From NCBI GenBank assembly GCA_021286765.1, contig JAJTBS010000006.1, positions 62,001-126,000 on the forward strand: a stretch of DNA of 64,000 nt, given 5' to 3'. This document shows, piece by piece, positions 1-64,000 of the stretch. This DNA comes from Holophagaceae bacterium (GTDB lineage Bacteria > Acidobacteriota > Holophagae > Holophagales > Holophagaceae). Both the position numbers and the translations under genes were made by a program. How positions within the stretch are numbered: the stretch's first letter is position 1; each line of letters begins with the position of its first letter. A model generated the notes under the pieces. The model was not told the origin of the DNA. It did not search any database and worked only from the letters and a program-made list of their open reading frames with translations.

Positions 1-426
1 GAGCACGCCGGCCGTCAAGACCAGCATCCGCCGGCTGCCGAAGGTGCTCAGCAGGAACAGGTTTGGAAGGAACCAGGGCAGGGCCACGGAGGTGATGCCC
101 CCCGTGATGGCGCACCAGAACGCGACAATGCCGATGCCGGCCATGTTGGTGAGGAACAGCCCCAGTTCCAGGCGGCCGGTGAGGCGCACGAACACGGCGC
201 CCAGGGTCGGGGAGAGGATCGCCATGGTGAACAGCAGCCCCTCATGCCGGGTGAGGTCCTGCCGCACCAGCAGGTAGGCCAGGAAGAGGATGGTGACCAC
301 GCCGGAAATGGATAGGAGGGACTTGGCGATCCCCCGGTGGCGAAGCCGACGCCGCTGATCGTCGCGAGCCGATGGCGGGACCAGAAGGTCCAGAAGGTCG
401 CCCTTACTCCCCCGAGAGCCAGCCAT
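1..426 (-). CDS. Multi-pass membrane protein, N-terminal part (partial)
   Basis: An open frame on the minus strand starts at the ATG at 426 and runs off the left edge, giving 142 residues. The first ~35 residues are polar and basic. Four hydrophobic stretches follow, at roughly residues 35-50, 62-75, 84-105 and 108-120. The pattern, including a TGGI motif followed by a short hydrophobic segment, resembles the membrane-sensing half of histidine kinases or cyclases, but the output domain lies outside the window, so the function is not assigned. The reading comes from translating the minus strand by hand. It has no in-frame stop and hydrophobic segments, unlike the other frames here. Confidence 0.5.
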   Translation of the reverse strand, partial: MAGSRGSKGDLLDLLVPPSARDDQRRRLRHRGIAKSLLSISGVVTILFLAYLLVRQDLTRHEGLLFTMAILSPTLGAVFVRLTGRLELGLFLTNMAGIGIVAFWCAITGGITSVALPWFLPNLFLLSTFGSRRMLVLTAGVL

Positions 427-508
427 TGATCACCAAAGTTCACTTATACGCTTTTGGCGAATGGAGCCCCAGGGATTGTTCCCGCTTGCAGGCGGATTTC
501 CGGGTCTT

Positions 509-1345
509 CTACCCAGGGCCGCCCACCAGTTGGCGCCGCCAGACCGTGGGCGAAAACCCCGTCTCCTTGCGGAACCTGCGGGCGAAGTAGGCCTGGGAGC
601 TGAAGCCCAGCCGCTCGGCGATGGCGCCCACGGGCAGGCTGGTGTCGCCCAGCAGCTGGCAGGCCCGTTCCACCTGCTGAAGCAGGCGGTAGCGCTGGGG
701 GGTCAGGCCCGTGTGGGTGCGGAAGCTGCGCCGGAACCAGGAGTAGCTGACGCCCAAGTCCTCCGAGACGGCTTCCAGCCCCAAGCGGCTCCGGTCGGGG
801 TCCCCCAGGAGGCGGCAGGCGTCCTGGACGAGTCCGCGCTGACGGCCCACGCCGCTGCCTGTCCGCGCGGTGCACTCGAGCCGCGCCAGCAGGTGGCCCA
901 AAGCCCCGGCCATGAGGCGGCCGGAATCCGGCACCGGGTCCTTGGCCAGCTCCACCAGCTTCACCATGAGTCCCAGCAGGCCCTCGTCAAAGCCTGCCCG
1001 GACCACCCGCGGCAGGGGACCGAAGAAGCCTGCCTCCTCCCACCGCTCCATCCAGGCACCACCGAAATCCACCTGATGGCTGCGGCAGGGCCGGCCCAGA
1101 TCGGGCAGCAGGGCGCCCCCGCTGGCGGCCGAGGCCAGGATTACGTCGCCAGCCTCCACCCGCTGGCGGCGGCGCCCAGGGGCCGTCAAGGTGCCGGCGC
1201 CGCGCACCACGCAGGTCAGGCGCCAGCGCCCCAGGGGGAGCCCGGGCTGTTCCTCCCCCGAGGCGATGGCGCTCACGTAGAGCCCCCAGGCCTCATCCAG
1301 GGGGGTGGAGGGGATTCGCCAGAGGGTGGCTTGGGATTCGGGCAT
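509..1345 (-). CDS. AraC-family transcriptional regulator
   Basis: A 278-residue protein with an N-terminal AraC-type cupin-like sensing region (about residues 1-170) and a C-terminal double helix-turn-helix (about 175-275). The second helix-turn-helix carries the family signature around FSSQAYFARRFRKETG near the C terminus. It is divergent from the PTS operon starting at 1464, so it is the likely regulator of that operon and probably responds to the imported or released sugar. The length is normal for the family. The start used is the first ATG; the ~118 bp to the EIIC start forms the shared promoter region. The exact ligand cannot be read from the sequence. Confidence 0.9.
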   Translation of the reverse strand: MPESQATLWRIPSTPLDEAWGLYVSAIASGEEQPGLPLGRWRLTCVVRGAGTLTAPGRRRQRVEAGDVILASAASGGALLPDLGRPCRSHQVDFGGAWMERWEEAGFFGPLPRVVRAGFDEGLLGLMVKLVELAKDPVPDSGRLMAGALGHLLARLECTARTGSGVGRQRGLVQDACRLLGDPDRSRLGLEAVSEDLGVSYSWFRRSFRTHTGLTPQRYRLLQQVERACQLLGDTSLPVGAIAERLGFSSQAYFARRFRKETGFSPTVWRRQLVGGPG

Positions 1346-1403
1346 GGGGGGGCTCCGGACTCTTTGATGATGGTGCCAAAAAGTGCAAATGAAGGGACAG
1401 AAC

Positions 1404-1419
1404 TCCCTCTATTGAGGGA
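1404..1419. promoter_or_regulatory. Inverted repeat in the AraC/PTS divergent promoter region
   Basis: TCCCTC and GAGGGA, separated by TATT, form a perfect 6-bp inverted repeat between the divergent AraC regulator and the PTS EIIC gene. Its place in the only intergenic space between regulator and operon makes it a candidate operator. AraC proteins more often bind direct repeats, so binding by this regulator is uncertain. Confidence 0.3.
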
Positions 1420-1463
1420 CCCATCGCGCCGACTACGCTGTCAGCGAGTCCTCAGGAGCCGAC

Positions 1464-2507
1464 ATGCACGCGAGCCTTCAGCGTCTGAAGACCTACCTCC
1501 TCTGCGGCGTCTCCCACGTGATCCCCTTCGTGGCCTGCGGTGGCATCCTCATCGCCGTGGCCATCGCCTTCGCCCCCATGCGACCGGGCACGGGTCCGGA
1601 TTTCAGCCAGGCCCCGGCCCTGAAGGTGATCATGGACATCGGCGTGGCGGCCTTCTCCCTGGTGGTGCCGGTGCTCGCGGGCTACATCGCCTTCGGCATG
1701 GCAGATCGCCCGGGCTTGGTGCCGGGCTTCGTGGGGGGCTTCATCTCCAACGCGGTGGGGGCCGGCTTCCTGGGCGGGCTGGTGGCGGGCCTCCTGGCGG
1801 GCGGCGCGGTCCTGCTGCTGAAGCGGCTGCCCGTGCACCGCATGCTGCGACCCATCATGCCCATCCTGGTGATCCCCGTGCTCTCCTCCCTGGTGGTGGG
1901 CCTGGCCATGTACGGCCTGCTGGGAGCGCCCATCAAGGGGCTCATGGGCTGGCTGGCCCAGACGCTCCAGCACCTGGGCAGCGGCAACCAGATCCTCCTG
2001 GGGCTGGTGCTGGGCGCGATGATCGCCTTCGACATGGGCGGCCCGGTGAACAAGGCGGCCTTCTTCTTCGGCGTGGCCATGATCAAGGAGGGCCACGTGG
2101 GCGTCATGGGCGCCTGCGCCGCCGCCATCTGCATCCCGCCCCTAGGCCTGGGCCTGGCGACGTTGCTGGCGCCCGGGCGCTGGTCGGACAGTGAGCGCGA
2201 ATCGGGCCTGGCGGCCCTGGCCATGGGTGCCATCGGCATCACGGAAGGGGCCATCCCCTTCGCTGCCGCCGATCCCCTCCGGGTGATCCCCACCATCATG
2301 GGGGGCTCGGCCCTGGGCGCCGTCATCGCCATGCTTGGCCAGGTGGGCGACCACGCGCCCCACGGCGGCCTCATCGTCCTGCCGGTGGTGGACCACCGCT
2401 GGTGGTATCTCTCCGCCATCGCCATCGGCGCCCTCACCGTGGCCCTCGGCATCAACCTCCTGCGCGCCCCCGTCCGGCCCGCCCCACCCGCCACGGAGGC
2501 CCCATGA
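1464..2507 (+). CDS. PTS fructose-family EIIC permease
   Basis: A 347-residue integral membrane protein, the sugar-translocating IIC unit of a fructose-family phosphotransferase system. It has about nine hydrophobic segments and the family hallmark GITEGAIPF near residue 255, which is part of the substrate and phosphotransfer site. The N terminus (HASLQRLKTYLLCGVSHVIPF) matches the start of stand-alone fructose IIC proteins. It is the first gene of an operon in which the stop overlaps the ATG of EIIB (ATGA at 2504). The specificity may be fructose, mannose or a mannoside. The mannosidase at the end of the operon favours a mannose-related substrate, which is inference. Confidence 0.92.
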   Translation: MHASLQRLKTYLLCGVSHVIPFVACGGILIAVAIAFAPMRPGTGPDFSQAPALKVIMDIGVAAFSLVVPVLAGYIAFGMADRPGLVPGFVGGFISNAVGAGFLGGLVAGLLAGGAVLLLKRLPVHRMLRPIMPILVIPVLSSLVVGLAMYGLLGAPIKGLMGWLAQTLQHLGSGNQILLGLVLGAMIAFDMGGPVNKAAFFFGVAMIKEGHVGVMGACAAAICIPPLGLGLATLLAPGRWSDSERESGLAALAMGAIGITEGAIPFAAADPLRVIPTIMGGSALGAVIAMLGQVGDHAPHGGLIVLPVVDHRWWYLSAIAIGALTVALGINLLRAPVRPAPPATEAP

Positions 2508-2800
2508 AGATCCTCGCCATCACGGCCTGCCCCACCGGCATCGCCCACACCTACATGGCTGCAGAGCAGCTGGAGCGCACCGGCAAGCAGCTGGGCCACA
2601 GCGTCAAGGTGGAAACGCAGGGCGCCATGGGCATCGAGAACCGCCTGACGGAAACTGATGTGCAGGGGGCCGACGCCCTGATCCTGGCCTCGGACGTGGC
2701 CGTCCGGGACCGGGAGCGTTTTGCCGGCATCGCCAGGGTCCTGGAGGTTCCCGTGCAGCTGGCCATCAAGAACCCGGCCGAGATCTTCGCGCGCCTCTAG
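2504..2800 (+). CDS. PTS fructose-family EIIB
   Basis: A 98-residue stand-alone IIB protein that takes phosphate from EIIA and passes it to the sugar on EIIC. The phosphorylated cysteine is Cys9 in the motif ACPTGIAHTYMA, which is typical of fructose-specific IIB. The length matches the family (about 100 residues). The ATG at 2504 overlaps the EIIC stop by 4 bp, so the two genes are translationally coupled. A longer upstream reading of this frame is not protein-like and was discarded. Confidence 0.92.
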   Translation: MKILAITACPTGIAHTYMAAEQLERTGKQLGHSVKVETQGAMGIENRLTETDVQGADALILASDVAVRDRERFAGIARVLEVPVQLAIKNPAEIFARL

Positions 2801-2807
2801 GCCCTCC

Positions 2808-5288
2808 ATGGACTACGCCTTCGACTTCCCCCTGGCAGGGGGCCTGCACGCCTGGCCCGCCGCCGCCCTCCGCGAGCGGAGCGCGGCCCACTCGGCCCGC
2901 GTCGAATTCCTGAACGAGCGCACGGGCCGGACCGCGCCCATGGAGAGTGTGCTGGGTCTGCTGGCCACGGACACCCGGAAGGGCGATCCCTGCCGGATCC
3001 GCGTGGAAGCCGGTGACGAGATCGAGGCCCATCGCGACCTCGTCGCCTTTCTGCAGGGACCCTTCCTGGACTGTGACCGCAGCCTGGCGCCTGGGACGCG
3101 GGCCTCCACCGTGGTGCCGCGCCTGGTGGAGCGCTCCGGCGGACGCTGGTGGGCGGGAGCCGGCGTTTCCGAAGGCGTGGGCACCGGGCTGGGGGTGCGG
3201 TTTGCCGCCACCGAGCCGCCGCCGCCCCGGGGTCCGCAGAGTGGACTTGAGCCTGAGGCCGAACTGAAGGCCCTCCAGGGGGCCATCGGAGTCCTGCGGG
3301 CACGCCTGCGGGAGGAGCTGCGTCTGGCCTCCCATTCGGCTCCCCGCAGCGTGCTGGAGGTGCACTGCGCCCTGCTGGAGGATCCAGGCTGGCGCGGTGC
3401 CATCGAGACCGCCATCCACGAGGGTCGGCTGGGTGCCGCGGCCGCCGTGGCGGCCGCCACACAGTCGGCGGGGGCGGCGCTGGGCCGTTCAGAGCATGCC
3501 GCCATCCGCGAGCGTGCCCTGGACCTCCAGGACGTGGCAGACCGGCTGATCCGCGAACTCTGCGGCGAGGCGGCCGAGGCTTCCCGGCCATGCCTGGTTC
3601 AGCCCTCGGTGCTGGTGGCCGAGCGCCTGGCTCCCTCGGCCCTTCTCGCCCTGGACCCCAGGCTCCTCCGGGGCCTCGTGCTGGCCGAGGGCGGGGGGAC
3701 CTCCCACACGGCCATCCTGGCCCGCTCCTTCGGGATTCCCTGCGTGACGGGGTTGGTGCCCGAGGCCGTTGAAGGGAAGCGCCTGCTGGTGGACGGGCTC
3801 AGGGGCCTGGTCATTGCGGAGCCCACCCCCGAAGTCGAGGCGTACTACCGCCTGGAGAGCGAGGGGCTGCGGCGGTGGACGGCCCCCACGGCCACCCTGC
3901 CCGAGGGCCGGACGCAGGATGGGCATCCGGTGCGGGTGCTCGCCAACATCTCGGCCGCCGAGGAGGCCGCTCGTGCCCTGGAGGCGGGGGCTGGGGGCAT
4001 CGGGCTCTTCCGCACCGAGATGCTCTTCCTCCACCGGCCGACCCCGCCCGGTGAGGATGAGCAGTTCCAGGCCTATGCCCGGGCTCTCCGGGAAGCCGCC
4101 GGGCGGCCCGTGACCCTGAGGCTGCTGGATGTGGGCGGCGACAAGCCCCTGGCCTACCTGCCCCTGCTGCCGGAAGCGAACCCCTTCCTGGGGCGCCGGG
4201 GTGTCCGGTGGTACCCGGATCAGGTGGATCTCGTCCGCATCCAGGTCCGCGCCGCGCTGCTGGCCGCGGTCCACGGCCACCTGCGCCTGATGATCCCCAT
4301 GGTCGCCGAGGCGGAGGAGCTGCGGTGGGTGCGGGGCCTGGTGCGGGAAGTTCGGGCGGATCTCGCCGCCGAGGGCGTCACCCCGCCCGAGGTGCCCCTG
4401 GGTATCATGGTCGAGGTGCCTGCGGCCGCGCTGAACCTCGAGGCGCTGGCGCGCGAGGCGGACTTCCTCTGCGTGGGCACCAACGACCTGGTGCAGTACC
4501 TGTTCGCCGCGGACCGCGGTGACCCGGGCCTGGCCAAGGCCAGCCACGAGTGGCATCCCGCCACCCTGCGCCTTCTGGCCCACATCGCCCAGGGCGCGAA
4601 GGCCACCGGAAAGCCCCTGAGCCTCTGCGGGGAGATGGCCAGCCGCCCGAGGCTGCTACCGCTCCTGCTGGGCCTCGGCTTCGAGGACTTCAGCGTGGCG
4701 CCCTCCGCGGTGAGGGGCCTCCGGGCCGCCCTCTCCTCCCTGGACCTGAATGCCTGCCTGGACCTCACCCGGAGGGCGCTGCGGGCGGCCACTGCCCAGG
4801 AGGTCCAGGAACTGCTGGAGGCGGCTCCGGTTTCTGGCGCCGTGCCGCCCCTGCTGGACCCGGACCTGGTGGTGCTCGGGGTGGACTGCGCCACGAAGGA
4901 GGAAGCCATCAAGCTCCTGGTGGAGCGGCTCGCCAGCGCCGGGCGTACCCGGGATGCCCTGGGGCTGGAAGAGGCCATCTGGGCCCGGGAGGCCGCCTAC
5001 GCCACAGGGCTGGGCTTCGGCTTCGCGGTGCCCCACTGCAGGAGCTCGGCCGTGGCCGCCAACGCCATCGCCGTCCTGCGGCTGGCCACGCCCGTGGCCT
5101 GGAGCGAGGACGCCGAGGCCAGCCTGGTCCTCCTCTTCATTTCGCGGCCCGAGGGCACCGACGAGCACCTCCGCGTCTTCGCCCGCCTGGCGCGCCGACT
5201 CATGGATGCGGGGTTCCGCCAGGGGCTTCTTGAGGCCCCCCATGCCGAAGCCCTGCTCGATCTGCTCCACCCGGTTCTCGCCGACTAG
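2808..5288 (+). CDS. Fused PTS phosphotransfer protein HPr-EI-EIIA (multiphosphoryl transfer protein)
   Basis: An 826-residue soluble protein joining three PTS modules. HPr lies at residues ~1-95, with the phosphorylated histidine at His14. Enzyme I lies at ~125-690, with active His300 in GGGTSHTAILARS and the PEP-binding motifs GGIGLFRTEMLFL and GTNDLVQY. Fructose-type EIIA lies at ~690-826, with His743 in VPHCRSS. The order HPr-EI-EIIA matches the E. coli FryA type and its length. It carries phosphate from PEP to EIIB without separate general PTS proteins. The HPr site reads LHAWPA, so the usual Arg two residues after the histidine is Trp16, which is odd. The start at 2808 gives the HPr N terminus and lies 8 bp after EIIB. 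Confidence 0.93.
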   Translation: MDYAFDFPLAGGLHAWPAAALRERSAAHSARVEFLNERTGRTAPMESVLGLLATDTRKGDPCRIRVEAGDEIEAHRDLVAFLQGPFLDCDRSLAPGTRASTVVPRLVERSGGRWWAGAGVSEGVGTGLGVRFAATEPPPPRGPQSGLEPEAELKALQGAIGVLRARLREELRLASHSAPRSVLEVHCALLEDPGWRGAIETAIHEGRLGAAAAVAAATQSAGAALGRSEHAAIRERALDLQDVADRLIRELCGEAAEASRPCLVQPSVLVAERLAPSALLALDPRLLRGLVLAEGGGTSHTAILARSFGIPCVTGLVPEAVEGKRLLVDGLRGLVIAEPTPEVEAYYRLESEGLRRWTAPTATLPEGRTQDGHPVRVLANISAAEEAARALEAGAGGIGLFRTEMLFLHRPTPPGEDEQFQAYARALREAAGRPVTLRLLDVGGDKPLAYLPLLPEANPFLGRRGVRWYPDQVDLVRIQVRAALLAAVHGHLRLMIPMVAEAEELRWVRGLVREVRADLAAEGVTPPEVPLGIMVEVPAAALNLEALAREADFLCVGTNDLVQYLFAADRGDPGLAKASHEWHPATLRLLAHIAQGAKATGKPLSLCGEMASRPRLLPLLLGLGFEDFSVAPSAVRGLRAALSSLDLNACLDLTRRALRAATAQEVQELLEAAPVSGAVPPLLDPDLVVLGVDCATKEEAIKLLVERLASAGRTRDALGLEEAIWAREAAYATGLGFGFAVPHCRSSAVAANAIAVLRLATPVAWSEDAEASLVLLFISRPEGTDEHLRVFARLARRLMDAGFRQGLLEAPHAEALLDLLHPVLAD

Positions 5289-5320
5289 GACCTCCACGCC
5301 ACGCTGCCTCAGGAGCCTGC

Positions 5321-8300
5321 ATGCGCCTTCTCCGCACCACCGCCCTCTCTGCCCTTGGCCTCGCCCTCGCGGCTGCGCCTCCGACTGAAGCCCCGACTCC
5401 GGACCTGACGAAGGAGCGGACCCTCTACGTGATGAACTACTCCCACCTGGATACCCAGTGGCGCTGGACCTACCCCCTGGTGGTCCGGGAGATGCTGCGG
5501 AACACGCTGTACGACAACTTCGCACTCATGGAGCAGCATCCGGAATACGTCTTCAACTGGAGCGGCGCGGGCCGCTACCAGATGTTCCAGGAGTACTACC
5601 CCGGGGAGTACGCGCGGCTGAAGGGCTACGTGGCCAAGGGCCAGTGGTTCCCCGCGGGGTCGGCCTGGGAGGAATCGGACGTGAACGTGCCGTCCTCGGA
5701 ATCCCTCATCCGCCAGCTGCTGCTGGGGCACACCTTCTTCAAGCGGGAGTTCGGCACCGAAAGCTCCGAGTACATGCTGCCCGACTGCTTCGGCTTCCCC
5801 GCCTCGCTGCCCTCGATCCTGGCCCACTGCGGGCTGAAGGGCTTCTCCACGCAGAAGCTCACCTGGGGTTCCGCCAATGGCGTGCCCTTCAACGTGGGCC
5901 GCTGGGAGGGCCCCGATGGCCGCTCGATCATCGCAGCCCTGAACCCCGGGAGCTACGACGCGCACCTCACCAAGCCCCTCACGGGGGAGGACTGGGTGAA
6001 GCGGCTCGATGCCAACGGCCTGGCCAGCGGCCTGAAGGTGGACTACCTCTACAACGGTAACGGGGACGAGGGGAGCGCGCCCTTCGACGACTCGTTGCGA
6101 ACCCTGTGGCAGGGCCTCGCGGCCAAGGGCCCGGTGAAGGTCATCGCCGGGCGGGCCGACCTGATGTTCGAGGCCATCACCGAGCCGCAGAAGGCCATGC
6201 TGCCGGGCTACAAGGGCGATCTCCTGCTCACCCAGCACTCCGCGGGTTCCCTCACCTCGGCCGCCTTCATGAAGCAGCTAAACCGGCAGGATGAACTGCT
6301 GGCGGATGCGGCGGAAAAAGCCTCCGTGGCCGCGGATCTGCTGCAGGCCAGTCCCTATCCGGCTGCGACCCTCGAGAAGGCCTGGGGCCTCATGCTGCGC
6401 AACCAGTTCCACGACATCCTTCCCGGCACCAGCCTGCCCAAGGCCTACGAGTACGCCTGGAACGATGGCCTCCTCGCCGCCAAGGCCTTCGAAGGCACGC
6501 TGGGAGATGCCGTGGGTGCCGTGGCCCGGGGCCTGGATACCCGCGTGGACGGCGTGCCCATCGTGGTCTACAACGCCCTGGGCATCGCCCGGAAGGACCT
6601 GGTGGAGGCCCTTCTGCCCGCCGAGCTGGCGGGCGAGGCCCAGGTCACGGCCGTGGACGCCAGCGGCGCGTCCCTTCCCACCCAGATGACCACGGGGCCC
6701 GACGGCCGCCGCCGGGTGCTGTTCCAGGCCAATGTGCCCAGTCTGGGCTTCGCGGTTTTTGGCCTGCGGCCCGGCAAAGCGCCCGCAGCCGGCGAGCTGA
6801 AGGTGCAGGGCCGCACGGCGGAGAACGCCCGCTACCGCGTGAAGCTCAACGAAGCCGGCGACATCGACAGCGTGTTCGACAAGCAGCTCAAGCGTGAGAT
6901 CCTGTCCGCGCCCGCCCGCCTGGCCTTCCAGTACGAGAAGCCGCACTACTGGCCCGCCTGGAACATGGACTGGAACGACCGCCAGAAGGCGCCCCGCGCC
7001 TTCGTCTCTGGCCCCGCCGCCATCCGCATCAGCGAGGACGGCCCAGTCCGCGTGGCCCTCGAGGTGACCCGCGAAAGCGAGGGCTCGCGCTTCGTCCAGA
7101 CCATCCGGCTCGCCGCCGGAGCCGCGGGGGATCGCGTGGAGATCGCGAACCTCGTGGACTGGAAGACCTCCGAGGCCAGCCTGAAGGCCACCTTCCCCCT
7201 GGCCGCCGCCCATGCGAAGGCCACCTACAACCTGGACCTGGGCACCATCGAGCGGGGCAACAACGACCCAAAGAAGTACGAAGTCCCCACCCACGGCTGG
7301 CTGGACCTCACGGATGCCCAGGCTGGATTCGGCGTGACCCTGCTCACCGGCGCCAAGTACGGCAGCGACAAGCCCGATGACCACACGCTGCGGCTCACGC
7401 TGCTCTACACGCCCGGCGTCGGCAAGGACTACCGCGAGCAGCGCTGGCAGGACTGGGGCCGCCACAGCTTCACCTACGGCCTGGCGGGTCACGCCGCCGG
7501 CTGGCAGGGCGCGCCCTGGCTGGCCCTGCGCCAGGACCAGCCCCTCGTGGCCTTCGCCGTGCCCAAGCATGAAGGCCCTCTCGGCCGCAGCTTCAGCCTG
7601 CTGCGCACCTCCTCGCCGGACGTGGCCATCCAGGCCGTCAAGCGCTCGGAGGACGGCCGTGCCATCGTGGTGCGCCTCCAGGAGCTGCACGGCGCTGCCA
7701 CCCGCATCGACCTCCAGGGCGCCGGGGCCATCCGCGGGGCCAAGGCGCTGGATGGCTTCGAGCGGCCCCTGGCGGACCTCCAGCCCCAGAAGGGGCGGCT
7801 GGCCCTGGACTTCACGCCCTACCAGCTGAGGACCCTCGGCCTCGACCTGGAGGCCCCGGCCCGCCTGGCGGCGCCCGCCGCCCAGCCCCTGGCCCTCCCC
7901 TACGACGCAGCGGTCTTCAGCACGAATGCCGACCGCATGGATGGCGGGGCCATGGAGCCCTACGCCAGCTATCCCGCGGAGATGATCGGGGCCACGGTGG
8001 ATGCCGGCGGCCTGCGCTTCAACCTGGGGCCCCGAGGCGATGGGCAGAAGAACGCCCTCACCTGCGCCGGGCAGACCCTGGCCCTGCCCGAGGGCACCCG
8101 GCGGGTCCACCTGCTGGTGGCCGCCACCACCGGGGCCGTGAAGGCCGACTTCCTCGCCGGCGGGAAGACCACCACGCTGGAGATCCCGCGCTGGACGGGC
8201 TTCGTGGGCTCCTGGGACAACCGCGTCTTCAAGGGCGAGGTGGACGAGAAGTCCTACTCGATCAACAACGATCTGGAGCGCCTCGCCCCCGCCTTCCTGA

Positions 8301-8560
8301 ACGCTGGGCGGCCCGCCTGGTGGGCCTCGCATCGCCACGCCAAGGGCCAGGATGATGTCTACGCCTACAGCTATCTCTTCCAGGTGGCCGTGGACATTCC
8401 CAGCGGTGCGACGAGCCTGACGCTGCCGAAGGATCCGCGTGTGAAGGTGTTCGCGGTCACCGCCGCCACGCTGGACAACGCCGGCGCCCGGCCGCTGCAG
8501 CCCCTGTTTCCCGACTTGGTCCGGGATGCCTCCTTCGCGGGGAGGTTCGGGAAGTTCTAG
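5321..8560 (+). CDS. GH38-family alpha-mannosidase, exported
   Basis: A 1079-residue glycoside hydrolase family 38 enzyme that removes alpha-linked mannose. It starts with a signal peptide (residues ~1-24, hydrophobic core then AAAPPTEA), so it acts in the periplasm or outside. The zinc-binding catalytic motif YSHLDTQWRW is near residue 40, and LPDCFGFPASLP near residue 150 carries the predicted nucleophile Asp. The central and C-terminal beta-sandwich regions follow, with an extra C-terminal sandwich from about residue 860. It is the last gene of the PTS operon (32-bp gap, AGGAG ribosome site). E. coli MngB is also a GH38 enzyme linked to a fructose-family PTS, but it is cytoplasmic. Confidence 0.9.
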   Translation: MRLLRTTALSALGLALAAAPPTEAPTPDLTKERTLYVMNYSHLDTQWRWTYPLVVREMLRNTLYDNFALMEQHPEYVFNWSGAGRYQMFQEYYPGEYARLKGYVAKGQWFPAGSAWEESDVNVPSSESLIRQLLLGHTFFKREFGTESSEYMLPDCFGFPASLPSILAHCGLKGFSTQKLTWGSANGVPFNVGRWEGPDGRSIIAALNPGSYDAHLTKPLTGEDWVKRLDANGLASGLKVDYLYNGNGDEGSAPFDDSLRTLWQGLAAKGPVKVIAGRADLMFEAITEPQKAMLPGYKGDLLLTQHSAGSLTSAAFMKQLNRQDELLADAAEKASVAADLLQASPYPAATLEKAWGLMLRNQFHDILPGTSLPKAYEYAWNDGLLAAKAFEGTLGDAVGAVARGLDTRVDGVPIVVYNALGIARKDLVEALLPAELAGEAQVTAVDASGASLPTQMTTGPDGRRRVLFQANVPSLGFAVFGLRPGKAPAAGELKVQGRTAENARYRVKLNEAGDIDSVFDKQLKREILSAPARLAFQYEKPHYWPAWNMDWNDRQKAPRAFVSGPAAIRISEDGPVRVALEVTRESEGSRFVQTIRLAAGAAGDRVEIANLVDWKTSEASLKATFPLAAAHAKATYNLDLGTIERGNNDPKKYEVPTHGWLDLTDAQAGFGVTLLTGAKYGSDKPDDHTLRLTLLYTPGVGKDYREQRWQDWGRHSFTYGLAGHAAGWQGAPWLALRQDQPLVAFAVPKHEGPLGRSFSLLRTSSPDVAIQAVKRSEDGRAIVVRLQELHGAATRIDLQGAGAIRGAKALDGFERPLADLQPQKGRLALDFTPYQLRTLGLDLEAPARLAAPAAQPLALPYDAAVFSTNADRMDGGAMEPYASYPAEMIGATVDAGGLRFNLGPRGDGQKNALTCAGQTLALPEGTRRVHLLVAATTGAVKADFLAGGKTTTLEIPRWTGFVGSWDNRVFKGEVDEKSYSINNDLERLAPAFLNAGRPAWWASHRHAKGQDDVYAYSYLFQVAVDIPSGATSLTLPKDPRVKVFAVTAATLDNAGARPLQPLFPDLVRDASFAGRFGKF

Positions 8561-8567
8561 GAGAACG

Positions 8568-9140
8568 TTAGGTCTTGGGCAGCCCGGGGACCTTCGCCGT
8601 GCCCGCCAGCCGATAGAGGCGGGGCAGGTGGGCGAGGGTCCGGGGTTCCCGGGGCAGCCCTTTCCAGGGCGTGGCCTTGGCATCCCGGGCCAGGACCACG
8701 GCGATGGTCTTCTTCACCTCGACCACGAGGACCTGGTGCTGTTCAAAGCGGGGGTCCCGCATGACCCAGATCTGGCCCGGCTGGACCTTGCGGGCCTCGG
8801 CGGGGAGTCCCTTCCAGGTGATGAGGTCACGGGCTTCGCGCTCCTGCGCCAGCTCCGCTTCCCGCGCCTGCTGGGCGGCCCGCTTGGCCTTCTTGCCCTC
8901 CAGCGCCTGCTGGGCCTCGTCCCGGAGCTTCTGCTGGGCCTGCCGGTGCTGGGCCCGGAAGGGTTCCTCGGCCCACTTCTGGGCGGCGCCGGGTGTGCGG
9001 AAGGGGCCCTGGATGCCCTCCACATCCTGCCGTGAGGCCCACCAGCCCTTCTTGCCCTTCCAGTAGGCGGCCTTGCGGCCCCACTGGAAGATGTCGGCGC
9101 CGGCCTGGACCCACTGTGCGACAAAGGGTGCTTTCGCCAT
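8568..9140 (-). CDS. Hypothetical protein with a charged helical middle
   Basis: A 190-residue protein read from the ATG at 9140. The N-terminal ~60 residues are rich in Trp and Lys (WKGKKGWWASR). Residues ~65-110 are a highly charged Ala/Gln/Glu/Lys/Arg stretch, probably one long helix or coiled coil. The C-terminal ~80 residues look like a small beta-rich domain containing VQPGQIWVMRDPRF. There is no signal peptide or membrane segment. It converges on the GH38 gene with only 7 bp between stops. I do not recognise the family. The frame also extends upstream of 9140, but that part is antisense to the GH30 gene and was not used. Confidence 0.6.
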   Translation of the reverse strand: MAKAPFVAQWVQAGADIFQWGRKAAYWKGKKGWWASRQDVEGIQGPFRTPGAAQKWAEEPFRAQHRQAQQKLRDEAQQALEGKKAKRAAQQAREAELAQEREARDLITWKGLPAEARKVQPGQIWVMRDPRFEQHQVLVVEVKKTIAVVLARDAKATPWKGLPREPRTLAHLPRLYRLAGTAKVPGLPKT

Positions 9141-9277
9141 GGCCTGCTCCTCCACTGATCCGGATGGCAACCATTCTCTGCCCTCCCTCCGGGAGCCGTC
9201 GATGATGAATCGATGGGGGATGCCTGGAAGAGGGGGCTCCATCCTGAAATCCGGTCCCTGGTCTGGAGGGGGTGGCG

Positions 9278-10921
9278 TCAGCGGAACCGGTCCATGGGGA
9301 GGCAGAAGGACTGCAGGGCCCGGCCCGGGATCACCACCGAGGCCTGGAAGCCGCCCACCCGGAGGGCGTAGGTGACTGCGCCCGGTGCGGCGTTGTAGGC
9401 GATGACGATCAGGTGCCGCCCATCCTGGCGCAGGGCGGCCATGGCGCGGAGGCCATCCGGCGTGGACCCCTGGGGGGAGGTGGTGACCTGAAGGATCCGG
9501 TCTCCGGGCTGGAGGTAGCGGCTGAAATGGGCCAGCACGTAGTAGAGCGGGGTGATGTGCGTCTCGCCGGTGGCCGTGTCCACCATGATCGGCGCCGCGC
9601 AGAAATTCTTCACATGGTTCGGCCCGCCCCGGCGGTCGAGCACGATGTTCCAGTCGATCCAGCCCGCAAATCCGTGATTGAGCCCTTCGATCAGATCCAT
9701 GGCGTAGCGATGCACGGGCGAGTACCTCGGGTGCGCCGGCTTCTCCTCCGGAGGTGCCCAGTAGTACCCCCAGTCGGTGGCGGACGCTGTCCACCACCAG
9801 GCCTCGTTCTTCCAGCCCAGGAAGGCGCCCCGTGGCGAGCTGTCTTCGGTACCGATGCCGTCGATGCAGCCCTCGGTGTGGAGCAGGGCCTTGGTGGGAT
9901 AGCTGGTGCGGAGTTGATCCAGGAGAGGGGTCTGGACGCTGTTGGTGGCGCTGTACCAGTGGAGGCCGGTGCCCCAGACGAAGGCGGCGGCGGCAGGATC
10001 CCCCAGCACCGCCTCGCTGAATCGGAGGGCGTTGGCATCGCGGTTGTGGTCGAATTGGATGACCTTCACACCCGAGAGGCCGTGCTTCGCGAGCTGGGGG
10101 CCAAGGTGGAGCTTGATGTAATCTCGCAGGCTCTCGGCGCTGAACTCCATGCTCTCCCATTGACCGCCATTGCCCACGGGCTCGTTTACTGGCGTGATCC
10201 CCCAGATGGGCACGCCCTCGGCCTGGTAGGCCTGCAGGTACTTCACCATGTACCGGGCAAAGGTGTCGTGGTGCTCGGGCAGCAGGGTTCCGCCCCGCCC
10301 CTGCCCGTACCAGTCGTGGTTGTCCTTCATCCAGGCAGGGGCGGTCCAGGGGCTCGCCACCAGCTTCAGGCGGGGATTCCGGGCCAGGGCATCCTGGATG
10401 AGGGGGAGCAGGGCATAGCTCGGATCCCGGGCCTCCCGGAAGCCCCGCTTGTCCGGGGCGATGCTGAAGTGTTCCAGGGCCCGGTCCTCGGGCACATCGG
10501 CGTAGGAATAGCGCCCCGTCACGCAGAAATCACAGGCGCCGATGGGGGTTCGCGCCATGCTGAAGCGGGCGCCGCCGGGGCCGAAGAAGCGATCGAGAAT
10601 CCCCCTTCTCGCTGGCTCTGGCAGGTGGGCCAGGACGTAGGCAGAAGCCTCGGTCAGGGCGCCGCCGATGCCCTCCAGGGCCTGGCGTCGGACGGATGGA
10701 TCCACGGTGACCGTAACCCCCCCACGGGGAACGCCCCTGGTGAAGGTCAGGCTGGGCATCCGCCGGAAGCGGTCCCCGTTCTCGCTGGTCTGGACGAAGC
10801 CGGCCAGCTTCGGCCCCAGGGGCGCGGCAGTGCTCCCGCCTGGGCGGGGCGGCTCCGGCGCGGCCAGGCAGGCCGTGGCGGCTCCCGAAAGCAGCAAGGA
10901 GACGAGCCGGGGGGAGGTCAT
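9278..10921 (-). CDS. GH30-family glycoside hydrolase (beta-glucosidase/beta-glucanase type)
   Basis: A 547-residue secreted enzyme of glycoside hydrolase family 30, a clan GH-A (beta/alpha)8 barrel with a side beta-domain. Family members split glucosylceramide, beta-1,6-glucan or xylan. The catalytic acid/base is Glu247 in TPVNEP and the nucleophile Glu350 in LLHTEG. Other landmarks are GGALTEASAY near residue 86 and SPWTAPAWMK near residue 190. The N terminus has a short hydrophobic leader ending in ATAC at residues 15-18, a possible weak lipoprotein signal. The ATG at 10921 is preferred over the one at 10969 because it directly precedes the leader. It lies downstream of the lipoprotein gene and behind a strong hairpin. 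In this context a beta-1,6- or beta-1,3-glucan substrate is likely. Confidence 0.88.
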   Translation of the reverse strand: MTSPRLVSLLLSGAATACLAAPEPPRPGGSTAAPLGPKLAGFVQTSENGDRFRRMPSLTFTRGVPRGGVTVTVDPSVRRQALEGIGGALTEASAYVLAHLPEPARRGILDRFFGPGGARFSMARTPIGACDFCVTGRYSYADVPEDRALEHFSIAPDKRGFREARDPSYALLPLIQDALARNPRLKLVASPWTAPAWMKDNHDWYGQGRGGTLLPEHHDTFARYMVKYLQAYQAEGVPIWGITPVNEPVGNGGQWESMEFSAESLRDYIKLHLGPQLAKHGLSGVKVIQFDHNRDANALRFSEAVLGDPAAAAFVWGTGLHWYSATNSVQTPLLDQLRTSYPTKALLHTEGCIDGIGTEDSSPRGAFLGWKNEAWWWTASATDWGYYWAPPEEKPAHPRYSPVHRYAMDLIEGLNHGFAGWIDWNIVLDRRGGPNHVKNFCAAPIMVDTATGETHITPLYYVLAHFSRYLQPGDRILQVTTSPQGSTPDGLRAMAALRQDGRHLIVIAYNAAPGAVTYALRVGGFQASVVIPGRALQSFCLPMDRFR

Positions 10922-11013
10922 GTCGCCAGCCGATCTGAGGGGGGCTGGCCGGGGCCGCCCACGGCCCACCCGCCTCCGGGCCAGGGGACGTCCGCCGCCA
11001 GAAGGGGAGAAAT

Positions 11014-11054
11014 CCGCAGGCCGCCCCGGGGGCTGGTTCCGGGGCGGCCTGCGG
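11014..11054 (-). terminator. Strong GC hairpin between lipoprotein and GH30 genes
   Basis: Two 16-bp arms (11014-11029 and 11039-11054) are perfectly complementary around a 9-nt loop, starting 24 bp after the stop of the lipoprotein gene. The stem is nearly all G/C. No clear T-run follows on the minus strand (ATTTCTCC), so it may be a partial terminator or an RNA-stabilising 3' hairpin that lowers GH30 expression relative to the lipoprotein. Confidence 0.6.
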
Positions 11055-11078
11055 GAGGGATCACGGAATCGGATTCCT

Positions 11079-13022
11079 TCAGTGGAAGTAGATGTTGTCC
11101 AGGTAGAAATGCCCGGCGGAGGTGGTGTCGAACTTGAGCTGCCGGATGGTGGTCAGGTCAAACCCGCCCTGGGTGATGGGAATCTCCAAGTCGGTCCAGA
11201 CGCCCTGGGTGAGGGGGCCCGCATCGATTCCATACTCCCCGGACGCATTGATGGGATAGACCTTGAGGTTGGTCCCATCGGGCGTCCAGTAGCTGATGTG
11301 AAGGGTGGTCTTCCCGGTGATGTTGAGGGAGCCGGCGGCACCTCCTGTGGGAGAGACGTTGATGCCCTGGTAGTTCACCAGGTTCATGAGCTTGATGGTC
11401 TTGGCGGCCACCACGACATCGGCGATGGAGCCTCCCTGGCCCCAATTGGGGTTCCAGTCGCCCACGAGCAGGTCGGTGTAGGTTCCGCTGCTGTTCAGCA
11501 GGGAGATGACGCTGGCGGCAGGCAGGCCTGGCGCGGCCGGGAGGGTGGTGGGCGCGGTGGGGCTGTGGAAGTAGATGTTGTCCAGGTAGAAGTGGCCGGG
11601 GGCGCTGGTCACGAACTTGAGCTGCCGGATGGTGGTCAGATCGAAGCCCGCCTGGTCGATGGGGATCTCCAACTCTGCCCAGGCACCCTGGGTGAGGGGT
11701 CCGGCATCGATGGCGTATTCGCCGGCGGCATTGATGGGGAAGACCTGCAGGTTGCTGCCGTCGGCGGTCCAGTAGCTGATGTGGAGGGTGGCCTTGCCTG
11801 TGATGTCGATGGCGCCCGCGGGCCCTCCCGTGGGAGAGACGTTGACGCCCTGGTAGTTCACCAGGTTCATGAGCTTGATGGTTTTGGCGGCCACCACGAC
11901 ATCGGCGATGGAGCCCCCCTGGCCCCAGTTGGGATTCCAGTCGCCCACCGGGATGTTGGTGTAAGTGTCGCTGCTGTTCAGCAGGGAGATGACCTTGGTG
12001 GCAGACAGGGACGGGGCGTCGGGCAGGGTGGTCGGGGCGGTCACGATCGGCGAAACGAGTGGTGGCGCCGAGGGCATGGAGGTGCCAAGGAAGCTGATGG
12101 GGCCCACGTAGTAGACCTGATCGGCCCCGGGAACGTTGCCGAAGTTCGGGAACAGGGAGAGCTTGTTGTAGGTGAACGCGGGGTTCAGGGCAGGAGTGCC
12201 CGCGCTCGGGGTGGCCATGTCGAAGGTCAGGGTCTGCCAGCCGGTGGTGGCGATGGCATCGGTTTCCACGGCGTGGCCACCATCATTCGCGTCCTCGACC
12301 TTCAGCTTGAAGCTGGCTCCGGCAACCGGCGAGTAGACCACGGCAGTCAGCTTGGTGTGCAGCGACGAGAAGGGGATGGTGCCGATGGAGTCCAGGTAGC
12401 CCACGGAGAAGGTCGTCCCCGCCCAGAACTGGGCGCCACCGGTCTTGACGACCTGCACGACCGGCGTGGCGGGCCCACCGGCCGGCGCGCCCACGGCCGG
12501 AAGGGTGGAGACGGTCCCTCCGAAATCCGTCGTTTTGTAGGTCAGCCCGGGGGTGCTGAAATCCAGGGCCGCATAGGAGACCGGACCGACCACCGTGTTG
12601 AAGGCCTGCGAGACGTGGCTGGCGGCCAGGTTCAGGTTGCCCGCGAGATCGCTGAAGGAGCCCGCCGCGATGGTGATCTGCATGGAACCCGTGGTGTCGG
12701 CCGGCGGGCTCACGATCAGGGTGTAGTGGGTCGGGTCCACCTTGATCAGGGTCGGAGCCGGTGTGCCGTTCGTGATGGCGATGTCGCCGAGGGTGAAGCT
12801 GGAGCCCACATCCTCGCTGAACGTGAAGGTCACCGTGATGGGGGCTGTGATCGGGCTTGCGGTCGTTCCGCTGAGGGCCACCGTGGGCGAGGTGGTGTCG
12901 GGAGTGGCGGCCGGGGCGGCCGGCTTCGAGGACTTCCCGCCGCAGCCCACCTGCAGCAGGGGCAGGACTGTCGTGAGGAGCCCCGCCGCCAGGAGCATCC
13001 TCCGGATTCGATCGGTCGTCAT
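11079..13022 (-). CDS. Carbohydrate-binding-type lipoprotein with two tandem C-terminal modules
   Basis: A 647-residue predicted lipoprotein. A hydrophobic leader ends at a lipobox (LLQVGCGG), with the lipidated Cys at about residue 27. A bacterial Ig-like domain follows (~40-130, starting DTTSPTVALSG), then a beta-sandwich region (~140-310) and two nearly identical 161-residue modules (~326-486 and ~487-647). Each module contains GDWNPNWGQGGS and ends YLDNIYFH. Modules of this type occur in laminarinases and glycan-binding lipoproteins of Bacteroidota, so a role in holding beta-glucan at the surface is likely; no enzyme motif is present. The ATG at 13022 has a clear AGAAGGAGAG ribosome site. 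The last gene of the promoter pair at 17641 carries the same module. Confidence 0.82.
   Translation of the reverse strand: MTTDRIRRMLLAAGLLTTVLPLLQVGCGGKSSKPAAPAATPDTTSPTVALSGTTASPITAPITVTFTFSEDVGSSFTLGDIAITNGTPAPTLIKVDPTHYTLIVSPPADTTGSMQITIAAGSFSDLAGNLNLAASHVSQAFNTVVGPVSYAALDFSTPGLTYKTTDFGGTVSTLPAVGAPAGGPATPVVQVVKTGGAQFWAGTTFSVGYLDSIGTIPFSSLHTKLTAVVYSPVAGASFKLKVEDANDGGHAVETDAIATTGWQTLTFDMATPSAGTPALNPAFTYNKLSLFPNFGNVPGADQVYYVGPISFLGTSMPSAPPLVSPIVTAPTTLPDAPSLSATKVISLLNSSDTYTNIPVGDWNPNWGQGGSIADVVVAAKTIKLMNLVNYQGVNVSPTGGPAGAIDITGKATLHISYWTADGSNLQVFPINAAGEYAIDAGPLTQGAWAELEIPIDQAGFDLTTIRQLKFVTSAPGHFYLDNIYFHSPTAPTTLPAAPGLPAASVISLLNSSGTYTDLLVGDWNPNWGQGGSIADVVVAAKTIKLMNLVNYQGINVSPTGGAAGSLNITGKTTLHISYWTPDGTNLKVYPINASGEYGIDAGPLTQGVWTDLEIPITQGGFDLTTIRQLKFDTTSAGHFYLDNIYFH
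11082..12047 (-). repeat. In-frame 483-bp tandem direct repeat
   Basis: The stretch beginning at 11082 (GTGGAAGTAGATGTTGTCC on the plus strand) recurs at 11565, a period of 483 bp or exactly 161 codons. Similarity persists through both units, to about 11557 and 12040. It encodes the two C-terminal modules of the lipoprotein. High nucleotide identity points to recent duplication or gene conversion. Confidence 0.85.
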
Positions 13023-13140
13023 GTGCTCTCCTTCTGTGGGTTCGGCGCAGGTCCGGACGGAAGACCGGACATCGGTCAGGTGGTTCACAGCGCAGGTGCT
13101 GAAACAGGCATGGGGATCAAAGGATGTCGAGTGAGCATCC

Positions 13141-13182
13141 CAAGGCTGGTCTCAAAAAAATGGTGGATCAATGATCTTTTTT
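13141..13182 (-). promoter_or_regulatory. Conserved 42-bp promoter/operator element, copy B
   Basis: Read on the minus strand, this begins AAAAAAGATCAT and ends ACCAGCCTTG. It matches the plus-strand element at 17379-17420 at 30 of 42 positions without gaps, including the first 12 and 8 of the last 10. It lies about 120 bp upstream of the lipoprotein start at 13022. The rest of the 254-bp gap from 13023 to 13276 shows nothing else I can name. The sharp AT-richness in an otherwise G+C-rich region supports promoter activity. The likely ligand is the XylR-type regulator encoded at 15944-17146, by inference. Confidence 0.6.
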
Positions 13183-13276
13183 TGGAATTCGAGGCGCGTT
13201 TTTTGGAACCTGCCGGGCTGGTTCCCGGAAGCGGATGTCCTGTCCGCCCCGGCCGGGGCCCTTCACCTGACCGGGT

Positions 13277-14929
13277 TCACTCCTTGACGCGGATCGGGTC
13301 CGCCCAAGTGCCTGGATAGAGGTATCGATGGGCGCGGATGGTCCTGGAGAACTTGCCGAACCGCACGTCGATGCCCGCATAGATCGCCAGCATCGGGGAT
13401 TGCTGCGGGGGGGCATAGGCATCCGCGAAGGCCAGGTGCTTCTGCTTCGGATCCACCGCCTTCACCCGGGCCTCCGCGCGGTCCCAGCCCTTGTGGTGAG
13501 AGAAGGCGTACCGGACCTCCTCCCCGAGGTTGAAGGGTGTGTCGTTCCACAGCTCCACCTCGACCGGCACCTCCCGGAGACCGTCCAGGTCGGTGACGGG
13601 GGTGCGGATCTCCAGGCGGGGCCACGAGACGGGATCCTTCCCGGTCAGCACGATGAGGGTCTCGTGCTTGAGCAGCCGGCCTGTGGCGTCGAGGGCTTCG
13701 ATGACCAGTTCGCGGTCACGGAGCCCCTCCCCAGGGAACAGCAGGGTTCCCGACACATATCCATGGGCATCGGGGGTCAGCTCTGCGATGAGCGCGTCCA
13801 GGTGGACGACCCGCAGCCGCTTGACGCCCGCTTGGCAGAAGGCCTCGACGGGGACCTCGTTCCGGTAGAACGCCTGGTTCTTGGGGGAGGTGATCAGGGC
13901 CTGGTTGTAGCGCTTCAGGGCATGCCAGGCAGGGCGGGGGTAGCCGACCGTGTCCTTGAGGTTGCGGAAACCGAGGAGGCCGAACCACTCCTCCGCCTCA
14001 TCGTTGTGGATCGCGGGCGCTCCCGATTTCCACCAGCCGTCGGCGTAGTAGAAGGGGCAGAGCCCGGTGGCGCCGGAATCCAGAATGTCCCGGTAGTAGC
14101 GGACCATGGCCTCCGCCTGCTGCTCCAGCGTGTTCCCGCCGTACAGGCCGCTTCCCTGCCGGGAGACCGAACGGCCGAATTCGGTCAGCAGGACGGGCTT
14201 GCCCTGGCCGAGAGACTCGGTGATGGCGCGCTGGGATTGGGCGAACCCGTGGGTGAAGTTGGCCCCGTCCCGGTAGTCGTAGGCATTCCGGGCATAGACA
14301 TCGAACAGGTTCATGTCGAGCCACTCGGTGATGGCGGTGTTCCCGGAGATCGTCACGGGAATGCCCGGGTGCAGCTCGTGGATGAGCCCGGTGGCGCGGG
14401 CCCACAGGTCCCGCGTCGCCAGGGCCCCGACCTTGCGGAGGTGCTCGGGCATGGGCTCATTCATGATCAGGTAGGTGATCACGCAGTCGTACTTGTGGGA
14501 GTAGCCCAGCACCTGCCGGATCAGAGCCAGGTTCTTCTCCACCACCTGCGCATCCGAGAAGTCCTCATCCGGCTTCAGCCAGATCCCGAAGATGACCTTC
14601 AGCCCCGAGGCCTGGACCACTTTGAGCTCGGCCTCGGACATCTGGGACCAGGTCCGGATGCCATTGAACCCGGCCGCCTTGATGATCCGTAAGTCGCGCC
14701 GGACCTGGGCGAGGTTCCGGCCCGGCGTCTCGTAGGGGACTTCGCCGGGGCGGGCGCCGGACTCGTACCCGATGGCGTTGATCAAGCATTTGCGGCCCTT
14801 GAGGTAGTACCAGCCGTCCTTCAGGACGACGGCGGCCCCGGACCGGGTCGGTGGTGAGGCGAGGGCCCCTGGGGCGGTGCTGGAAAGGGCCGCCAGGGAC
14901 AGCAGGCAGTGGATCAATCGCTTGCGCAC
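13277..14929 (-). CDS. Clan GH-A (GH2/GH5-like TIM-barrel) glycoside hydrolase
   Basis: A 550-residue exported protein with a signal peptide (residues 1-25, ending ALASPP). It has a (beta/alpha)8 barrel at ~40-345 and a C-terminal beta-sandwich region (~380-550). The predicted acid/base is Glu158 in LIMNEP and the nucleophile Glu250 in LLTEFG, the standard clan GH-A pair. The opening, a beta-strand followed by GINAIGYE-like sequence, resembles the catalytic domain of GH2 enzymes without their N-terminal sandwich domains. The exact family cannot be fixed by eye; GH2-type, GH5-type or GH158 are possible. It is second in an operon behind GH16 (52-bp gap), so a beta-glucan substrate is the working guess. 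Confidence 0.8.
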   Translation of the reverse strand: MRKRLIHCLLSLAALSSTAPGALASPPTRSGAAVVLKDGWYYLKGRKCLINAIGYESGARPGEVPYETPGRNLAQVRRDLRIIKAAGFNGIRTWSQMSEAELKVVQASGLKVIFGIWLKPDEDFSDAQVVEKNLALIRQVLGYSHKYDCVITYLIMNEPMPEHLRKVGALATRDLWARATGLIHELHPGIPVTISGNTAITEWLDMNLFDVYARNAYDYRDGANFTHGFAQSQRAITESLGQGKPVLLTEFGRSVSRQGSGLYGGNTLEQQAEAMVRYYRDILDSGATGLCPFYYADGWWKSGAPAIHNDEAEEWFGLLGFRNLKDTVGYPRPAWHALKRYNQALITSPKNQAFYRNEVPVEAFCQAGVKRLRVVHLDALIAELTPDAHGYVSGTLLFPGEGLRDRELVIEALDATGRLLKHETLIVLTGKDPVSWPRLEIRTPVTDLDGLREVPVEVELWNDTPFNLGEEVRYAFSHHKGWDRAEARVKAVDPKQKHLAFADAYAPPQQSPMLAIYAGIDVRFGKFSRTIRAHRYLYPGTWADPIRVKE

Positions 14930-14981
14930 AGGGGACCCTCCGGGATCGTTCGATCCGGTTCCTTGCGGGGTGGATGAGAGG

Positions 14982-15827
14982 CTAGGAGCGGCGGTAGACG
15001 CGGACGTAGTCCACCAGCATCTGCTGGGGGAAGGTGGTGGATCCGTCGGGTGCGCCGGGCCAGTTCCCGCCCACGGCCACGTTCAGGATCAGGAAGAAGG
15101 GGTGGTCGAAGACCCACACCGATCCGTTGTTGGGGAGATCCGCCGGGGTGCGGGTGGCATAGAGGATGCCGTCCACGTAGAAGCGGATCTGGTTGCCTTC
15201 CCACTCCACGGCGTACACATGGAAATCATCGGCATATTTCCCGGCGGCCAGGGTTTTGCCGGCGCCGATGCTGGTACCACCGCTGTAGCCCGGCCCATGG
15301 ATGGTGCCGTGCACGATGGCGGGTTCGTAGCCGACATTCTCCATGATGTCGATCTCCCCGCAGGTGGGCCAGCCGTTGGTGCTGACGTCGTTTCCGAGCA
15401 TCCAAAAGGCCGGCCAGAGCCCCTGGCCAGCGGGGATCTTGATGCGGGCCTCGAAGCGTCCACTGGACTGGGAGAAGAGCCCCTGGGTCTTGAGCCGGGC
15501 GGAGGTGTAGTCGCGGCTGATGCCGTCGGTGCCGGTGAAGGTCTCCTTGGCGGCCGTGATGACCAGGTTGCCGTTCTGGACCACGACATTCTGGGTCCGG
15601 TTGGTGTAGGTCTGCAGTTCGCCGTTCCCCCAGCCGCCGCCTCCAAGGTCATAGGTCCACTTGGCGGGGTCCGGGGCGCTCCCGTTGGCGCCGCTGAATT
15701 CATCGCTCCAACTCAGCACCCAGGAGCCAGAGGGGTTGCCGGGGCCCGCCGTCTGGGGCGTGGAGGATCCTCCACAGCCCATGCCCAGGCTGAAGGCGAG
15801 TGCGAGGAGGCAGGGCAGGGTTCTCAT
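14982..15827 (-). CDS. GH16-family endo-beta-1,3-glucanase (laminarinase-type), lipoprotein
   Basis: A 281-residue enzyme of glycoside hydrolase family 16 that cuts inside beta-1,3(-1,4)-glucans such as laminarin. The catalytic signature GEIDIMENVG gives nucleophile Glu158, helper Asp160 and acid/base Glu163. Conserved Trp-rich strands (GLWPAFWML near residue 137) line the cleft. A lipobox, LGMGCGG, with Cys18 suggests anchoring to a membrane. The ATG at 15827 is chosen because it starts the signal peptide; the open frame upstream to 16040 is not protein-like. The start has a GAAGGAAG ribosome site. It is first gene of the GH16-GH-A pair and is transcribed towards lower coordinates from the gap after the regulator. 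Confidence 0.93.
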   Translation of the reverse strand: MRTLPCLLALAFSLGMGCGGSSTPQTAGPGNPSGSWVLSWSDEFSGANGSAPDPAKWTYDLGGGGWGNGELQTYTNRTQNVVVQNGNLVITAAKETFTGTDGISRDYTSARLKTQGLFSQSSGRFEARIKIPAGQGLWPAFWMLGNDVSTNGWPTCGEIDIMENVGYEPAIVHGTIHGPGYSGGTSIGAGKTLAAGKYADDFHVYAVEWEGNQIRFYVDGILYATRTPADLPNNGSVWVFDHPFFLILNVAVGGNWPGAPDGSTTFPQQMLVDYVRVYRRS

Positions 15828-15883
15828 GGCGGATGCTTCCTTCGGCAGGGGAGGCCCCCAGGATGCCCTCCCCAAAAGAGGCC

Positions 15884-15904
15884 TGGGAATAGTCATTTTT
15901 CCCA
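15884..15904. promoter_or_regulatory. Inverted repeat upstream of GH16
   Basis: TGGGAA and TTCCCA flank a 9-bp spacer (AT-rich, TAGTCATTT), 57 bp before the GH16 start. The symmetry and the AT-rich centre in the promoter gap make it a candidate operator. It does not match the 42-bp element shared by the two lipoprotein genes closely enough to be called a third copy. Confidence 0.35.
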
Positions 15905-15943
15905 AACAGTCGCCGGATTTCCTTGGGATCCGGGCGCCGGCGC

Positions 15944-17146
15944 TCAGCGTCTCGACAGCCCCGCGCGGTAGAGGGCCGGGGTTCTCCCGGTCTCCCGCTT
16001 GAAGAACCGGCAGAAGTAAGTGGCCGAGTTGAACCCGCACTCCCGTCCAACCTCCTCCACGGACAGGCTGGTGTTCTCGAGCAGCCTCATGCCCCGGTTG
16101 AGCCGGACCCTAAGCACCTCCCCGGCCACGGAGCGCCCGAGGTGCTTCTTGAACAGGTTGTCCAGGGTCGATCGCGAGCACCCGGCCTGCTCGCAGACCT
16201 GCTCCACCGATATCCCGTGGCAGGCCCGGTCCCGGATGATGCGGGAGGCTGAAACGACCGTGGGGTCCTCGGCGGTGGTGATGTCCGTGGACTGGCGCTC
16301 GACGACGCGCAGGGGGGGGTGGTGGTAGAGCCTCGGCTCCACATGGCCGCCATCCAGGATGCGCATCAGCATCTCCGAAGCGAGCTGCCCGATCCCCTCC
16401 GTGTCCGGGGCGATGCTGGTCAGGGTGGGACGGCAGAGGCGGCAGAGGATGTCGTCATTGTCCACGCCAATCACTGAGATTTCGGTCGGCATGGAGATGC
16501 CCAGATCCCGGCAGGCGGTGATGATCTGCTGGCCCCGGGTGTCGTTGCAGGCCAGGATCGCCATGGGCTTGGGCAGCTCGGCCAGCCAGAGCGCCAGGGC
16601 CTGCTCGTACTCCAGGCCCCGCATCTCCCGGAACTGGAGGTTGATGGAGGCGGAGACCTTGGGGGATGGCTGGTAGACGCTGATCTCCTGACCCCGGGCG
16701 GCGAAGATGCGCCGGAAGGCTTCGGACCGGCGGTCGGAGAAGAAAATGCCGGGGTAGCCGCAGAAGGCGAAGTTGATGAACCCGGCCTGGGTGAAGAAGT
16801 CGGCGGCCAGCTGGGCCACAATCGCGGGGTCTGTGTCGATCACGGGAGAGTCGGGGCAATTGCCTTCGCCCTGGACGTCCACGATCGGGACGCCCAGGGA
16901 TTTGATCTGGCGTCCGAGGTCCGGGTTGGTGATGAATCCGATGATCCCGTCGATGTGCCCCTTCTTGAGCCAAGAGGGGAGCTTCATGAACTCGGCCCGC
17001 TCGTAGGGGAAGATCAGCACATCCTCGCGTTCCAGGGCATAGGTGGCCACCCCGCGGCAAATGCCCCGGCTGTAGCCGCCGGCGGCCGGGACCAGGAGCG
17101 CAATGTGGCGGATGGATGGCATGGCAAAAAGGATCTTACGCCTCAC
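15944..17146 (-). CDS. XylR-type transcriptional regulator (PBP1 sensor + AraC DNA-binding domain)
   Basis: A 400-residue cytoplasmic regulator. Residues ~10-285 form a LacI-like periplasmic-binding-protein fold that binds sugar (ICRGVATYA, VIGVDNDDILCRL). Residues ~295-400 form an AraC double helix-turn-helix ending CGFNSATYFCRFFKRETG. This order, sensor first and AraC domain last, is that of E. coli XylR. Two starts are possible, Met1 at 17146 or Met9 at 17122; neither changes the domains. Its central position between the minus-strand hydrolases and the plus-strand transport operon makes it the likely switch of the glucan locus. The ligand is probably glucose or a gluco-oligosaccharide, by inference. 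Confidence 0.92.
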   Translation of the reverse strand: MRRKILFAMPSIRHIALLVPAAGGYSRGICRGVATYALEREDVLIFPYERAEFMKLPSWLKKGHIDGIIGFITNPDLGRQIKSLGVPIVDVQGEGNCPDSPVIDTDPAIVAQLAADFFTQAGFINFAFCGYPGIFFSDRRSEAFRRIFAARGQEISVYQPSPKVSASINLQFREMRGLEYEQALALWLAELPKPMAILACNDTRGQQIITACRDLGISMPTEISVIGVDNDDILCRLCRPTLTSIAPDTEGIGQLASEMLMRILDGGHVEPRLYHHPPLRVVERQSTDITTAEDPTVVSASRIIRDRACHGISVEQVCEQAGCSRSTLDNLFKKHLGRSVAGEVLRVRLNRGMRLLENTSLSVEEVGRECGFNSATYFCRFFKRETGRTPALYRAGLSRR

Positions 17147-17378
17147 CTATTTCGCGGGCCCAGGGAATTCGGCGCAGAAACCCCGCGGTGTGCAGGGACC
17201 CGCGGGGACCGGGGTGAGGAGGTCACAGTCACGGAAGGGCGGGGGCCGTGGCGACCTGGGCTCAGGCACCATGGGACCTGGAGGCCTCCGGGAAAGGGGG
17301 CCCTCTCGGGTGGGGAAGCTGTCAAATGGGGGCATCCACACGGGGACTCGGGCCTCCTAAAAATCACCCGCAAAAATG

Positions 17379-17420
17379 AAAAAAGATCATATACAAGCCC
17401 TATTTTAGAAATCAGGCTTG
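17379..17420 (+). promoter_or_regulatory. Conserved 42-bp promoter/operator element, copy A
   Basis: AAAAAAGATCAT, then 30 bp ending ATCAGGCTTG, on the plus strand about 220 bp upstream of the lipoprotein gene at 17641. Thirty of 42 positions match the minus-strand copy at 13141-13182 in the same orientation relative to its gene. It sits in the 494-bp gap 17147-17640 between the regulator and the lipoprotein. The gap is G+C-rich outside this stretch and shows no other gene or RNA that I can support. Confidence 0.6.
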
Positions 17421-17640
17421 CCCAGTCTTCTTTGAACCAAGTTGCCCGGGGGCGCCTTGAGGTCCCACGACCGATCGGTCCCCTGCGAAGCCAAGCCGAA
17501 CCGGTCCAGGCGTTCATGCCCTGGGCCAGGTGAGGTTCCGCGGACAGATCCGCGGAAGCGGAGCCCCAGGCAACAAGATCCCTTCCGCAGTCCTACGTGA
17601 TCCCGCTCCGGTACGACCATTCCATTCATAGGAGTGCACC

Positions 17641-19251
17641 ATGACGACCCATCGATTCCGAGGCGTGCTGACCCTGCTGGTCGGCGTGACCATGGCCTTG
17701 TTGAGCGGGTGTGGCGGCAAGACCACCCCGGACACCTCGTCATCCTTCATCTCGATCGCGCCCGTGGCCCGCACCCTCTACCCGGGCCAGTCGGAGCAGC
17801 TGGTGGTCACCCTCCACAAGCCGGATGGCTCCACGGCGGTGGTGAGCTCCGGCGTGACGTTCGCCGCCTCGGCCAATGCCGTCGCCAGCGTCAACCCGGG
17901 CGGCCTGATGACCGGTGTGAGCGTGGGCACCGGCACCGTGACGGCCACCCTGGGCGACAAGAGCGCAGATGCCGTGGTGAAGGTGACGCCCCTGTTCCCG
18001 GGGCCCGTCTTCACCGACAGCTACGCCGCCGGCGTCACCTTCGCCCCCTTCGGGGGATCCACCAACGACCTGGCGGCAGATCCCCTGGAGCGTCACTCCT
18101 GGTCCGCCTCCCTGCGGGTGGCCGTGCCGGCCGCGGGTTACACCGGGGGCACCCTGAAGGCCGCCGCGCCTCAGAACATGTCGCTCTACAACGCCGTGAC
18201 CTTCTGGGCGAAGGCCAGCAAGGCGGTCTCCCTGGCGGTGGCCGGGTTCGGCGATACCGCCGCCGGGGACGTCCGATTCAAGGCGGAAACAGAACCGCTG
18301 GCGCTTACCACGGAGTGGGCCAAGTTCATCGTGCCCATCCCCGTGCCCAGCAAGCTCAGTGAAAACCTGGCCCTCTTCCACTTCGCCCAGGGCAGCTCCG
18401 GAACTCCCTACGCCATCTGGTTCGACGACATCCAGTACGAGCTGCTCCCGGGCTCCGTGCTCGGCGCGCCCAGCTCCGCGGCCGTGGGTTGGCGCCCCAT
18501 CAACATCGATCTTGGCAAGAGCGCTTCCCTGCCCAGCGGCAATGGCAGCGGGAACACCGTCACCTATGACCTTCCGGCGGTGAACCTGGTCAACCTCGGC
18601 ATCGGTTACTTCGACATCACCTCGGATGCGCCGTCCATCGCGCTTCCGAACAGCGACGGCACGGTGAAGGGCCTGGCCTTTGGCAGCGCCCACCTCACGG
18701 CCAAGCTCGGTGCGCTCTCCGCGGGCGTGGGCACGGTCACCGTGGCGCCCGCCAGCCCGACCACCGCGCCTCCGGCGCCGGTCCTGCCGGCCGCCAATGT
18801 GATCTCCCTGCTGTCGAAGGCCTACACGGACCGTCCCGTGGATACCTGGAACGCCGGGTGGGGGGTCGTCGGCGGGTTCTCCGAAGCGGTCATCGGCGGG
18901 CAGAACATGAAGAAGTACGTCAACCTCGGCTACGCAGGCATCGAATTCGTGAGCCACCAGGTGGACGCGACCCAGATGGGCTACTTCCACATCGACATCT
19001 GGACGCCGGACATGACGGCCTTCCACGTCAAGCTCGTCGACTTCGGGGCCGATGGCGCCTACGGCGGCGGCGACGACACGGCGGTCGAACTCTCGGTGCC
19101 CGTGACGGCCCTGAAGCAGTGGCAGAGCATTGACTTGCCGCTGAGCTCCTTCACGGGAATGAACTTCAAGAATCAGGCCCAGATAGTCATCGTCGGCGAG
19201 CCGTACGCGAACGGCACGGTGTTCCTCACCAACGTCTACTACCACAAGTGA
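17641..19251 (+). CDS. Carbohydrate-binding-type lipoprotein
   Basis: A 536-residue predicted lipoprotein with lipobox LLSGCGGK (Cys at about residue 24). It has a BIG2-like Ig domain (~38-120; ISIAPVARTLYPGQ), a beta-sandwich region (~125-275) and a second Ig-like stretch (~285-375). The C-terminal module (~385-536) is homologous to the repeated modules of the lipoprotein at 11079-13022 (VISLLSKAYTDRPVDTWN, ending FLTNVYYHK). It probably binds glucan at the cell surface for the TonB receptor encoded downstream. A perfect 12-bp hairpin follows the stop. It shares an upstream element with the other lipoprotein gene, which suggests they are expressed together. Confidence 0.82.
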   Translation: MTTHRFRGVLTLLVGVTMALLSGCGGKTTPDTSSSFISIAPVARTLYPGQSEQLVVTLHKPDGSTAVVSSGVTFAASANAVASVNPGGLMTGVSVGTGTVTATLGDKSADAVVKVTPLFPGPVFTDSYAAGVTFAPFGGSTNDLAADPLERHSWSASLRVAVPAAGYTGGTLKAAAPQNMSLYNAVTFWAKASKAVSLAVAGFGDTAAGDVRFKAETEPLALTTEWAKFIVPIPVPSKLSENLALFHFAQGSSGTPYAIWFDDIQYELLPGSVLGAPSSAAVGWRPINIDLGKSASLPSGNGSGNTVTYDLPAVNLVNLGIGYFDITSDAPSIALPNSDGTVKGLAFGSAHLTAKLGALSAGVGTVTVAPASPTTAPPAPVLPAANVISLLSKAYTDRPVDTWNAGWGVVGGFSEAVIGGQNMKKYVNLGYAGIEFVSHQVDATQMGYFHIDIWTPDMTAFHVKLVDFGADGAYGGGDDTAVELSVPVTALKQWQSIDLPLSSFTGMNFKNQAQIVIVGEPYANGTVFLTNVYYHK

Positions 19252-19259
19252 GGGCTGCG

Positions 19260-19288
19260 GGAGGGGGCCGGGTCCACCGGCCCCCTCC
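19260..19288 (+). terminator. Hairpin terminator after the lipoprotein gene
   Basis: GGAGGGGGCCGG and CCGGCCCCCTCC form a perfect 12-bp stem around the 5-nt loop GTCCA, starting 9 bp after the lipoprotein stop. It is followed by TGGGCTTG rather than a T-run, so termination may be incomplete. It would let the lipoprotein be made in excess over the transport genes downstream. Confidence 0.6.
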
Positions 19289-19449
19289 TGGGCTTGAAGG
19301 GTTCCACTGCAAGGCCGGGCTTGGCTCCGATCCCAGATGCCTCAGGGTTCCGGACCGCACGGGATGAAGGGCTCCACACCAGGATTCCAGATCTGTTTTC
19401 AACGGTTTGTCCAGCGTCCATCGACTCTGGGTACCCATGGGAGGAAGTC

Positions 19450-20217
19450 ATGAGCAAGGCAACGAAGGCGCTTCGGTGGGGACTGGTGGCATGCCTTTGC
19501 GGACCACTGTCCCAGTTGCAGGCGCAGGAGGCGGGCTTCTCCAAGGAGTTCAAATTCCGCCTGGGGTATACGCAGAACCCCAAGGATCATCTGCGGGCCC
19601 CCTATACGGGATTCGGCCTCAACCTGGGCTATGGCATCGGGGTCGGCCGGCTCGGGCTGGAGTTGGGGTACTTCTACAAGACCGGCGACAACTACTTCAC
19701 CCAGCCGGATGATTCGGCCCTCACCGCCTCGCAGCTGCCCATGAATCCGGCCAAGTCCGTGGAGGACAAGCGCAACCAGCTGGCCGGGTTCTCGGTCCGC
19801 ACCTCCTTCAGCCGGCAGCTGGCGGAGCGCTGGCGCTGGCAGGGCGGGATCCAGTTCGGGGGAACGTTCAAGCACCAGTATGTGGGCGACACGCAGAGCA
19901 CGCCCTGGGATGCCGGCACGGGTTCGGCCGGTTGGCGGGACTTCTACCTCGGCACACCCACCAAGGGCGGGCTCAATCCGACTCCCTTCGGCGGCGTGAT
20001 CTGGCGGGCTGACAAGGACTCCAGCGTCGAGCTGAACCTGGTGCTCCTGAACTACCAGGCGATCGAGTACCACCACTACGCGGGCACGGGCACGGTCTAC
20101 ACCACCGGCGCCTCGGGCCCCTACTCCACCACCGCCACGGCCTTCCCCAAGGACTCGCTGGAAAAGAAGAGCCGCATGGTCCCGCACCTTGAAATCGCCT
20201 ATGTGTTCCATTTCTAG
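19450..20217 (+). CDS. Predicted outer-membrane beta-barrel protein
   Basis: A 255-residue protein with a signal peptide (about residues 1-27, ending LQAQ). Alternating hydrophobic and polar strands follow, and the protein ends in HLEIAYVFHF, a typical C-terminal barrel strand with aromatic last residue. The ATG at 19450 follows a GAGGAAG ribosome site; the longer frame from 19294 is not protein-like. It lies 30 bp before the TonB receptor gene and is probably cotranscribed with it. I do not recognise the family. An accessory pore or surface protein for the receptor is possible. Confidence 0.7.
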   Translation: MSKATKALRWGLVACLCGPLSQLQAQEAGFSKEFKFRLGYTQNPKDHLRAPYTGFGLNLGYGIGVGRLGLELGYFYKTGDNYFTQPDDSALTASQLPMNPAKSVEDKRNQLAGFSVRTSFSRQLAERWRWQGGIQFGGTFKHQYVGDTQSTPWDAGTGSAGWRDFYLGTPTKGGLNPTPFGGVIWRADKDSSVELNLVLLNYQAIEYHHYAGTGTVYTTGASGPYSTTATAFPKDSLEKKSRMVPHLEIAYVFHF

Positions 20218-20247
20218 GCCCCAACCCCTGAATCGCGGAGAAAGACC

Positions 20248-23200
20248 ATGAACATGCGCAACACTCTCCAACTTTCCACCCTCGCGGTGATGCTGGCAGG
20301 TGGTGTGAGCCTGGTGGCGCAGACGACGACCGGGGCCCTGCGGGGCCAGGTGACGGATGAATCCGGCAAGCCCGTCGCGGGCGCCCGCATCTCGCTGGAG
20401 AGCCCGGCCCTCTTCCAGACCCGGGTCGTCAAGACGGAGGCGGATGGCTCCTACCGCGCCCTCCTCCTCCCCGTGGGCAACTACACGCTCAAGGTCAGCG
20501 CCGAAGGCAAACTGGGGAAGACCGCCACGGATGTCCGCGTGGGCGTCGGCTCCAACCTGGCCCTCGCCTTCGTTCTGAAATCCGCCCAGGCCGCCGCCGC
20601 CACTGTCGAGGTGGTCAGCAACACGGCGGCCGAGGCCAAGACCAGCGACAAGATCTCCGTCAACTACTCCGCGGATCAGCTGCTGAAGATGCCGGTCTCC
20701 ATGCAGGGCTTCGACGCCATCACCAACATCGCCCCTGGCGTGGCGGGTTACGGGACCGGGGCCCGGGTGCGGGGATCGGACACGAACCAGATCCTGTACA
20801 GCGTGGATGGCATCAACGTGAAGGATGACTCCGGGAAGGCGGCTTCGCTCTACCAGCCCCTGCCGGATTCCATCGAGGACGTGCAGGTGGTCGCCTCCGG
20901 GTTGAACGCCCGCAACGGCCTGGTCAGCGGTGGCCAGGTGAACATGGTGACGAAGAGCGGCTCCAACACCTTCGAGGGGACCGTTCGGGCCAACATGTCG
21001 CGCGCCTCCCTGGGGGCCGACTACTACCTCACAAATGCCGCGAACAACAGCAACCTGCTGCGGGAAGATCTCACCCACACGACGGACATCCTCCTGAGCG
21101 GCCCCATCGTCAAGGACCGGCTCTGGTTCACCCTGGGCACCCGCATCACCCCGTCTCAGGCCACCACGGGCCTCCTGGGCTACACCGTGCTGGGCATCCG
21201 GGAGGGGCAGTCCGCCCCGATTCCCTGGAGCACCGTCCGCACCATGCTGCATCCCATGTCCACCTACGGCCTGAATCCAGGCGTGGATGCCGTGGTCAAC
21301 GCCGGAGCCGGCACCGGCTACGCCATCGACACGGAACAAGCCGGCACCCAGCTCAGCTCCTCCATTCGCTTCCAGAAGCTGGAGGGGAAGCTGACGGGGA
21401 TGCTGTCGGCGAACCATTCGCTGAGCCTCACCTACCTCACCGAGAAGACCACGCAGGGGGGTGTCCAGGGCCAGAAAAACACCGACCCCTGGGAGGGCAA
21501 CATCCTGCGGGGCATCGGTGAGATGAAGACCGAAACCAAGGCCTACACGCTGTCCTGGAACGGCGTCCTGGCGCCCAATTGGACCATCGAGGCCCGCACC
21601 ACCTACGCCGCCATCTCCGCGAATGATGTCCCCAACCCGAACCCCGGGGTGGCGGTGGCCGGCTATTTCTCCACGGGCGACCCGACGCTGCGGCTGCGCG
21701 GTGAGAGCGGACCCCACTCCTGGCTGGCCGATGAGGGCTACAACTACGGCCCGCTGCTCACCAACATGAGCACCTACATCAACCCGGAGAAGCGCGGCAA
21801 CCAGACCGCCACGGTGAACGTCAAGACCATCCAGGATTTCCACGGCAACCATGACATCGATCTGGGCGCCGAGCGGGTGGCGACCCTCTACAACTTCGGC
21901 CGCACCAAGTTTGGCAATCGCGGCGTGTTCACTGGCGGCTGGGAGCGGAACAGCACGACCGGCCAGTACCTCTATCCCGTGTTCCGCCGTGGGGCCCAGG
22001 GCACCGACCCCTCGGAGATCCTGCAGATCGGCCCTGGGGAGAACCCTTCGGCGAATGGCTGGACGGCCTGGGACTCCATGCCCAACGGCCTGGGCACCCA
22101 GTCCCCGTTCCTGCACTGGGAAGCCATCCGTGGACCCAGTGCTCACATGGAGCGGTTCTTCGATGACGCTGGCGACTCCAAGAACAGCACCACCTCGATC
22201 TGGGTGAACGACAACTGGACGGTGAATCCCCAGTGGAACGTCATGCTGGGCGCCCGCATGAACAAGCTGGTCATGGAGGACCAGGGCGGCAACCGTCTGC
22301 ACGACATGAACATCTTCGAGCCCCGCTTCATGGTCAAGTTCAACCCGGACGGCAAGAACCAGGAAGTGTATTCCTTCTCGGCGGCCAAGCTGGCTTCGGC
22401 CTATTCGGATGCCGTCGCGAACAACTTCCGCGGAAATGCCTGGGAAGTCCGGACGGTCCACCTCTGGAGCGGCGCGGGTCTGAACTCCGCCATCTCGCAG
22501 CCCGGCTTCGACACGGCAGGGGCTGTGTCGGATGCCCCCGTGGGCACCTACAACGGCTACACCTACACGGGTCAGAACATGCATGGGGTCCGCTGGGTGG
22601 ACTACGCCACGCTGACGGACCCGGCCAACTACGGCCCGGCCTACGACATGCTGGATGCCCGGCAAACCTACCTCTCCCCTGGCCTGAAGGCCCCCTACGC
22701 GATCGAGCTCAGCCTGGGCTACCAGCGCAACTACGATTCCGGGTATTTCCGCATCAACGGCACCCGTCGCACCTACAAGGACAACATCGTCGGCCCCATC
22801 CACGACTACGGGATGGCCTCCATGGTGCACATGGTGAGCCCGGCCCCCAATGACCCGCTGCGGCTCTGGAAGCAGGCCACCATCTGGCGCAATTCGGAAT
22901 TCGACCGCATCTACACGGGCCTGGAGATGGCCTTCCAGAAGCAGCTCTCCGCCCGCTGGAGCATGATGGGTTCCTACACCTGGGACCAGTCGACCGGCAC
23001 CAACGACCTGGACTACTACAACTACAAGACGCTCCGCGAGAAGCTCCTGACGCCGGCGCAGCAGCAGGCGGCCGTGGGGCACGGCGTGCTCAGCCGCAAC
23101 CAGATCGCCCACCTCTTCCTGACCTACACGCTGCCCGTGGGAAGGGGCAACATCTCCTTCTCCTTCAAGGCCGATACCTGGCAGGGTGGCGTCATCCAGG

Positions 23201-23673
23201 CCCAGGGCTGGACGGACTACCGCACGCTGCCCGGGTTCTCGAACCTGCAGCTGCCGACCACCATCGGCGGAGAGCGCGTCATCGACGTGGACCAGCGCAC
23301 GGGCAACTGGCAGACCTTCTTCCCCACCTACTACGGCGACATGGGCGCCTTCAAGACGGGTGTGGACTACTACCAGATCGGGGCGAAGCTGCAGTGGGAT
23401 ATCCCGATCGGGGTGGGCAAGGTGCGCTTGATCGGCTTCGTGTCGTTGGACAACCTCTTCAACCACATGATCCTGACCAACGTGTACGGCTACTTCACGG
23501 GGGACTCCCCCAACCAGAACAACAATGTGGCCCCTGGCAGTGCCATGGCTCTCTTCTACAGCAACCGCTACTACGGCCAGACCCCTGGCGATCCCGGCGC
23601 CAAGTACGGCGACTACAACTTCGGGAACGGCGGCCGCCGGGTCGGCGATTTCAGCTTCGGGTTCAAGTTCTAA
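20248..23673 (+). CDS. TonB-dependent receptor, Oar-like, with carboxypeptidase-regulatory domain
   Basis: A 1141-residue outer-membrane receptor. The signal peptide (~1-25) is followed by a carboxypeptidase-regulatory-like domain (~28-110; GQVTDESGKPVAGARISL). The plug runs ~130-245 (RGSDTNQILYSVDGINV; VQVVASGLNARNG) and the 22-strand barrel fills the remainder, ending VGDFSFGFKF. This architecture is common in Acidobacteriota and replaces SusC in the absence of SusD. It probably brings beta-glucan fragments into the periplasm using TonB energy; the substrate is inferred from the enzymes around it. It lies 24 bp before the next barrel gene. Confidence 0.92.
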   Translation: MNMRNTLQLSTLAVMLAGGVSLVAQTTTGALRGQVTDESGKPVAGARISLESPALFQTRVVKTEADGSYRALLLPVGNYTLKVSAEGKLGKTATDVRVGVGSNLALAFVLKSAQAAAATVEVVSNTAAEAKTSDKISVNYSADQLLKMPVSMQGFDAITNIAPGVAGYGTGARVRGSDTNQILYSVDGINVKDDSGKAASLYQPLPDSIEDVQVVASGLNARNGLVSGGQVNMVTKSGSNTFEGTVRANMSRASLGADYYLTNAANNSNLLREDLTHTTDILLSGPIVKDRLWFTLGTRITPSQATTGLLGYTVLGIREGQSAPIPWSTVRTMLHPMSTYGLNPGVDAVVNAGAGTGYAIDTEQAGTQLSSSIRFQKLEGKLTGMLSANHSLSLTYLTEKTTQGGVQGQKNTDPWEGNILRGIGEMKTETKAYTLSWNGVLAPNWTIEARTTYAAISANDVPNPNPGVAVAGYFSTGDPTLRLRGESGPHSWLADEGYNYGPLLTNMSTYINPEKRGNQTATVNVKTIQDFHGNHDIDLGAERVATLYNFGRTKFGNRGVFTGGWERNSTTGQYLYPVFRRGAQGTDPSEILQIGPGENPSANGWTAWDSMPNGLGTQSPFLHWEAIRGPSAHMERFFDDAGDSKNSTTSIWVNDNWTVNPQWNVMLGARMNKLVMEDQGGNRLHDMNIFEPRFMVKFNPDGKNQEVYSFSAAKLASAYSDAVANNFRGNAWEVRTVHLWSGAGLNSAISQPGFDTAGAVSDAPVGTYNGYTYTGQNMHGVRWVDYATLTDPANYGPAYDMLDARQTYLSPGLKAPYAIELSLGYQRNYDSGYFRINGTRRTYKDNIVGPIHDYGMASMVHMVSPAPNDPLRLWKQATIWRNSEFDRIYTGLEMAFQKQLSARWSMMGSYTWDQSTGTNDLDYYNYKTLREKLLTPAQQQAAVGHGVLSRNQIAHLFLTYTLPVGRGNISFSFKADTWQGGVIQAQGWTDYRTLPGFSNLQLPTTIGGERVIDVDQRTGNWQTFFPTYYGDMGAFKTGVDYYQIGAKLQWDIPIGVGKVRLIGFVSLDNLFNHMILTNVYGYFTGDSPNQNNNVAPGSAMALFYSNRYYGQTPGDPGAKYGDYNFGNGGRRVGDFSFGFKF

Positions 23674-23697
23674 GCAGCTTTTGAGAAGGAGCCATCC

Positions 23698-24285
23698 ATG
23701 AATCCTGCGCGTACCTGCCTGCTTGGCCTGCTGGCCCTGCCCATGGCCGCCCAATCCACCCATTTCAGCGGAGGTGCCGCCCTCATCTACGGGCTGGACA
23801 GCTACAAGAAGGCGGTGAACAACACCACCGGCCTGACCCTCAACCTGGGGTATGACACCTCGGTCTACAAGTCGGGCATCCCGGCCAGGGTCACCTTCGG
23901 TGCGAGCCTCATGCCTGGAAAGGAGCGGAATGGCCTGAAGACCTCCCTGACCCTCTTCCAACTCGCCGGAGACATCCTGATCGAGACGGAGGTCCAGGGG
24001 CTTCGCGGCGTCGTCGGCCTCTCCGTCAACAGCTATTCCGCCAAGTTTTCAGGCTACGAAAGTCCGGCAGTCTTCGATGCGGATCATCACTTTCCCTTCC
24101 GCGATGCCAAGGGGTTGAAGGGGGGTGTCCGCCTGGGGCTGGAGTATTCCTTCAGCAAGCGATGGAGTGGCCAGGCCCTGCTTCAGGCCACCGAGCTGGC
24201 CGGGCGGCAGCGGTACGATCCGTTGATCCGCCAGGGCGGCATCAACCCCGCCTGGCTGGAGTTCGGCGCCCGGTACCGGTTCTAG
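23698..24285 (+). CDS. Predicted outer-membrane beta-barrel protein
   Basis: A 195-residue protein with a short signal peptide (residues 1-18, ending PMAAQS). It is rich in beta-strand patterns with glycine turns and ends in FGARYRF, a typical barrel C terminus. It is placed 24 bp after the TonB receptor and ~65 bp before the sugar transporter on the same strand, with an AGAAGGAG ribosome site. It is smaller than the barrel protein at 19450 and not obviously related to it. Its function is unknown. Confidence 0.7.
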   Translation: MNPARTCLLGLLALPMAAQSTHFSGGAALIYGLDSYKKAVNNTTGLTLNLGYDTSVYKSGIPARVTFGASLMPGKERNGLKTSLTLFQLAGDILIETEVQGLRGVVGLSVNSYSAKFSGYESPAVFDADHHFPFRDAKGLKGGVRLGLEYSFSKRWSGQALLQATELAGRQRYDPLIRQGGINPAWLEFGARYRF

Positions 24286-24349
24286 GCGCTCCCGCCGGTC
24301 CCCGGGCCGCCGAAGGCAGATCAAGCCCCATTCCCACAAGGATGACGCA

Positions 24350-25831
24350 ATGGCAGGACAGAACCTGGAAAGCGGGCAGGCTCCAGATCTCGTGGAGGGC
24401 AGGCTCTCCTTTGGGGAGAAGGCCGGGTACTCCCTCGGGGATGCCGCCTCCAACTTCTACTGGAAGACCTTCGAGTTCTTCATCATCTTCTTCTACACGG
24501 ATGTCTTCGGCATTTCGGCTGGTGCCGTGGGGACGATGATGCTCGTCACCCGGATCATGGACGCGGTGGCCGATCCGATCATGGGCAGCATCGCCGACCG
24601 CACCCGGACCCGGTGGGGGCACTTCCGCCCCTACCTCATCTGGTTCTCCATTCCGCTGGCCTTGGCTGGGGTGCTGACCTTCACCACGCCGAACCTGGGG
24701 GGCGGGGGCAAGCTGGTCTACGCCTACGTGACCTACTGCCTCCTGATGCTGCTCTACACGGCCGTGAACATCCCCTACAGCGCGCTGCTGGGCGTCATGA
24801 CCCCCAATTCGAAGGAGCGCACCTCCCTGGCCTCCTTCCGCTTCGTGGGGGCCTTCTCGGTGGCCGTCCTCGTGCAGTACTGCACCCCGAGCCTGGCCCA
24901 GTGGTTCGGCATGGATGCGGCGCAGCGCGCCGGACACTCCTTCCTGGCGCACCCGGTGGCCTGGATCCAGTGGTTCCTGTCCAAGGAGTTCTTGCTGCTG
25001 CCCTCGAACCTGGCCAAGGGCTGGCAGCTCACCATGGTGCTCTACGGCGTCCTGGCCGTCGCGCTCTTCGCGCTCTGCTTCGCCACCACCCGGGAGCGGG
25101 TCGCCCCGCCGGAAAACCAGAACCCCGACCTGAAACAGGACATGCGCGACATGTTCACCAGCCGGGCCTTCCTGGTCATGCTGGGCGTCGCCATCATCAT
25201 GATCAGCTCCTTCGTCCTCAAGGGCTCCGTCTCCGCCTACTACTTCAAGTACTACGTGCACCGCAATGACCTGCTGGGCCCCTTCCTCGTCTCGAACGCC
25301 CTGGCCTTCCTGGCGGCGGTGATCCTCGCCCCGCCCATCGCGAAGCGCTTCGACAAGAAGGTGCTTTTCATGGGCTCCATCGGCATCGGCGGCCTCATCA
25401 TCGCGGGGTTCTGGTTCGCCGCTCCGGCCGATGTCGCGCTCATGTTCGGGCTGCAGATCCTCTCGAGCTTCATCATCGGCTTCAACTCCCCCCTGCTCTG
25501 GGCCATGTTCGCGGACACCGCCGATGACGCCGAGTGGCGGCTGGGCCGTCGCAACACGGGCCTGGTCTTCGCCTCGGCGATCTTCGGCACCAAGGTCGGC
25601 CTGGCCATCGGGGCCTGGGTGACCGGCCTGCTGCTGACCTGGTTCGGCTACGTGGCCAACGTGGAGCAGACCGCCTTTTCGCTCCTGGGCATCCGCCTCT
25701 CCATGAGTGTGTTCCCGGCCGCCCTGCTGGTCCTGGCCGCCCTTCTCATGAAGGCCTACCCACTCGATGATCAGCTCATGCTGAGGATCGAATCCGAACT
25801 CAAGGCCCGCAAACAGGCGGGGGCGAAGTGA
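24350..25831 (+). CDS. GPH-family (MFS) sugar transporter
   Basis: A 493-residue inner-membrane transporter with twelve predicted helices, of the glycoside-pentoside-hexuronide:cation symporter family (LacS/MelB group). Signature stretches are GYSLGDAASNFYWKTFEFF at ~28, DAVADPIMGSIADRTRTRWG at ~71, and NIPYSALLGVMTP at ~142. It would take disaccharides or oligosaccharides from the periplasm to the cytoplasm with H+ or Na+. The stop overlaps the GTG start of the GH17 gene (GTGA at 25828), so they are coupled. Together with the phosphorylase downstream it implies uptake of intact beta-gluco-oligosaccharides. Confidence 0.9.
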   Translation: MAGQNLESGQAPDLVEGRLSFGEKAGYSLGDAASNFYWKTFEFFIIFFYTDVFGISAGAVGTMMLVTRIMDAVADPIMGSIADRTRTRWGHFRPYLIWFSIPLALAGVLTFTTPNLGGGGKLVYAYVTYCLLMLLYTAVNIPYSALLGVMTPNSKERTSLASFRFVGAFSVAVLVQYCTPSLAQWFGMDAAQRAGHSFLAHPVAWIQWFLSKEFLLLPSNLAKGWQLTMVLYGVLAVALFALCFATTRERVAPPENQNPDLKQDMRDMFTSRAFLVMLGVAIIMISSFVLKGSVSAYYFKYYVHRNDLLGPFLVSNALAFLAAVILAPPIAKRFDKKVLFMGSIGIGGLIIAGFWFAAPADVALMFGLQILSSFIIGFNSPLLWAMFADTADDAEWRLGRRNTGLVFASAIFGTKVGLAIGAWVTGLLLTWFGYVANVEQTAFSLLGIRLSMSVFPAALLVLAALLMKAYPLDDQLMLRIESELKARKQAGAK

Positions 25832-26910
25832 CTGGCCCGAGGCCTGCCGGCTTGGCTCAGGCGGCGCCCGCCCGCGGGCAGTCCCGGCTGGGGCGGGCCT
25901 GGCTCCTGGCGAAGCGGGCCGGCCTGATCCTGCTCGTCCAGGCCGGCGTCCTGGGGCAGGCCACGCCGCCGCCCGACCTCACCAGGCAGCAGTGGAACGG
26001 GAATGCCATCTGCTATTCCGGCTACCGTCGGGGACAGCATCCCGACCAGCGCATCTTCCCGACCAGGGCCCAGGTGCTGGAGGACCTCCGGATCCTTGAG
26101 CGGCACTGGCGCCTCATCCGCCTGTACGGCTCCGATCAGCACAGCCGCGACGTGCTGGCCACAATCCGCAAGCACCGTCTGAAGCTTCGCGTGATGCTGG
26201 GCATCTGGCTCAGCGGGAAACCGGAGAAGGTGGCTGAAAACCCCGGTCAGGTTGCGAATGGCATCCAGCTGGCCCGGGAGTTCCCGGAGATCGTGGCCGC
26301 GGTGAGCGTGGGCAACGAGGCGCTGGTCTCCTGGTCGGATCACCGCATGGCCGAGAGGGACCTCATCGACCTGGTCCGTCAGGTCAAGGCGGCCGTGACC
26401 TGCCCCGTCACCGTGGCAGACGACTTCCTCTACTGGGCGCAGCCGGGAAACCAGCTCCCTCAGTACCTGGATTTCATCACCTTGCACAGCTATCCCATCT
26501 GGGGTCACCAGGACATTGACGAGGGTCTCTCCTCAACCATCGATAAATTCGATCAGATCCGCCGCGCCTACCCCGGAAAGGCCATCGTCTTCGGCGAGGT
26601 CGGCTGGGCCTCCTACACCGAGCCCCACGCCCAGCATGTAACCGGGGCCGGGGATGAGGCCAAGCAGAAGCGCTACTTCCAGGAGGTCAATGCCTGGGCC
26701 AAGCGCCACGGGGTGACCACCTTCTTCTTCGAAGCCTTCGACGAGCCCTGGAAGGGGACGGGTACGGAGGGGCATTGGGGGGTCTTTTCGGTGGACCGCA
26801 AGGCCAAGCCGGCCGTGCTCGATCTCTTCCCGGACCTGAAGCCGAGCCGTCCCACTTCGCCCAGCCATGAGCCGCGTCCGGGCGGCATCCGGAAGGCCCC
26901 AGGACAGTGA
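25828..26910 (+). CDS. GH17-family glycoside hydrolase (beta-1,3-glucanase type)
   Basis: A 360-residue clan GH-A barrel of family 17, which cleaves or transfers beta-1,3-glucan chains. The acid/base is Glu164 in SVGNEAL and the nucleophile Glu257 in FGEVGWAS. FFFEAFDEPWK near residue 300 completes the active site pattern. An N-terminal basic then hydrophobic stretch (~24-45) looks like a signal peptide or membrane anchor, so it probably works in the periplasm. Translation begins at GTG 25828, inside the transporter stop. It overlaps the phosphorylase start region (26907-26913). Confidence 0.88.
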   Translation: MTGPRPAGLAQAAPARGQSRLGRAWLLAKRAGLILLVQAGVLGQATPPPDLTRQQWNGNAICYSGYRRGQHPDQRIFPTRAQVLEDLRILERHWRLIRLYGSDQHSRDVLATIRKHRLKLRVMLGIWLSGKPEKVAENPGQVANGIQLAREFPEIVAAVSVGNEALVSWSDHRMAERDLIDLVRQVKAAVTCPVTVADDFLYWAQPGNQLPQYLDFITLHSYPIWGHQDIDEGLSSTIDKFDQIRRAYPGKAIVFGEVGWASYTEPHAQHVTGAGDEAKQKRYFQEVNAWAKRHGVTTFFFEAFDEPWKGTGTEGHWGVFSVDRKAKPAVLDLFPDLKPSRPTSPSHEPRPGGIRKAPGQ

Positions 26911-26912
26911 GC

Positions 26913-29900
26913 ATGGACAGCACCTTCGTTTCCGAGAGCTCGTTGAGGAGCGCCATCACCGAGGTGGACGGTGGATTCGTGGACCTGGGGGGCGAGCGCT
27001 ACTACCGGGTGCGGAACTACGACGCCATGCCGCCCTTCTTCCTCACCCTGGTCAGCGCCTCCGACCACTGGCTGTTCATCTCCAGCAATGGCGCCCTGAC
27101 GGCGGGCCGGAGGGATCCCGATCACGCCCTCTTCCCCTACTACACCGATGACCGGATCCATGACAGTCAGCACCAGACCGGCAGCAAGACCATCCTGCGG
27201 GTGAACCGCGGCGGCAAGACCTCGCTCTGGGAGCCGTTCTCGCAGCGCTATCAGGGGCTCTACGGACTGACCCGCAACCTCTACAAGAGCGTGTACGGCA
27301 ACAAGATCCTGTTTGAGGAGATCAACCACGAGCTGGGGCTCACCTTCCGGTACGAGTGGATGAACAGCGAGCAGTGGGGGTTCGTGCGCCGCGCCAGGCT
27401 CCTCAATCATGGCCCGGAAGGCATCCGGGTGGATCTGCTCGACGGGATCCAGAACGTGCTTCCCTGTGGCCTGGATCGGCGGTTCCAGCTCGAGTACAGC
27501 ACCCTGGCCGATGGCTACAAGCGGACGGAGCTGGTGCGGCCTTCGGGTCTGGCCCTGTTCTGCCTCAGTTCCATCCCCGTGGACAAGGCGGAGCCCAGCG
27601 AGGCCCTGTGCGCCAACCTGGCCTGGTCGACCGGCCTTGACCAGGCCAGGCGGCTGCTCTCCTCCCGCCAGTTCGAGGCCTTCCGGCGGGGCCTGCCCCT
27701 GCAGGAGGAAACGGATGTGCGCGGCCTGCGCGGAGCCTACATGCTCAACGCGACCCTCGACCTGCCACCGGGGGGTGACCGCGAATGGCTCATCGTCGCC
27801 GAGGTGGAGCAGAACGCCTCGAAGGTGCGGGCCCTGGATCGCCGCATCCGGGAGTCGGCCGGGCTGGGTGACGCGGTTCTCGCCGACGTCGCCGAAGGCA
27901 CCCAGAACCTGATCCGCATCGTGGCCAGTGCCGACGGGCTCCAGCTCACGGGCGACGAAGCCAGCTGCCGGCGGCACTTCTCCAACACGCTCTTCAATGT
28001 CATGCGAGGCGGCCTTCCCGCGGACGGCTACCACATCACCCGGGATGACCTCCGGGCCTTCCTGGGCCGGGCCAACCGGGTGGTGGCGCAGCGGCACGAA
28101 GCCCATCTCGCCGCCCTGCCCGAGACCCTGACCCTCGGGGATTGCAAGGCCATGGCCCTCCGTTCGGGAGATCCGGACCTGGTGCGGCTGACCAGTGAAT
28201 ACCTGCCCCTGACCTTCAGTCGGCGGCATGGCGATCCCAGCCGGCCCTGGAACATCTTCTCCATCCGGGTGCAGGATGAAGGCGGGCGGAAGCGGCTGGA
28301 CTACCAGGGAAACTGGCGGGACATCTTCCAGAACTGGGAGGCCCTCGGGCACACCTACCCGGGATTTCTCGAAAGCATGATCACGAAGTTCCTCGACTGC
28401 TCCACGGCCGATGGCTACAACCCCTATCGCATCATGCGGGACGGCTTTGACTGGGAGACCATCGACCCCCATGATGCCTGGTCCTTCATTGGCTATTGGG
28501 GAGATCACCAGGTCATCTACCTCCTGAAGCTGCTGGAGGCCTCCAGGCGCTTCCACCCGGGGCAGCTGGCCGGTCTGCTGGGCCAGCGGATCTTCAGCTA
28601 TGCCGATGTTCCGTACCGCATCAAGCCCTATCCCGAGCTCATCGCCAATCCCCGCAGCACCATCCACTTCGACCAGGCCGCCCACCGGGAGGCCCTGGCG
28701 CGGGCGGCAGATCTGGGCTGGGAAGGGAAGCTCCTGATGGACCCCGAGGGCCCCTGCCGGTCGACACTCGCGGAGAAGCTGCTCCTGGTGGCGCTCACCA
28801 AGCTCACCAACTTTATCCCCGAAGCCGGCATCTGGATGAACACCCAGCGGCCGGAATGGAACGATGCCAACAACGCCCTCGTGGGATTCGGCATCTCCAT
28901 GGTGACCCTCTGCTACCTCCGTCGCTACCTGGCCTTCTGCCGTGAGCTCTTCCAGAGCGCCGGACCAGGGCCCAGCGCGGTGGCAGTGGAGGTGGCCCAG
29001 TTGCTCTGGGCCGTTGACGGCGTGCTGCAGACCTGGGGGGGGGCCGAGACCCCCTCCGTGTCGGCCGTGGATCGCAAAGCCATCGTGAATGCCCTGGGAG
29101 AGGCCGGCTCCGACTACCGCGCCAGGATCTACACCCATGGGTTTTCCGGCGAGCTGGCGGACGTCCACCCGGGGCAAATCCAGGGCTTCTGCGACCATGC
29201 CCTGCGGCACCTCGACCAGGCCATCCACGCGAACCGCCGGAGCGACGGCCTGTACCACTCGTACAACCTCATGCAGGTGGCGGGGGAGGGAATCGAGATC
29301 CGCCACCTCGACCTGATGCTGGAAGGACAGGTCGGCGTCCTCAGCTCAGGGGCCCTTTCCGTCGGCCAGGCCCTGACCTTGCTGGATGCCCTGCGAGCCA
29401 GCCAGCTCTACCGTCCGGATCAGGCCAGCTACCTGCTCTATCCGGATCGCATCCTGCCGGCCTTCCTGAAGAAGAACAACATTCCCGAAGCCGCCGTGTC
29501 CAGCTCGGCCCTGCTGCTGGCCCTTCTCAGCGCCGGAGACCGCCGGATCGTGGAGCGGGACATTGACGGGATGGTCCACTTCCATGCGGGTTTCCGGAAC
29601 GCCGAGCTGCTGAAGGCGGCCATGCAGGCGCTGCAGGAGGACGAGTACCGGGACCTGGCGGCGCGGGAGCTCGACCTCGTCCTCGGCATCTACGAACAGG
29701 TCTTCGACCACCAGTCCTTCACCGGCCGCTCCGGAAGCTTCTACAAATACGAAGGCCTGGGCTGCATCTACTGGCACATGGTCTCCAAGCTGCTCCTGGC
29801 CGTCGACGAGGTCCGGGCGAACGCCCCGGCGGACGATCCCGTCACCCTCACCCGCCTGAATCTCCACTACCAGGCCATCCGGGAAGGCATTGGCGTCCAC

Positions 29901-30356
29901 AAGCCGCCCGCCAACTACGGGGCCATCCCCACCGATCCTTATTCCCACACGCCCGGATTTGCCGGGGCCCAGCAACCAGGATTGACAGGGCAGGTGAAGG
30001 AGGATTGCCTGACCCGGCTCAGCGAGATGGGAATCCAGGTCCTGGGCGGTCGCCTTGCCTTCAGGCCGCAGCACGTGGCCGACGCCGAGTTCCTTCAGGA
30101 ACCGGCCACCTTCCGGTTCCTGGATGTCCACGGCGAGGCCGGCAGCCTTCCCCTGGCGGCGGGGAGCCTGGCCTCCACGTTCTGCCAGGTGCCGGTGGTG
30201 GCCCACCGGGGCGGCCGCCCCGGCATCCTCATCACCCGGCGAGATGGCACGGTTCAGGAGATCCCCGGACTCGAACTGGACCCTCCCACCAGCGCCTCGA
30301 TCTTTGAGCGCTCAGGGGACATCAGGGCCCTGGAAGTCTTCCTCGGGCTGGATTGA
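26913..30356 (+). CDS. Beta-glucan phosphorylase-like protein (GH94/GH149/GH161 type)
   Basis: A 1147-residue cytoplasmic protein without a signal peptide. It has an N-terminal beta-sandwich (~1-330) and an (alpha/alpha)6 barrel (~390-1000). The catalytic-loop motif GNWRDIFQNWEALG near residue 470 is the hallmark of GH94-related phosphorylases, which split beta-glucosidic bonds with phosphate to give glucose 1-phosphate. The great length and the surrounding beta-1,3-glucan genes fit GH149 or GH161, the beta-1,3-oligoglucan phosphorylases; I cannot choose between them by eye. ATG 26913 has AGGA at good spacing. A GTG at 26907, overlapping the GH17 stop, is an alternative. Confidence 0.8.
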   Translation: MDSTFVSESSLRSAITEVDGGFVDLGGERYYRVRNYDAMPPFFLTLVSASDHWLFISSNGALTAGRRDPDHALFPYYTDDRIHDSQHQTGSKTILRVNRGGKTSLWEPFSQRYQGLYGLTRNLYKSVYGNKILFEEINHELGLTFRYEWMNSEQWGFVRRARLLNHGPEGIRVDLLDGIQNVLPCGLDRRFQLEYSTLADGYKRTELVRPSGLALFCLSSIPVDKAEPSEALCANLAWSTGLDQARRLLSSRQFEAFRRGLPLQEETDVRGLRGAYMLNATLDLPPGGDREWLIVAEVEQNASKVRALDRRIRESAGLGDAVLADVAEGTQNLIRIVASADGLQLTGDEASCRRHFSNTLFNVMRGGLPADGYHITRDDLRAFLGRANRVVAQRHEAHLAALPETLTLGDCKAMALRSGDPDLVRLTSEYLPLTFSRRHGDPSRPWNIFSIRVQDEGGRKRLDYQGNWRDIFQNWEALGHTYPGFLESMITKFLDCSTADGYNPYRIMRDGFDWETIDPHDAWSFIGYWGDHQVIYLLKLLEASRRFHPGQLAGLLGQRIFSYADVPYRIKPYPELIANPRSTIHFDQAAHREALARAADLGWEGKLLMDPEGPCRSTLAEKLLLVALTKLTNFIPEAGIWMNTQRPEWNDANNALVGFGISMVTLCYLRRYLAFCRELFQSAGPGPSAVAVEVAQLLWAVDGVLQTWGGAETPSVSAVDRKAIVNALGEAGSDYRARIYTHGFSGELADVHPGQIQGFCDHALRHLDQAIHANRRSDGLYHSYNLMQVAGEGIEIRHLDLMLEGQVGVLSSGALSVGQALTLLDALRASQLYRPDQASYLLYPDRILPAFLKKNNIPEAAVSSSALLLALLSAGDRRIVERDIDGMVHFHAGFRNAELLKAAMQALQEDEYRDLAARELDLVLGIYEQVFDHQSFTGRSGSFYKYEGLGCIYWHMVSKLLLAVDEVRANAPADDPVTLTRLNLHYQAIREGIGVHKPPANYGAIPTDPYSHTPGFAGAQQPGLTGQVKEDCLTRLSEMGIQVLGGRLAFRPQHVADAEFLQEPATFRFLDVHGEAGSLPLAAGSLASTFCQVPVVAHRGGRPGILITRRDGTVQEIPGLELDPPTSASIFERSGDIRALEVFLGLD

Positions 30357-30425
30357 GGCCGAGCAGGGCCTCTCCACCCACGGATCACAGAGGGGACTGG
30401 GTACCGCCTTTGCGAGAGCTCGATG

Positions 30426-31868
30426 TCAGGGCAGCGAGGGCAGCTCGATGCCGGCCATCTTCTGCACCATGCGGACCACCTGGCAGCTGTAGCCGAATTC
30501 GTTGTCGTACCAGACATAGAGCACGCAGCGGCTGCCGTCGACGATGGTGGCCAAGGAATCCACCACGCCCGCGTGGCGCGAGCCCACGAAGTCGCTGGAG
30601 ACCACCTCCGGCGAGTTGGTGTAGTCGATCTGGTTCTGGAGGGGCGATTCCAGGGACATGCCCCGCAGGTAGCCGTTGATGTCCGCCACGGTGGTCGCCT
30701 GGCCCAGTTCCAGGTTGAGGATGGCCAGGGACACGTTGGGGGTGGGCACGCGGATGGCGTTGCCGGTGAGCTTGCCGCCCAGCTCGGGGATGACCTTGGC
30801 CACGGCCTTGGCGGCGCCGGTCTCGGTGATGACCATGTTCAGCGGCGCGCTGCGGCCCCGGCGCGAGGCCTTGTGGTAGTTGTCGATGAGGTTCTGGTCG
30901 TTGGTGTAGGAGTGGCAGGTCTCGATGTGGCCGTGCCGGATGCCGTAGCGGTCCTGGAGGGCCTTCAGCACGGGCACGATGGCGTTGGTGGTGCAGCTGG
31001 CCGCGGAGAAGATCGTTTCCTCGGCGGTGATCAGCTCGTGGTTCACGCCGGCCACCACGTTGGGGATGTCCCCCTTGCCCGGGGCCGTGAGGATGACCTT
31101 GGCGATGCCCGGCGCCTGCAGGTGGCGGGCCAGCCCGGCGCGGTCGCGCCACTTGCCCGTGTTGTCGATGAGGATGGCGTTGCGGATGCCGTACTGGGTG
31201 TAGTCCACGCCCTCCGGGCTTTCCGCGTAGATGATGCGGATCATGTTCCCGTTGGCGATGATGGCGTTCTCTTCCTCATCGATGGTGATGATGCCGTTGA
31301 AGGGGCCATGCACCGAGTCACGGCGCAGCAGGCTGGCCCGCTTGAGCAGGTCGTCGGCCGCGCCCTTGCGCACCACGGCGGCCTTGAGGCGGAACTTCTC
31401 GCCGCTGCCAGCCTTCTCGATGAGGATGCGGGCCAGCAGGCGGCCGATGCGGCCGAAGCCGTAGAGCACGATGTCCTGGGGCTCGTCCAGGATGGGGCTG
31501 CTGCCCGTGAGAACACTGGCCAGCTCGCGGCGCACGTAGTCTTCCGCCGACAGGCCGCCGCCCTCGGTGCCGTAGTGGAAGGTCAGCCGGCCCAGGTCGA
31601 TGCGCGCGGGGGCCAGATCCAGCTTGCAGATCGCCTTGAGCAGTGGGAAGGAGTCCACCACCGACAGCTCGTTGTCGAGGATCTGCCGGGCGAAGCGGTG
31701 CGCCTTGAGGATGTCGATGGCCGTGCTGTTGACCAGGGAGCGGCCGTACACCGTGACCACGATGTTCCTGTCCCGGTAGAGGCTGCCGAGGATGGGCAGC
31801 ATGCGCTCGGCCGTGGCTTCCTGGGACTGCCAGTCCTTGAGGTAGCTGTCCTGCTTGGAGGTGTTCAT
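30426..31868 (-). CDS. gap: Glyceraldehyde-3-phosphate dehydrogenase with N-terminal extension
   Basis: A 480-residue GAPDH. The NAD-binding motif GFGRIGR lies at residues 137-143 and the catalytic Cys292 in SAASCTTNAI. The C-terminal part ends with WYDNEFGYSCQVVRM. Classical GAPDH is about 335 residues; here ~130 extra residues precede the Rossmann fold, as in a subgroup of long bacterial GAPDH-like proteins. The ATG at 31868 follows AGGAGAG. It catalyses the oxidative phosphorylation step of glycolysis. Its orientation is convergent with the phosphorylase gene. It may be the main glycolytic enzyme or a specialised one; the sequence does not say. Confidence 0.92.
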   Translation of the reverse strand: MNTSKQDSYLKDWQSQEATAERMLPILGSLYRDRNIVVTVYGRSLVNSTAIDILKAHRFARQILDNELSVVDSFPLLKAICKLDLAPARIDLGRLTFHYGTEGGGLSAEDYVRRELASVLTGSSPILDEPQDIVLYGFGRIGRLLARILIEKAGSGEKFRLKAAVVRKGAADDLLKRASLLRRDSVHGPFNGIITIDEEENAIIANGNMIRIIYAESPEGVDYTQYGIRNAILIDNTGKWRDRAGLARHLQAPGIAKVILTAPGKGDIPNVVAGVNHELITAEETIFSAASCTTNAIVPVLKALQDRYGIRHGHIETCHSYTNDQNLIDNYHKASRRGRSAPLNMVITETGAAKAVAKVIPELGGKLTGNAIRVPTPNVSLAILNLELGQATTVADINGYLRGMSLESPLQNQIDYTNSPEVVSSDFVGSRHAGVVDSLATIVDGSRCVLYVWYDNEFGYSCQVVRMVQKMAGIELPSLP

Positions 31869-32143
31869 GATGGGCGCTCTCCTGGTTGGCAATCAGCTGT
31901 CTGAACCGCGATTCAAGCCAAACATCCATTTTGACCTGAGGAGAAGGGGGCCACAAGGAAAGGTCTCCAAGTGGACCGCGGTCAACACCAGCGGACGCGG
32001 GGGAGGCAGGCGGAGCTCCGCGTGGCCCGGGCGCTGCGTTTCACCGGTGAGGATTCTCAACCTGCCGGTCGGGTCTGACGCCCGGCCGATTCCCGTTTCG
32101 GATGCAAGGAGATCCGGCCCATGTTGAGGAGGAGGGGAGAGCC

Positions 32144-33031
32144 ATGCAGCGACATGCGAGAGAGCTGATCCGGCGCCAAGCGCGCCTCGCGGCCCGGGTT
32201 CTGGTCTCATGCCTGCTTGGCGGGGCGGCGATCCTGGGCTCGGTGGTCACGTTCCGTCAGGGCCTGCTGCCGCTGATCGAGGCGGCATTCCACCCCGGGC
32301 CGGTGGGGCTCAGCGGGGTCCGGCGGGTGGGCATCTTCCTGGCGGCCATGGCCGGCTATTGGGCCTTTGTGCACTGGCATGAAAAGCGGCAGGCGACCGA
32401 GCTGCGTCTGCAGCCGGGGCGGCTCCTCGTGGGCGGCGCCGCTGGCGCCCTTCTGGTGGCGTTTCCCATTGCCGCGCTGTTTGCCATGGGGGCGTACCGA
32501 CTCGAGCTGTTCCGCGGTTTCTCGCCGGCACTCCTGGGAACGACGGTCCTGATCCTCATCGCGGCCACCCTGGAAGAACTGGTCCATCGCTGCCTGCTGT
32601 TCCGGGTGCTGGAGGGTGCGTGGGGAATCAGGACGGCCCTGGCCGCGCAGGCGGTGCTGTTCGCGCTGCCGCACCTGGAGAACCTGAAGCATGGTGGGAT
32701 CCGCGATGTGGTGGCCATGCTCTTGTCGGTGAGCCTGCTGGGCCTGCTGTGGGGCGCCCTGTTCGCATGGACCCGCAACCTGTGGGTTGTGGCTGCGAAC
32801 CACGCGGCCTGGAACCTCACCATCCTGCTCAGCGGTGTGCCGCTTTCCGGCAGCGAGGATTGGCGTGCGTTGGCGCCGCTCAGCAGCCGATACGCAGGGC
32901 CCGACTGGCTGACGGGGGGCCCGTTCGGTCCGGAAAGCTCGCTGCTGGTGATCGCCTCGGTCCTGGTTGCGGTCCTGTGGCTGTGGCGTGGGCTGTCGCG
33001 ACCTGGGGCCTTGGCCGCCCCGGCGCCCTAG
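32144..33031 (+). CDS. CPBP-family intramembrane metalloprotease
   Basis: A 295-residue protein with about eight membrane segments. The family motif EELVHR at ~141 (EExxxR), followed by FALPHLENLKHGG and NHAAWNL, marks a CPBP (CAAX-type/Abi) glutamic intramembrane protease. The start at 32144 follows a GGAGGGGAGAG ribosome site; the frame further upstream is not used. The 275 bp between it and the divergent GAPDH gene show no recognisable element beyond promoters. Its substrate is unknown. Confidence 0.85.
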   Translation: MQRHARELIRRQARLAARVLVSCLLGGAAILGSVVTFRQGLLPLIEAAFHPGPVGLSGVRRVGIFLAAMAGYWAFVHWHEKRQATELRLQPGRLLVGGAAGALLVAFPIAALFAMGAYRLELFRGFSPALLGTTVLILIAATLEELVHRCLLFRVLEGAWGIRTALAAQAVLFALPHLENLKHGGIRDVVAMLLSVSLLGLLWGALFAWTRNLWVVAANHAAWNLTILLSGVPLSGSEDWRALAPLSSRYAGPDWLTGGPFGPESSLLVIASVLVAVLWLWRGLSRPGALAAPAP

Positions 33032-33064
33032 GCACGACCACCTCCCGACAAATCCCCGGAGGGG

Positions 33065-34231
33065 CTAGGCGAGGTCGCTGGGGTCGAAGAGGCCCGGTGG
33101 TGGGGCCTCCGCGAGCCGGGCGGCGCCGGAAGCTGCCTGATCGGCCGGAACCAACGCTCCAGCCCGAACCCCCATCAGCCTCAGCCTGCGTTCAAGGTCG
33201 ACGCGCTTGAGACAGGCGCGGGCGGCCTCTCGCAGCTGATCGGCACGGGCGATGGGGGCGGGGAGGGTCTGGTCGCGGGTGACGGTCTGGAAGTCCTCGA
33301 AGCGCAGCTTGATGCCGAGGCTGCCGGCCATCAGGCCCTTGCGCGCCAGGTCCTGGGCCAGCCGCTCACAGAGGTCCAGGAGGATCTTCGACAGCGCGGC
33401 GCGATCCGCCTTCACATGCAGGTCCCGCTCGAAGGTGGTCTCGCGGCTGATGGACTTGGGCTCCCGCGACAGGGTCAGGGGCCGCTCGTCCCGGCCATGG
33501 GCGGCCTCGTGCAGCCAGGCGCCGTAGCTCCGCCCGAAGTGCTCCACCAGCCAGGCCGGATCGGCCTGGGCCAGCTCCCCGATGGTGCGCAGGTGGAAGC
33601 CCTCCAGCTTCGCGGCGGCCTTGGGCCCGATGCCGTTGAGGGCGCGGCAGGGCAGGGGCCAGATGCGGGCGGGCAGATCGCCGAAGCCCAGGATGGTGAT
33701 GCCATCGGGCTTGTCGAGCTCCGAGGCCACCTTGGAGAGCAGCTTGTTGGGCGTGATGCCAATGGAGCAGGTGAGCGCCGTGGCCTGGCGGACCGCTTCT
33801 TTCAGGCGCAGGGCCAACTCCCGCGAGCCCCCTGGAACCTCGGTCAGGTCCAGGTAGATCTCGTCGATGCCACGATCCTCGATGAGCGGCGCCACCTCGG
33901 CCACGGCGGCCTTGAAGGCCCGCGAGACCCGCGCATAGGCCTCGAAGTGGGCGGGCAGCAGGATGGCCTCCGGCGCCAGGACGGCGGCCTTCATGAGCCC
34001 CATGCCGCTGTGCACGCCCAGGGCGCGGGCCTCGTAGGTGGCCGTGGTGGCCACGCCCCGGCCCACGTAGTCCTTCAGCTTCGGGTAGGGCTGCCCTGGT
34101 CCGGGCGCCCCAGCCCGTCGTCCGCCCACGACCACCGGCAGCCCCCTCAGCTCGGGGTGCTCCAGCAGCTCCACCGAGGCGAAGAACGCATCCATGTCCA
34201 GGTGCGCGATGCGCCGGGCCTCACCAGACAC
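33065..34231 (-). CDS. dinB: DNA polymerase IV (Y-family)
   Basis: A 388-residue translesion polymerase. Catalytic acidic motifs are DMDAFFASVE (residues ~12-21) and GIDEIYLDLT (~118-127). The helix-hairpin-helix thumb region CRALNGIGPKAAAKL is at ~195, and the little-finger domain follows to ~350. The C-terminal tail is proline-rich and ends GLFDPSDLA, which may be a beta-clamp-binding segment (GLFDP). The length is normal. It is convergent with the CPBP gene. Confidence 0.95.
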   Translation of the reverse strand: MSGEARRIAHLDMDAFFASVELLEHPELRGLPVVVGGRRAGAPGPGQPYPKLKDYVGRGVATTATYEARALGVHSGMGLMKAAVLAPEAILLPAHFEAYARVSRAFKAAVAEVAPLIEDRGIDEIYLDLTEVPGGSRELALRLKEAVRQATALTCSIGITPNKLLSKVASELDKPDGITILGFGDLPARIWPLPCRALNGIGPKAAAKLEGFHLRTIGELAQADPAWLVEHFGRSYGAWLHEAAHGRDERPLTLSREPKSISRETTFERDLHVKADRAALSKILLDLCERLAQDLARKGLMAGSLGIKLRFEDFQTVTRDQTLPAPIARADQLREAARACLKRVDLERRLRLMGVRAGALVPADQAASGAARLAEAPPPGLFDPSDLA

Positions 34232-34309
34232 GCGGGCCCCCTGCCGGAGCCTGGGGCCGCTCAGGGCGGCCTCCGGGGGTGGTGTGGGCGCGGCGCATGG
34301 AGCCCCCCC

Positions 34310-35050
34310 TCAGGTCGAGGAAGCCGGGCCAAGCCCGGTGGGCGCCGTCTTTTCACAGAGGAGGAGCTGGTTTCCGGCCAGGGTCCCCACCGGCTCGGGG
34401 GAGGCCAGCAGGCGGAAGCCCGCCGCCGCCAGGTCGGCCCGGAGGTCGGCCAGGGGCCGCCAGTGGACTCCGGGCGCCAGGTTCCACCGGCACCCCACGG
34501 CCACCCACTCGGCGAAGCGGGTCAGGATGGCCATCCCCCGCGTGCGGGAGTCCATGGCCCGGAGCAGGAGCCGGCCGCCCTCTGGGAGGTGCGCACCGAT
34601 CCGGCACAGCAGGTCGCGCTGGCGCTCGGCGGTCAGGTAGTGGAGCACGTCCAGGATGGCCACCACCGTGCAGGGGGGCCACGGCACCTGGAACAGGTCC
34701 CCGCACAGGATTCGCGTCCGGGCCCACCCCTCGGCCAGCCGCTGGCCGAACCGGGCCTTGGCTGGGTCCCACTCGATGCCCAGCGTGTCGTTGTGGAGCC
34801 CCCGGGCTTCCAGCAGCAGTCCCAGCAGGCCGATTCCGCAGCCCAGGTCCAGCACCGTCTCGCCCGGCGGGATCAGGGGCAGGGCTGCTGGGTAGAGCTG
34901 GTCCGTGCGCACCTTGCTCTTCCCGTAGCCGCGGAGCCATCGATCCCCCGCCACGGGTGTCGCGTCCAGCCTGGCCGCGACCGCGCGGATGGGATCCAGA
35001 GCGGGCATGGGATGGAATGGGACGGGTTCGGCGGACGGGTGTCGGAGCAT
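34310..35050 (-). CDS. Class I SAM-dependent methyltransferase
   Basis: A 246-residue protein with the SAM-binding motif VLDLGCGIGLLGLLLEARG (~60-78), followed by GIEWDPAKA and VVAILDVLHYL, typical of Rossmann-fold methyltransferases. The substrate is unknown. ATG 35050 is preferred. The ATG at 35083 falls inside the tmRNA terminator hairpin just upstream, and 35008 is another possible start. The gene lies directly downstream of the native tmRNA 3' end. Confidence 0.82.
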   Translation of the reverse strand: MLRHPSAEPVPFHPMPALDPIRAVAARLDATPVAGDRWLRGYGKSKVRTDQLYPAALPLIPPGETVLDLGCGIGLLGLLLEARGLHNDTLGIEWDPAKARFGQRLAEGWARTRILCGDLFQVPWPPCTVVAILDVLHYLTAERQRDLLCRIGAHLPEGGRLLLRAMDSRTRGMAILTRFAEWVAVGCRWNLAPGVHWRPLADLRADLAAAGFRLLASPEPVGTLAGNQLLLCEKTAPTGLGPASST

Positions 35051-35083
35051 CCAGGGTCTCTTCCCATGGTAAACGGCACACAT

Positions 35084-35103
35084 AGGGCCCCCGCAGGGGC
35101 CCT
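35084..35103 (-). terminator. Hairpin terminator of tmRNA
   Basis: AGGGCCCC and GGGGCCCT form an 8-bp perfect stem with a 4-nt loop, six bases beyond the CCA end of the tmRNA fragment on the minus strand. It fits the intrinsic terminator of ssrA and shows that this flank is the native chromosomal downstream side. Confidence 0.65.
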
Positions 35104-35109
35104 ACATGT

Positions 35110-35133
35110 TGGTGGAGGTGGTGGGAGTCGAAC
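35110..35133 (-). ncRNA. ssrA: 3'-terminal fragment of tmRNA (ssrA), attachment-site duplicate
   Basis: On the minus strand the 24 bases run from GTTCGACT to CCTCCACCA, that is, a T-loop (TTCGACT), the T-stem 3' strand CCCAC, the acceptor 3' strand CACCTCC, discriminator A and CCA. The acceptor U at position 70 fits the G3-U70 alanine identity of tmRNA. Matching stops abruptly after the T-loop, where the AT-rich DNA begins. The body of ssrA is missing, so this is only the att-core copy. A tRNA-Ala 3' end is the alternative reading. Integrases of the CP4-57 type use the ssrA 3' end. Confidence 0.65.
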
Positions 35134-35307
35134 AATCATTATATTGATGTATATGTATTTGGAATATTTCGTTCAAAATGTAGAAATATTTGGGAATAAT
35201 TGTTTTAATAGTTTATATATATTCATTTTATTTATCTTGAACTTGGTTGGGTTTTGGTTCATTGTATGGATGGAGGTATGGACTCCAGAAGTCGGTTGAG
35301 GAGTGCT
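35134..35307. other. AT-rich integrase-proximal arm region
   Basis: From 35134 to about 35270 the sequence is almost entirely A/T (long runs such as TTTTAATAGTTTATATATA), in sharp contrast with the G+C-rich chromosome. No gene is visible. It probably holds the integrase arm-binding sites and the integrase promoter. The integrase start at 35308 is preceded by GAGGAG. Confidence 0.45.
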
Positions 35308-36738
35308 ATGGCCAAGGTGACACGCAGCGGGAAGGGCCCAGTTTTCGAAGTGGCTACGCTCGCCGCGTGGCACGAGCCGGGAACGTTCTGCGATCACGAG
35401 GGCGGCGGACTCTATCTCCAGGTACGCCAGGTCTGCGTGAACGGCGTCAAGCAGTGGGAGACCACGAAGCAGGGTAAGCGCGTCGCCAAAGTGACGAAGT
35501 ACTGGACCTTTCGATACTGGCGGAAATCCAGGGATGGCGGACGCAAGCTGAAAGAGTTCGGAATCGGACCCTTCACTGACTACACCCTGGAGGAGGCCCG
35601 TGAAATCGCGACCGAGCAGCGGAAGATCCGTCGCAAATTCGAAGATCCCATACTCGTTCGCAAGAAGCGGAAACAGGATCTCCGGGACTTGGTCGACAGC
35701 ATGAAGACGTTCGAAGAGGCGGCGCAGGCCTGCTGGGAATCCCACAAGCCAAGGTGGACGCCCGGTTACGCGGAGGATTGGCTGAACTCTTTGAAAACCC
35801 ACGTGTATCCCATGCTGGGGTCCATGGAGATTCGATCCATTCGAACCACGCACGTCGAGGGTGTGCTTAAACCGGTCTGGCACGAGAAAGCGGAGACGGC
35901 CAGCCGAGTCAGAAGCCGCATCGAGAAGGTGTTCAATTTCGCCAAGGGTAAGGAGTGGTACAGCGAGGACAACCCCGCTGCATGGGACGGGAATCTTGAC
36001 GCTCTGCTCATCGAATCACCCAGGCTCAAAAAACTGATAAATCACCCATCGCTTCCTTTTTCCCAAATCGGAGCATTCACAGATGTGCTTCGGCAGGAGA
36101 AAGGCACCGCAGCACGGGCCCTGGAGTTCTTGATCCTGAATGCCTCTCGCCCATGTGAGGTCCGTGGCGCGATGGGCGAAGAATTCGATCTCGAAAAGGC
36201 CCTGTGGACAGTGCCAGCGGTGCGCATGAAGGCCGGGAAGGAACATGTGATTCCGCTGTCACCTCGCGCGGTTGAGATCATTCGGAGCATGGGCAAGCTC
36301 AAGACCGGGCAGTTCGTGTTCCCTGGCGGAAAGCCTGAGACTTGCCTGTCTGACGCGGCCATGGCCGCGTTGATCAAGCGCATGGATGCGCATCGCGAAG
36401 AAAAGGAACAAACGGGATGGCGCGACCCAAAGGGGAAGCGCATCGTCCCCCATGGGTTCCGTGCGACGTTCAAAACGTGGGGGCAGGACTTCACCGAATT
36501 CGATCGTCAGGTCATCGAGTTCGCTCTTGCCCATGGTTTGCCGGACAAGACTGAAGCCGCCTATTCGAGGGGCGCCATGATCAAAAAGAGGCGGCCCCTG
36601 ATGGATGCATGGGCTGAGTTTTGTGCCACGAAAGGACTTGGGAATGCAGCGGAACGGAAGTTCCGACGGGTAAGGGACTACTCAGTTCCGAATCCCAAAA
36701 CTGTTCTCGTGGAGGTTTTCGATGAACAGTCTTCGTAG
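35308..36738 (+). CDS. int: P4/CP4-57-type tyrosine integrase
   Basis: A 476-residue site-specific recombinase. The N-terminal arm-binding region lies at ~10-120, the core-binding SAM-like domain at ~133-235 and the catalytic domain at ~250-430. The catalytic residues are seen: Arg281 in NASRPCEVRGA, His382 and Arg385 in PHGFRATF, His409 in LAHG and the nucleophile Tyr419 in AAYSRG. It is slightly longer than the family norm of ~400-430. Members of this group integrate at tRNA or tmRNA 3' ends, which agrees with the fragment upstream. ATG 35308 is chosen over 35254 because of its GAGGAG site. It appears intact. Confidence 0.92.
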   Translation: MAKVTRSGKGPVFEVATLAAWHEPGTFCDHEGGGLYLQVRQVCVNGVKQWETTKQGKRVAKVTKYWTFRYWRKSRDGGRKLKEFGIGPFTDYTLEEAREIATEQRKIRRKFEDPILVRKKRKQDLRDLVDSMKTFEEAAQACWESHKPRWTPGYAEDWLNSLKTHVYPMLGSMEIRSIRTTHVEGVLKPVWHEKAETASRVRSRIEKVFNFAKGKEWYSEDNPAAWDGNLDALLIESPRLKKLINHPSLPFSQIGAFTDVLRQEKGTAARALEFLILNASRPCEVRGAMGEEFDLEKALWTVPAVRMKAGKEHVIPLSPRAVEIIRSMGKLKTGQFVFPGGKPETCLSDAAMAALIKRMDAHREEKEQTGWRDPKGKRIVPHGFRATFKTWGQDFTEFDRQVIEFALAHGLPDKTEAAYSRGAMIKKRRPLMDAWAEFCATKGLGNAAERKFRRVRDYSVPNPKTVLVEVFDEQSS

Positions 36739-36808
36739 CCGGTCAGCAACGGCGATTGAACCTCTAGACGAATCGAGGCTTCAATCATTGACTAGGAAAG
36801 AAGAGGAT

Positions 36809-37111
36809 TCAGACCACGGGAAAAAGTACCACCCAAGAATCTTGCGGTCCAGCTAGAAGGCCTAGATCAGTCGGTGATGGCCTCTGGCATGAATCTGCAT
36901 CCACGGCTTGTGCCACAGGCGCTGAGGCAGGTGAGAAGTAGAGGCGGACTTCACAATGGAGATAGCCATTCGATTCATGTCGAATGAATACGGCCATTCC
37001 TGGAGGTTGCTTTGATCTTTCATATTCCAGAAGGAATAGCGCCTTGATGCGTTCCACGGCTTCATCAGCCATCGATGCATCGCCGAGGTTCTTGGTAAAC
37101 CAGTCTCTCAT
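36809..37111 (-). CDS. Small hypothetical protein
   Basis: A 100-residue open frame on the minus strand with a GGAAGA ribosome site before ATG 37111. It begins MRDWFTKNLGDASM, an amphipathic helix, and the middle has a beta-strand pattern (MAVFIRHESNGYLHCEVRLYF) followed by a Pro/Ser/Gly-rich tail. There are no transmembrane segments. I do not recognise a family. It fills most of the 566-bp gap between the integrase and the RIC gene; the rest (36739-36808 and 37112-37304) shows no other feature. It may be the last gene of the narK-ric transcript. Confidence 0.5.
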   Translation of the reverse strand: MRDWFTKNLGDASMADEAVERIKALFLLEYERSKQPPGMAVFIRHESNGYLHCEVRLYFSPASAPVAQAVDADSCQRPSPTDLGLLAGPQDSWVVLFPVV

Positions 37112-37304
37112 CCGTATTCTTCCACCCAGTGATCGGGGCCATTGGGCAAGTTACATATATGTTAAGTGCTCAGGATGACGATGCACATCGTTCCCTCGGG
37201 GGGGGAGTCCGCTGGGATGAGGATGGTGGATCAAGCTGTTGCGGCGCACCATGTCGCGTACCGAGAATAGGAGTGGCTTTGAGAAGCCTTGGTGGCCTGC
37301 TGCC

Positions 37305-38024
37305 TTATCCCTGGAGGCTACTCTCCATTGCAATGGCACGGGGGTGGAGGATTTGGTTTTCGAGGTAGATATGCAGGTGGATGTCCGCTTCCAGGGCAGC
37401 AAGGCCTTGGTAGAGGGCCTGGAAGGTGGCGCAGCCATCTGCGGGGGCGGTATAGCTGTTTGTCAGCTTCCGGAGTTCCGCGAGGATGGCGCCGACAGCC
37501 TCATGCTCCATCTCCATCACCCGGATGGGGCTTTGGACGGTGCCGAAACAGGCACCACCTTGTTGCCCACTCTCCATGCTGCGGATGAAGGGGTAGAGGA
37601 TCTGCTCTTCCTTCATGAGGTGGGGCATGAGGTCGGCTGTCAGTGCCTGGAAAAGGTCGTAGATCCGCTCCATCTCAGGATGGCGCTCGCCATGGACCTC
37701 AAGCACCTTGGTCACCAGCTTGTCCAGCCTTGGCAGCTCGGTACGCAAGAAATCGTGATGCGTGGGGACGATGTGCGCAATGAGATCGGTCAGTGTCGCC
37801 TTCTCCCAGTCTGCGGGTGACGGGCTTCCCTCTGCTGCCTTCGGCAGGGATCCCAAATTCTTCAGGACTGAATCACAATCAAGGCCGACCGCGGCACAGG
37901 CCTCACCAAGAGGCCGGTGGCCGCCACAGCAGTAGTCAATGCCGACGCTCTCGAAATACCTCATGGCTTCAGGCTGGGTCTTGATCAGATCGCCGAGGCG
38001 GGTCTGCGCGTTGAGGCTCGTCAT
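37305..38024 (-). CDS. ric: Iron-sulfur cluster repair di-iron protein RIC (ScdA/YtfE)
   Basis: A 239-residue cytoplasmic di-iron protein that rebuilds Fe-S clusters damaged by nitric oxide or oxidants. The N-terminal DUF542 domain (~1-65) has the family motif GIDYCCGGHRPL. The hemerythrin-like domain (~80-235) holds the iron-ligand histidines in IVPTHHDFL, LMPHLMKEEQ, MEMEHEAVG and DIHLHIYLENQILHP. The length is normal. It is placed 42 bp downstream of narK, so it is probably made with the nitrate transporters as protection against nitrosative stress. Confidence 0.93.
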   Translation of the reverse strand: MTSLNAQTRLGDLIKTQPEAMRYFESVGIDYCCGGHRPLGEACAAVGLDCDSVLKNLGSLPKAAEGSPSPADWEKATLTDLIAHIVPTHHDFLRTELPRLDKLVTKVLEVHGERHPEMERIYDLFQALTADLMPHLMKEEQILYPFIRSMESGQQGGACFGTVQSPIRVMEMEHEAVGAILAELRKLTNSYTAPADGCATFQALYQGLAALEADIHLHIYLENQILHPRAIAMESSLQG

Positions 38025-38066
38025 GTTTGCTCCCTTATAGGTGTTGGTTGGTCTCTGGGAAAATTA

Positions 38067-39596
38067 CTAGCACTTCACTTCTGCGTTGGTTCTTGCGTAG
38101 TAGTACCAATTCAGGACGAGGCAGAGCAGGTAGAAGAACGCGAAGCCGTAGAGGGCAACCTCCACCTTGCCGGCATCCACCTGGATCTTGAAAATGGCCG
38201 GGATGATGAAGGCGCCGTAGGCAGCAGCCGCAGAGGTCCAACCGAGGACCGGGCCGGCGAGCTTCGGCTCGAAAATGAAGGGCACCATTTGGAAGGTGGA
38301 CCCATTGCCCAGTCCTGAGGCTACGAAGAGCAGTAGGAAGAGGATGAGGAAGGGCATGAAGTGGACGGCGGGGTCTGGCGCGGACTGGGCCAGCTTGACG
38401 AAGTGGGCCACGCCCAGGGCGCCTAGGATCATCAGGACCGTAGCCCACTGGGTCACGCGCGATCCGCGGAACTTGTCAGAGAGCATGCCGCCGATGGGTC
38501 GCACGATTGAACCCACCAGGGGCCCCAAGAAGGCGTAGGCCAGGGGATTCGGACTGTGTGGGTTTAGGACACCTACCGGGTAACGTCCGAACACCACTTT
38601 GATGAGCAGGGGAAGCGCGGAGCTGAAGCCAATGAAGCTGCCGAAGGTCATGAGGTAGAGCACGGTCATGATCCAGGTATGCTTCTTGGGGAAGATGGCA
38701 AATTGGGCGTCCAGGCCGGTCTTGATCTTGCCGGGCAGGAGCTTCATCAGGCCGAGGCAGACCAGGATTGTGAGCACCAGCACGCCCATCTGGGGCAGGA
38801 GGCCGAGTTTGAAGCGCAGGAGCAGCAGGACGCCCATGGCCGTGGCGGCAAACCCGATGAGATGGAGCCCCAGGATCTTCAGCAGGGCGAGACTGGTGGG
38901 CTCGCAATCCTGTCCCTCCCGGTTGTCCATGAGGAACCAAGCGAGAAGGGCGACCACGGCCAGGAAGGGCACCCACACCAGTGCACCGTTCTGAACCCAG
39001 AGCTGGCGTCCGGCAGCATTGAGGTGCGGCGCCCCAGCGAGCGCTCCGAACAATGACGTGCCCATGACCGCCGGCACCAGGATCTGCATAATGCTGACAC
39101 CCAGATTGCCAACACCGGCGTTCAGGCCGAGGGCAAGGCCGGCCAGCCGCTTGGGGAAGAAGCCGTTGATGTTGGCCATGGATGAGGCGAAGTTGCCCCC
39201 GCCGATGCCGCTGAGGGCCGCCAGAATCGCGAAGGTGGCGAAGGGAGTGGTCTTATCCTGGAGGGCGATACCCGCGCCTAGGGCGGGTGCCACGAGGAGT
39301 GCGGTGGTGAGGGCGATGGTGTTACGGCCCCCTGCCAGGCCCACGAGGAAGGCGCTGGGGATGCGCAGCGTGGCTCCACTCAGTCCGGCAATGCTGATGA
39401 GGGTGAAGAGTTGGGCGGCGGTGAAGGGAAATCCGGCCTCCTTCATCCGGACCGTCAGAACGCTCCAGAACATCCAGATACAGAAGGCGGAGAGCAGGGC
39501 CGGTACAGAGACTGCGAGGTTCCGCCAGGCTGTGCGGCTGCCGCCTGCGGCCCAAGCCTGAGGGTCTTCAGGTTTCCAGTCGGTGAGCTTGGCCAT
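38067..39596 (-). CDS. narK: NarK-family nitrate/nitrite transporter (without insertion)
   Basis: A 509-residue MFS protein with twelve predicted helices and NarK-type signatures: GGGNFASSMANINGFFPKRLAG near residue 130 and a second nitrate-signature-like stretch near ATGLGNGSTFQMVPFIF at ~440. Such proteins exchange nitrite for nitrate or import nitrate with protons. It is second of two narK genes, 20 bp after the first; the pair suggests division of labour between symport (NarK1-like) and exchange (NarK2-like). Which is which was not established. Confidence 0.9.
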   Translation of the reverse strand: MAKLTDWKPEDPQAWAAGGSRTAWRNLAVSVPALLSAFCIWMFWSVLTVRMKEAGFPFTAAQLFTLISIAGLSGATLRIPSAFLVGLAGGRNTIALTTALLVAPALGAGIALQDKTTPFATFAILAALSGIGGGNFASSMANINGFFPKRLAGLALGLNAGVGNLGVSIMQILVPAVMGTSLFGALAGAPHLNAAGRQLWVQNGALVWVPFLAVVALLAWFLMDNREGQDCEPTSLALLKILGLHLIGFAATAMGVLLLLRFKLGLLPQMGVLVLTILVCLGLMKLLPGKIKTGLDAQFAIFPKKHTWIMTVLYLMTFGSFIGFSSALPLLIKVVFGRYPVGVLNPHSPNPLAYAFLGPLVGSIVRPIGGMLSDKFRGSRVTQWATVLMILGALGVAHFVKLAQSAPDPAVHFMPFLILFLLLFVASGLGNGSTFQMVPFIFEPKLAGPVLGWTSAAAAYGAFIIPAIFKIQVDAGKVEVALYGFAFFYLLCLVLNWYYYARTNAEVKC

Positions 39597-39616
39597 GAGG
39601 GTCTCCAGTGACAGGT

Positions 39617-41143
39617 TCAGGCGGGTTCGACGGCTTCATCAGGAGCAAGGGCAGGTGCATGGTGCTCGAAGCGGGTGTAGAGGGTCTCATTCTGCTCCCG
39701 GGTGATACGGCGAACCACCGCATGGAGCCAAACCAGGCAGATGACAGAAAGGACCATGAGGAACATCCACATGGTCGTCCAGAGTCCTGTGGCCTTGAGC
39801 AGGTAGCCGAAGAGGATGGGACCCGCGAATCCACCCAGCCCACCGATCACACCCACGATGCCGCCGACCACGCCCACCTCATCGGGGAAGTAGTCAGGGA
39901 TGTAGCGGTAGACCGCAGCCTTTCCGATGCCCCAGACAATGCCCACCATGAACACCAGGAAGGTGAAGATCCACACGTTGGCCTGGAAGAACACATGGGT
40001 GGTACCTGAGGCCAACAGTTGCTTCTTCTTGACCCGGTCGCCGACTTTTACCACGGGGGCCTGCCAGAACCGGCTCTGAGGGAACACCAGCATCTGGTCG
40101 TTCCGAGTGTCCGGTTCCACGTCCTTGGTCCGCAGGGGATAGGTCGTATCGCCTACCGTGATGTGTTCGGAGCTGACCGCGGTCACCACGCCGCCGATCT
40201 GAGCCAGTACGGATGGACCGGGACTCTCGATGGACATGCGCGGGACCATGAGCGCCGCACAGGCGAAGATGCTTAGGCCAAAGGTCCAGTACATGACCGT
40301 TCGGGCCCCGAATCGGTCCGACATCCAGCCGCCAGCGGCGCGGATGAGGCCGGAGGGCAGGCTGAACAAGGAGGCCAGGAGCCCTGCCATGACCAGGCTC
40401 ATGCCGTAGACGCCCACGTAGTAAGGGATCAGCCACTGGGCCAAGGCCACGAAACAGCCGAAGACCAGGAAATAGTAGAGCCCAAAACGCCAGACACGAA
40501 CGTTCCGCAACGGGGTCAACATCTGGGCGAAGGACCGGTCCTTCGCGCCTTCGGCCTTCTTCTCCTGGGTGAAGAGAAAGAAGGCCACAGCCATGACGAG
40601 CAGCACGATGGCGTAGATCTTTGGCAGCATCCGCCAGGCTTCCAGGTTCGTCCCGCCAGCGGTGAGTTTTTTCAGAAGGAGCGGTGCGCCCATGCTGGTG
40701 ATAGCGGAACCGGCATTGCCTGCGCCGAAGATGCCCAGGGCCGTGCCCTGACGGGCTTTGCTGAACCAGACACTGGAATAGGCGATGCCCACCGCGAAGG
40801 CCGCGCCGGACAGACCGAAGCCCAGGGAGGCGAACAGGAAGCCCTGGTAGTCATGGACACTGCCTAGCAACCAGGTGGGCAGGGCGGCCAAGAGCAGGAG
40901 GATCGTGTAGACCTTGCGCCCGCCAAAGCGATCGGTGAGCAGGCCCACGGGCAACCGCATGACGGAGCCCGTGAGCACGGGGATCCCAATGAGCCAGCCG
41001 ATCTGGGCCGTGTCCCAACGGAAAAGACCGTTCTCCACCAGGAAGGTGACGAGGACGCCGTTGAGCGTCCAGACGGCGAAACACAGAGTGAAGGCCAAGG
41101 TGCTCATGGCCAGGGCTGTGTAAGCTTGGGATCGTTCCGACAT
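39617..41143 (-). CDS. narK: NarK-family nitrate/nitrite transporter with a soluble insertion
   Basis: A 508-residue MFS transporter. The motif RFGGRKVYTILLLLAALP at ~72 and the nitrate signature GIFGAGNAGSAITSMGAP near residue 138 place it in the NarK family. Between helices at about residues 302-386 lies an ~80-residue hydrophilic insertion with the segment WQAPVVKVGDRVKKKQLLASG, which resembles a biotinyl/lipoyl-type barrel motif but has no clear acceptor lysine context. The ATG at 41143 follows GGAG; the frame to 41206 is not used. A Crp/Fnr-like palindrome lies ~70 bp upstream. Confidence 0.88.
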   Translation of the reverse strand: MSERSQAYTALAMSTLAFTLCFAVWTLNGVLVTFLVENGLFRWDTAQIGWLIGIPVLTGSVMRLPVGLLTDRFGGRKVYTILLLLAALPTWLLGSVHDYQGFLFASLGFGLSGAAFAVGIAYSSVWFSKARQGTALGIFGAGNAGSAITSMGAPLLLKKLTAGGTNLEAWRMLPKIYAIVLLVMAVAFFLFTQEKKAEGAKDRSFAQMLTPLRNVRVWRFGLYYFLVFGCFVALAQWLIPYYVGVYGMSLVMAGLLASLFSLPSGLIRAAGGWMSDRFGARTVMYWTFGLSIFACAALMVPRMSIESPGPSVLAQIGGVVTAVSSEHITVGDTTYPLRTKDVEPDTRNDQMLVFPQSRFWQAPVVKVGDRVKKKQLLASGTTHVFFQANVWIFTFLVFMVGIVWGIGKAAVYRYIPDYFPDEVGVVGGIVGVIGGLGGFAGPILFGYLLKATGLWTTMWMFLMVLSVICLVWLHAVVRRITREQNETLYTRFEHHAPALAPDEAVEPA

Positions 41144-41211
41144 GGTGGCTCCGAAGGTTGAAAAATCGGATAGATCAATCCTAAAACAAAACAGACCCGC
41201 GGCCACTGGAA

Positions 41212-41225
41212 GTGATTCGGATCAC
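41212..41225. promoter_or_regulatory. Crp/Fnr-like palindrome upstream of narK
   Basis: GTGAT-TCGG-ATCAC has perfect arms with a 4-bp spacer, matching the layout of Crp/Fnr/Dnr boxes (GTGA-N6-TCAC in the CRP reading). Its centre is about 75 bp before the narK start at 41143, a fitting position for an activator. No Crp/Fnr gene is in the window. Confidence 0.45.
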
Positions 41226-41239
41226 GCGTTCATAAATAA

Positions 41240-41725
41240 TTAAACGGGCACCGCATCTGGACGGTCTGGTTCATCGGAAATACTAGAGAAGTCGTGAGAT
41301 ACCTTTAGATCCTGCAAGGTGGTTTCGGCCATAAAGGCCGTAAGCTGATTCTGAAGGACATCCCAGGCCGGGCGGATGGGGCAATGGCACCCATCCTTCC
41401 CTCCGTGGTGACCCAAGAGGCAATCCCCGAAGGGTTCGGGACCCTCCATGGCTACGACCACCTCTTTCAGGGTGATCTCTTCCGGTGCCCGGTTCAGGCG
41501 GAATCCGCCGGAGGGTCCCCTGTGTGATTCCAGAATTCCACAGTGGCCGAGGATCTGAAGGATCTTGGCCAGGTACGGGCCGGGAAGCTCCAGGTCAGCA
41601 GCCAGACAGCGGGCCAGGCGATAGGTGCCATCACTAGGAAGTCGGACGAGAACCTGGAGCGCATACCGGGTCGGCGTGTGGAAGATGCTGCGCGAAGGGG
41701 CAAAGCCAAGCTCGGAATGCTGCAT
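41240..41725 (-). CDS. Rrf2-family transcriptional regulator (Fe-S type)
   Basis: A 161-residue winged-helix regulator of the Rrf2 family (IscR/NsrR group). The DNA-binding part (~15-80) includes LPGPYLAKILQILGHCGILESHRGPSGGFRL. Three cysteines, Cys102, Cys113 and Cys115, in the C-terminal region could bind a [2Fe-2S] or [4Fe-4S] cluster. It lies ~97 bp upstream of narK on the same strand and divergent from the nar operon. Regulation of nitrate and nitrosative-stress genes in the manner of NsrR is likely, but it could equally be an IscR-like sensor. Confidence 0.85.
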   Translation of the reverse strand: MQHSELGFAPSRSIFHTPTRYALQVLVRLPSDGTYRLARCLAADLELPGPYLAKILQILGHCGILESHRGPSGGFRLNRAPEEITLKEVVVAMEGPEPFGDCLLGHHGGKDGCHCPIRPAWDVLQNQLTAFMAETTLQDLKVSHDFSSISDEPDRPDAVPV

Positions 41726-41923
41726 GGACCATCCAGATGGACATTAAGAGGATTAAGTCATCCGAATATAGTCACGACCATTACGGTGATCCAGGGCCAT
41801 TTTGCTTATTTTTCAACCCGTCTGGAGAGAACCCCACCCTGGGCGACGAATTCAGGCGGCGCCGGACTGAATCCCGAGTTTCGGGGGACAACACAGTGGA
41901 TCTACTGGACAAATATAAATAAT

Positions 41924-41937
41924 TTGAAGTATATCAG
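41924..41937 (+). promoter_or_regulatory. Fnr/Dnr-like site upstream of the nar operon
   Basis: TTGAA-GTAT-ATCAG matches the TTGAT-N4-ATCAA consensus at 8 of 10 arm positions, centred about 155 bp before the NarC-like start. The 361-bp gap 41726-42086 is AT-rich for this genome and contains no gene that I can support. It is the only promoter space for the whole 14-kb nar-act operon. Confidence 0.35.
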
Positions 41938-42086
41938 TGGTTAAAAAATAGTCACAATTCACATCTTTTCATGGACTACCCCCTTGCGCAGTTCAACATA
42001 CGCGGCACATACTTGGGCACTATTTCCGATTCTACTATCCTAAATATGCCTGTGCCAGTCGCGGGCCGCTCCGTCGAGGAGGTGTC

Positions 42087-42896
42087 GTGTTCCCCAGAAC
42101 CGCGCCACGACTGATTTTGCTATCAGCCCTGCTGCTTCCTCTGACGGAGCCTCTGGCCGCCCAGGATGCCGAAGCCCAGTTCCGCAAGAGCTGCATGAGC
42201 TGCCACACCATAGGCGCGGGCAAGAAGGTGGGCCCGGACCTGAAGGATCTGGGCAAGCGCCGGCCCCATGACTGGTCAGCCAAATTCATCACCGGGGCGG
42301 CGGCAATGATCGATGGGGGGGATCCCACCGCCACGGCGTTGCTGCGGGAGTTCAACGGTGTGAGGATGCCTGAATTGGGCGTTACGGTTCCTGAGGCCCA
42401 GGCCCTCCTGAAACTGATCGATGACTTCAGCGCTCAGGGCAAGACCCTTGGGACTGCTGCGATCTCGCGGCCCGCCACGCCCGAGGACATCCGTCGCGGC
42501 AGGCTCTACTTCACGGGCGATCTGCGCTTTAAATCCGGAGCCCCTTCCTGCATGTCCTGCCACCGCGCTCAGGGTGTGGGCGGCTGGGGCGGCGGGTGGC
42601 TGGGACCGGACCTGACCGGTGCGACCGCCAAGTACGGGGCCGGATTGGCAGGGGTCATTGAGAACCCGTCCTTCCCGACCATGCAAGGCGTGTTCGCTAA
42701 GACCCCAGCTAGCCCGGAAGAAGCCTTCCAGGTGGCCAGCTTCCTGAAGAGCGTGGGCTCCCAGCCGCCGGATCAACGCGATGTGATCTTCCCAGTTCTC
42801 GGCGTTGTTGGCCTGGTGGGGGGAATGCTGCTGGGTGGCCACCTGGGGAGAAAGCGCTTGAAGGGCGTGCGCAAGAACTTGAAGCCAAGAGCCTGA
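42087..42896 (+). CDS. narC: Diheme cytochrome c, NarC-like
   Basis: A 269-residue exported cytochrome with a signal peptide (~1-25, ending LAAQ). Two heme-binding motifs are seen: CMSCH at residues 36-40 and CMSCH at 155-159. A C-terminal membrane helix (~232-252) is followed by a basic tail, so it is anchored facing the periplasm. It is first gene of the nar operon and lies 26 bp before narG. In Thermus a diheme NarC also opens the operon and helps to dock and supply the nitrate reductase; the same is inferred here. The start is GTG 42087 with GAGGAGG at short spacing. Confidence 0.85.
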   Translation: MFPRTAPRLILLSALLLPLTEPLAAQDAEAQFRKSCMSCHTIGAGKKVGPDLKDLGKRRPHDWSAKFITGAAAMIDGGDPTATALLREFNGVRMPELGVTVPEAQALLKLIDDFSAQGKTLGTAAISRPATPEDIRRGRLYFTGDLRFKSGAPSCMSCHRAQGVGGWGGGWLGPDLTGATAKYGAGLAGVIENPSFPTMQGVFAKTPASPEEAFQVASFLKSVGSQPPDQRDVIFPVLGVVGLVGGMLLGGHLGRKRLKGVRKNLKPRA

Positions 42897-42922
42897 TCCA
42901 GACCTGAGGAGACGGAATCACC

Positions 42923-45900
42923 ATGACCGAGCGTAAGCAAAGCCACTGGATCACAGACATCGTGGACCCGGAAACCCGCACCTGGGAGGAGTTCTACCGG
43001 AACCGCTGGGCCCACGACAAGGTGGTGCGCAGCACCCACGGTGTGAATTGCACCGGAAGTTGCGGCTGGAACATCTACGTCAAGGAGGGCATCGTCACCT
43101 GGGAAATGCAGGTGGTGGATTACCCGCTTCTGGATGAGACCGTCCCGCCCTATGAACCACGAGGTTGCCAACGCGGCATCAGCTTCTCCTGGTACCTCTA
43201 CAGCCCCCTCCGGGTGAAGTTCCCCTACATGCGCGGGGCGCTGATGGACCTTTGGAACGAGGCCAAGGGCAAGGACCAGGATCCCGTCGCGGCCTGGGCC
43301 AGCATCCAGAACGATCCAGTCAAGCGCGCGCGCTACCAGCAAGCCCGGGGGAAGGGCGGCTTCCGCCGCGCCTCGTGGGAGCAGGTGAACGAGCTCATGG
43401 CTGCGGCCAATATCCACACCATCAAGACCCATGGCCCCGATCGCATTGCAGGCTTCAGTCCCATCCCCGCCATGTCCATGCTGAGTTATGCCGCGGGATC
43501 GCGCTTCATCCAGCTCATGGGCGGCACGAACCTCAGCTTCTACGATTGGTACTGTGACCTGCCGCCCAGCAGCCCGGAGATGTGGGGCGAGCAGACCGAC
43601 GTCCAGGAGAGTGCGGACTGGTACAACGCCAAGTTCCTTGCGGTCATGGGCAGCAACCTGAATATGACGCGCACACCTGACTGCCACTTCGCCGCCGAAT
43701 CCCGGCACAACGGCACCAAGATGGTGGTCTTCAGCCCTGACTTCAACCAGGTGGCCAAGTACGCCGACGAGTGGATGCCAGTGCATCAGGGCCAGGATGG
43801 TGCCTTCTGGATGGCCGTGAACCACGTGATCCTCACGGAATTCCACCACCAGAAGCAGGTGCCCTTCTTCCTCGACTATCAGAAGAAATACACCGACGGG
43901 CCATTCCTTGTGGAGTTGACGCCCATCGATGGCGGCTTCCGTCCTGGCCAGCTCTTGCGGGCGGGGCGGCTCGACAAGTACTCCGACGAAGAGCACGGTG
44001 AGTGGAAGTTCCTCATGTGGGATCAACCTACGGGTGCGCCCAAGATGCCCAAGGGGGCCATGGGCCAGCGCTGGAGCACCAAGCAGGGGGAATGGAACCT
44101 GCTGCTTCAGGACGGCAAGGACGACAGCTCCATCGATCCATCGCTTACTCTGCTGGGTCGTGAAACGGAGCAGGTCCAGTTCGACGACTTCGCCGATGGG
44201 AAAACGCTGTTCCGGGGTGTCCCCGTCCGGCACATCCGTCTGGCGGATGGGAGTTCAGTACCCGTGACCACGGTGTACGACCTCCTTATGGCTCAGTTTG
44301 GCGTTGATCGGGATCTGCCTGGGGCCTATCCCAAGGACTACGACGACGCCTCGGCAGTCTACACGCCAGCCTGGCAAGAGAAGCACACCGGCCTTTCCCG
44401 CGAGAACGTGCTGCGCTTTGCCCGGGAATGGGCCCACACCGCCGAGCTGACCAAGGGCAAGTGCACGGTCATCATCGGCGCCGGCATCAACCACTGGTAC
44501 CACAACAACCTGATCTACCGGGCCGCCCAGCACGCCCTCGTGTTCTGCGGCTGTATCGGCACCAACGGCGGTGGCCTGGCCCATTACGTCGGCCAGGAAA
44601 AACTGGCACCGGTGGCCTCCTGGAGCGCCATCGCTCTGGCCAAGGACTGGGTCTCCGTGAACCGGCTCCAGAATGCCCCGAGCTGGCACTACGTGAACAG
44701 CGACCAGTGGCGCTACGAGAAGGAATTCAAGGAATACAACAGGGTCCCGGATGGCAGTGAGCTGGTGGAGGGCCACTGCATGAACATGCAGACCCGCGCC
44801 GTGCGCAGTGGCTGGCTGCCCTACTTCCCCCAATACAACGAGAACCCCATGCAAGTCGTGGCCGATGCCCGCAAGGCGGGCGCCAAGGACAACGCAGCCA
44901 TCATCGCCAGCACCGTGGATCGCCTGAAGAAGAAGGATCTGCGGTTCTCCATCGAGGATCCGGATGCCGCCGAAAACTGGCCACGGGTCTGGTACATCTG
45001 GCGCGGCAATGCCATCGGCACCTCGGCCAAGGGCCACGAATTCTTCCTCAAGCACTACCTCGGGACCCACACCAATGCCATCGCCGACGAGGTGGCCGAA
45101 GGCACGCTGAAGGACGTCGTGTGGCGGCCCACGGTCACGGGAAAGATGGACCTGGTGGTGGACATCAACTTCCGCATGGACACCTCGGCCCTTTACAGTG
45201 ACATCGTGCTGCCCACGGCCACCTGGTACGAGAAGACGGATCTCAATTCCACGGACATGCATAGCTTCATCAATCCCCTGTCGGCGGCAGTTCCGCCCTG
45301 CTGGGAATCCAAGAGCGATTGGGACATCTTCAAGGGGATGGCGAAGACCGTCAGCGAACTGTCGGCCAAGCACCTGCCCAACCCCATCGAGGACATCGTC
45401 TCGAGCCCCCTGGCCCACGACAGCATTGGCGAGATCGCCCAGCCCCATATCCGGGACTGGATGGCCGGCGAATGCGAGGCCATTCCGGGCAAGTCCATGC
45501 CGAGTCTGGCCGTCATCACCCGCGATTACACCAAGCTTTACGATCAATTCATCTCCCTGGGGCCGAATGTCCGCGAACAGGGCCTGGGCGCTCATGGGGT
45601 GAAGTACCCCATCAAGGACATCTACGACCGCATGCTCGAAACCCACCCCACGGTGATGATCGAGGGTCAGAAACGCCCCAGCCTTGAAGAGGACATGGAG
45701 GCAGCCAACGTGCTGCTGCATCTCTCGCCCGAGACCAATGGTGAGCTGGCCTACCGGGCCTACGAGTTCATGGAAGGTCGCACGGGCCTGCCCTTGAAGG
45801 ATCTCGCCGAGCCTTATCGGGGCATCAAGTACACCTTCAAGGATCTGCTATCCCAGCCCCGTCGCGTGCTGAACAGCCCCTGCTGGTCTGGCCTTGTGGA

Positions 45901-46549
45901 TGAGAAGAGGCCCTACTCGGCCTTCACCTACAACGTGGAGCGCATGGTGCCCTGGCGGACGCTGACGGGTCGCCAGTCCTGCTACCTGGACCATGAAGGC
46001 TATCTCGCTTTTGGCGAACACCTGCCCACCTACAAGCCGACGCCTCCGGCCCAGGTGCTCGGGGATTTGCGCTGCTCCAAGCGCGAAGGCAAGACGCTGG
46101 CGCTGAACTACCTGACCCCCCATGGCAAGTGGCACATTCACTCGACGTACGGGGATACGGAACGCATGACCACGCTCTCGCGGGGTTGCGATCCCCTCTG
46201 GCTCAGCGAGGAGGATGCCGCTTCCGTGGGATTGAAGGACAACGATTGGGTGGAGGTCCACAACGACAACGGCGTGGTGGTCACGCGGGCCTGTGTCAGC
46301 GCCCGCATCCCCAAGGGCGCCTGCATCCAGTACCACGCGACGGAGCGCACCTATGGCGTACCCAAGAGTCCCATCCGGGGCATGAAGCGCGCGGGCATGA
46401 ACAACAGCCTCACCCGCATCCGCCTCAAGCCCAACCTCATGGTCGGCGGCTACGGACAGTTCAGCTACCACTTCAACTACTGGGGCCCCACCGGTGTGAA
46501 CCGCGAAACGGTGGTCTACGTCCGCAAGCTCGGCCAACTGGTCTGGTAG
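42923..46549 (+). CDS. narG: Respiratory nitrate reductase, alpha subunit
   Basis: A 1208-residue bis-MGD molybdenum subunit that reduces nitrate to nitrite. The FS0 [4Fe-4S] ligands are His39, Cys43, Cys47 and Cys82 ([12 protein letters not shown]). The Mo-ligand Asp lies in [20 protein letters not shown] near residue 210. The C-terminal MGD-binding stretch [20 protein letters not shown] is near residue 1074. No twin-arginine export signal is seen, so the enzyme faces the cytoplasm as in E. coli NarG, on which its length fits. It has a GAGGAG ribosome site. narH follows 11 bp later. Confidence 0.97.
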
Positions 46550-46560
46550 GAGGAACCCTC

Positions 46561-48057
46561 ATGGATATCCGCTCTCAAGTCGCCATGGTGTTCCACCTGG
46601 ACAAGTGCATCGGGTGCCACACCTGCTCCATCGCCTGCAAGAACGTGTGGACCGACCGCAAGGGCGCCGACTACATGTGGTGGAACAACGTCGAGACCAA
46701 GCCCGGCACCGGCTATCCCACCAAGTGGGAAGACCAGGGCGAGTACAAGGGCGGCTGGATCGTCAAGGATGGCAAGCTCGAACTGCGCCTCACCGGCAAG
46801 GGCAAGTTCCTCCAGAAGATCTTCTACCAGCCGGATCTGCCCACCATGGACGAGTACTACGAGCCATGGACCTACCGCTATGAGGATCTCTTCAACGGCC
46901 CCGAGCTGGATGACCAGCCCACGGCCATACCCATCAGCAAGGTCACCGGCGAGTACATCGATGTCGAGTCCGGCCCCAACTGGGACGACGATCTCGGCGG
47001 CTCCGCGCTCTATGCCCGCAATGATCCCAATCTGGCGGCCATGACCGAGGAACAGCGCCTGCAGCTCCTCAGCATCGAGACGCTGGTGATGTTCTACCTG
47101 CCGCGCATCTGCAACCACTGCGCGAATCCCGCCTGCGTGGCCGCCTGTCCCAGCGGCGCCATCTACAAGCGGGGCGAAGATGGCATCGTCCTCGTGAACC
47201 AGAACGTCTGCCGCGGCTGGCGCTACTGCGTATCCGCGTGCCCCTACAAGAAGGTCTTCTACAACTGGAGCACGGGAAAATCTGAGAAGTGCCTGCTCTG
47301 CTATCCCCGCGTGGAGACCGGCCAGGCCCCGGCCTGCTTCCATTCCTGCGTGGGTCGCATCCGTTACATGGGGGTGCTGCTCTACGACGCGGACAAGATC
47401 CAGGAAGCGGGGGTAAGGCCCGATGCCGAGTTGGTGGACGCCCACCGCGACATGCTGGCGGACCCCTTCGATCCTGCCGTGATCGAGTCCGCCCGGAAGA
47501 ATGGCGTCACCGAGCAGATCCTCAAGGCCGCGCAGAAGAGTCCCGTCTACAAGTTCGTCAAGGAGTGGGGACTGGCCCTGGCGCCCCACCCGGAATTCCG
47601 CACCTTCCCCAGCCTGTTCTACGTGCCCGCCCTCGGACCGGTCACGTATTCGGTGGAGAACGGCATCGCCCTGAACCCCACCTCAACGGACGAGATCTTC
47701 GCCCCGCTGGATCAGGCGCGGCTGCCCATGAGCTACTTGGCCAGCTTGTTCGGGGCCGGGCAGGAGGCGCCTGTGCGCTATGCCATGAAGAAGATGATGG
47801 CCATTCGCACTTGGAAGCGCGCGGTGACGGTGGGGGACGTAGAGATGCAGGTCGCCCTGGACGGTCTCCGCGAGGCTGATTGCACCACTGAGCAGGCCGA
47901 GGCCATCTACCGCTTGACGAGCCTCTGCAACTACGAAGACCGCTTTGTGATCCCACCCAGTCACCGCGAACAGGCGGTGGAAGTGCTCACCAATCCGCTT
48001 GAAAAGAAGGGTGCAGCGGGCTTCGGTTTCCGCGAGCAGCCCCAGAGGGGGTTCTGA
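46561..48057 (+). CDS. narH: Respiratory nitrate reductase, beta subunit
   Basis: A 498-residue Fe-S subunit passing electrons from NarI to NarG. The clusters are read from CIGCHTCSIAC (residues ~16-26), CNHCANPACVAACPSG (~184-199), CRGWRYCVSACPYKK (~218-232; the Trp in the second motif marks the [3Fe-4S] cluster) and CLLCYPRVETGQAPAC (~243-258). Length and motifs match NarH. The start is taken at 46561, the first codon of the conserved N terminus. narJ begins inside its stop (TGATG). Confidence 0.97.
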   Translation: MDIRSQVAMVFHLDKCIGCHTCSIACKNVWTDRKGADYMWWNNVETKPGTGYPTKWEDQGEYKGGWIVKDGKLELRLTGKGKFLQKIFYQPDLPTMDEYYEPWTYRYEDLFNGPELDDQPTAIPISKVTGEYIDVESGPNWDDDLGGSALYARNDPNLAAMTEEQRLQLLSIETLVMFYLPRICNHCANPACVAACPSGAIYKRGEDGIVLVNQNVCRGWRYCVSACPYKKVFYNWSTGKSEKCLLCYPRVETGQAPACFHSCVGRIRYMGVLLYDADKIQEAGVRPDAELVDAHRDMLADPFDPAVIESARKNGVTEQILKAAQKSPVYKFVKEWGLALAPHPEFRTFPSLFYVPALGPVTYSVENGIALNPTSTDEIFAPLDQARLPMSYLASLFGAGQEAPVRYAMKKMMAIRTWKRAVTVGDVEMQVALDGLREADCTTEQAEAIYRLTSLCNYEDRFVIPPSHREQAVEVLTNPLEKKGAAGFGFREQPQRGF

Positions 48058-48596
48058 TGCCATCCATGCGCGTTCCCACCCAGCTCATCCCCGGCATCGC
48101 GGTCTTGCTGCGCTACCCCGATGCCGATACTCCCAAACTGGCCGGGGCCCTGGCCGACGAGGCGATGAAGACCGGACATCCCTGCCAGGAGTTTCTGGAA
48201 GCCTTCGCGCTGGTGGCCAGTACCACGAGCCAGGAGGACATGGCCGAGCTCTATACCCGCAGCTTTGATCTGAATCCGGAATGTGTGCTGGAGATCGGCT
48301 GGCATCTCTTCGGGGAATCCTACAAGCGGGGTCAGTTCCTGGCCATGATGCGCCACCACCTGCGCGAGAACGAGATCGAGGTGGGCCAGGATCTGCCCGA
48401 CTACCTGCCGGCCCTACTGGATCTGACGATGAAGCTCGAAACCCAGGATGCCATCGACCTGGTGGATGACTGCATCCTGCCCGCCATGGAAAAGATCCAG
48501 TCGGCAATGAAAGATGGCGCCTATGCCCATCTGCTCCAGGCGCTGTTTCTCATCTTCACCGCCCACCGGATGCCCGCCGAGGTGAGCCATGCTTGA
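48057..48596 (+). CDS. narJ: Nitrate reductase assembly chaperone
   Basis: A 179-residue all-helical chaperone of the NarJ/TorD family that helps load the Mo cofactor into NarG. The motif SFDLNPECVLEIGWHLFGES near residue 63 is characteristic of NarJ. It starts inside the narH stop codon and overlaps narI by 8 bp, so the genes are translationally coupled. It is a little shorter than E. coli NarJ (~236), which lacks effect on the conserved core. Confidence 0.92.
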   Translation: MPSMRVPTQLIPGIAVLLRYPDADTPKLAGALADEAMKTGHPCQEFLEAFALVASTTSQEDMAELYTRSFDLNPECVLEIGWHLFGESYKRGQFLAMMRHHLRENEIEVGQDLPDYLPALLDLTMKLETQDAIDLVDDCILPAMEKIQSAMKDGAYAHLLQALFLIFTAHRMPAEVSHA

Positions 48597-49263
48597 TAAG
48601 TTCCTCTGGGTTGGCTTTCCCTATGTGGCGTTGGTTCTCGCCATCGTGGTGAGCATCCTCCGGTTCGTGTGGAAGCCCTTCAGCTATTCGAGCCTCTCCA
48701 GTCAGTTCCTGGAGAACAAGCAGCTCTTCTGGGGGTCGGGGCTCTGGCATTGGGGCATCGTCTGGGTGTTGACTGGGCATCTCGTGGCCTTTCTGATCCC
48801 TGGGCAGATCCTCGCCTGGAACTCCGCACCCTTCCGGCTCTACCTCCTCGAATTCACGGGGCTAACCGCCGCCTTGCTGGCCCTCGTGGGGATCGTGGCC
48901 CTGATGGTTCGCCGCCACACCAGCTCGCGCGTGAAGGTCGTCACCACCGCCATGGATTGGATCTTGCTCGGTTTTCTGCTCCTCCAAGTGACCACGGGCA
49001 TCGACACCGCCCTGCGCTACCGCTGGGGCAGTTCCTGGTATGCCTCCAATGCCGCGCCCTACCTCTGGAGCCTCCTGAGCCTGAGCCCCAGGCCCGAGCT
49101 CATCGTTCCTTTGCCTTGGTTGCCCAAGATCCACATCCTCAGCGGCTTTTCGGTGATCCTGTTGATCCCATTCACGCGGCTCGTGCACTTCCTGGTGGTG
49201 CCCATTTTCTATTACTGGCGTAAGCCCCAGGTGGTGATCTGGAACCGAAAGGGGCTCAGATGA
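48589..49263 (+). CDS. narI: Respiratory nitrate reductase, gamma subunit (cytochrome b)
   Basis: A 224-residue membrane protein with five helices that oxidises quinol and feeds NarH. The four heme-b ligands are found: His54 and His64 in the second helix (LWHWGIVWVLTGH) and His182 and His200 near the C terminus (PKIHILSGF, LVHFLVVP), as in E. coli NarI. The stop overlaps the ATG of the pentaheme cytochrome gene by 4 bp (ATGA at 49260), coupling nar to the alternative complex III genes. Confidence 0.96.
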   Translation: MLDKFLWVGFPYVALVLAIVVSILRFVWKPFSYSSLSSQFLENKQLFWGSGLWHWGIVWVLTGHLVAFLIPGQILAWNSAPFRLYLLEFTGLTAALLALVGIVALMVRRHTSSRVKVVTTAMDWILLGFLLLQVTTGIDTALRYRWGSSWYASNAAPYLWSLLSLSPRPELIVPLPWLPKIHILSGFSVILLIPFTRLVHFLVVPIFYYWRKPQVVIWNRKGLR

Positions 49264-49844
49264 GAGTCAGGACGGTCGCCCTAGGGGGCGCTGTGGCCTT
49301 CGGGGCCTCCCTGATGATCCTTGCCGTCAGCGTGGACACAAAGCTGCTGGGGGACAACTCCGGCTACAAGCCGGTCCAACCCATCGCCTATTCCCATGCC
49401 CTGCATGCGGGCGAGCTGAAGCTGGACTGTCTGTTCTGCCACACGGGCGCCGAGCAAAGCCGGCATGCGGGAATCCCCCCGGCGAGTACCTGCATGAAGT
49501 GCCATGAAACCATCCTGAACAAGGCGGGCACCAAGCCTGGCGTATCGGATCCGAGTCCTGAGATTGCCAAGCTGGCCAGGGCTGTGAAGGAAGGACGCCC
49601 GATCGAATGGGTGCGCATCCACCGGTTGCCCTCCCACGTGGATTTCCCGCACAGCCGGCACGTCAACGGTGGTGTGGCATGCCAGAACTGCCATGGCGAG
49701 ATCCAGGGCATGGAGCGCGTCGAGCAGGCCCTGGCCTTAACTATGGGCGAGTGCCTAACCTGCCACCGAACCGAGAACCAGAAGCTGCAACTGAACGGCA
49801 AAGCGCCTATGGCGCCCACCGACTGCAGCGCCTGTCATCACTGA
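49260..49844 (+). CDS. actA: Alternative complex III pentaheme cytochrome c, ActA
   Basis: A 194-residue c-type cytochrome with an N-terminal membrane anchor (~6-24). Five CxxCH motifs (CLFCH, CMKCH, CQNCH, CLTCH, CSACH) bind five hemes, as in ActA of alternative complex III. Further histidines (YSHALHAGE, FPHSRHVNGG) can serve as distal ligands. It would face the periplasm and gather electrons for exit to soluble cytochrome c. It starts inside the narI stop and lies 9 bp before actB. Confidence 0.92.
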   Translation: MRVRTVALGGAVAFGASLMILAVSVDTKLLGDNSGYKPVQPIAYSHALHAGELKLDCLFCHTGAEQSRHAGIPPASTCMKCHETILNKAGTKPGVSDPSPEIAKLARAVKEGRPIEWVRIHRLPSHVDFPHSRHVNGGVACQNCHGEIQGMERVEQALALTMGECLTCHRTENQKLQLNGKAPMAPTDCSACHH

Positions 49845-49853
49845 GGAGAAGCC

Positions 49854-52775
49854 ATGCACGTATGGAAGAGCCTCGGCGAACGGCGGGGACTCATCAAGAA
49901 AACCAAAGCGGAGTTCAGCGACGAACTTCCCGTGGGCGAGAGCGTGCGCCAGATCACCCGACGCGACTTCTTTCGGTTCTCCGGACTTGGTTTTGCGGCG
50001 GGTCTGGCCATCGGATGCAAGAGCAAGGTGGTCGAAAAGGCGATGCCCTACCTGAACGCCCAGGAAGGCCTCACGCCTGGCGTGGCACAGTGGTACGCCA
50101 CCACTTGCCAGGGCTGTTCGGCGGGCTGCGGCGTCCTGGCCCGCAGCCGCGACGGTCGCCCCGTGAAACTGGAAGGGAATCCCGACCATCCCCTGAATCG
50201 CGGCGGCCTATGCGCCATCGGCCAGGCCCAGACGCGCGGACTGTACGATCCTTCGCGTCTCAAGCAACCTCGCTTGCAGGGGCAGGACTGCGCCTGGCAG
50301 GCATTCGATGCTGATCTGGCCAAGCGGTTTGCGGAGATCAAGGGGAAGGGCGGGAAGCTCCGGATCCTGACTGGAACCCTACTCAGCCCCACGTTGAAAG
50401 CCACCATCCATGGCTTTCTCGGCGGATTCAAGGACGGCAAGCTGATCAGCTACGATGCCCTGAGCTGCGCCGCCATCTCTGCCGCCTATGAGCAGACGCA
50501 TGGGCTGAAGGTACTGCCGCACTACCGTCTCGAGGAAGCTGAGTTCATTCTCGGCATCGAGGCGGATTTCCTGGGGACTTGGATCAACCCTGCAGGCTTC
50601 ACCCGGGCCTACGCCAGTCGGCGCGGCCCTGACAATTCACGGCCCATGTCCAAGCATGTGCAAGCCGAAGCCTGCATGTCCCTGACGGGCAGCAACGCTG
50701 ATGAACGCCTCCGTCTCGCGCCTTCCGAGGTTGTTCCGTTCCTTGAAGCCCTGGCCTCGGCCCTGGGTTCTGGGAAGTCCGGCGGAGACTTGCGGAAAGA
50801 GCTCCGTACCAAGGCCAATGCTTTGGCTCACGAGCTGGGCGAGCACAGGGGTTCATCATTGGTGCTTTGCGGCGCCAATGACCTGTACGCGCAACTGCTC
50901 ACGGCTCGCATCAACCACCTGCTGGGCAACGAGGGCCACACGGTGGATCTGTCTCATCCAAGCCTCCAGAAGCAGGGTGATGACCCGGCTCTTGCGGGGC
51001 TCATCAAGGAGATGGGCGAGGGACAGATCGATGCGGTGATCGTGGTGGGTGCCAACCCGTCCTATGACCTCCCCGAGGAGTTCTCCAGTGCCTTCGCCAA
51101 GGTGCCTATCCGAATGAGTCTCTGTCTGACGGCGGATGAAACGGCGGTGACCTGCACCCATCTCGCACCCGATCATCACTGGCTGGAAACCTGGAGTGAC
51201 GCGGAACCGGTGGTTGGGACCATGAGCCTGGTTCAGCCCCTCACGAATCCCCTATTTCAAACCCGCGCGGCCCTGGAAAGTTTCCTGACCTGGGGTGGCC
51301 AATCTTCATCGGCCCTGGAGCATCTCCGAGAGCACTGGCGAAAGGAAGTCTTCTCCCGTCAGAAGGTCGTGGGGGATTTCGGCACCTTTTGGGATGGAGT
51401 GCTGCAGAAGGGAGCGGTCCAGCTTGAAGGGAGCCCGACCCCACCGGCTTATCGCGAGGACCTGAATGCCTCCCTCCGAGCGAGGAACGAGGCGAAACCA
51501 GGAACCTACGAGTTGCTGCTGATGGCCAAGGTGGGCATGGGGGATGGCCGACATGCGTTCAACCCATGGCTCCAGGAGTTGCCTGATCCCATCACCAAAA
51601 TGACCTGGGACAACTATGTGTCCGTGTCACCAGCCACAGCCAAAGGGCTGGGCCTGGAGCAGGGGGACCTGGCTGCTCTGCGGCCCCAAGGTCTATCTGA
51701 GTTGACGCTTCCCGTGGTGGTGCAGCCCGGCCAGGATGACCGCACCCTCGCCGTGGCTCTGGGCTATGGAAGAAAGGATGGCGGTCCTAAAGACTGGAAG
51801 ACTGTGGGCACGAATGTCTATCCCTGGCGCAGTCTGGCCACTGGGTTCCTGGCTGCGTCCTTAACTGGCCTGCAGGTCCGAAGGGTCGGTGGCCGGGCCG
51901 AACTGGCTGCCACCCAGGATCACCACAGCCTTGAAGGGCGTGAGCTGGTGCGCGAGATGGCCCTGGCGCCCTATCTGCGGGATCCGGCCTCGGCGCGGCC
52001 CCATGAACAACCGGGACCTTCCGTCTATGGGGAGCATCCTCACGGCAAGCATCGCTGGGCCATGGTCATCGACCTGAACAAATGCACCGGTTGTTCCGGC
52101 TGCGTCATTGGCTGCCAGGTTGAAAACAACATTCCCATCGTGGGCAAGGAAGAGGTCGCGAAGAAGCGGGAGATGCACTGGCTGCGCATCGACCGGTACT
52201 ACGAAGGCAGCGAGGCTGAACCCAAGGTGTTCCACCAACCCATGATGTGTCAGCAGTGCGACAACGCGCCCTGCGAGAACGTCTGCCCCGTGCTGGCCAC
52301 GGTCCACAGCGAAGAAGGCCTGAATCAGCAGGTCTACAACCGCTGCGTGGGCACACGCTACTGCGCTAACAACTGCCCCTACAAGGTCCGCCGCTTCAAC
52401 TGGTGGGAGTATCCCCACAACAGCGAGGTGGAGCGGCTGGCGCTCAATCCCGATGTGACGGTACGCAGCCGGGGCGTCATGGAGAAGTGCAGTTTCTGCG
52501 TGCAGCGCCTCATGACAGCCAAGATCCAGGCCAAGAATGAAGGCCGTGAACTGAAGGACGGGGAAGCCCAGCCGGCCTGCATGCAGAGCTGCCCGGCCCA
52601 GGCCATCGTCTTCGGCGACGTACAGGATCCGGATAGCCAGATCAGCCATGCCATGCGCGACCCAAAACGGTTCCTCGTGCTCGGGGAACTGGGTATCGGA
52701 CCCGCTGTGAGCTACCTCACAAAAATACGCAACGCGGACTCGACCGAAGCCAAGGGAGGCCACCATGGCGCCTGA
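49854..52775 (+). CDS. actB: Alternative complex III molybdoenzyme-like/Fe-S fusion subunit, ActB
   Basis: A 973-residue periplasmic subunit. Residues ~33-58 have a twin-arginine signal (ITRRDFFRF) and a lipobox-like AIGC55. Residues ~75-690 are a molybdopterin-oxidoreductase-like domain without a visible Mo ligand. Residues ~720-930 form a PsrB-like domain with four Fe-S motifs ([38 protein letters not shown]). Unlike the published picture for ActB, the first domain keeps a full cysteine set, Cys85, Cys88, Cys92 and Cys120 (CxxCxxxC-x27-C), enough for an extra [4Fe-4S] cluster. It overlaps actC by 11 bp. Confidence 0.9.
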
Positions 52776-54174
52776 AGACCACACCTCCGCCTTGCCCGCC
52801 ACTCTCCTGATCGAGGATGAACAGGAGCGTGGCTACGGTCATGTCCTGCCCCTCATCGACGGGAACAAGACCTATTCCCAAGTCACTGAGGAAGTCTTCA
52901 GCACCACGGAGCGCATGCCCCCCCTCAAGTGGTGGCTGGCTCTCTCGGTGTCCTTGTCACTGCTTCTGCTGGGGGCCTGGGCCGTGACCCAGACCGTGAC
53001 CCGGGGCATCGGCACCTGGGGCCTCAACCGCACTGTGGGCTGGGCCTTCGACATCACCAATTTCGTCTTCTGGGTGGGCATCGGGCACGCCGGGACGTTG
53101 ATCTCCGCCATCCTCTTCTTGTTCCGGCAAAGGTGGCGCACCAGCATCAACCGAGCAGCGGAAGCCATGACCATCTTTGCGGTCATGTGTGCCGGCACTT
53201 TCCCGATCATCCACATGGGCCGACCCTGGCTGGCTTTCTGGGCCACGCCCTATCCGAATACCCGGGGCCCGCTTTGGGTGAACTTCAAGAGTCCGTTGCT
53301 GTGGGATGTCTTTGCCATCAGCACTTACTTCATCATCTCACTCACTTTTTGGTATCTGGGTATGGTCCCTGACCTGGCCACCATGCGGGACCGGGCCAAG
53401 ACCAAGGTCCGCAAAGCCATTTTCAGTATCTTCTCCCTGGGTTGGAATGGATCCAACCGGACCTGGAGCCGCTACGAGACGGTCTACATGTTGCTGGCGG
53501 GTCTCAGCACGCCGCTTGTAATCTCGGTGCACACCATCGTGTCCATGGACTTTGCTACCTCCGTGATTCCCGGCTGGCATGCGACGATCTTCCCGCCCTA
53601 CTTCGTGGCTGGGGCCGTCTTCAGCGGCTTCGCCATGGTGCTCACGCTCATGATCATCGCCCGGAAGGTGATGGACCTGGAGGAGTACATAACGGTGCGG
53701 CACCTGGAAGCCATGACCAAAGTGATCATCGCCACTGGGATGATCGTGGGCATGGCCTATGGCACCGAGTTCTTCATGGCCTGGTACAGCGGCAACAACT
53801 TCGAGCGCTACGTATTCATCAACCGTGCCCTTGGCCCTTTCAAATGGGCCTACTGGTCCATGGTGAGCTGCAATGTGATCATTCCCCAGCTCTTCTGGAT
53901 CCGGAAGGTGCGCACGACGCCCTGGATGATTTTCATCCTGTCCATCTTCGTGAACATTGGCATGTGGTTCGAGCGCTTCGTCATCATCGTGACGAGCCTC
54001 CACCGCGACTACCTCCCTTCCTCTTGGGCCATGTACACACCCACCTTCGTGGAAGTGGCCATCTTCCTGGGCAGCTTCGGGCTCTTCTTCACCTGCTTCC
54101 TGATCTTCACCCGGTTGCTGCCCATGATTGCGGCCAGCGAAGTGAAAGGAGTGCTGAAGCATGAGGAGCACTGA
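52765..54174 (+). CDS. actC: Alternative complex III membrane subunit ActC (NrfD-like)
   Basis: A 469-residue NrfD/PsrC-family membrane protein with about ten helices, the quinol-binding subunit paired with ActB. Stretches such as [20 protein letters not shown] near residue 95 and [13 protein letters not shown] near residue 154 match ActC. The order within the operon and the overlap with actB and actDE support the call. Confidence 0.93.
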
Positions 54175-55357
54175 CGCCATCACCCTGACCCGGTTCCGCG
54201 CCAGCTTCGCGGATCCCCACCTCCTGCTTGAAGCCGTGAAGCGCCTTAAGCAGGAGGGCTATCCGATCATCGACACCTACTCGCCCTTCCCCGTGCACGG
54301 GATGGATGAGGCCATCGGCCTGAAACCCTCCCGCCTACCCCGTGCCTGCTTGGCCTTTGGACTGCTCGGTCTGGCTACCGCGCTGGGCGTGCAGATCTGG
54401 ACCTCGGCCTATGACTACCCCCTGATCGTGGGTGGCAAGCCCCTGGTGTCCCTTCCCGCTTTCATCCCTGTGTCCTTTGAACTCACGGTCCTGTTCGCGG
54501 GGCTGGGTGTGGTGGCCAGCCTGTTCGTGGCTTCAGGCATGAGGCCGAAGTTTAAGGTGCCTGATCTTCATCCGGGCGTGAATGACGATCGCTTTGTGGT
54601 AGCCGGTGAGATCCAGGCCGGCGCCAACTTTACGGTGGTCCAATCCTTGATGGCGAGCCTTGGTGCCCTAGAAACCGAACTACTGGTGGAGGACAAGAGT
54701 CAAACGGATCACTCCCTGCTGGATCGCGAGGCGAAACCCCTTGCCTTCCTTCTGGCTGCCATTCCCGCGGTGTTGGTGCTGGCCGCTTTGCCTCTGCTGA
54801 ACCGAAATTACTTGAAGCGGAATCTTGCTTGGGACGGGGGCATGATGGCCCCTGTGGCCTACCAGTCCTTCGATCCGCACCCATCATTGCCGGGCGGGCA
54901 GGTGCTCCAGACACCTCCCGCAGGCACCGTGTCGCGCAAGGGGCTGGTGCCACTGCCCTTTGGACCCGGAAAGGTGGAGGCCGAGCGTGCGGGCCTCGAA
55001 TTGAAGAACCCCTTTCAGCCATCCCAGGAGAATTTCAGCCGCGGGAAACTGGTCTACGATCGGAGCTGCGCCGCCTGCCATGGCCTGGACGGTGACAACA
55101 ACAGCAGTGTGATCGTGGCGAGGGGCCTGTTGGCTCCAGCGATCCTGGTGGCACCGGTCGTGAGGAACATGCCTGATGGGCGTCTCTTCCATGTGGCGAC
55201 CTTCGGGGGTCCCCAAAAGATGAAGGGGCTGGGCGACCTCATCAGTCGCGACGACCGCTGGAAAGTGGTTCTCTACATCCGGGAACTGCAGAGAGCCGCC
55301 GCGCCGAAGCCCTTACCTGCGCCTGCGCTGTCCCCGAGCACCGGAGCGACATCATGA
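54161..55357 (+). CDS. actD: Fused ActD-ActE subunit of alternative complex III
   Basis: A 398-residue protein joining two Act subunits that are normally separate. Residues ~1-165 are ActD (DUF3341; two membrane helices around residues 56-73 and 103-125, [18 protein letters not shown] at ~35). A third membrane helix (~190-208) leads to a periplasmic cytochrome c domain (~300-380) with heme motif CAACH at residues 303-307, equivalent to ActE. No stop or frameshift is seen between them. It starts inside actC (14-bp overlap) and overlaps actF by 4 bp. Confidence 0.88.
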
Positions 55358-56502
55358 AACCCAACCAGGTGTTCTCCGTTCCTTCGCGGGATCTCACCAG
55401 ACCCCAGTTTCCCACCCTCGCGGAGATCGGGGAGAAATTCCGTCTCGGGGCCTGGACCCTTTCAGGCCTGGGGCTATTGATGTTGGGCATCGGTCTCGCC
55501 ACCAGTCCCCTGCATGCCTGGGCCAATGTGCTGATGACCGCCTTCAACCTGACCTGCGTGGGGCTCGGGGGCCTGTTCCTATTGGCCATCCAATCCACCA
55601 CGGGGGCGCGCTGGAGTGATCCCATTCTCAAGGCCCATCGGGCCATGCCTGCGTTGCTCCCTATCGCAGGGCTCATGATGTTGGCGCTCTGGTTTGGGGC
55701 TGACACCCTCTACCCGTGGGCTCGCCCCGAAGCCCATGGGGACCACCTGCTCAAAGGGCGTCTGGTCTGGCTGAACCGGCCCTTCTTCTTTGGCCGTATC
55801 CTGCTCTTTTTCGGTCTCTGGATATTGCTGGGGCGCCGGATTGTTCAGCGGGGTAAGGGATCTGCGGTCTTCATCCTGGTGTTCGGGGTCACCTTCGTCC
55901 TGGCGAATTTCGACTGGATCATGACCCTTGAACCCGCCTGGAATAGCACCATCTTCGCCATCTATGGCTTCTCTGGGATGTTTCTCCAGGGCATCGCCAT
56001 CGTTACCATCAGCGCCATCGTCCTGCGCCGGGTGGGCCTGTTGCCTGAGATCTCCAAGGCCCAGAACCATGACCTGGGCAAACTGCTCTTCGCATTCAGT
56101 TGCTTCTGGGCCTACATCTGGCTCAGCCAGTTCCTGCTGGTGTGGTACGCGAACATCCCTGAGGAAACCGCGCCCATTCGCCTGATGCTCAACAGCAAGT
56201 GGACGCCGTTCTTCTACCTGAACCTGGTGCTCAATTTCGGCCTTCCCTTTGTGATGCTGCTCCAGCGCAAAGCGAAGACGAATGAGCGGGTCCTGATGGT
56301 GGCTTGTTTCACTGTGTTGGCCGGACATTGGCTGGATCTCTATCTGATGGTGTTGCCACCCGTCTTGAATGGCGCCTCCCCCAGCTTCGGGTTTTCAGAA
56401 GCGGGCGGGATCCTCCTTCAATTCGGCCTGGGGCACATGGCCTGCTGGCCAATCTTCATGAAGGATGTGAATCCTGAGCAGGAACTGCCTCAGGCCGGGT
56501 GA
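55354..56502 (+). CDS. actF: Alternative complex III membrane subunit ActF (NrfD-like)
   Basis: A 382-residue membrane protein with ten predicted helices, the second NrfD-family subunit. The region TLEPAWNSTIFAIYGFSGMF near residue 190 matches the quinone-site side of ActF. The ATG overlaps the actDE stop (ATGA). It is the last gene of the operon. The 140-bp space to the convergent chemoreceptor gene contains a short GGTGA/TCACC repeat but no convincing terminator. Confidence 0.92.
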   Translation: MKPNQVFSVPSRDLTRPQFPTLAEIGEKFRLGAWTLSGLGLLMLGIGLATSPLHAWANVLMTAFNLTCVGLGGLFLLAIQSTTGARWSDPILKAHRAMPALLPIAGLMMLALWFGADTLYPWARPEAHGDHLLKGRLVWLNRPFFFGRILLFFGLWILLGRRIVQRGKGSAVFILVFGVTFVLANFDWIMTLEPAWNSTIFAIYGFSGMFLQGIAIVTISAIVLRRVGLLPEISKAQNHDLGKLLFAFSCFWAYIWLSQFLLVWYANIPEETAPIRLMLNSKWTPFFYLNLVLNFGLPFVMLLQRKAKTNERVLMVACFTVLAGHWLDLYLMVLPPVLNGASPSFGFSEAGGILLQFGLGHMACWPIFMKDVNPEQELPQAG

Positions 56503-56642
56503 TTTTCACCCGGGGCAAGTTTAGATGCTGGTGTTGTACGTTCACCTGTCAAAACCCGTATCACATTTACGTGCCCGCCGGGAAGCGTCTATTCATGCCT
56601 TTGGTTCTACATGGCCCTATGGGTGAGTGATCACCTGAAATC

Positions 56643-58934
56643 TCATCGCTTTTGGCTAAAATCCATGTGATTTAAAATTCCTACAACGTCATGTGAAACT
56701 GTTTTGAAGTCCTTATTCAGAATCGCCATGGCCCTTTCTCTTTGTCCTCCTGCATGCGCCGTAAGTACTTCTGCGGCGAGGCGGTGGAAGAAGGCGTGCT
56801 TGTCTTTCAGAGTCGGGAATTCCGGTAAGTGTCCACAGCACTGTTGTCCAGGTCCATGGATCCACTTCCCAAGGACACAACGATCATCTCGGCCAACCAG
56901 GGAAGGATCCAACGTTTCCTGACTTTGCCCATCCAGAACATTCTTGAGGCGACCGCTCCAGGCTTGGTGTGCTGAGACTGCGCTGATGACATCCAAGTTT
57001 TCATTTGATCCATCCAATTGGAAGGCAGACGCTTCCTGGGCCAATTTATCCGAAACCTGGGCCAAGGTGTCCAGGTGGCGGACGGTTTCCTGCACAGTGG
57101 CAGCAAGTTCCGCCGCTCCCGCTGCATTCTGTTCGCTCGTGGCCCGTACCCCTTCGGTCTGCTCCGTAATGTCGCTGCTTGCCTTGGCCTGCTCCCTGGA
57201 TGCTAAGTCTATTTCCTCCATTTGGCGGGCCAAGGTAGACACTTCCACTAGGATTCGCTCTAGGGATGAAGACGTTCCTGTCACCATGCTCGCCCCGGTA
57301 CCAACAATTTCACGAGTCTGAGCGATCAGGGACTCGATCTCATGCGCGGCAGTGGCACTTCGTTCAGCCAATTTCCGTACTTCTTCGGCTACGACAGCGA
57401 AACCTTTACCCAGGCTGCCTGCCTTCGCAGCCTCGATGGCTGCGTTGAGGCTCAGGAGGTTCGTCTGGCGTGCGATGTCTTGAATGACCTGGACGGCAGA
57501 GACCATACGTTCTGTGGCCGTCTGGATGCCTTGCATGGCCTGGGCCGTTTCTCGACCGAAGCCCGCGCCCGTGGTGGCCTCAGCCTGGGCTGAGGCGGCT
57601 CGATTCAGGGCAGTCTCTACGGTTCTGGCGACTTGCTCGATCGAGGCGGATAGTTGATGAATCGCAGCAGAAGCCTGGTCCGTCGCCCTGCGTTGCTGTT
57701 CGCTGCCTCGGGCCACCAGATCTGTTGCATGTTGGGTTTCCTCTGTTCCTGTGACCAGTTGGCCAGCCAGAGACGCTACCTGTGCAGATGCCCTTTGAAT
57801 CGAAACAACAATTCCTGCGAGATGTCCTTGAAAATCATTAAAGGTCATGGCCAGTTCACTGATTTCATCCTTACCCGTGGTGTCCATGCGCAGGTTTAGA
57901 TCCTTTTTCTTCAGAGTGGCTACCAGCCCACGTAAAGGCCAAGTCAGGCCTATCGACACTGAACGAATTAGGAACCCCGTGATAGTCAATGCGACTGCCA
58001 GCAGCAGCAGGAAGGCCAGTAGGACCAGTTGAGCCGCCTCGGCATCTGATTTCACCTTCTGTGCCAGATGGTTCGCCAGGGCATCCTCTGCTGCATGAAG
58101 ACGATCCACTCGCTCAGTGGCCGCTTTAAACCATGCCTCAGAAGAAAACCCCCATGGGCCCCCGGGCCGGTCCAAAAGGCCCTGGCGCATCTCCAGGAGG
58201 GATCCATAGCTGGCGGGAGCAACCAATGCCTCCAGAGTTGGCGCACCTGACCCTTTCAACAGGTTCTCGGCTTGGCGGAGGCGCTCTTCTTGCAATGCAG
58301 ACAGGCTCGCGTGGTGCCCATGAGCGGCAAGGCTGAGGGACCCTACGGTGACCACAACCATACCTGTGGCACGCTCCTGTCCAGCAGCTTCCTTGGCCCA
58401 CTGCAACCTCTGGAGAGCCAGTGCTTCAGACCCTGCTTGGGTCAAGTCCAATCCCTCAAGCAGAGTAGCGATCTCCCGGTTGAAGGTCGCTACGGCTTCG
58501 GACGCCGAGATGGAACGAGCGTCTATCTGTTTTCGCAGGTCTTCGAGTCGACCGGGGAGGGCATTCATTCGCTCCAGAGCCTTTCCCTGAGGATCCTCAC
58601 GTGCGGTCGCCAAGGCGTGGTCCACTTTTTTCCGCTGGGCCAGCAAAGCCTCTGAATTTTTTGCTCCAGAAAGGACCCCGGAGCTAAGGCCCCTCTCTGC
58701 TTGGAGGGTATGTACCACTTGGCCTGAAATAACGCTTTGTAGTGCCACCGCCTGCGTCTCTCGCGCGGCCCGATAGCGGTTCCAAAGCATACCCGTAAGC
58801 CAGATCCCCAAAGCCAGGACAAGCATCAGGACCGGAAGGAGGAGCAGTGCAAGTTTTCTACGGATGGTTAGCGCCCGCAACCATTTGCCACCAGTAGACC
58901 CAAGTGGAGCAGCCATAGATCTCCCCATCCGCAA
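56643..58934 (-). CDS. Methyl-accepting chemotaxis protein with NIT sensor and CZB domain
   Basis: A 763-residue chemoreceptor. It has a membrane helix (~28-50), a periplasmic NIT (nitrate/nitrite-sensing) helical domain (~60-300; [18 protein letters not shown] near residue 75), a second helix (~303-325), HAMP (~328-380), and the signalling domain with the hairpin tip [21 protein letters not shown] near residue 500. The C-terminal CZB zinc-binding domain has likely ligands His656, Cys686 (CVLGKW), His713 and His717. It probably steers the cell towards nitrate or nitrite. Codon use is less G+C-rich than in its neighbours: one counted 60-base line (57001-57060) has only 29 G+C. Confidence 0.9.
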
Positions 58935-59015
58935 CTTCCCAATAGTTGATCGTCTAAGAGGTTCAACTGCTTGAATTTCATCAATAGAATGTCCCTCGGT
59001 AGAGCTGGGGGGTAT

Positions 59016-59234
59016 TTACTTCTTGGGACCGTGTTGAAGGGTGCTTCGAAAGGCCAGGAACAAAGCGACGGTCGTGAGGGCCAACGAGACGCCGAAGGCG
59101 CCAGGCAGGACACTGCGCTGGCCATCGAGGACCGCACCCAGCACCGTTTCAAACAGGTAGAGCTGGATGACCAGCAGCACGAGGATCACACCCAGGGCTG
59201 CTGGGGAAATGCGGACGCTGGGAGTGGGATTCAT
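59016..59234 (-). CDS. Small membrane protein of the molybdoenzyme operon
   Basis: A 72-residue protein with two hydrophobic helices (about 14-31 and 44-60) separated by a short loop. The ATG at 59234 overlaps the stop of the Rieske gene (ATGA), so it is coupled to that operon. I cannot name a family beyond a small, uncharacterised membrane protein. It may anchor the Rieske subunit or the complex. It is 82 bp before the chemoreceptor gene on the same strand. Confidence 0.7.
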   Translation of the reverse strand: MNPTPSVRISPAALGVILVLLVIQLYLFETVLGAVLDGQRSVLPGAFGVSLALTTVALFLAFRSTLQHGPKK

Positions 59235-59791
59235 GCCTGCATCTCCGTCTGTTCGCGGGGACAATCCGCCACGCGGTCAAGGTTTTCGAGCGTAGGTTTG
59301 GGAAGCTCACCGACGGCCCAAAGACTTCCATCGGCTCGCTCCTCGATGGCGATGGCTGAGAGAGGTCGGCTGGGCGGCCCCTGGACTGGGAAGCCCCGGT
59401 CCGTTTCGAAGAAGCCCAGGTGGCAGGGGCATTCCAGGCGTCCACCGGAAAAGCGGACGGCACACCCCAGATGCGTGCAGGTCTGGCGGTAGGCCTTCAA
59501 CTCACCCTTGGAAGTCCGCAGCAGGATGCAGGCGTCGTGAGCATCCCTGAACTTGAACAGTTTGCTCTCACCGCTCTTCAGATCAGAGGCCATGCCCAAG
59601 GCTACAGGATGGTCGGAAGGTCCTGACCCTGGATCGGAGGCGCCCTCAAGGGGCTTCTTCCTCAGCCACAGGTACCCAATACCCCCCGTAAAGCCGGCGC
59701 TGACGAGAGCGAGGAAACGGGCGAATTCTCGACGGGAGAAATGTCCCTCCTCGGCCAGTTCGAGGGGAAAGGCGCGACGCCACCAGGCCAT
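59231..59791 (-). CDS. Rieske [2Fe-2S] protein with twin-arginine signal
   Basis: A 186-residue Rieske iron-sulfur protein. The N terminus has the twin-arginine motif SRREFARF (Arg20-Arg21) and one membrane helix (~27-45), so the soluble domain is on the periplasmic side. Cluster ligands are Cys105, His107, Cys121 and His124 (CTHLGC, CPCHLG), with Cys110 and Cys123 forming the usual disulfide. The short N-terminal part resembles bc-complex Rieske proteins more than dioxygenases. It is coupled to the ferredoxin and small membrane genes by 1- and 4-bp overlaps. Confidence 0.9.
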   Translation of the reverse strand: MAWWRRAFPLELAEEGHFSRREFARFLALVSAGFTGGIGYLWLRKKPLEGASDPGSGPSDHPVALGMASDLKSGESKLFKFRDAHDACILLRTSKGELKAYRQTCTHLGCAVRFSGGRLECPCHLGFFETDRGFPVQGPPSRPLSAIAIEERADGSLWAVGELPKPTLENLDRVADCPREQTEMQA

Positions 59792-60371
59792 CAGAAGCCT
59801 CCATCGATGAGCAGTGCGGCGTCCAGATGCAGTGGCGTTTCCGGATCAGGCACCATAAGGGCATTCTTCGTCTTCACGTGCACGGCTCCGATGAGGAAGT
59901 CGCGTAAGGGTTTGTTCTTGCGCAGATTCGCCACTTCATCTTTGCGCACAAAGAGCAGGGCCTGGCTGGGACAGACCGTGGCGCACATGGGCTTGTGGCC
60001 CACGGAGGTACGGTCATAGCAGAGGTCACACTTGAGCATCTGTTCGAGGCCCGAGAACACGATGGGGATGCCGAAGGGGCAGCTCAGCTCGCAGTTCTGG
60101 CAGCCAATGCAGCGGGGTTTCTGGGCGGAGTGGACCACGCCATCCTCGCTGCGTTTGATGGCATCCGAGGGGCAGACCTGGGCGCAGATAGGATCTTCGC
60201 AGTGCATGCAGACGGTGGGCACGGTCTGGGTGCTGTTGAAGCGGTCCATCTCGTCGAGGTGGATCATGGACCGGCCCCGGTGGGTGCCGCACTCGGCGCA
60301 GGCACCCACGCAGGAGCGACAGCCGATGCAGCGCTGGGGATCGATGAAAAAGCCGTAGTCCTGGGGCACCA

Positions 60372-60372
<1 letters not shown>
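59791..60372 (-). CDS. 4Fe-4S ferredoxin-type electron-transfer subunit
   Basis: A 193-residue Fe-S protein of the NrfC/DmsB type, the electron-carrying partner of a molybdenum enzyme. Motifs are CIGCRSCVGAC (~15-25), CMHCEDPICAQVCPS (~55-69), CIGCQNCELSCPFG (~88-101) and CDLCYDR...CATVCPS (~115-135), enough for four clusters. There is no signal sequence, so it is cytoplasmic. Its ATG overlaps the stop of the molybdenum subunit by 1 bp. Confidence 0.9.
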
Positions 60373-62633
<2,261 letters not shown>

Positions 62634-62640
62634 GAAAACC

Positions 62641-63753
62641 TCAGGACTTCATGCTGGTGGAATCAAGGATGGGCTCGGCATGCACAGGGATCGTGGCAAA
62701 GGGATCGAAGGCCCCCTGCAGACGTTCCCCCTGAGCTTTAGCGACGAGCCGTCGTTTGCAGCGGGGGCAAAGGTCCAGGTGATGAACCCCCCCACCATGT
62801 TGTGCGCCGTCCAGGTCCAGCTCCTTCCAGAGGGCGCCGAGATCGCGGCGCTGGTTGGCCCGGATGAAGGGCGTCCCGCAGCCCTTGCAGGCCAGTCGTC
62901 CCTCGGCTTCGCCCTCGGCCTTGTAGAGGGTGACACCGAGCTGGGCGGGCCGCTGGATGACGTGGAAGAGCTTGCCGAAGGGCAGCCCGAGCAGCATGAG
63001 AATCACCGTCAGTTCGTGCAGGAAGGAAAGGGTGGCGAAGTTGCGGCCCTGTAGCCACTTCTCGGAAGCGGTGAGCATCAGTCCCGTCATGCTCACGGCG
63101 ATGAGCAGGACCAGGGGCAGGAGGTCCAGATCGAAACGCTGTGTGGCGGTGTCGCCTTCATCCTGCTTGCGGCGGATGAGGCTGAGCACACACCCGGCGA
63201 TCACCATGAAGGCCGCCAGATCCAGAACATGGAAGCTGCAGAAGGCCATGAAGCTGTCGAGCGGGAAGGACCCCGCCGGGAAGCCGAACAACCAGGCCTG
63301 GTACCGGGCGGAGTTCAGACCTTCGCTGGTGAAGCGGATCCACCCGAACACCAGCGGAATGGTTACGGCAAAACCCAGCATGCAGCCCCAGGCGATGAGG
63401 GCGTGGGCTCCCCAGCGGCGAAGCGATCGCTTCTCGATGAAGCGCTGCAGGAACATTTGGTCCAGGGCCAAGACGGCCATGCGGGGGAGCGCCTTGAAGG
63501 CCTTGGGGGAGAGCAGTGTTCCGACCGTGTGCTGGAAATACATCCGAGTGGCCGGCCGCTCGATCCAGGTGAAATAGCGGTAGGCCACGCCGAAGCAGGC
63601 AAACAGGGTGGCCAGAAGGTAGCCCAGAAGGGCGGGATCGAGCCAACGTCCCCATCGGCTGCCCAGGGCCACGGCGCCGCAGACCACCAACGTGGCGAGA
63701 GCAGCCCGAATCAGGGGGCGTGGTTCAAGATCAAGGCGGTCCGACAAGGACAT
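62641..63753 (-). CDS. NarI/HdrE-like cytochrome b membrane protein with C-terminal zinc ribbon
   Basis: A 370-residue membrane protein with about six helices (~18-70, 120-140, 165-190, 215-235 and 250-265). Histidines suitable for heme b occur in [28 protein letters not shown] and KLFHVIQRP, resembling cytochrome b subunits of the NarI/HdrE type. The cytoplasmic C-terminal ~100 residues carry CKGCG and CPRCK, a zinc-ribbon pair not expected in such proteins. It starts the operon, ending 8 bp before the molybdenum subunit. The ~60-bp gap upstream holds the operon promoter. Confidence 0.78.
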
Positions 63754-63812
63754 GGCAAGGCTCCAGGAGACCCAGTCTTAATTTCAGAAACCGGAATCAA
63801 AAGGTGACGGTA

Positions 63813-64000
63813 TCAAGGACGACAAGCAAGTCCTGTTCGTGAGTGTTTTTTGGTGGGCCCCTTCAAGTTGCGCAGGTCCATCAGTTGGAGATCCCGAATC
63901 GTGGCTTCGGTCATCGAGGAGGCCACCTGGGACTTCACGGCGCTCCAGGCATCGTGAAGTGGACAGGGGTGGTCACCGCTACAGACCGGGAAACCCATGA
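63813..64000 (-). CDS. Rrf2-family regulator, C-terminal part (partial)
   Basis: The minus-strand frame enters from the right edge and ends at 63813, leaving ~62 residues. They match the C-terminal end of Rrf2 regulators: VCSGDHPCPLHDAWSAVKSQ, with two cysteines (and a CSGDHPC cluster-like spacing), then an amphipathic helix ending TIRDLQLMDL. It is a second regulator beside the molybdoenzyme operon, reading in the same direction. The DNA-binding part lies outside the window. Confidence 0.75.
   Translation of the reverse strand, partial: MGFPVCSGDHPCPLHDAWSAVKSQVASSMTEATIRDLQLMDLRNLKGPTKKHSRTGLACRP

Follow-up and report, generated by a model that had tools for sequence, protein, structure and literature searches.

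The 64,000-nucleotide stretch of Holophagaceae DNA analysed here (the window; C7:62001-126000 of the host genome, G000) very probably contains the left part of an integrative genomic island, about 63.6 kb long, that occupies the 3' end of ssrA, the gene for tmRNA, and carries genes for nitrate respiration as its cargo. At the left end of the island the forward strand reads TGGTGGAGGTGGTGGGAGTCGAAC, the reverse complement of GTTCGACTCCCACCACCTCCACCA, which forms the last 24 nucleotides of tmRNA; neither Rfam nor ARAGORN finds a tmRNA or tRNA body within the 64-kb window. The same 24 bp recur as the 3' end of an intact ssrA gene on the same contig and the same strand, with a core-to-core distance of 63,626 bp, and these two exact copies are the only ones in the G000 genome when up to three mismatches are allowed. 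A preliminary description of the window had held that the fragment was severed from its ssrA body and had predicted a full ssrA with the same 24-bp end somewhere to the right; our search of the contig bore out both claims. The island is longer than was then thought, its right boundary falling at 98735 in window numbering, far past the end of the window. The same description had named, as evidence against an island, a tmRNA body elsewhere with its own 3' end. Such an end exists, but it is the matching repeat itself, and so it does not refute the island.

The two ends lie in a 104-kb stretch of C7 from which Ns are absent. When the two cores are compared, identity drops abruptly on either side of the 24-bp match, and the number of exact 24-bp repeats expected by chance in 3.15 Mb, by simple counting, is negligible (about 1e-8). 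No additional core copies of the kind that would signal tandem islands were found inside the island, allowing up to six mismatches. The GC content of the island is 0.608, as against 0.676 and 0.696 in its flanks, and the AT-rich stretch that had been reported after the ssrA end is indeed there (Table 1).

Table 1. Features of the island and its ends, in window numbering unless a contig is named.
Feature	Position	Strand	Remarks
Displaced native ssrA terminator hairpin (probable), outside the island	35084..35103 (stem)	-	folds at -22 kcal/mol
Left attachment core (displaced 24-bp ssrA 3' end)	35110..35133	-	exact match to C7:160736-160759
AT-rich left end of island	35134..35262		129 bp, 22% GC
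Left arm-type site (probable), TGTATGGATGGAGGTATGGA	35263..35282	+	two ATGG units spaced 12 bp
Tyrosine integrase, 476 aa	35308..36738	+	Arm-DNA-bind_3 / Phage_int_M / Phage_integrase domains
RIC/YtfE-type di-iron Fe-S cluster repair protein (NO stress)	37305..38024	-	TIGR03652 243 bits, cutoff 205
Two NarK-like nitrate/nitrite transporters	38067-39596, 39617-41143	-	scores under curated cutoffs
Rrf2-family regulator	41240..41725	-	
Cytochrome c	42087-42896	+	
NarG	42923-46549	+	TIGR01580 1495 bits, cutoff 1084
NarH	46561-48057	+	
NarJ	48057-48596	+	
NarI	48589-49263	+	
Alternative-complex-III-like module	49293..56502	+	c7 cytochrome, Mo/Fe-S protein, NrfD, ActD-cytochrome c, 382-aa protein without assignment
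Second molybdoenzyme module	59016..63753	-	DUF6755, Rieske, Fe-S, molybdopterin oxidoreductase, membrane anchor
Second Rrf2-family regulator	63813..64000, on to 64271	-	
Island past the second Rrf2 regulator, in order			CopD-domain protein, MobB, ABC exporter with TetR, NDH2-like protein, NorB
Island after NorB			RadC, two AAA proteins (one FtsH-like, M41 peptidase domain), HTH-M78/DUF4411 pair
Right part of island			HsdR-HsdM-HsdS (complete type I restriction system), PADLOC candidate pair PDC-M11A/B, second dinB
Right end of island	to 98735		right arm site (probable), new terminator (predicted), then intact ssrA
Intact ssrA	C7:160736-161126 = 98736-99126	-	tag ANDNFELALAA

The entire nar block sits between the two repeats, in agreement with the earlier suggestion that the nitrate and molybdoenzyme genes are cargo. 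Among the annotated island proteins, which include several small ones that are unmatched, we recognised no transposase domain and neither relaxase nor type IV secretion genes, the features that we looked for as those of an integrative conjugative element; no excisionase was recognised. In view of the missing relaxase and conjugation genes, transfer between cells would need a helper. Two dinB genes, 80% identical and both on the reverse strand, stand outside the left end (33065-34231) and inside the right end (97053-98351, equivalent to C7:159053-160351), and the island could be lost through recombination between the two. A broken dinB likewise follows ssrA, a hairpin and degenerate arm units in the congener G024.

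A search for NarG (E < 1e-150) found it in 10 genomes of the genus out of 47, G000 being one of the ten. Six of the nine congeners concerned carry the nar block at one common locus away from ssrA, with shared flanking genes on both sides in G004, G005, G006, G007 and G012, and inverted between those genes in G029. The flanks of this fixed locus meet within about 70 bp in G000 (C3:171176-171244) and the nar block is absent there, which could be the ancestral state. The preliminary description had held that a nar block without an integrase at the same locus in relatives would count against the island. Congeners do carry the block, but at a different chromosomal locus that is empty in G000, and so their possession of it does not refute the island. 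Among themselves the fixed-locus copies are 93-99% identical; the island NarG shows 89-90% identity with them and 96% with the copy in G028. This pattern makes import from another lineage a better explanation than relocation inside the genome, without proving it, and on these sequence comparisons the nar block most likely entered with the island from a related lineage.

The island may be a composite, in which a smaller ssrA element with the integrase and the defence genes came first and the nar block was added later by homologous recombination, an IS or the like, so that the nar cargo was not part of a single arrival; we give this history an appreciable but lesser likelihood. The nar block has its genes in the order seen at the fixed locus of the congeners, it and the defence part look like distinct modules, and the closest nar copy, on contig C12 of G028 (L192 1-1637), adjoins what we read as transposase-like sequence. 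Yet the interior of the island holds no copy of either the core or the arm site, its annotated proteins include no transposase domain and, whatever its past, the nar block now lies between both cores and would leave together with them. The island may also be no longer mobile. It is unlikely that the nar block shifted within the host's own lineage from the fixed locus to the island rather than coming from outside. The joined flanks at the empty locus in G000 are what this account has in its favour, but the island NarG groups with that of G028 and outside the fixed-locus copies. Moreover, the DNA flanking that locus is equally far from the group in G000 and in G029 (about 80% in both), yet the NarG of G029 is 93% identical to the group; in addition, the island includes genes, RIC and NorB among them, that did not turn up beside the fixed block across the regions examined.

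Both flanks of the island are present in the single-contig genome of G018, which has no NarG match; they have the same order and orientation there, at 86-93% DNA identity, and are 10.4 kb apart. The intervening DNA (L064 6853-17261) encodes SecDF, a thermolysin-like protease and a molybdoenzyme, with no close counterpart in G000. We considered and rejected the idea that this segment is itself a mobile element: its genes are ordinary and none matches the island integrase. The preliminary description had proposed, as a check, to look in a relative lacking the nitrate genes for an intact ssrA next to the methyltransferase gene. This was not what we found in G018, the nearest relative, where those 10.4 kb of other genes stand in between. 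A clean empty site defined by ssrA, dinB and the methyltransferase gene was not found in the 47 genomes of the genus, among which G018 is the only one besides G000 to have methyltransferase and dinB genes close to ssrA, and no second genome with this island was found. It is very improbable that the 24-bp repeat arose by chance or is an unrelated relic and that the nar genes are ordinary chromosomal genes. The lack of a clean empty site would suit this reading, but the end repeats, exact over 24 bp and 20 bp and correct in order and orientation, the GC shift at the core, the complete integrase and the collinear flanks of G018 without nar all argue against it. The G024 assembly (72% complete, 4% contamination), which is probably a mixed bin, contains two complete tmRNA genes, on contigs C61 and C65.

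The 20-bp repeat TGTATGGATGGAGGTATGGA has its second copy at 98661-98680, in direct orientation and 55 bp inward of the right core. It is absent, allowing up to two mismatches, from the 76 other genomes of the family (77 with G000). The repeat fits a pattern in which ATGG(G/A) occurs twice at a spacing of 12 bp, and a period-12 pair of this sort occurs no more than 250 bp upstream of the integrase gene in 14 of 80 related loci from public genomes; the remainder of those loci gives an expectation of 0.14, so that the enrichment is about 100-fold. The repeat is probably an arm-type site of the integrase that is bound by its Arm-DNA-bind_3 domain.

Two hairpins accompany the cores. The one that adjoins the left core on its outer side resembles the terminator directly 3' of ssrA in G018 (GGGCCCCT...GGGGCC) and this likeness suggests that it is probably the original ssrA terminator, displaced to the left end. 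The other, AAGCCACTGACAAATCAGTGGCTTATTTTTTT, is borne by the island and lies 3' of the intact ssrA, where it is predicted to fold at -18 kcal/mol. A search of the 77 genomes for hairpins of the island type yielded matches in 12, one in each, and by inspection all 12 are directly 3' of a tRNA-Ser-like or tmRNA 3' end. CCATAC-type units follow most of these hairpins; there are none in G066 and G070, and one contig stops too early. Because the hairpins all stand just after the 3' ends of RNA genes, the island described here has probably exchanged the terminator of ssrA, as predicted from its sequence, together with the 3' end of that gene. A literature search combining integrative elements in tRNA genes with terminators gave few matches and we assert no priority for the terminator feature. 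Downstream of ssrA, many congeners have a conserved stretch after the native terminator, GGTGGAATTGCCGCTGCGG(G/C)CAGGTAGGCGCCC (for example L051, L054, L056 and L064), and others have short inverted repeats with CATAAG...CTTATG.

The integrase has its catalytic R, K, HxxR, H and Y residues all present in the alignment that we inspected. CP4-57-like elements of Enterobacteria also target the ssrA 3' end and encode an Arm-DNA-bind_3 tyrosine integrase, whose gene adjoins the intact ssrA and is oriented away from it. The Holophagaceae island shares the target and the integrase type, but its integrase gene is at the displaced fragment and reads towards ssrA, while a small ORF and the dinB copy adjoin the intact gene. 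The label 'CP4-57-type', which the preliminary description had given the integrase, is thus apt for its domains but not for its layout. Among 80 relatives of the integrase in public genomes, a complete 3' end of tRNA-Ser type (typed by sequence) lies upstream of the integrase gene in the sense orientation in nine; we saw no tRNA-Ser 3' end in the opposite orientation near these 80, and no tmRNA-like end closely resembling the host ssrA. In phages, plasmids and viral contigs the integrases found were all distant, with identities no higher than about 42%.

The reversed layout recurs in a sister island contained in one contig of G004, with a 13-bp core repeat, in which tRNA-Ser(cga) is followed by a hairpin, paired arm units, about 13.6 kb of DNA, an arm pair and the integrase gene, distal to the tRNA gene. 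Several tRNA-Ser 3'-end-like pieces in both orientations lie outside the left core of this sister island (L037 4300-4620) and are possibly traces of earlier insertions. In G008, G039 and G046, for which the integrase side of the element was covered, the integrase gene is preceded by arm-like pairs and by a core-like sequence in antisense orientation. A palindromic core was considered as the cause of the reversed layout; it suits the cores of G004 and G008 and fails for that of the ssrA island, and the idea was rejected. We propose tentatively, at somewhat less than even confidence, that these elements form a Holophagaceae island family with tRNA-Ser and ssrA as targets, a reversed layout and an end module made up of the core, about 10 nucleotides, a replacement terminator, about 20 nucleotides and a paired arm site, which repairs both the 3' end of the RNA gene and its termination. 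A different integrase (26-32% identical) is encoded directly behind ssrA, in the usual layout, in G012, G024, G025 and G035, showing that ssrA is a recurrent target in the genus.

Mobile blocks of anaerobic-respiration genes are familiar from the nitrate conjugative element of Thermus and from the perchlorate reduction island. Their integration machinery and hosts differ from those described here, and no conjugation genes were recognised in the Holophagaceae island. The island belongs to an already known kind, the tDNA genomic islands, which the passages of the Islander paper drawn on here define by a tRNA or tmRNA gene, a displaced 3' fragment of it, an integrase gene inside and a length of 2-200 kb (PMC4383910). 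The present island has a complete tmRNA gene, a matching downstream 3' fragment in the same orientation, a tyrosine integrase gene between the two and a length within that range, so that no criterion in those passages is missed; beyond that definition, it adds an integrase at the fragment end and an island-borne terminator. The closest functional parallel is provided by the vcr genomic islands of Dehalococcoides, which carry genes for vinyl chloride respiration and sit at ssrA, their far boundary being marked by a direct repeat of the end of that gene (PMC3146451). They differ in having a CcrB-like serine recombinase and an insertion within the T-loop part of ssrA, whereas the Holophagaceae island has tyrosine integrase domains and a 24-bp core.

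The most likely mechanism is one in which a circular form with a 24-bp ssrA-like core recombined with the chromosomal ssrA by means of the island's own tyrosine integrase, which probably binds the 20-bp arm site at both ends of the island. The right end would then have received a complete ssrA whose last bases and terminator are island-derived, and the original 3' fragment and terminator of ssrA would have been displaced to the left end. The cargo brought in by such an event would be the nar block that several congeners hold at a fixed locus, together with a defence module.

If the proposed family is real, the double repair of the 3' end and the terminator may be the reason why such an element can reside in a gene that, like ssrA, is present once per genome. 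The end module of core, terminator and paired arm site offers simple markers for finding sister islands. For the Acidobacteriota, nitrate respiration, the handling of NO and an alternative-complex-III-like module are brought together within one site-specific island, and a whole nitrate-respiration gene set could pass between species as one block. Together with the presence of this block at a fixed locus in several congeners, this points to a testable route for the spread of a denitrification step from species to species.
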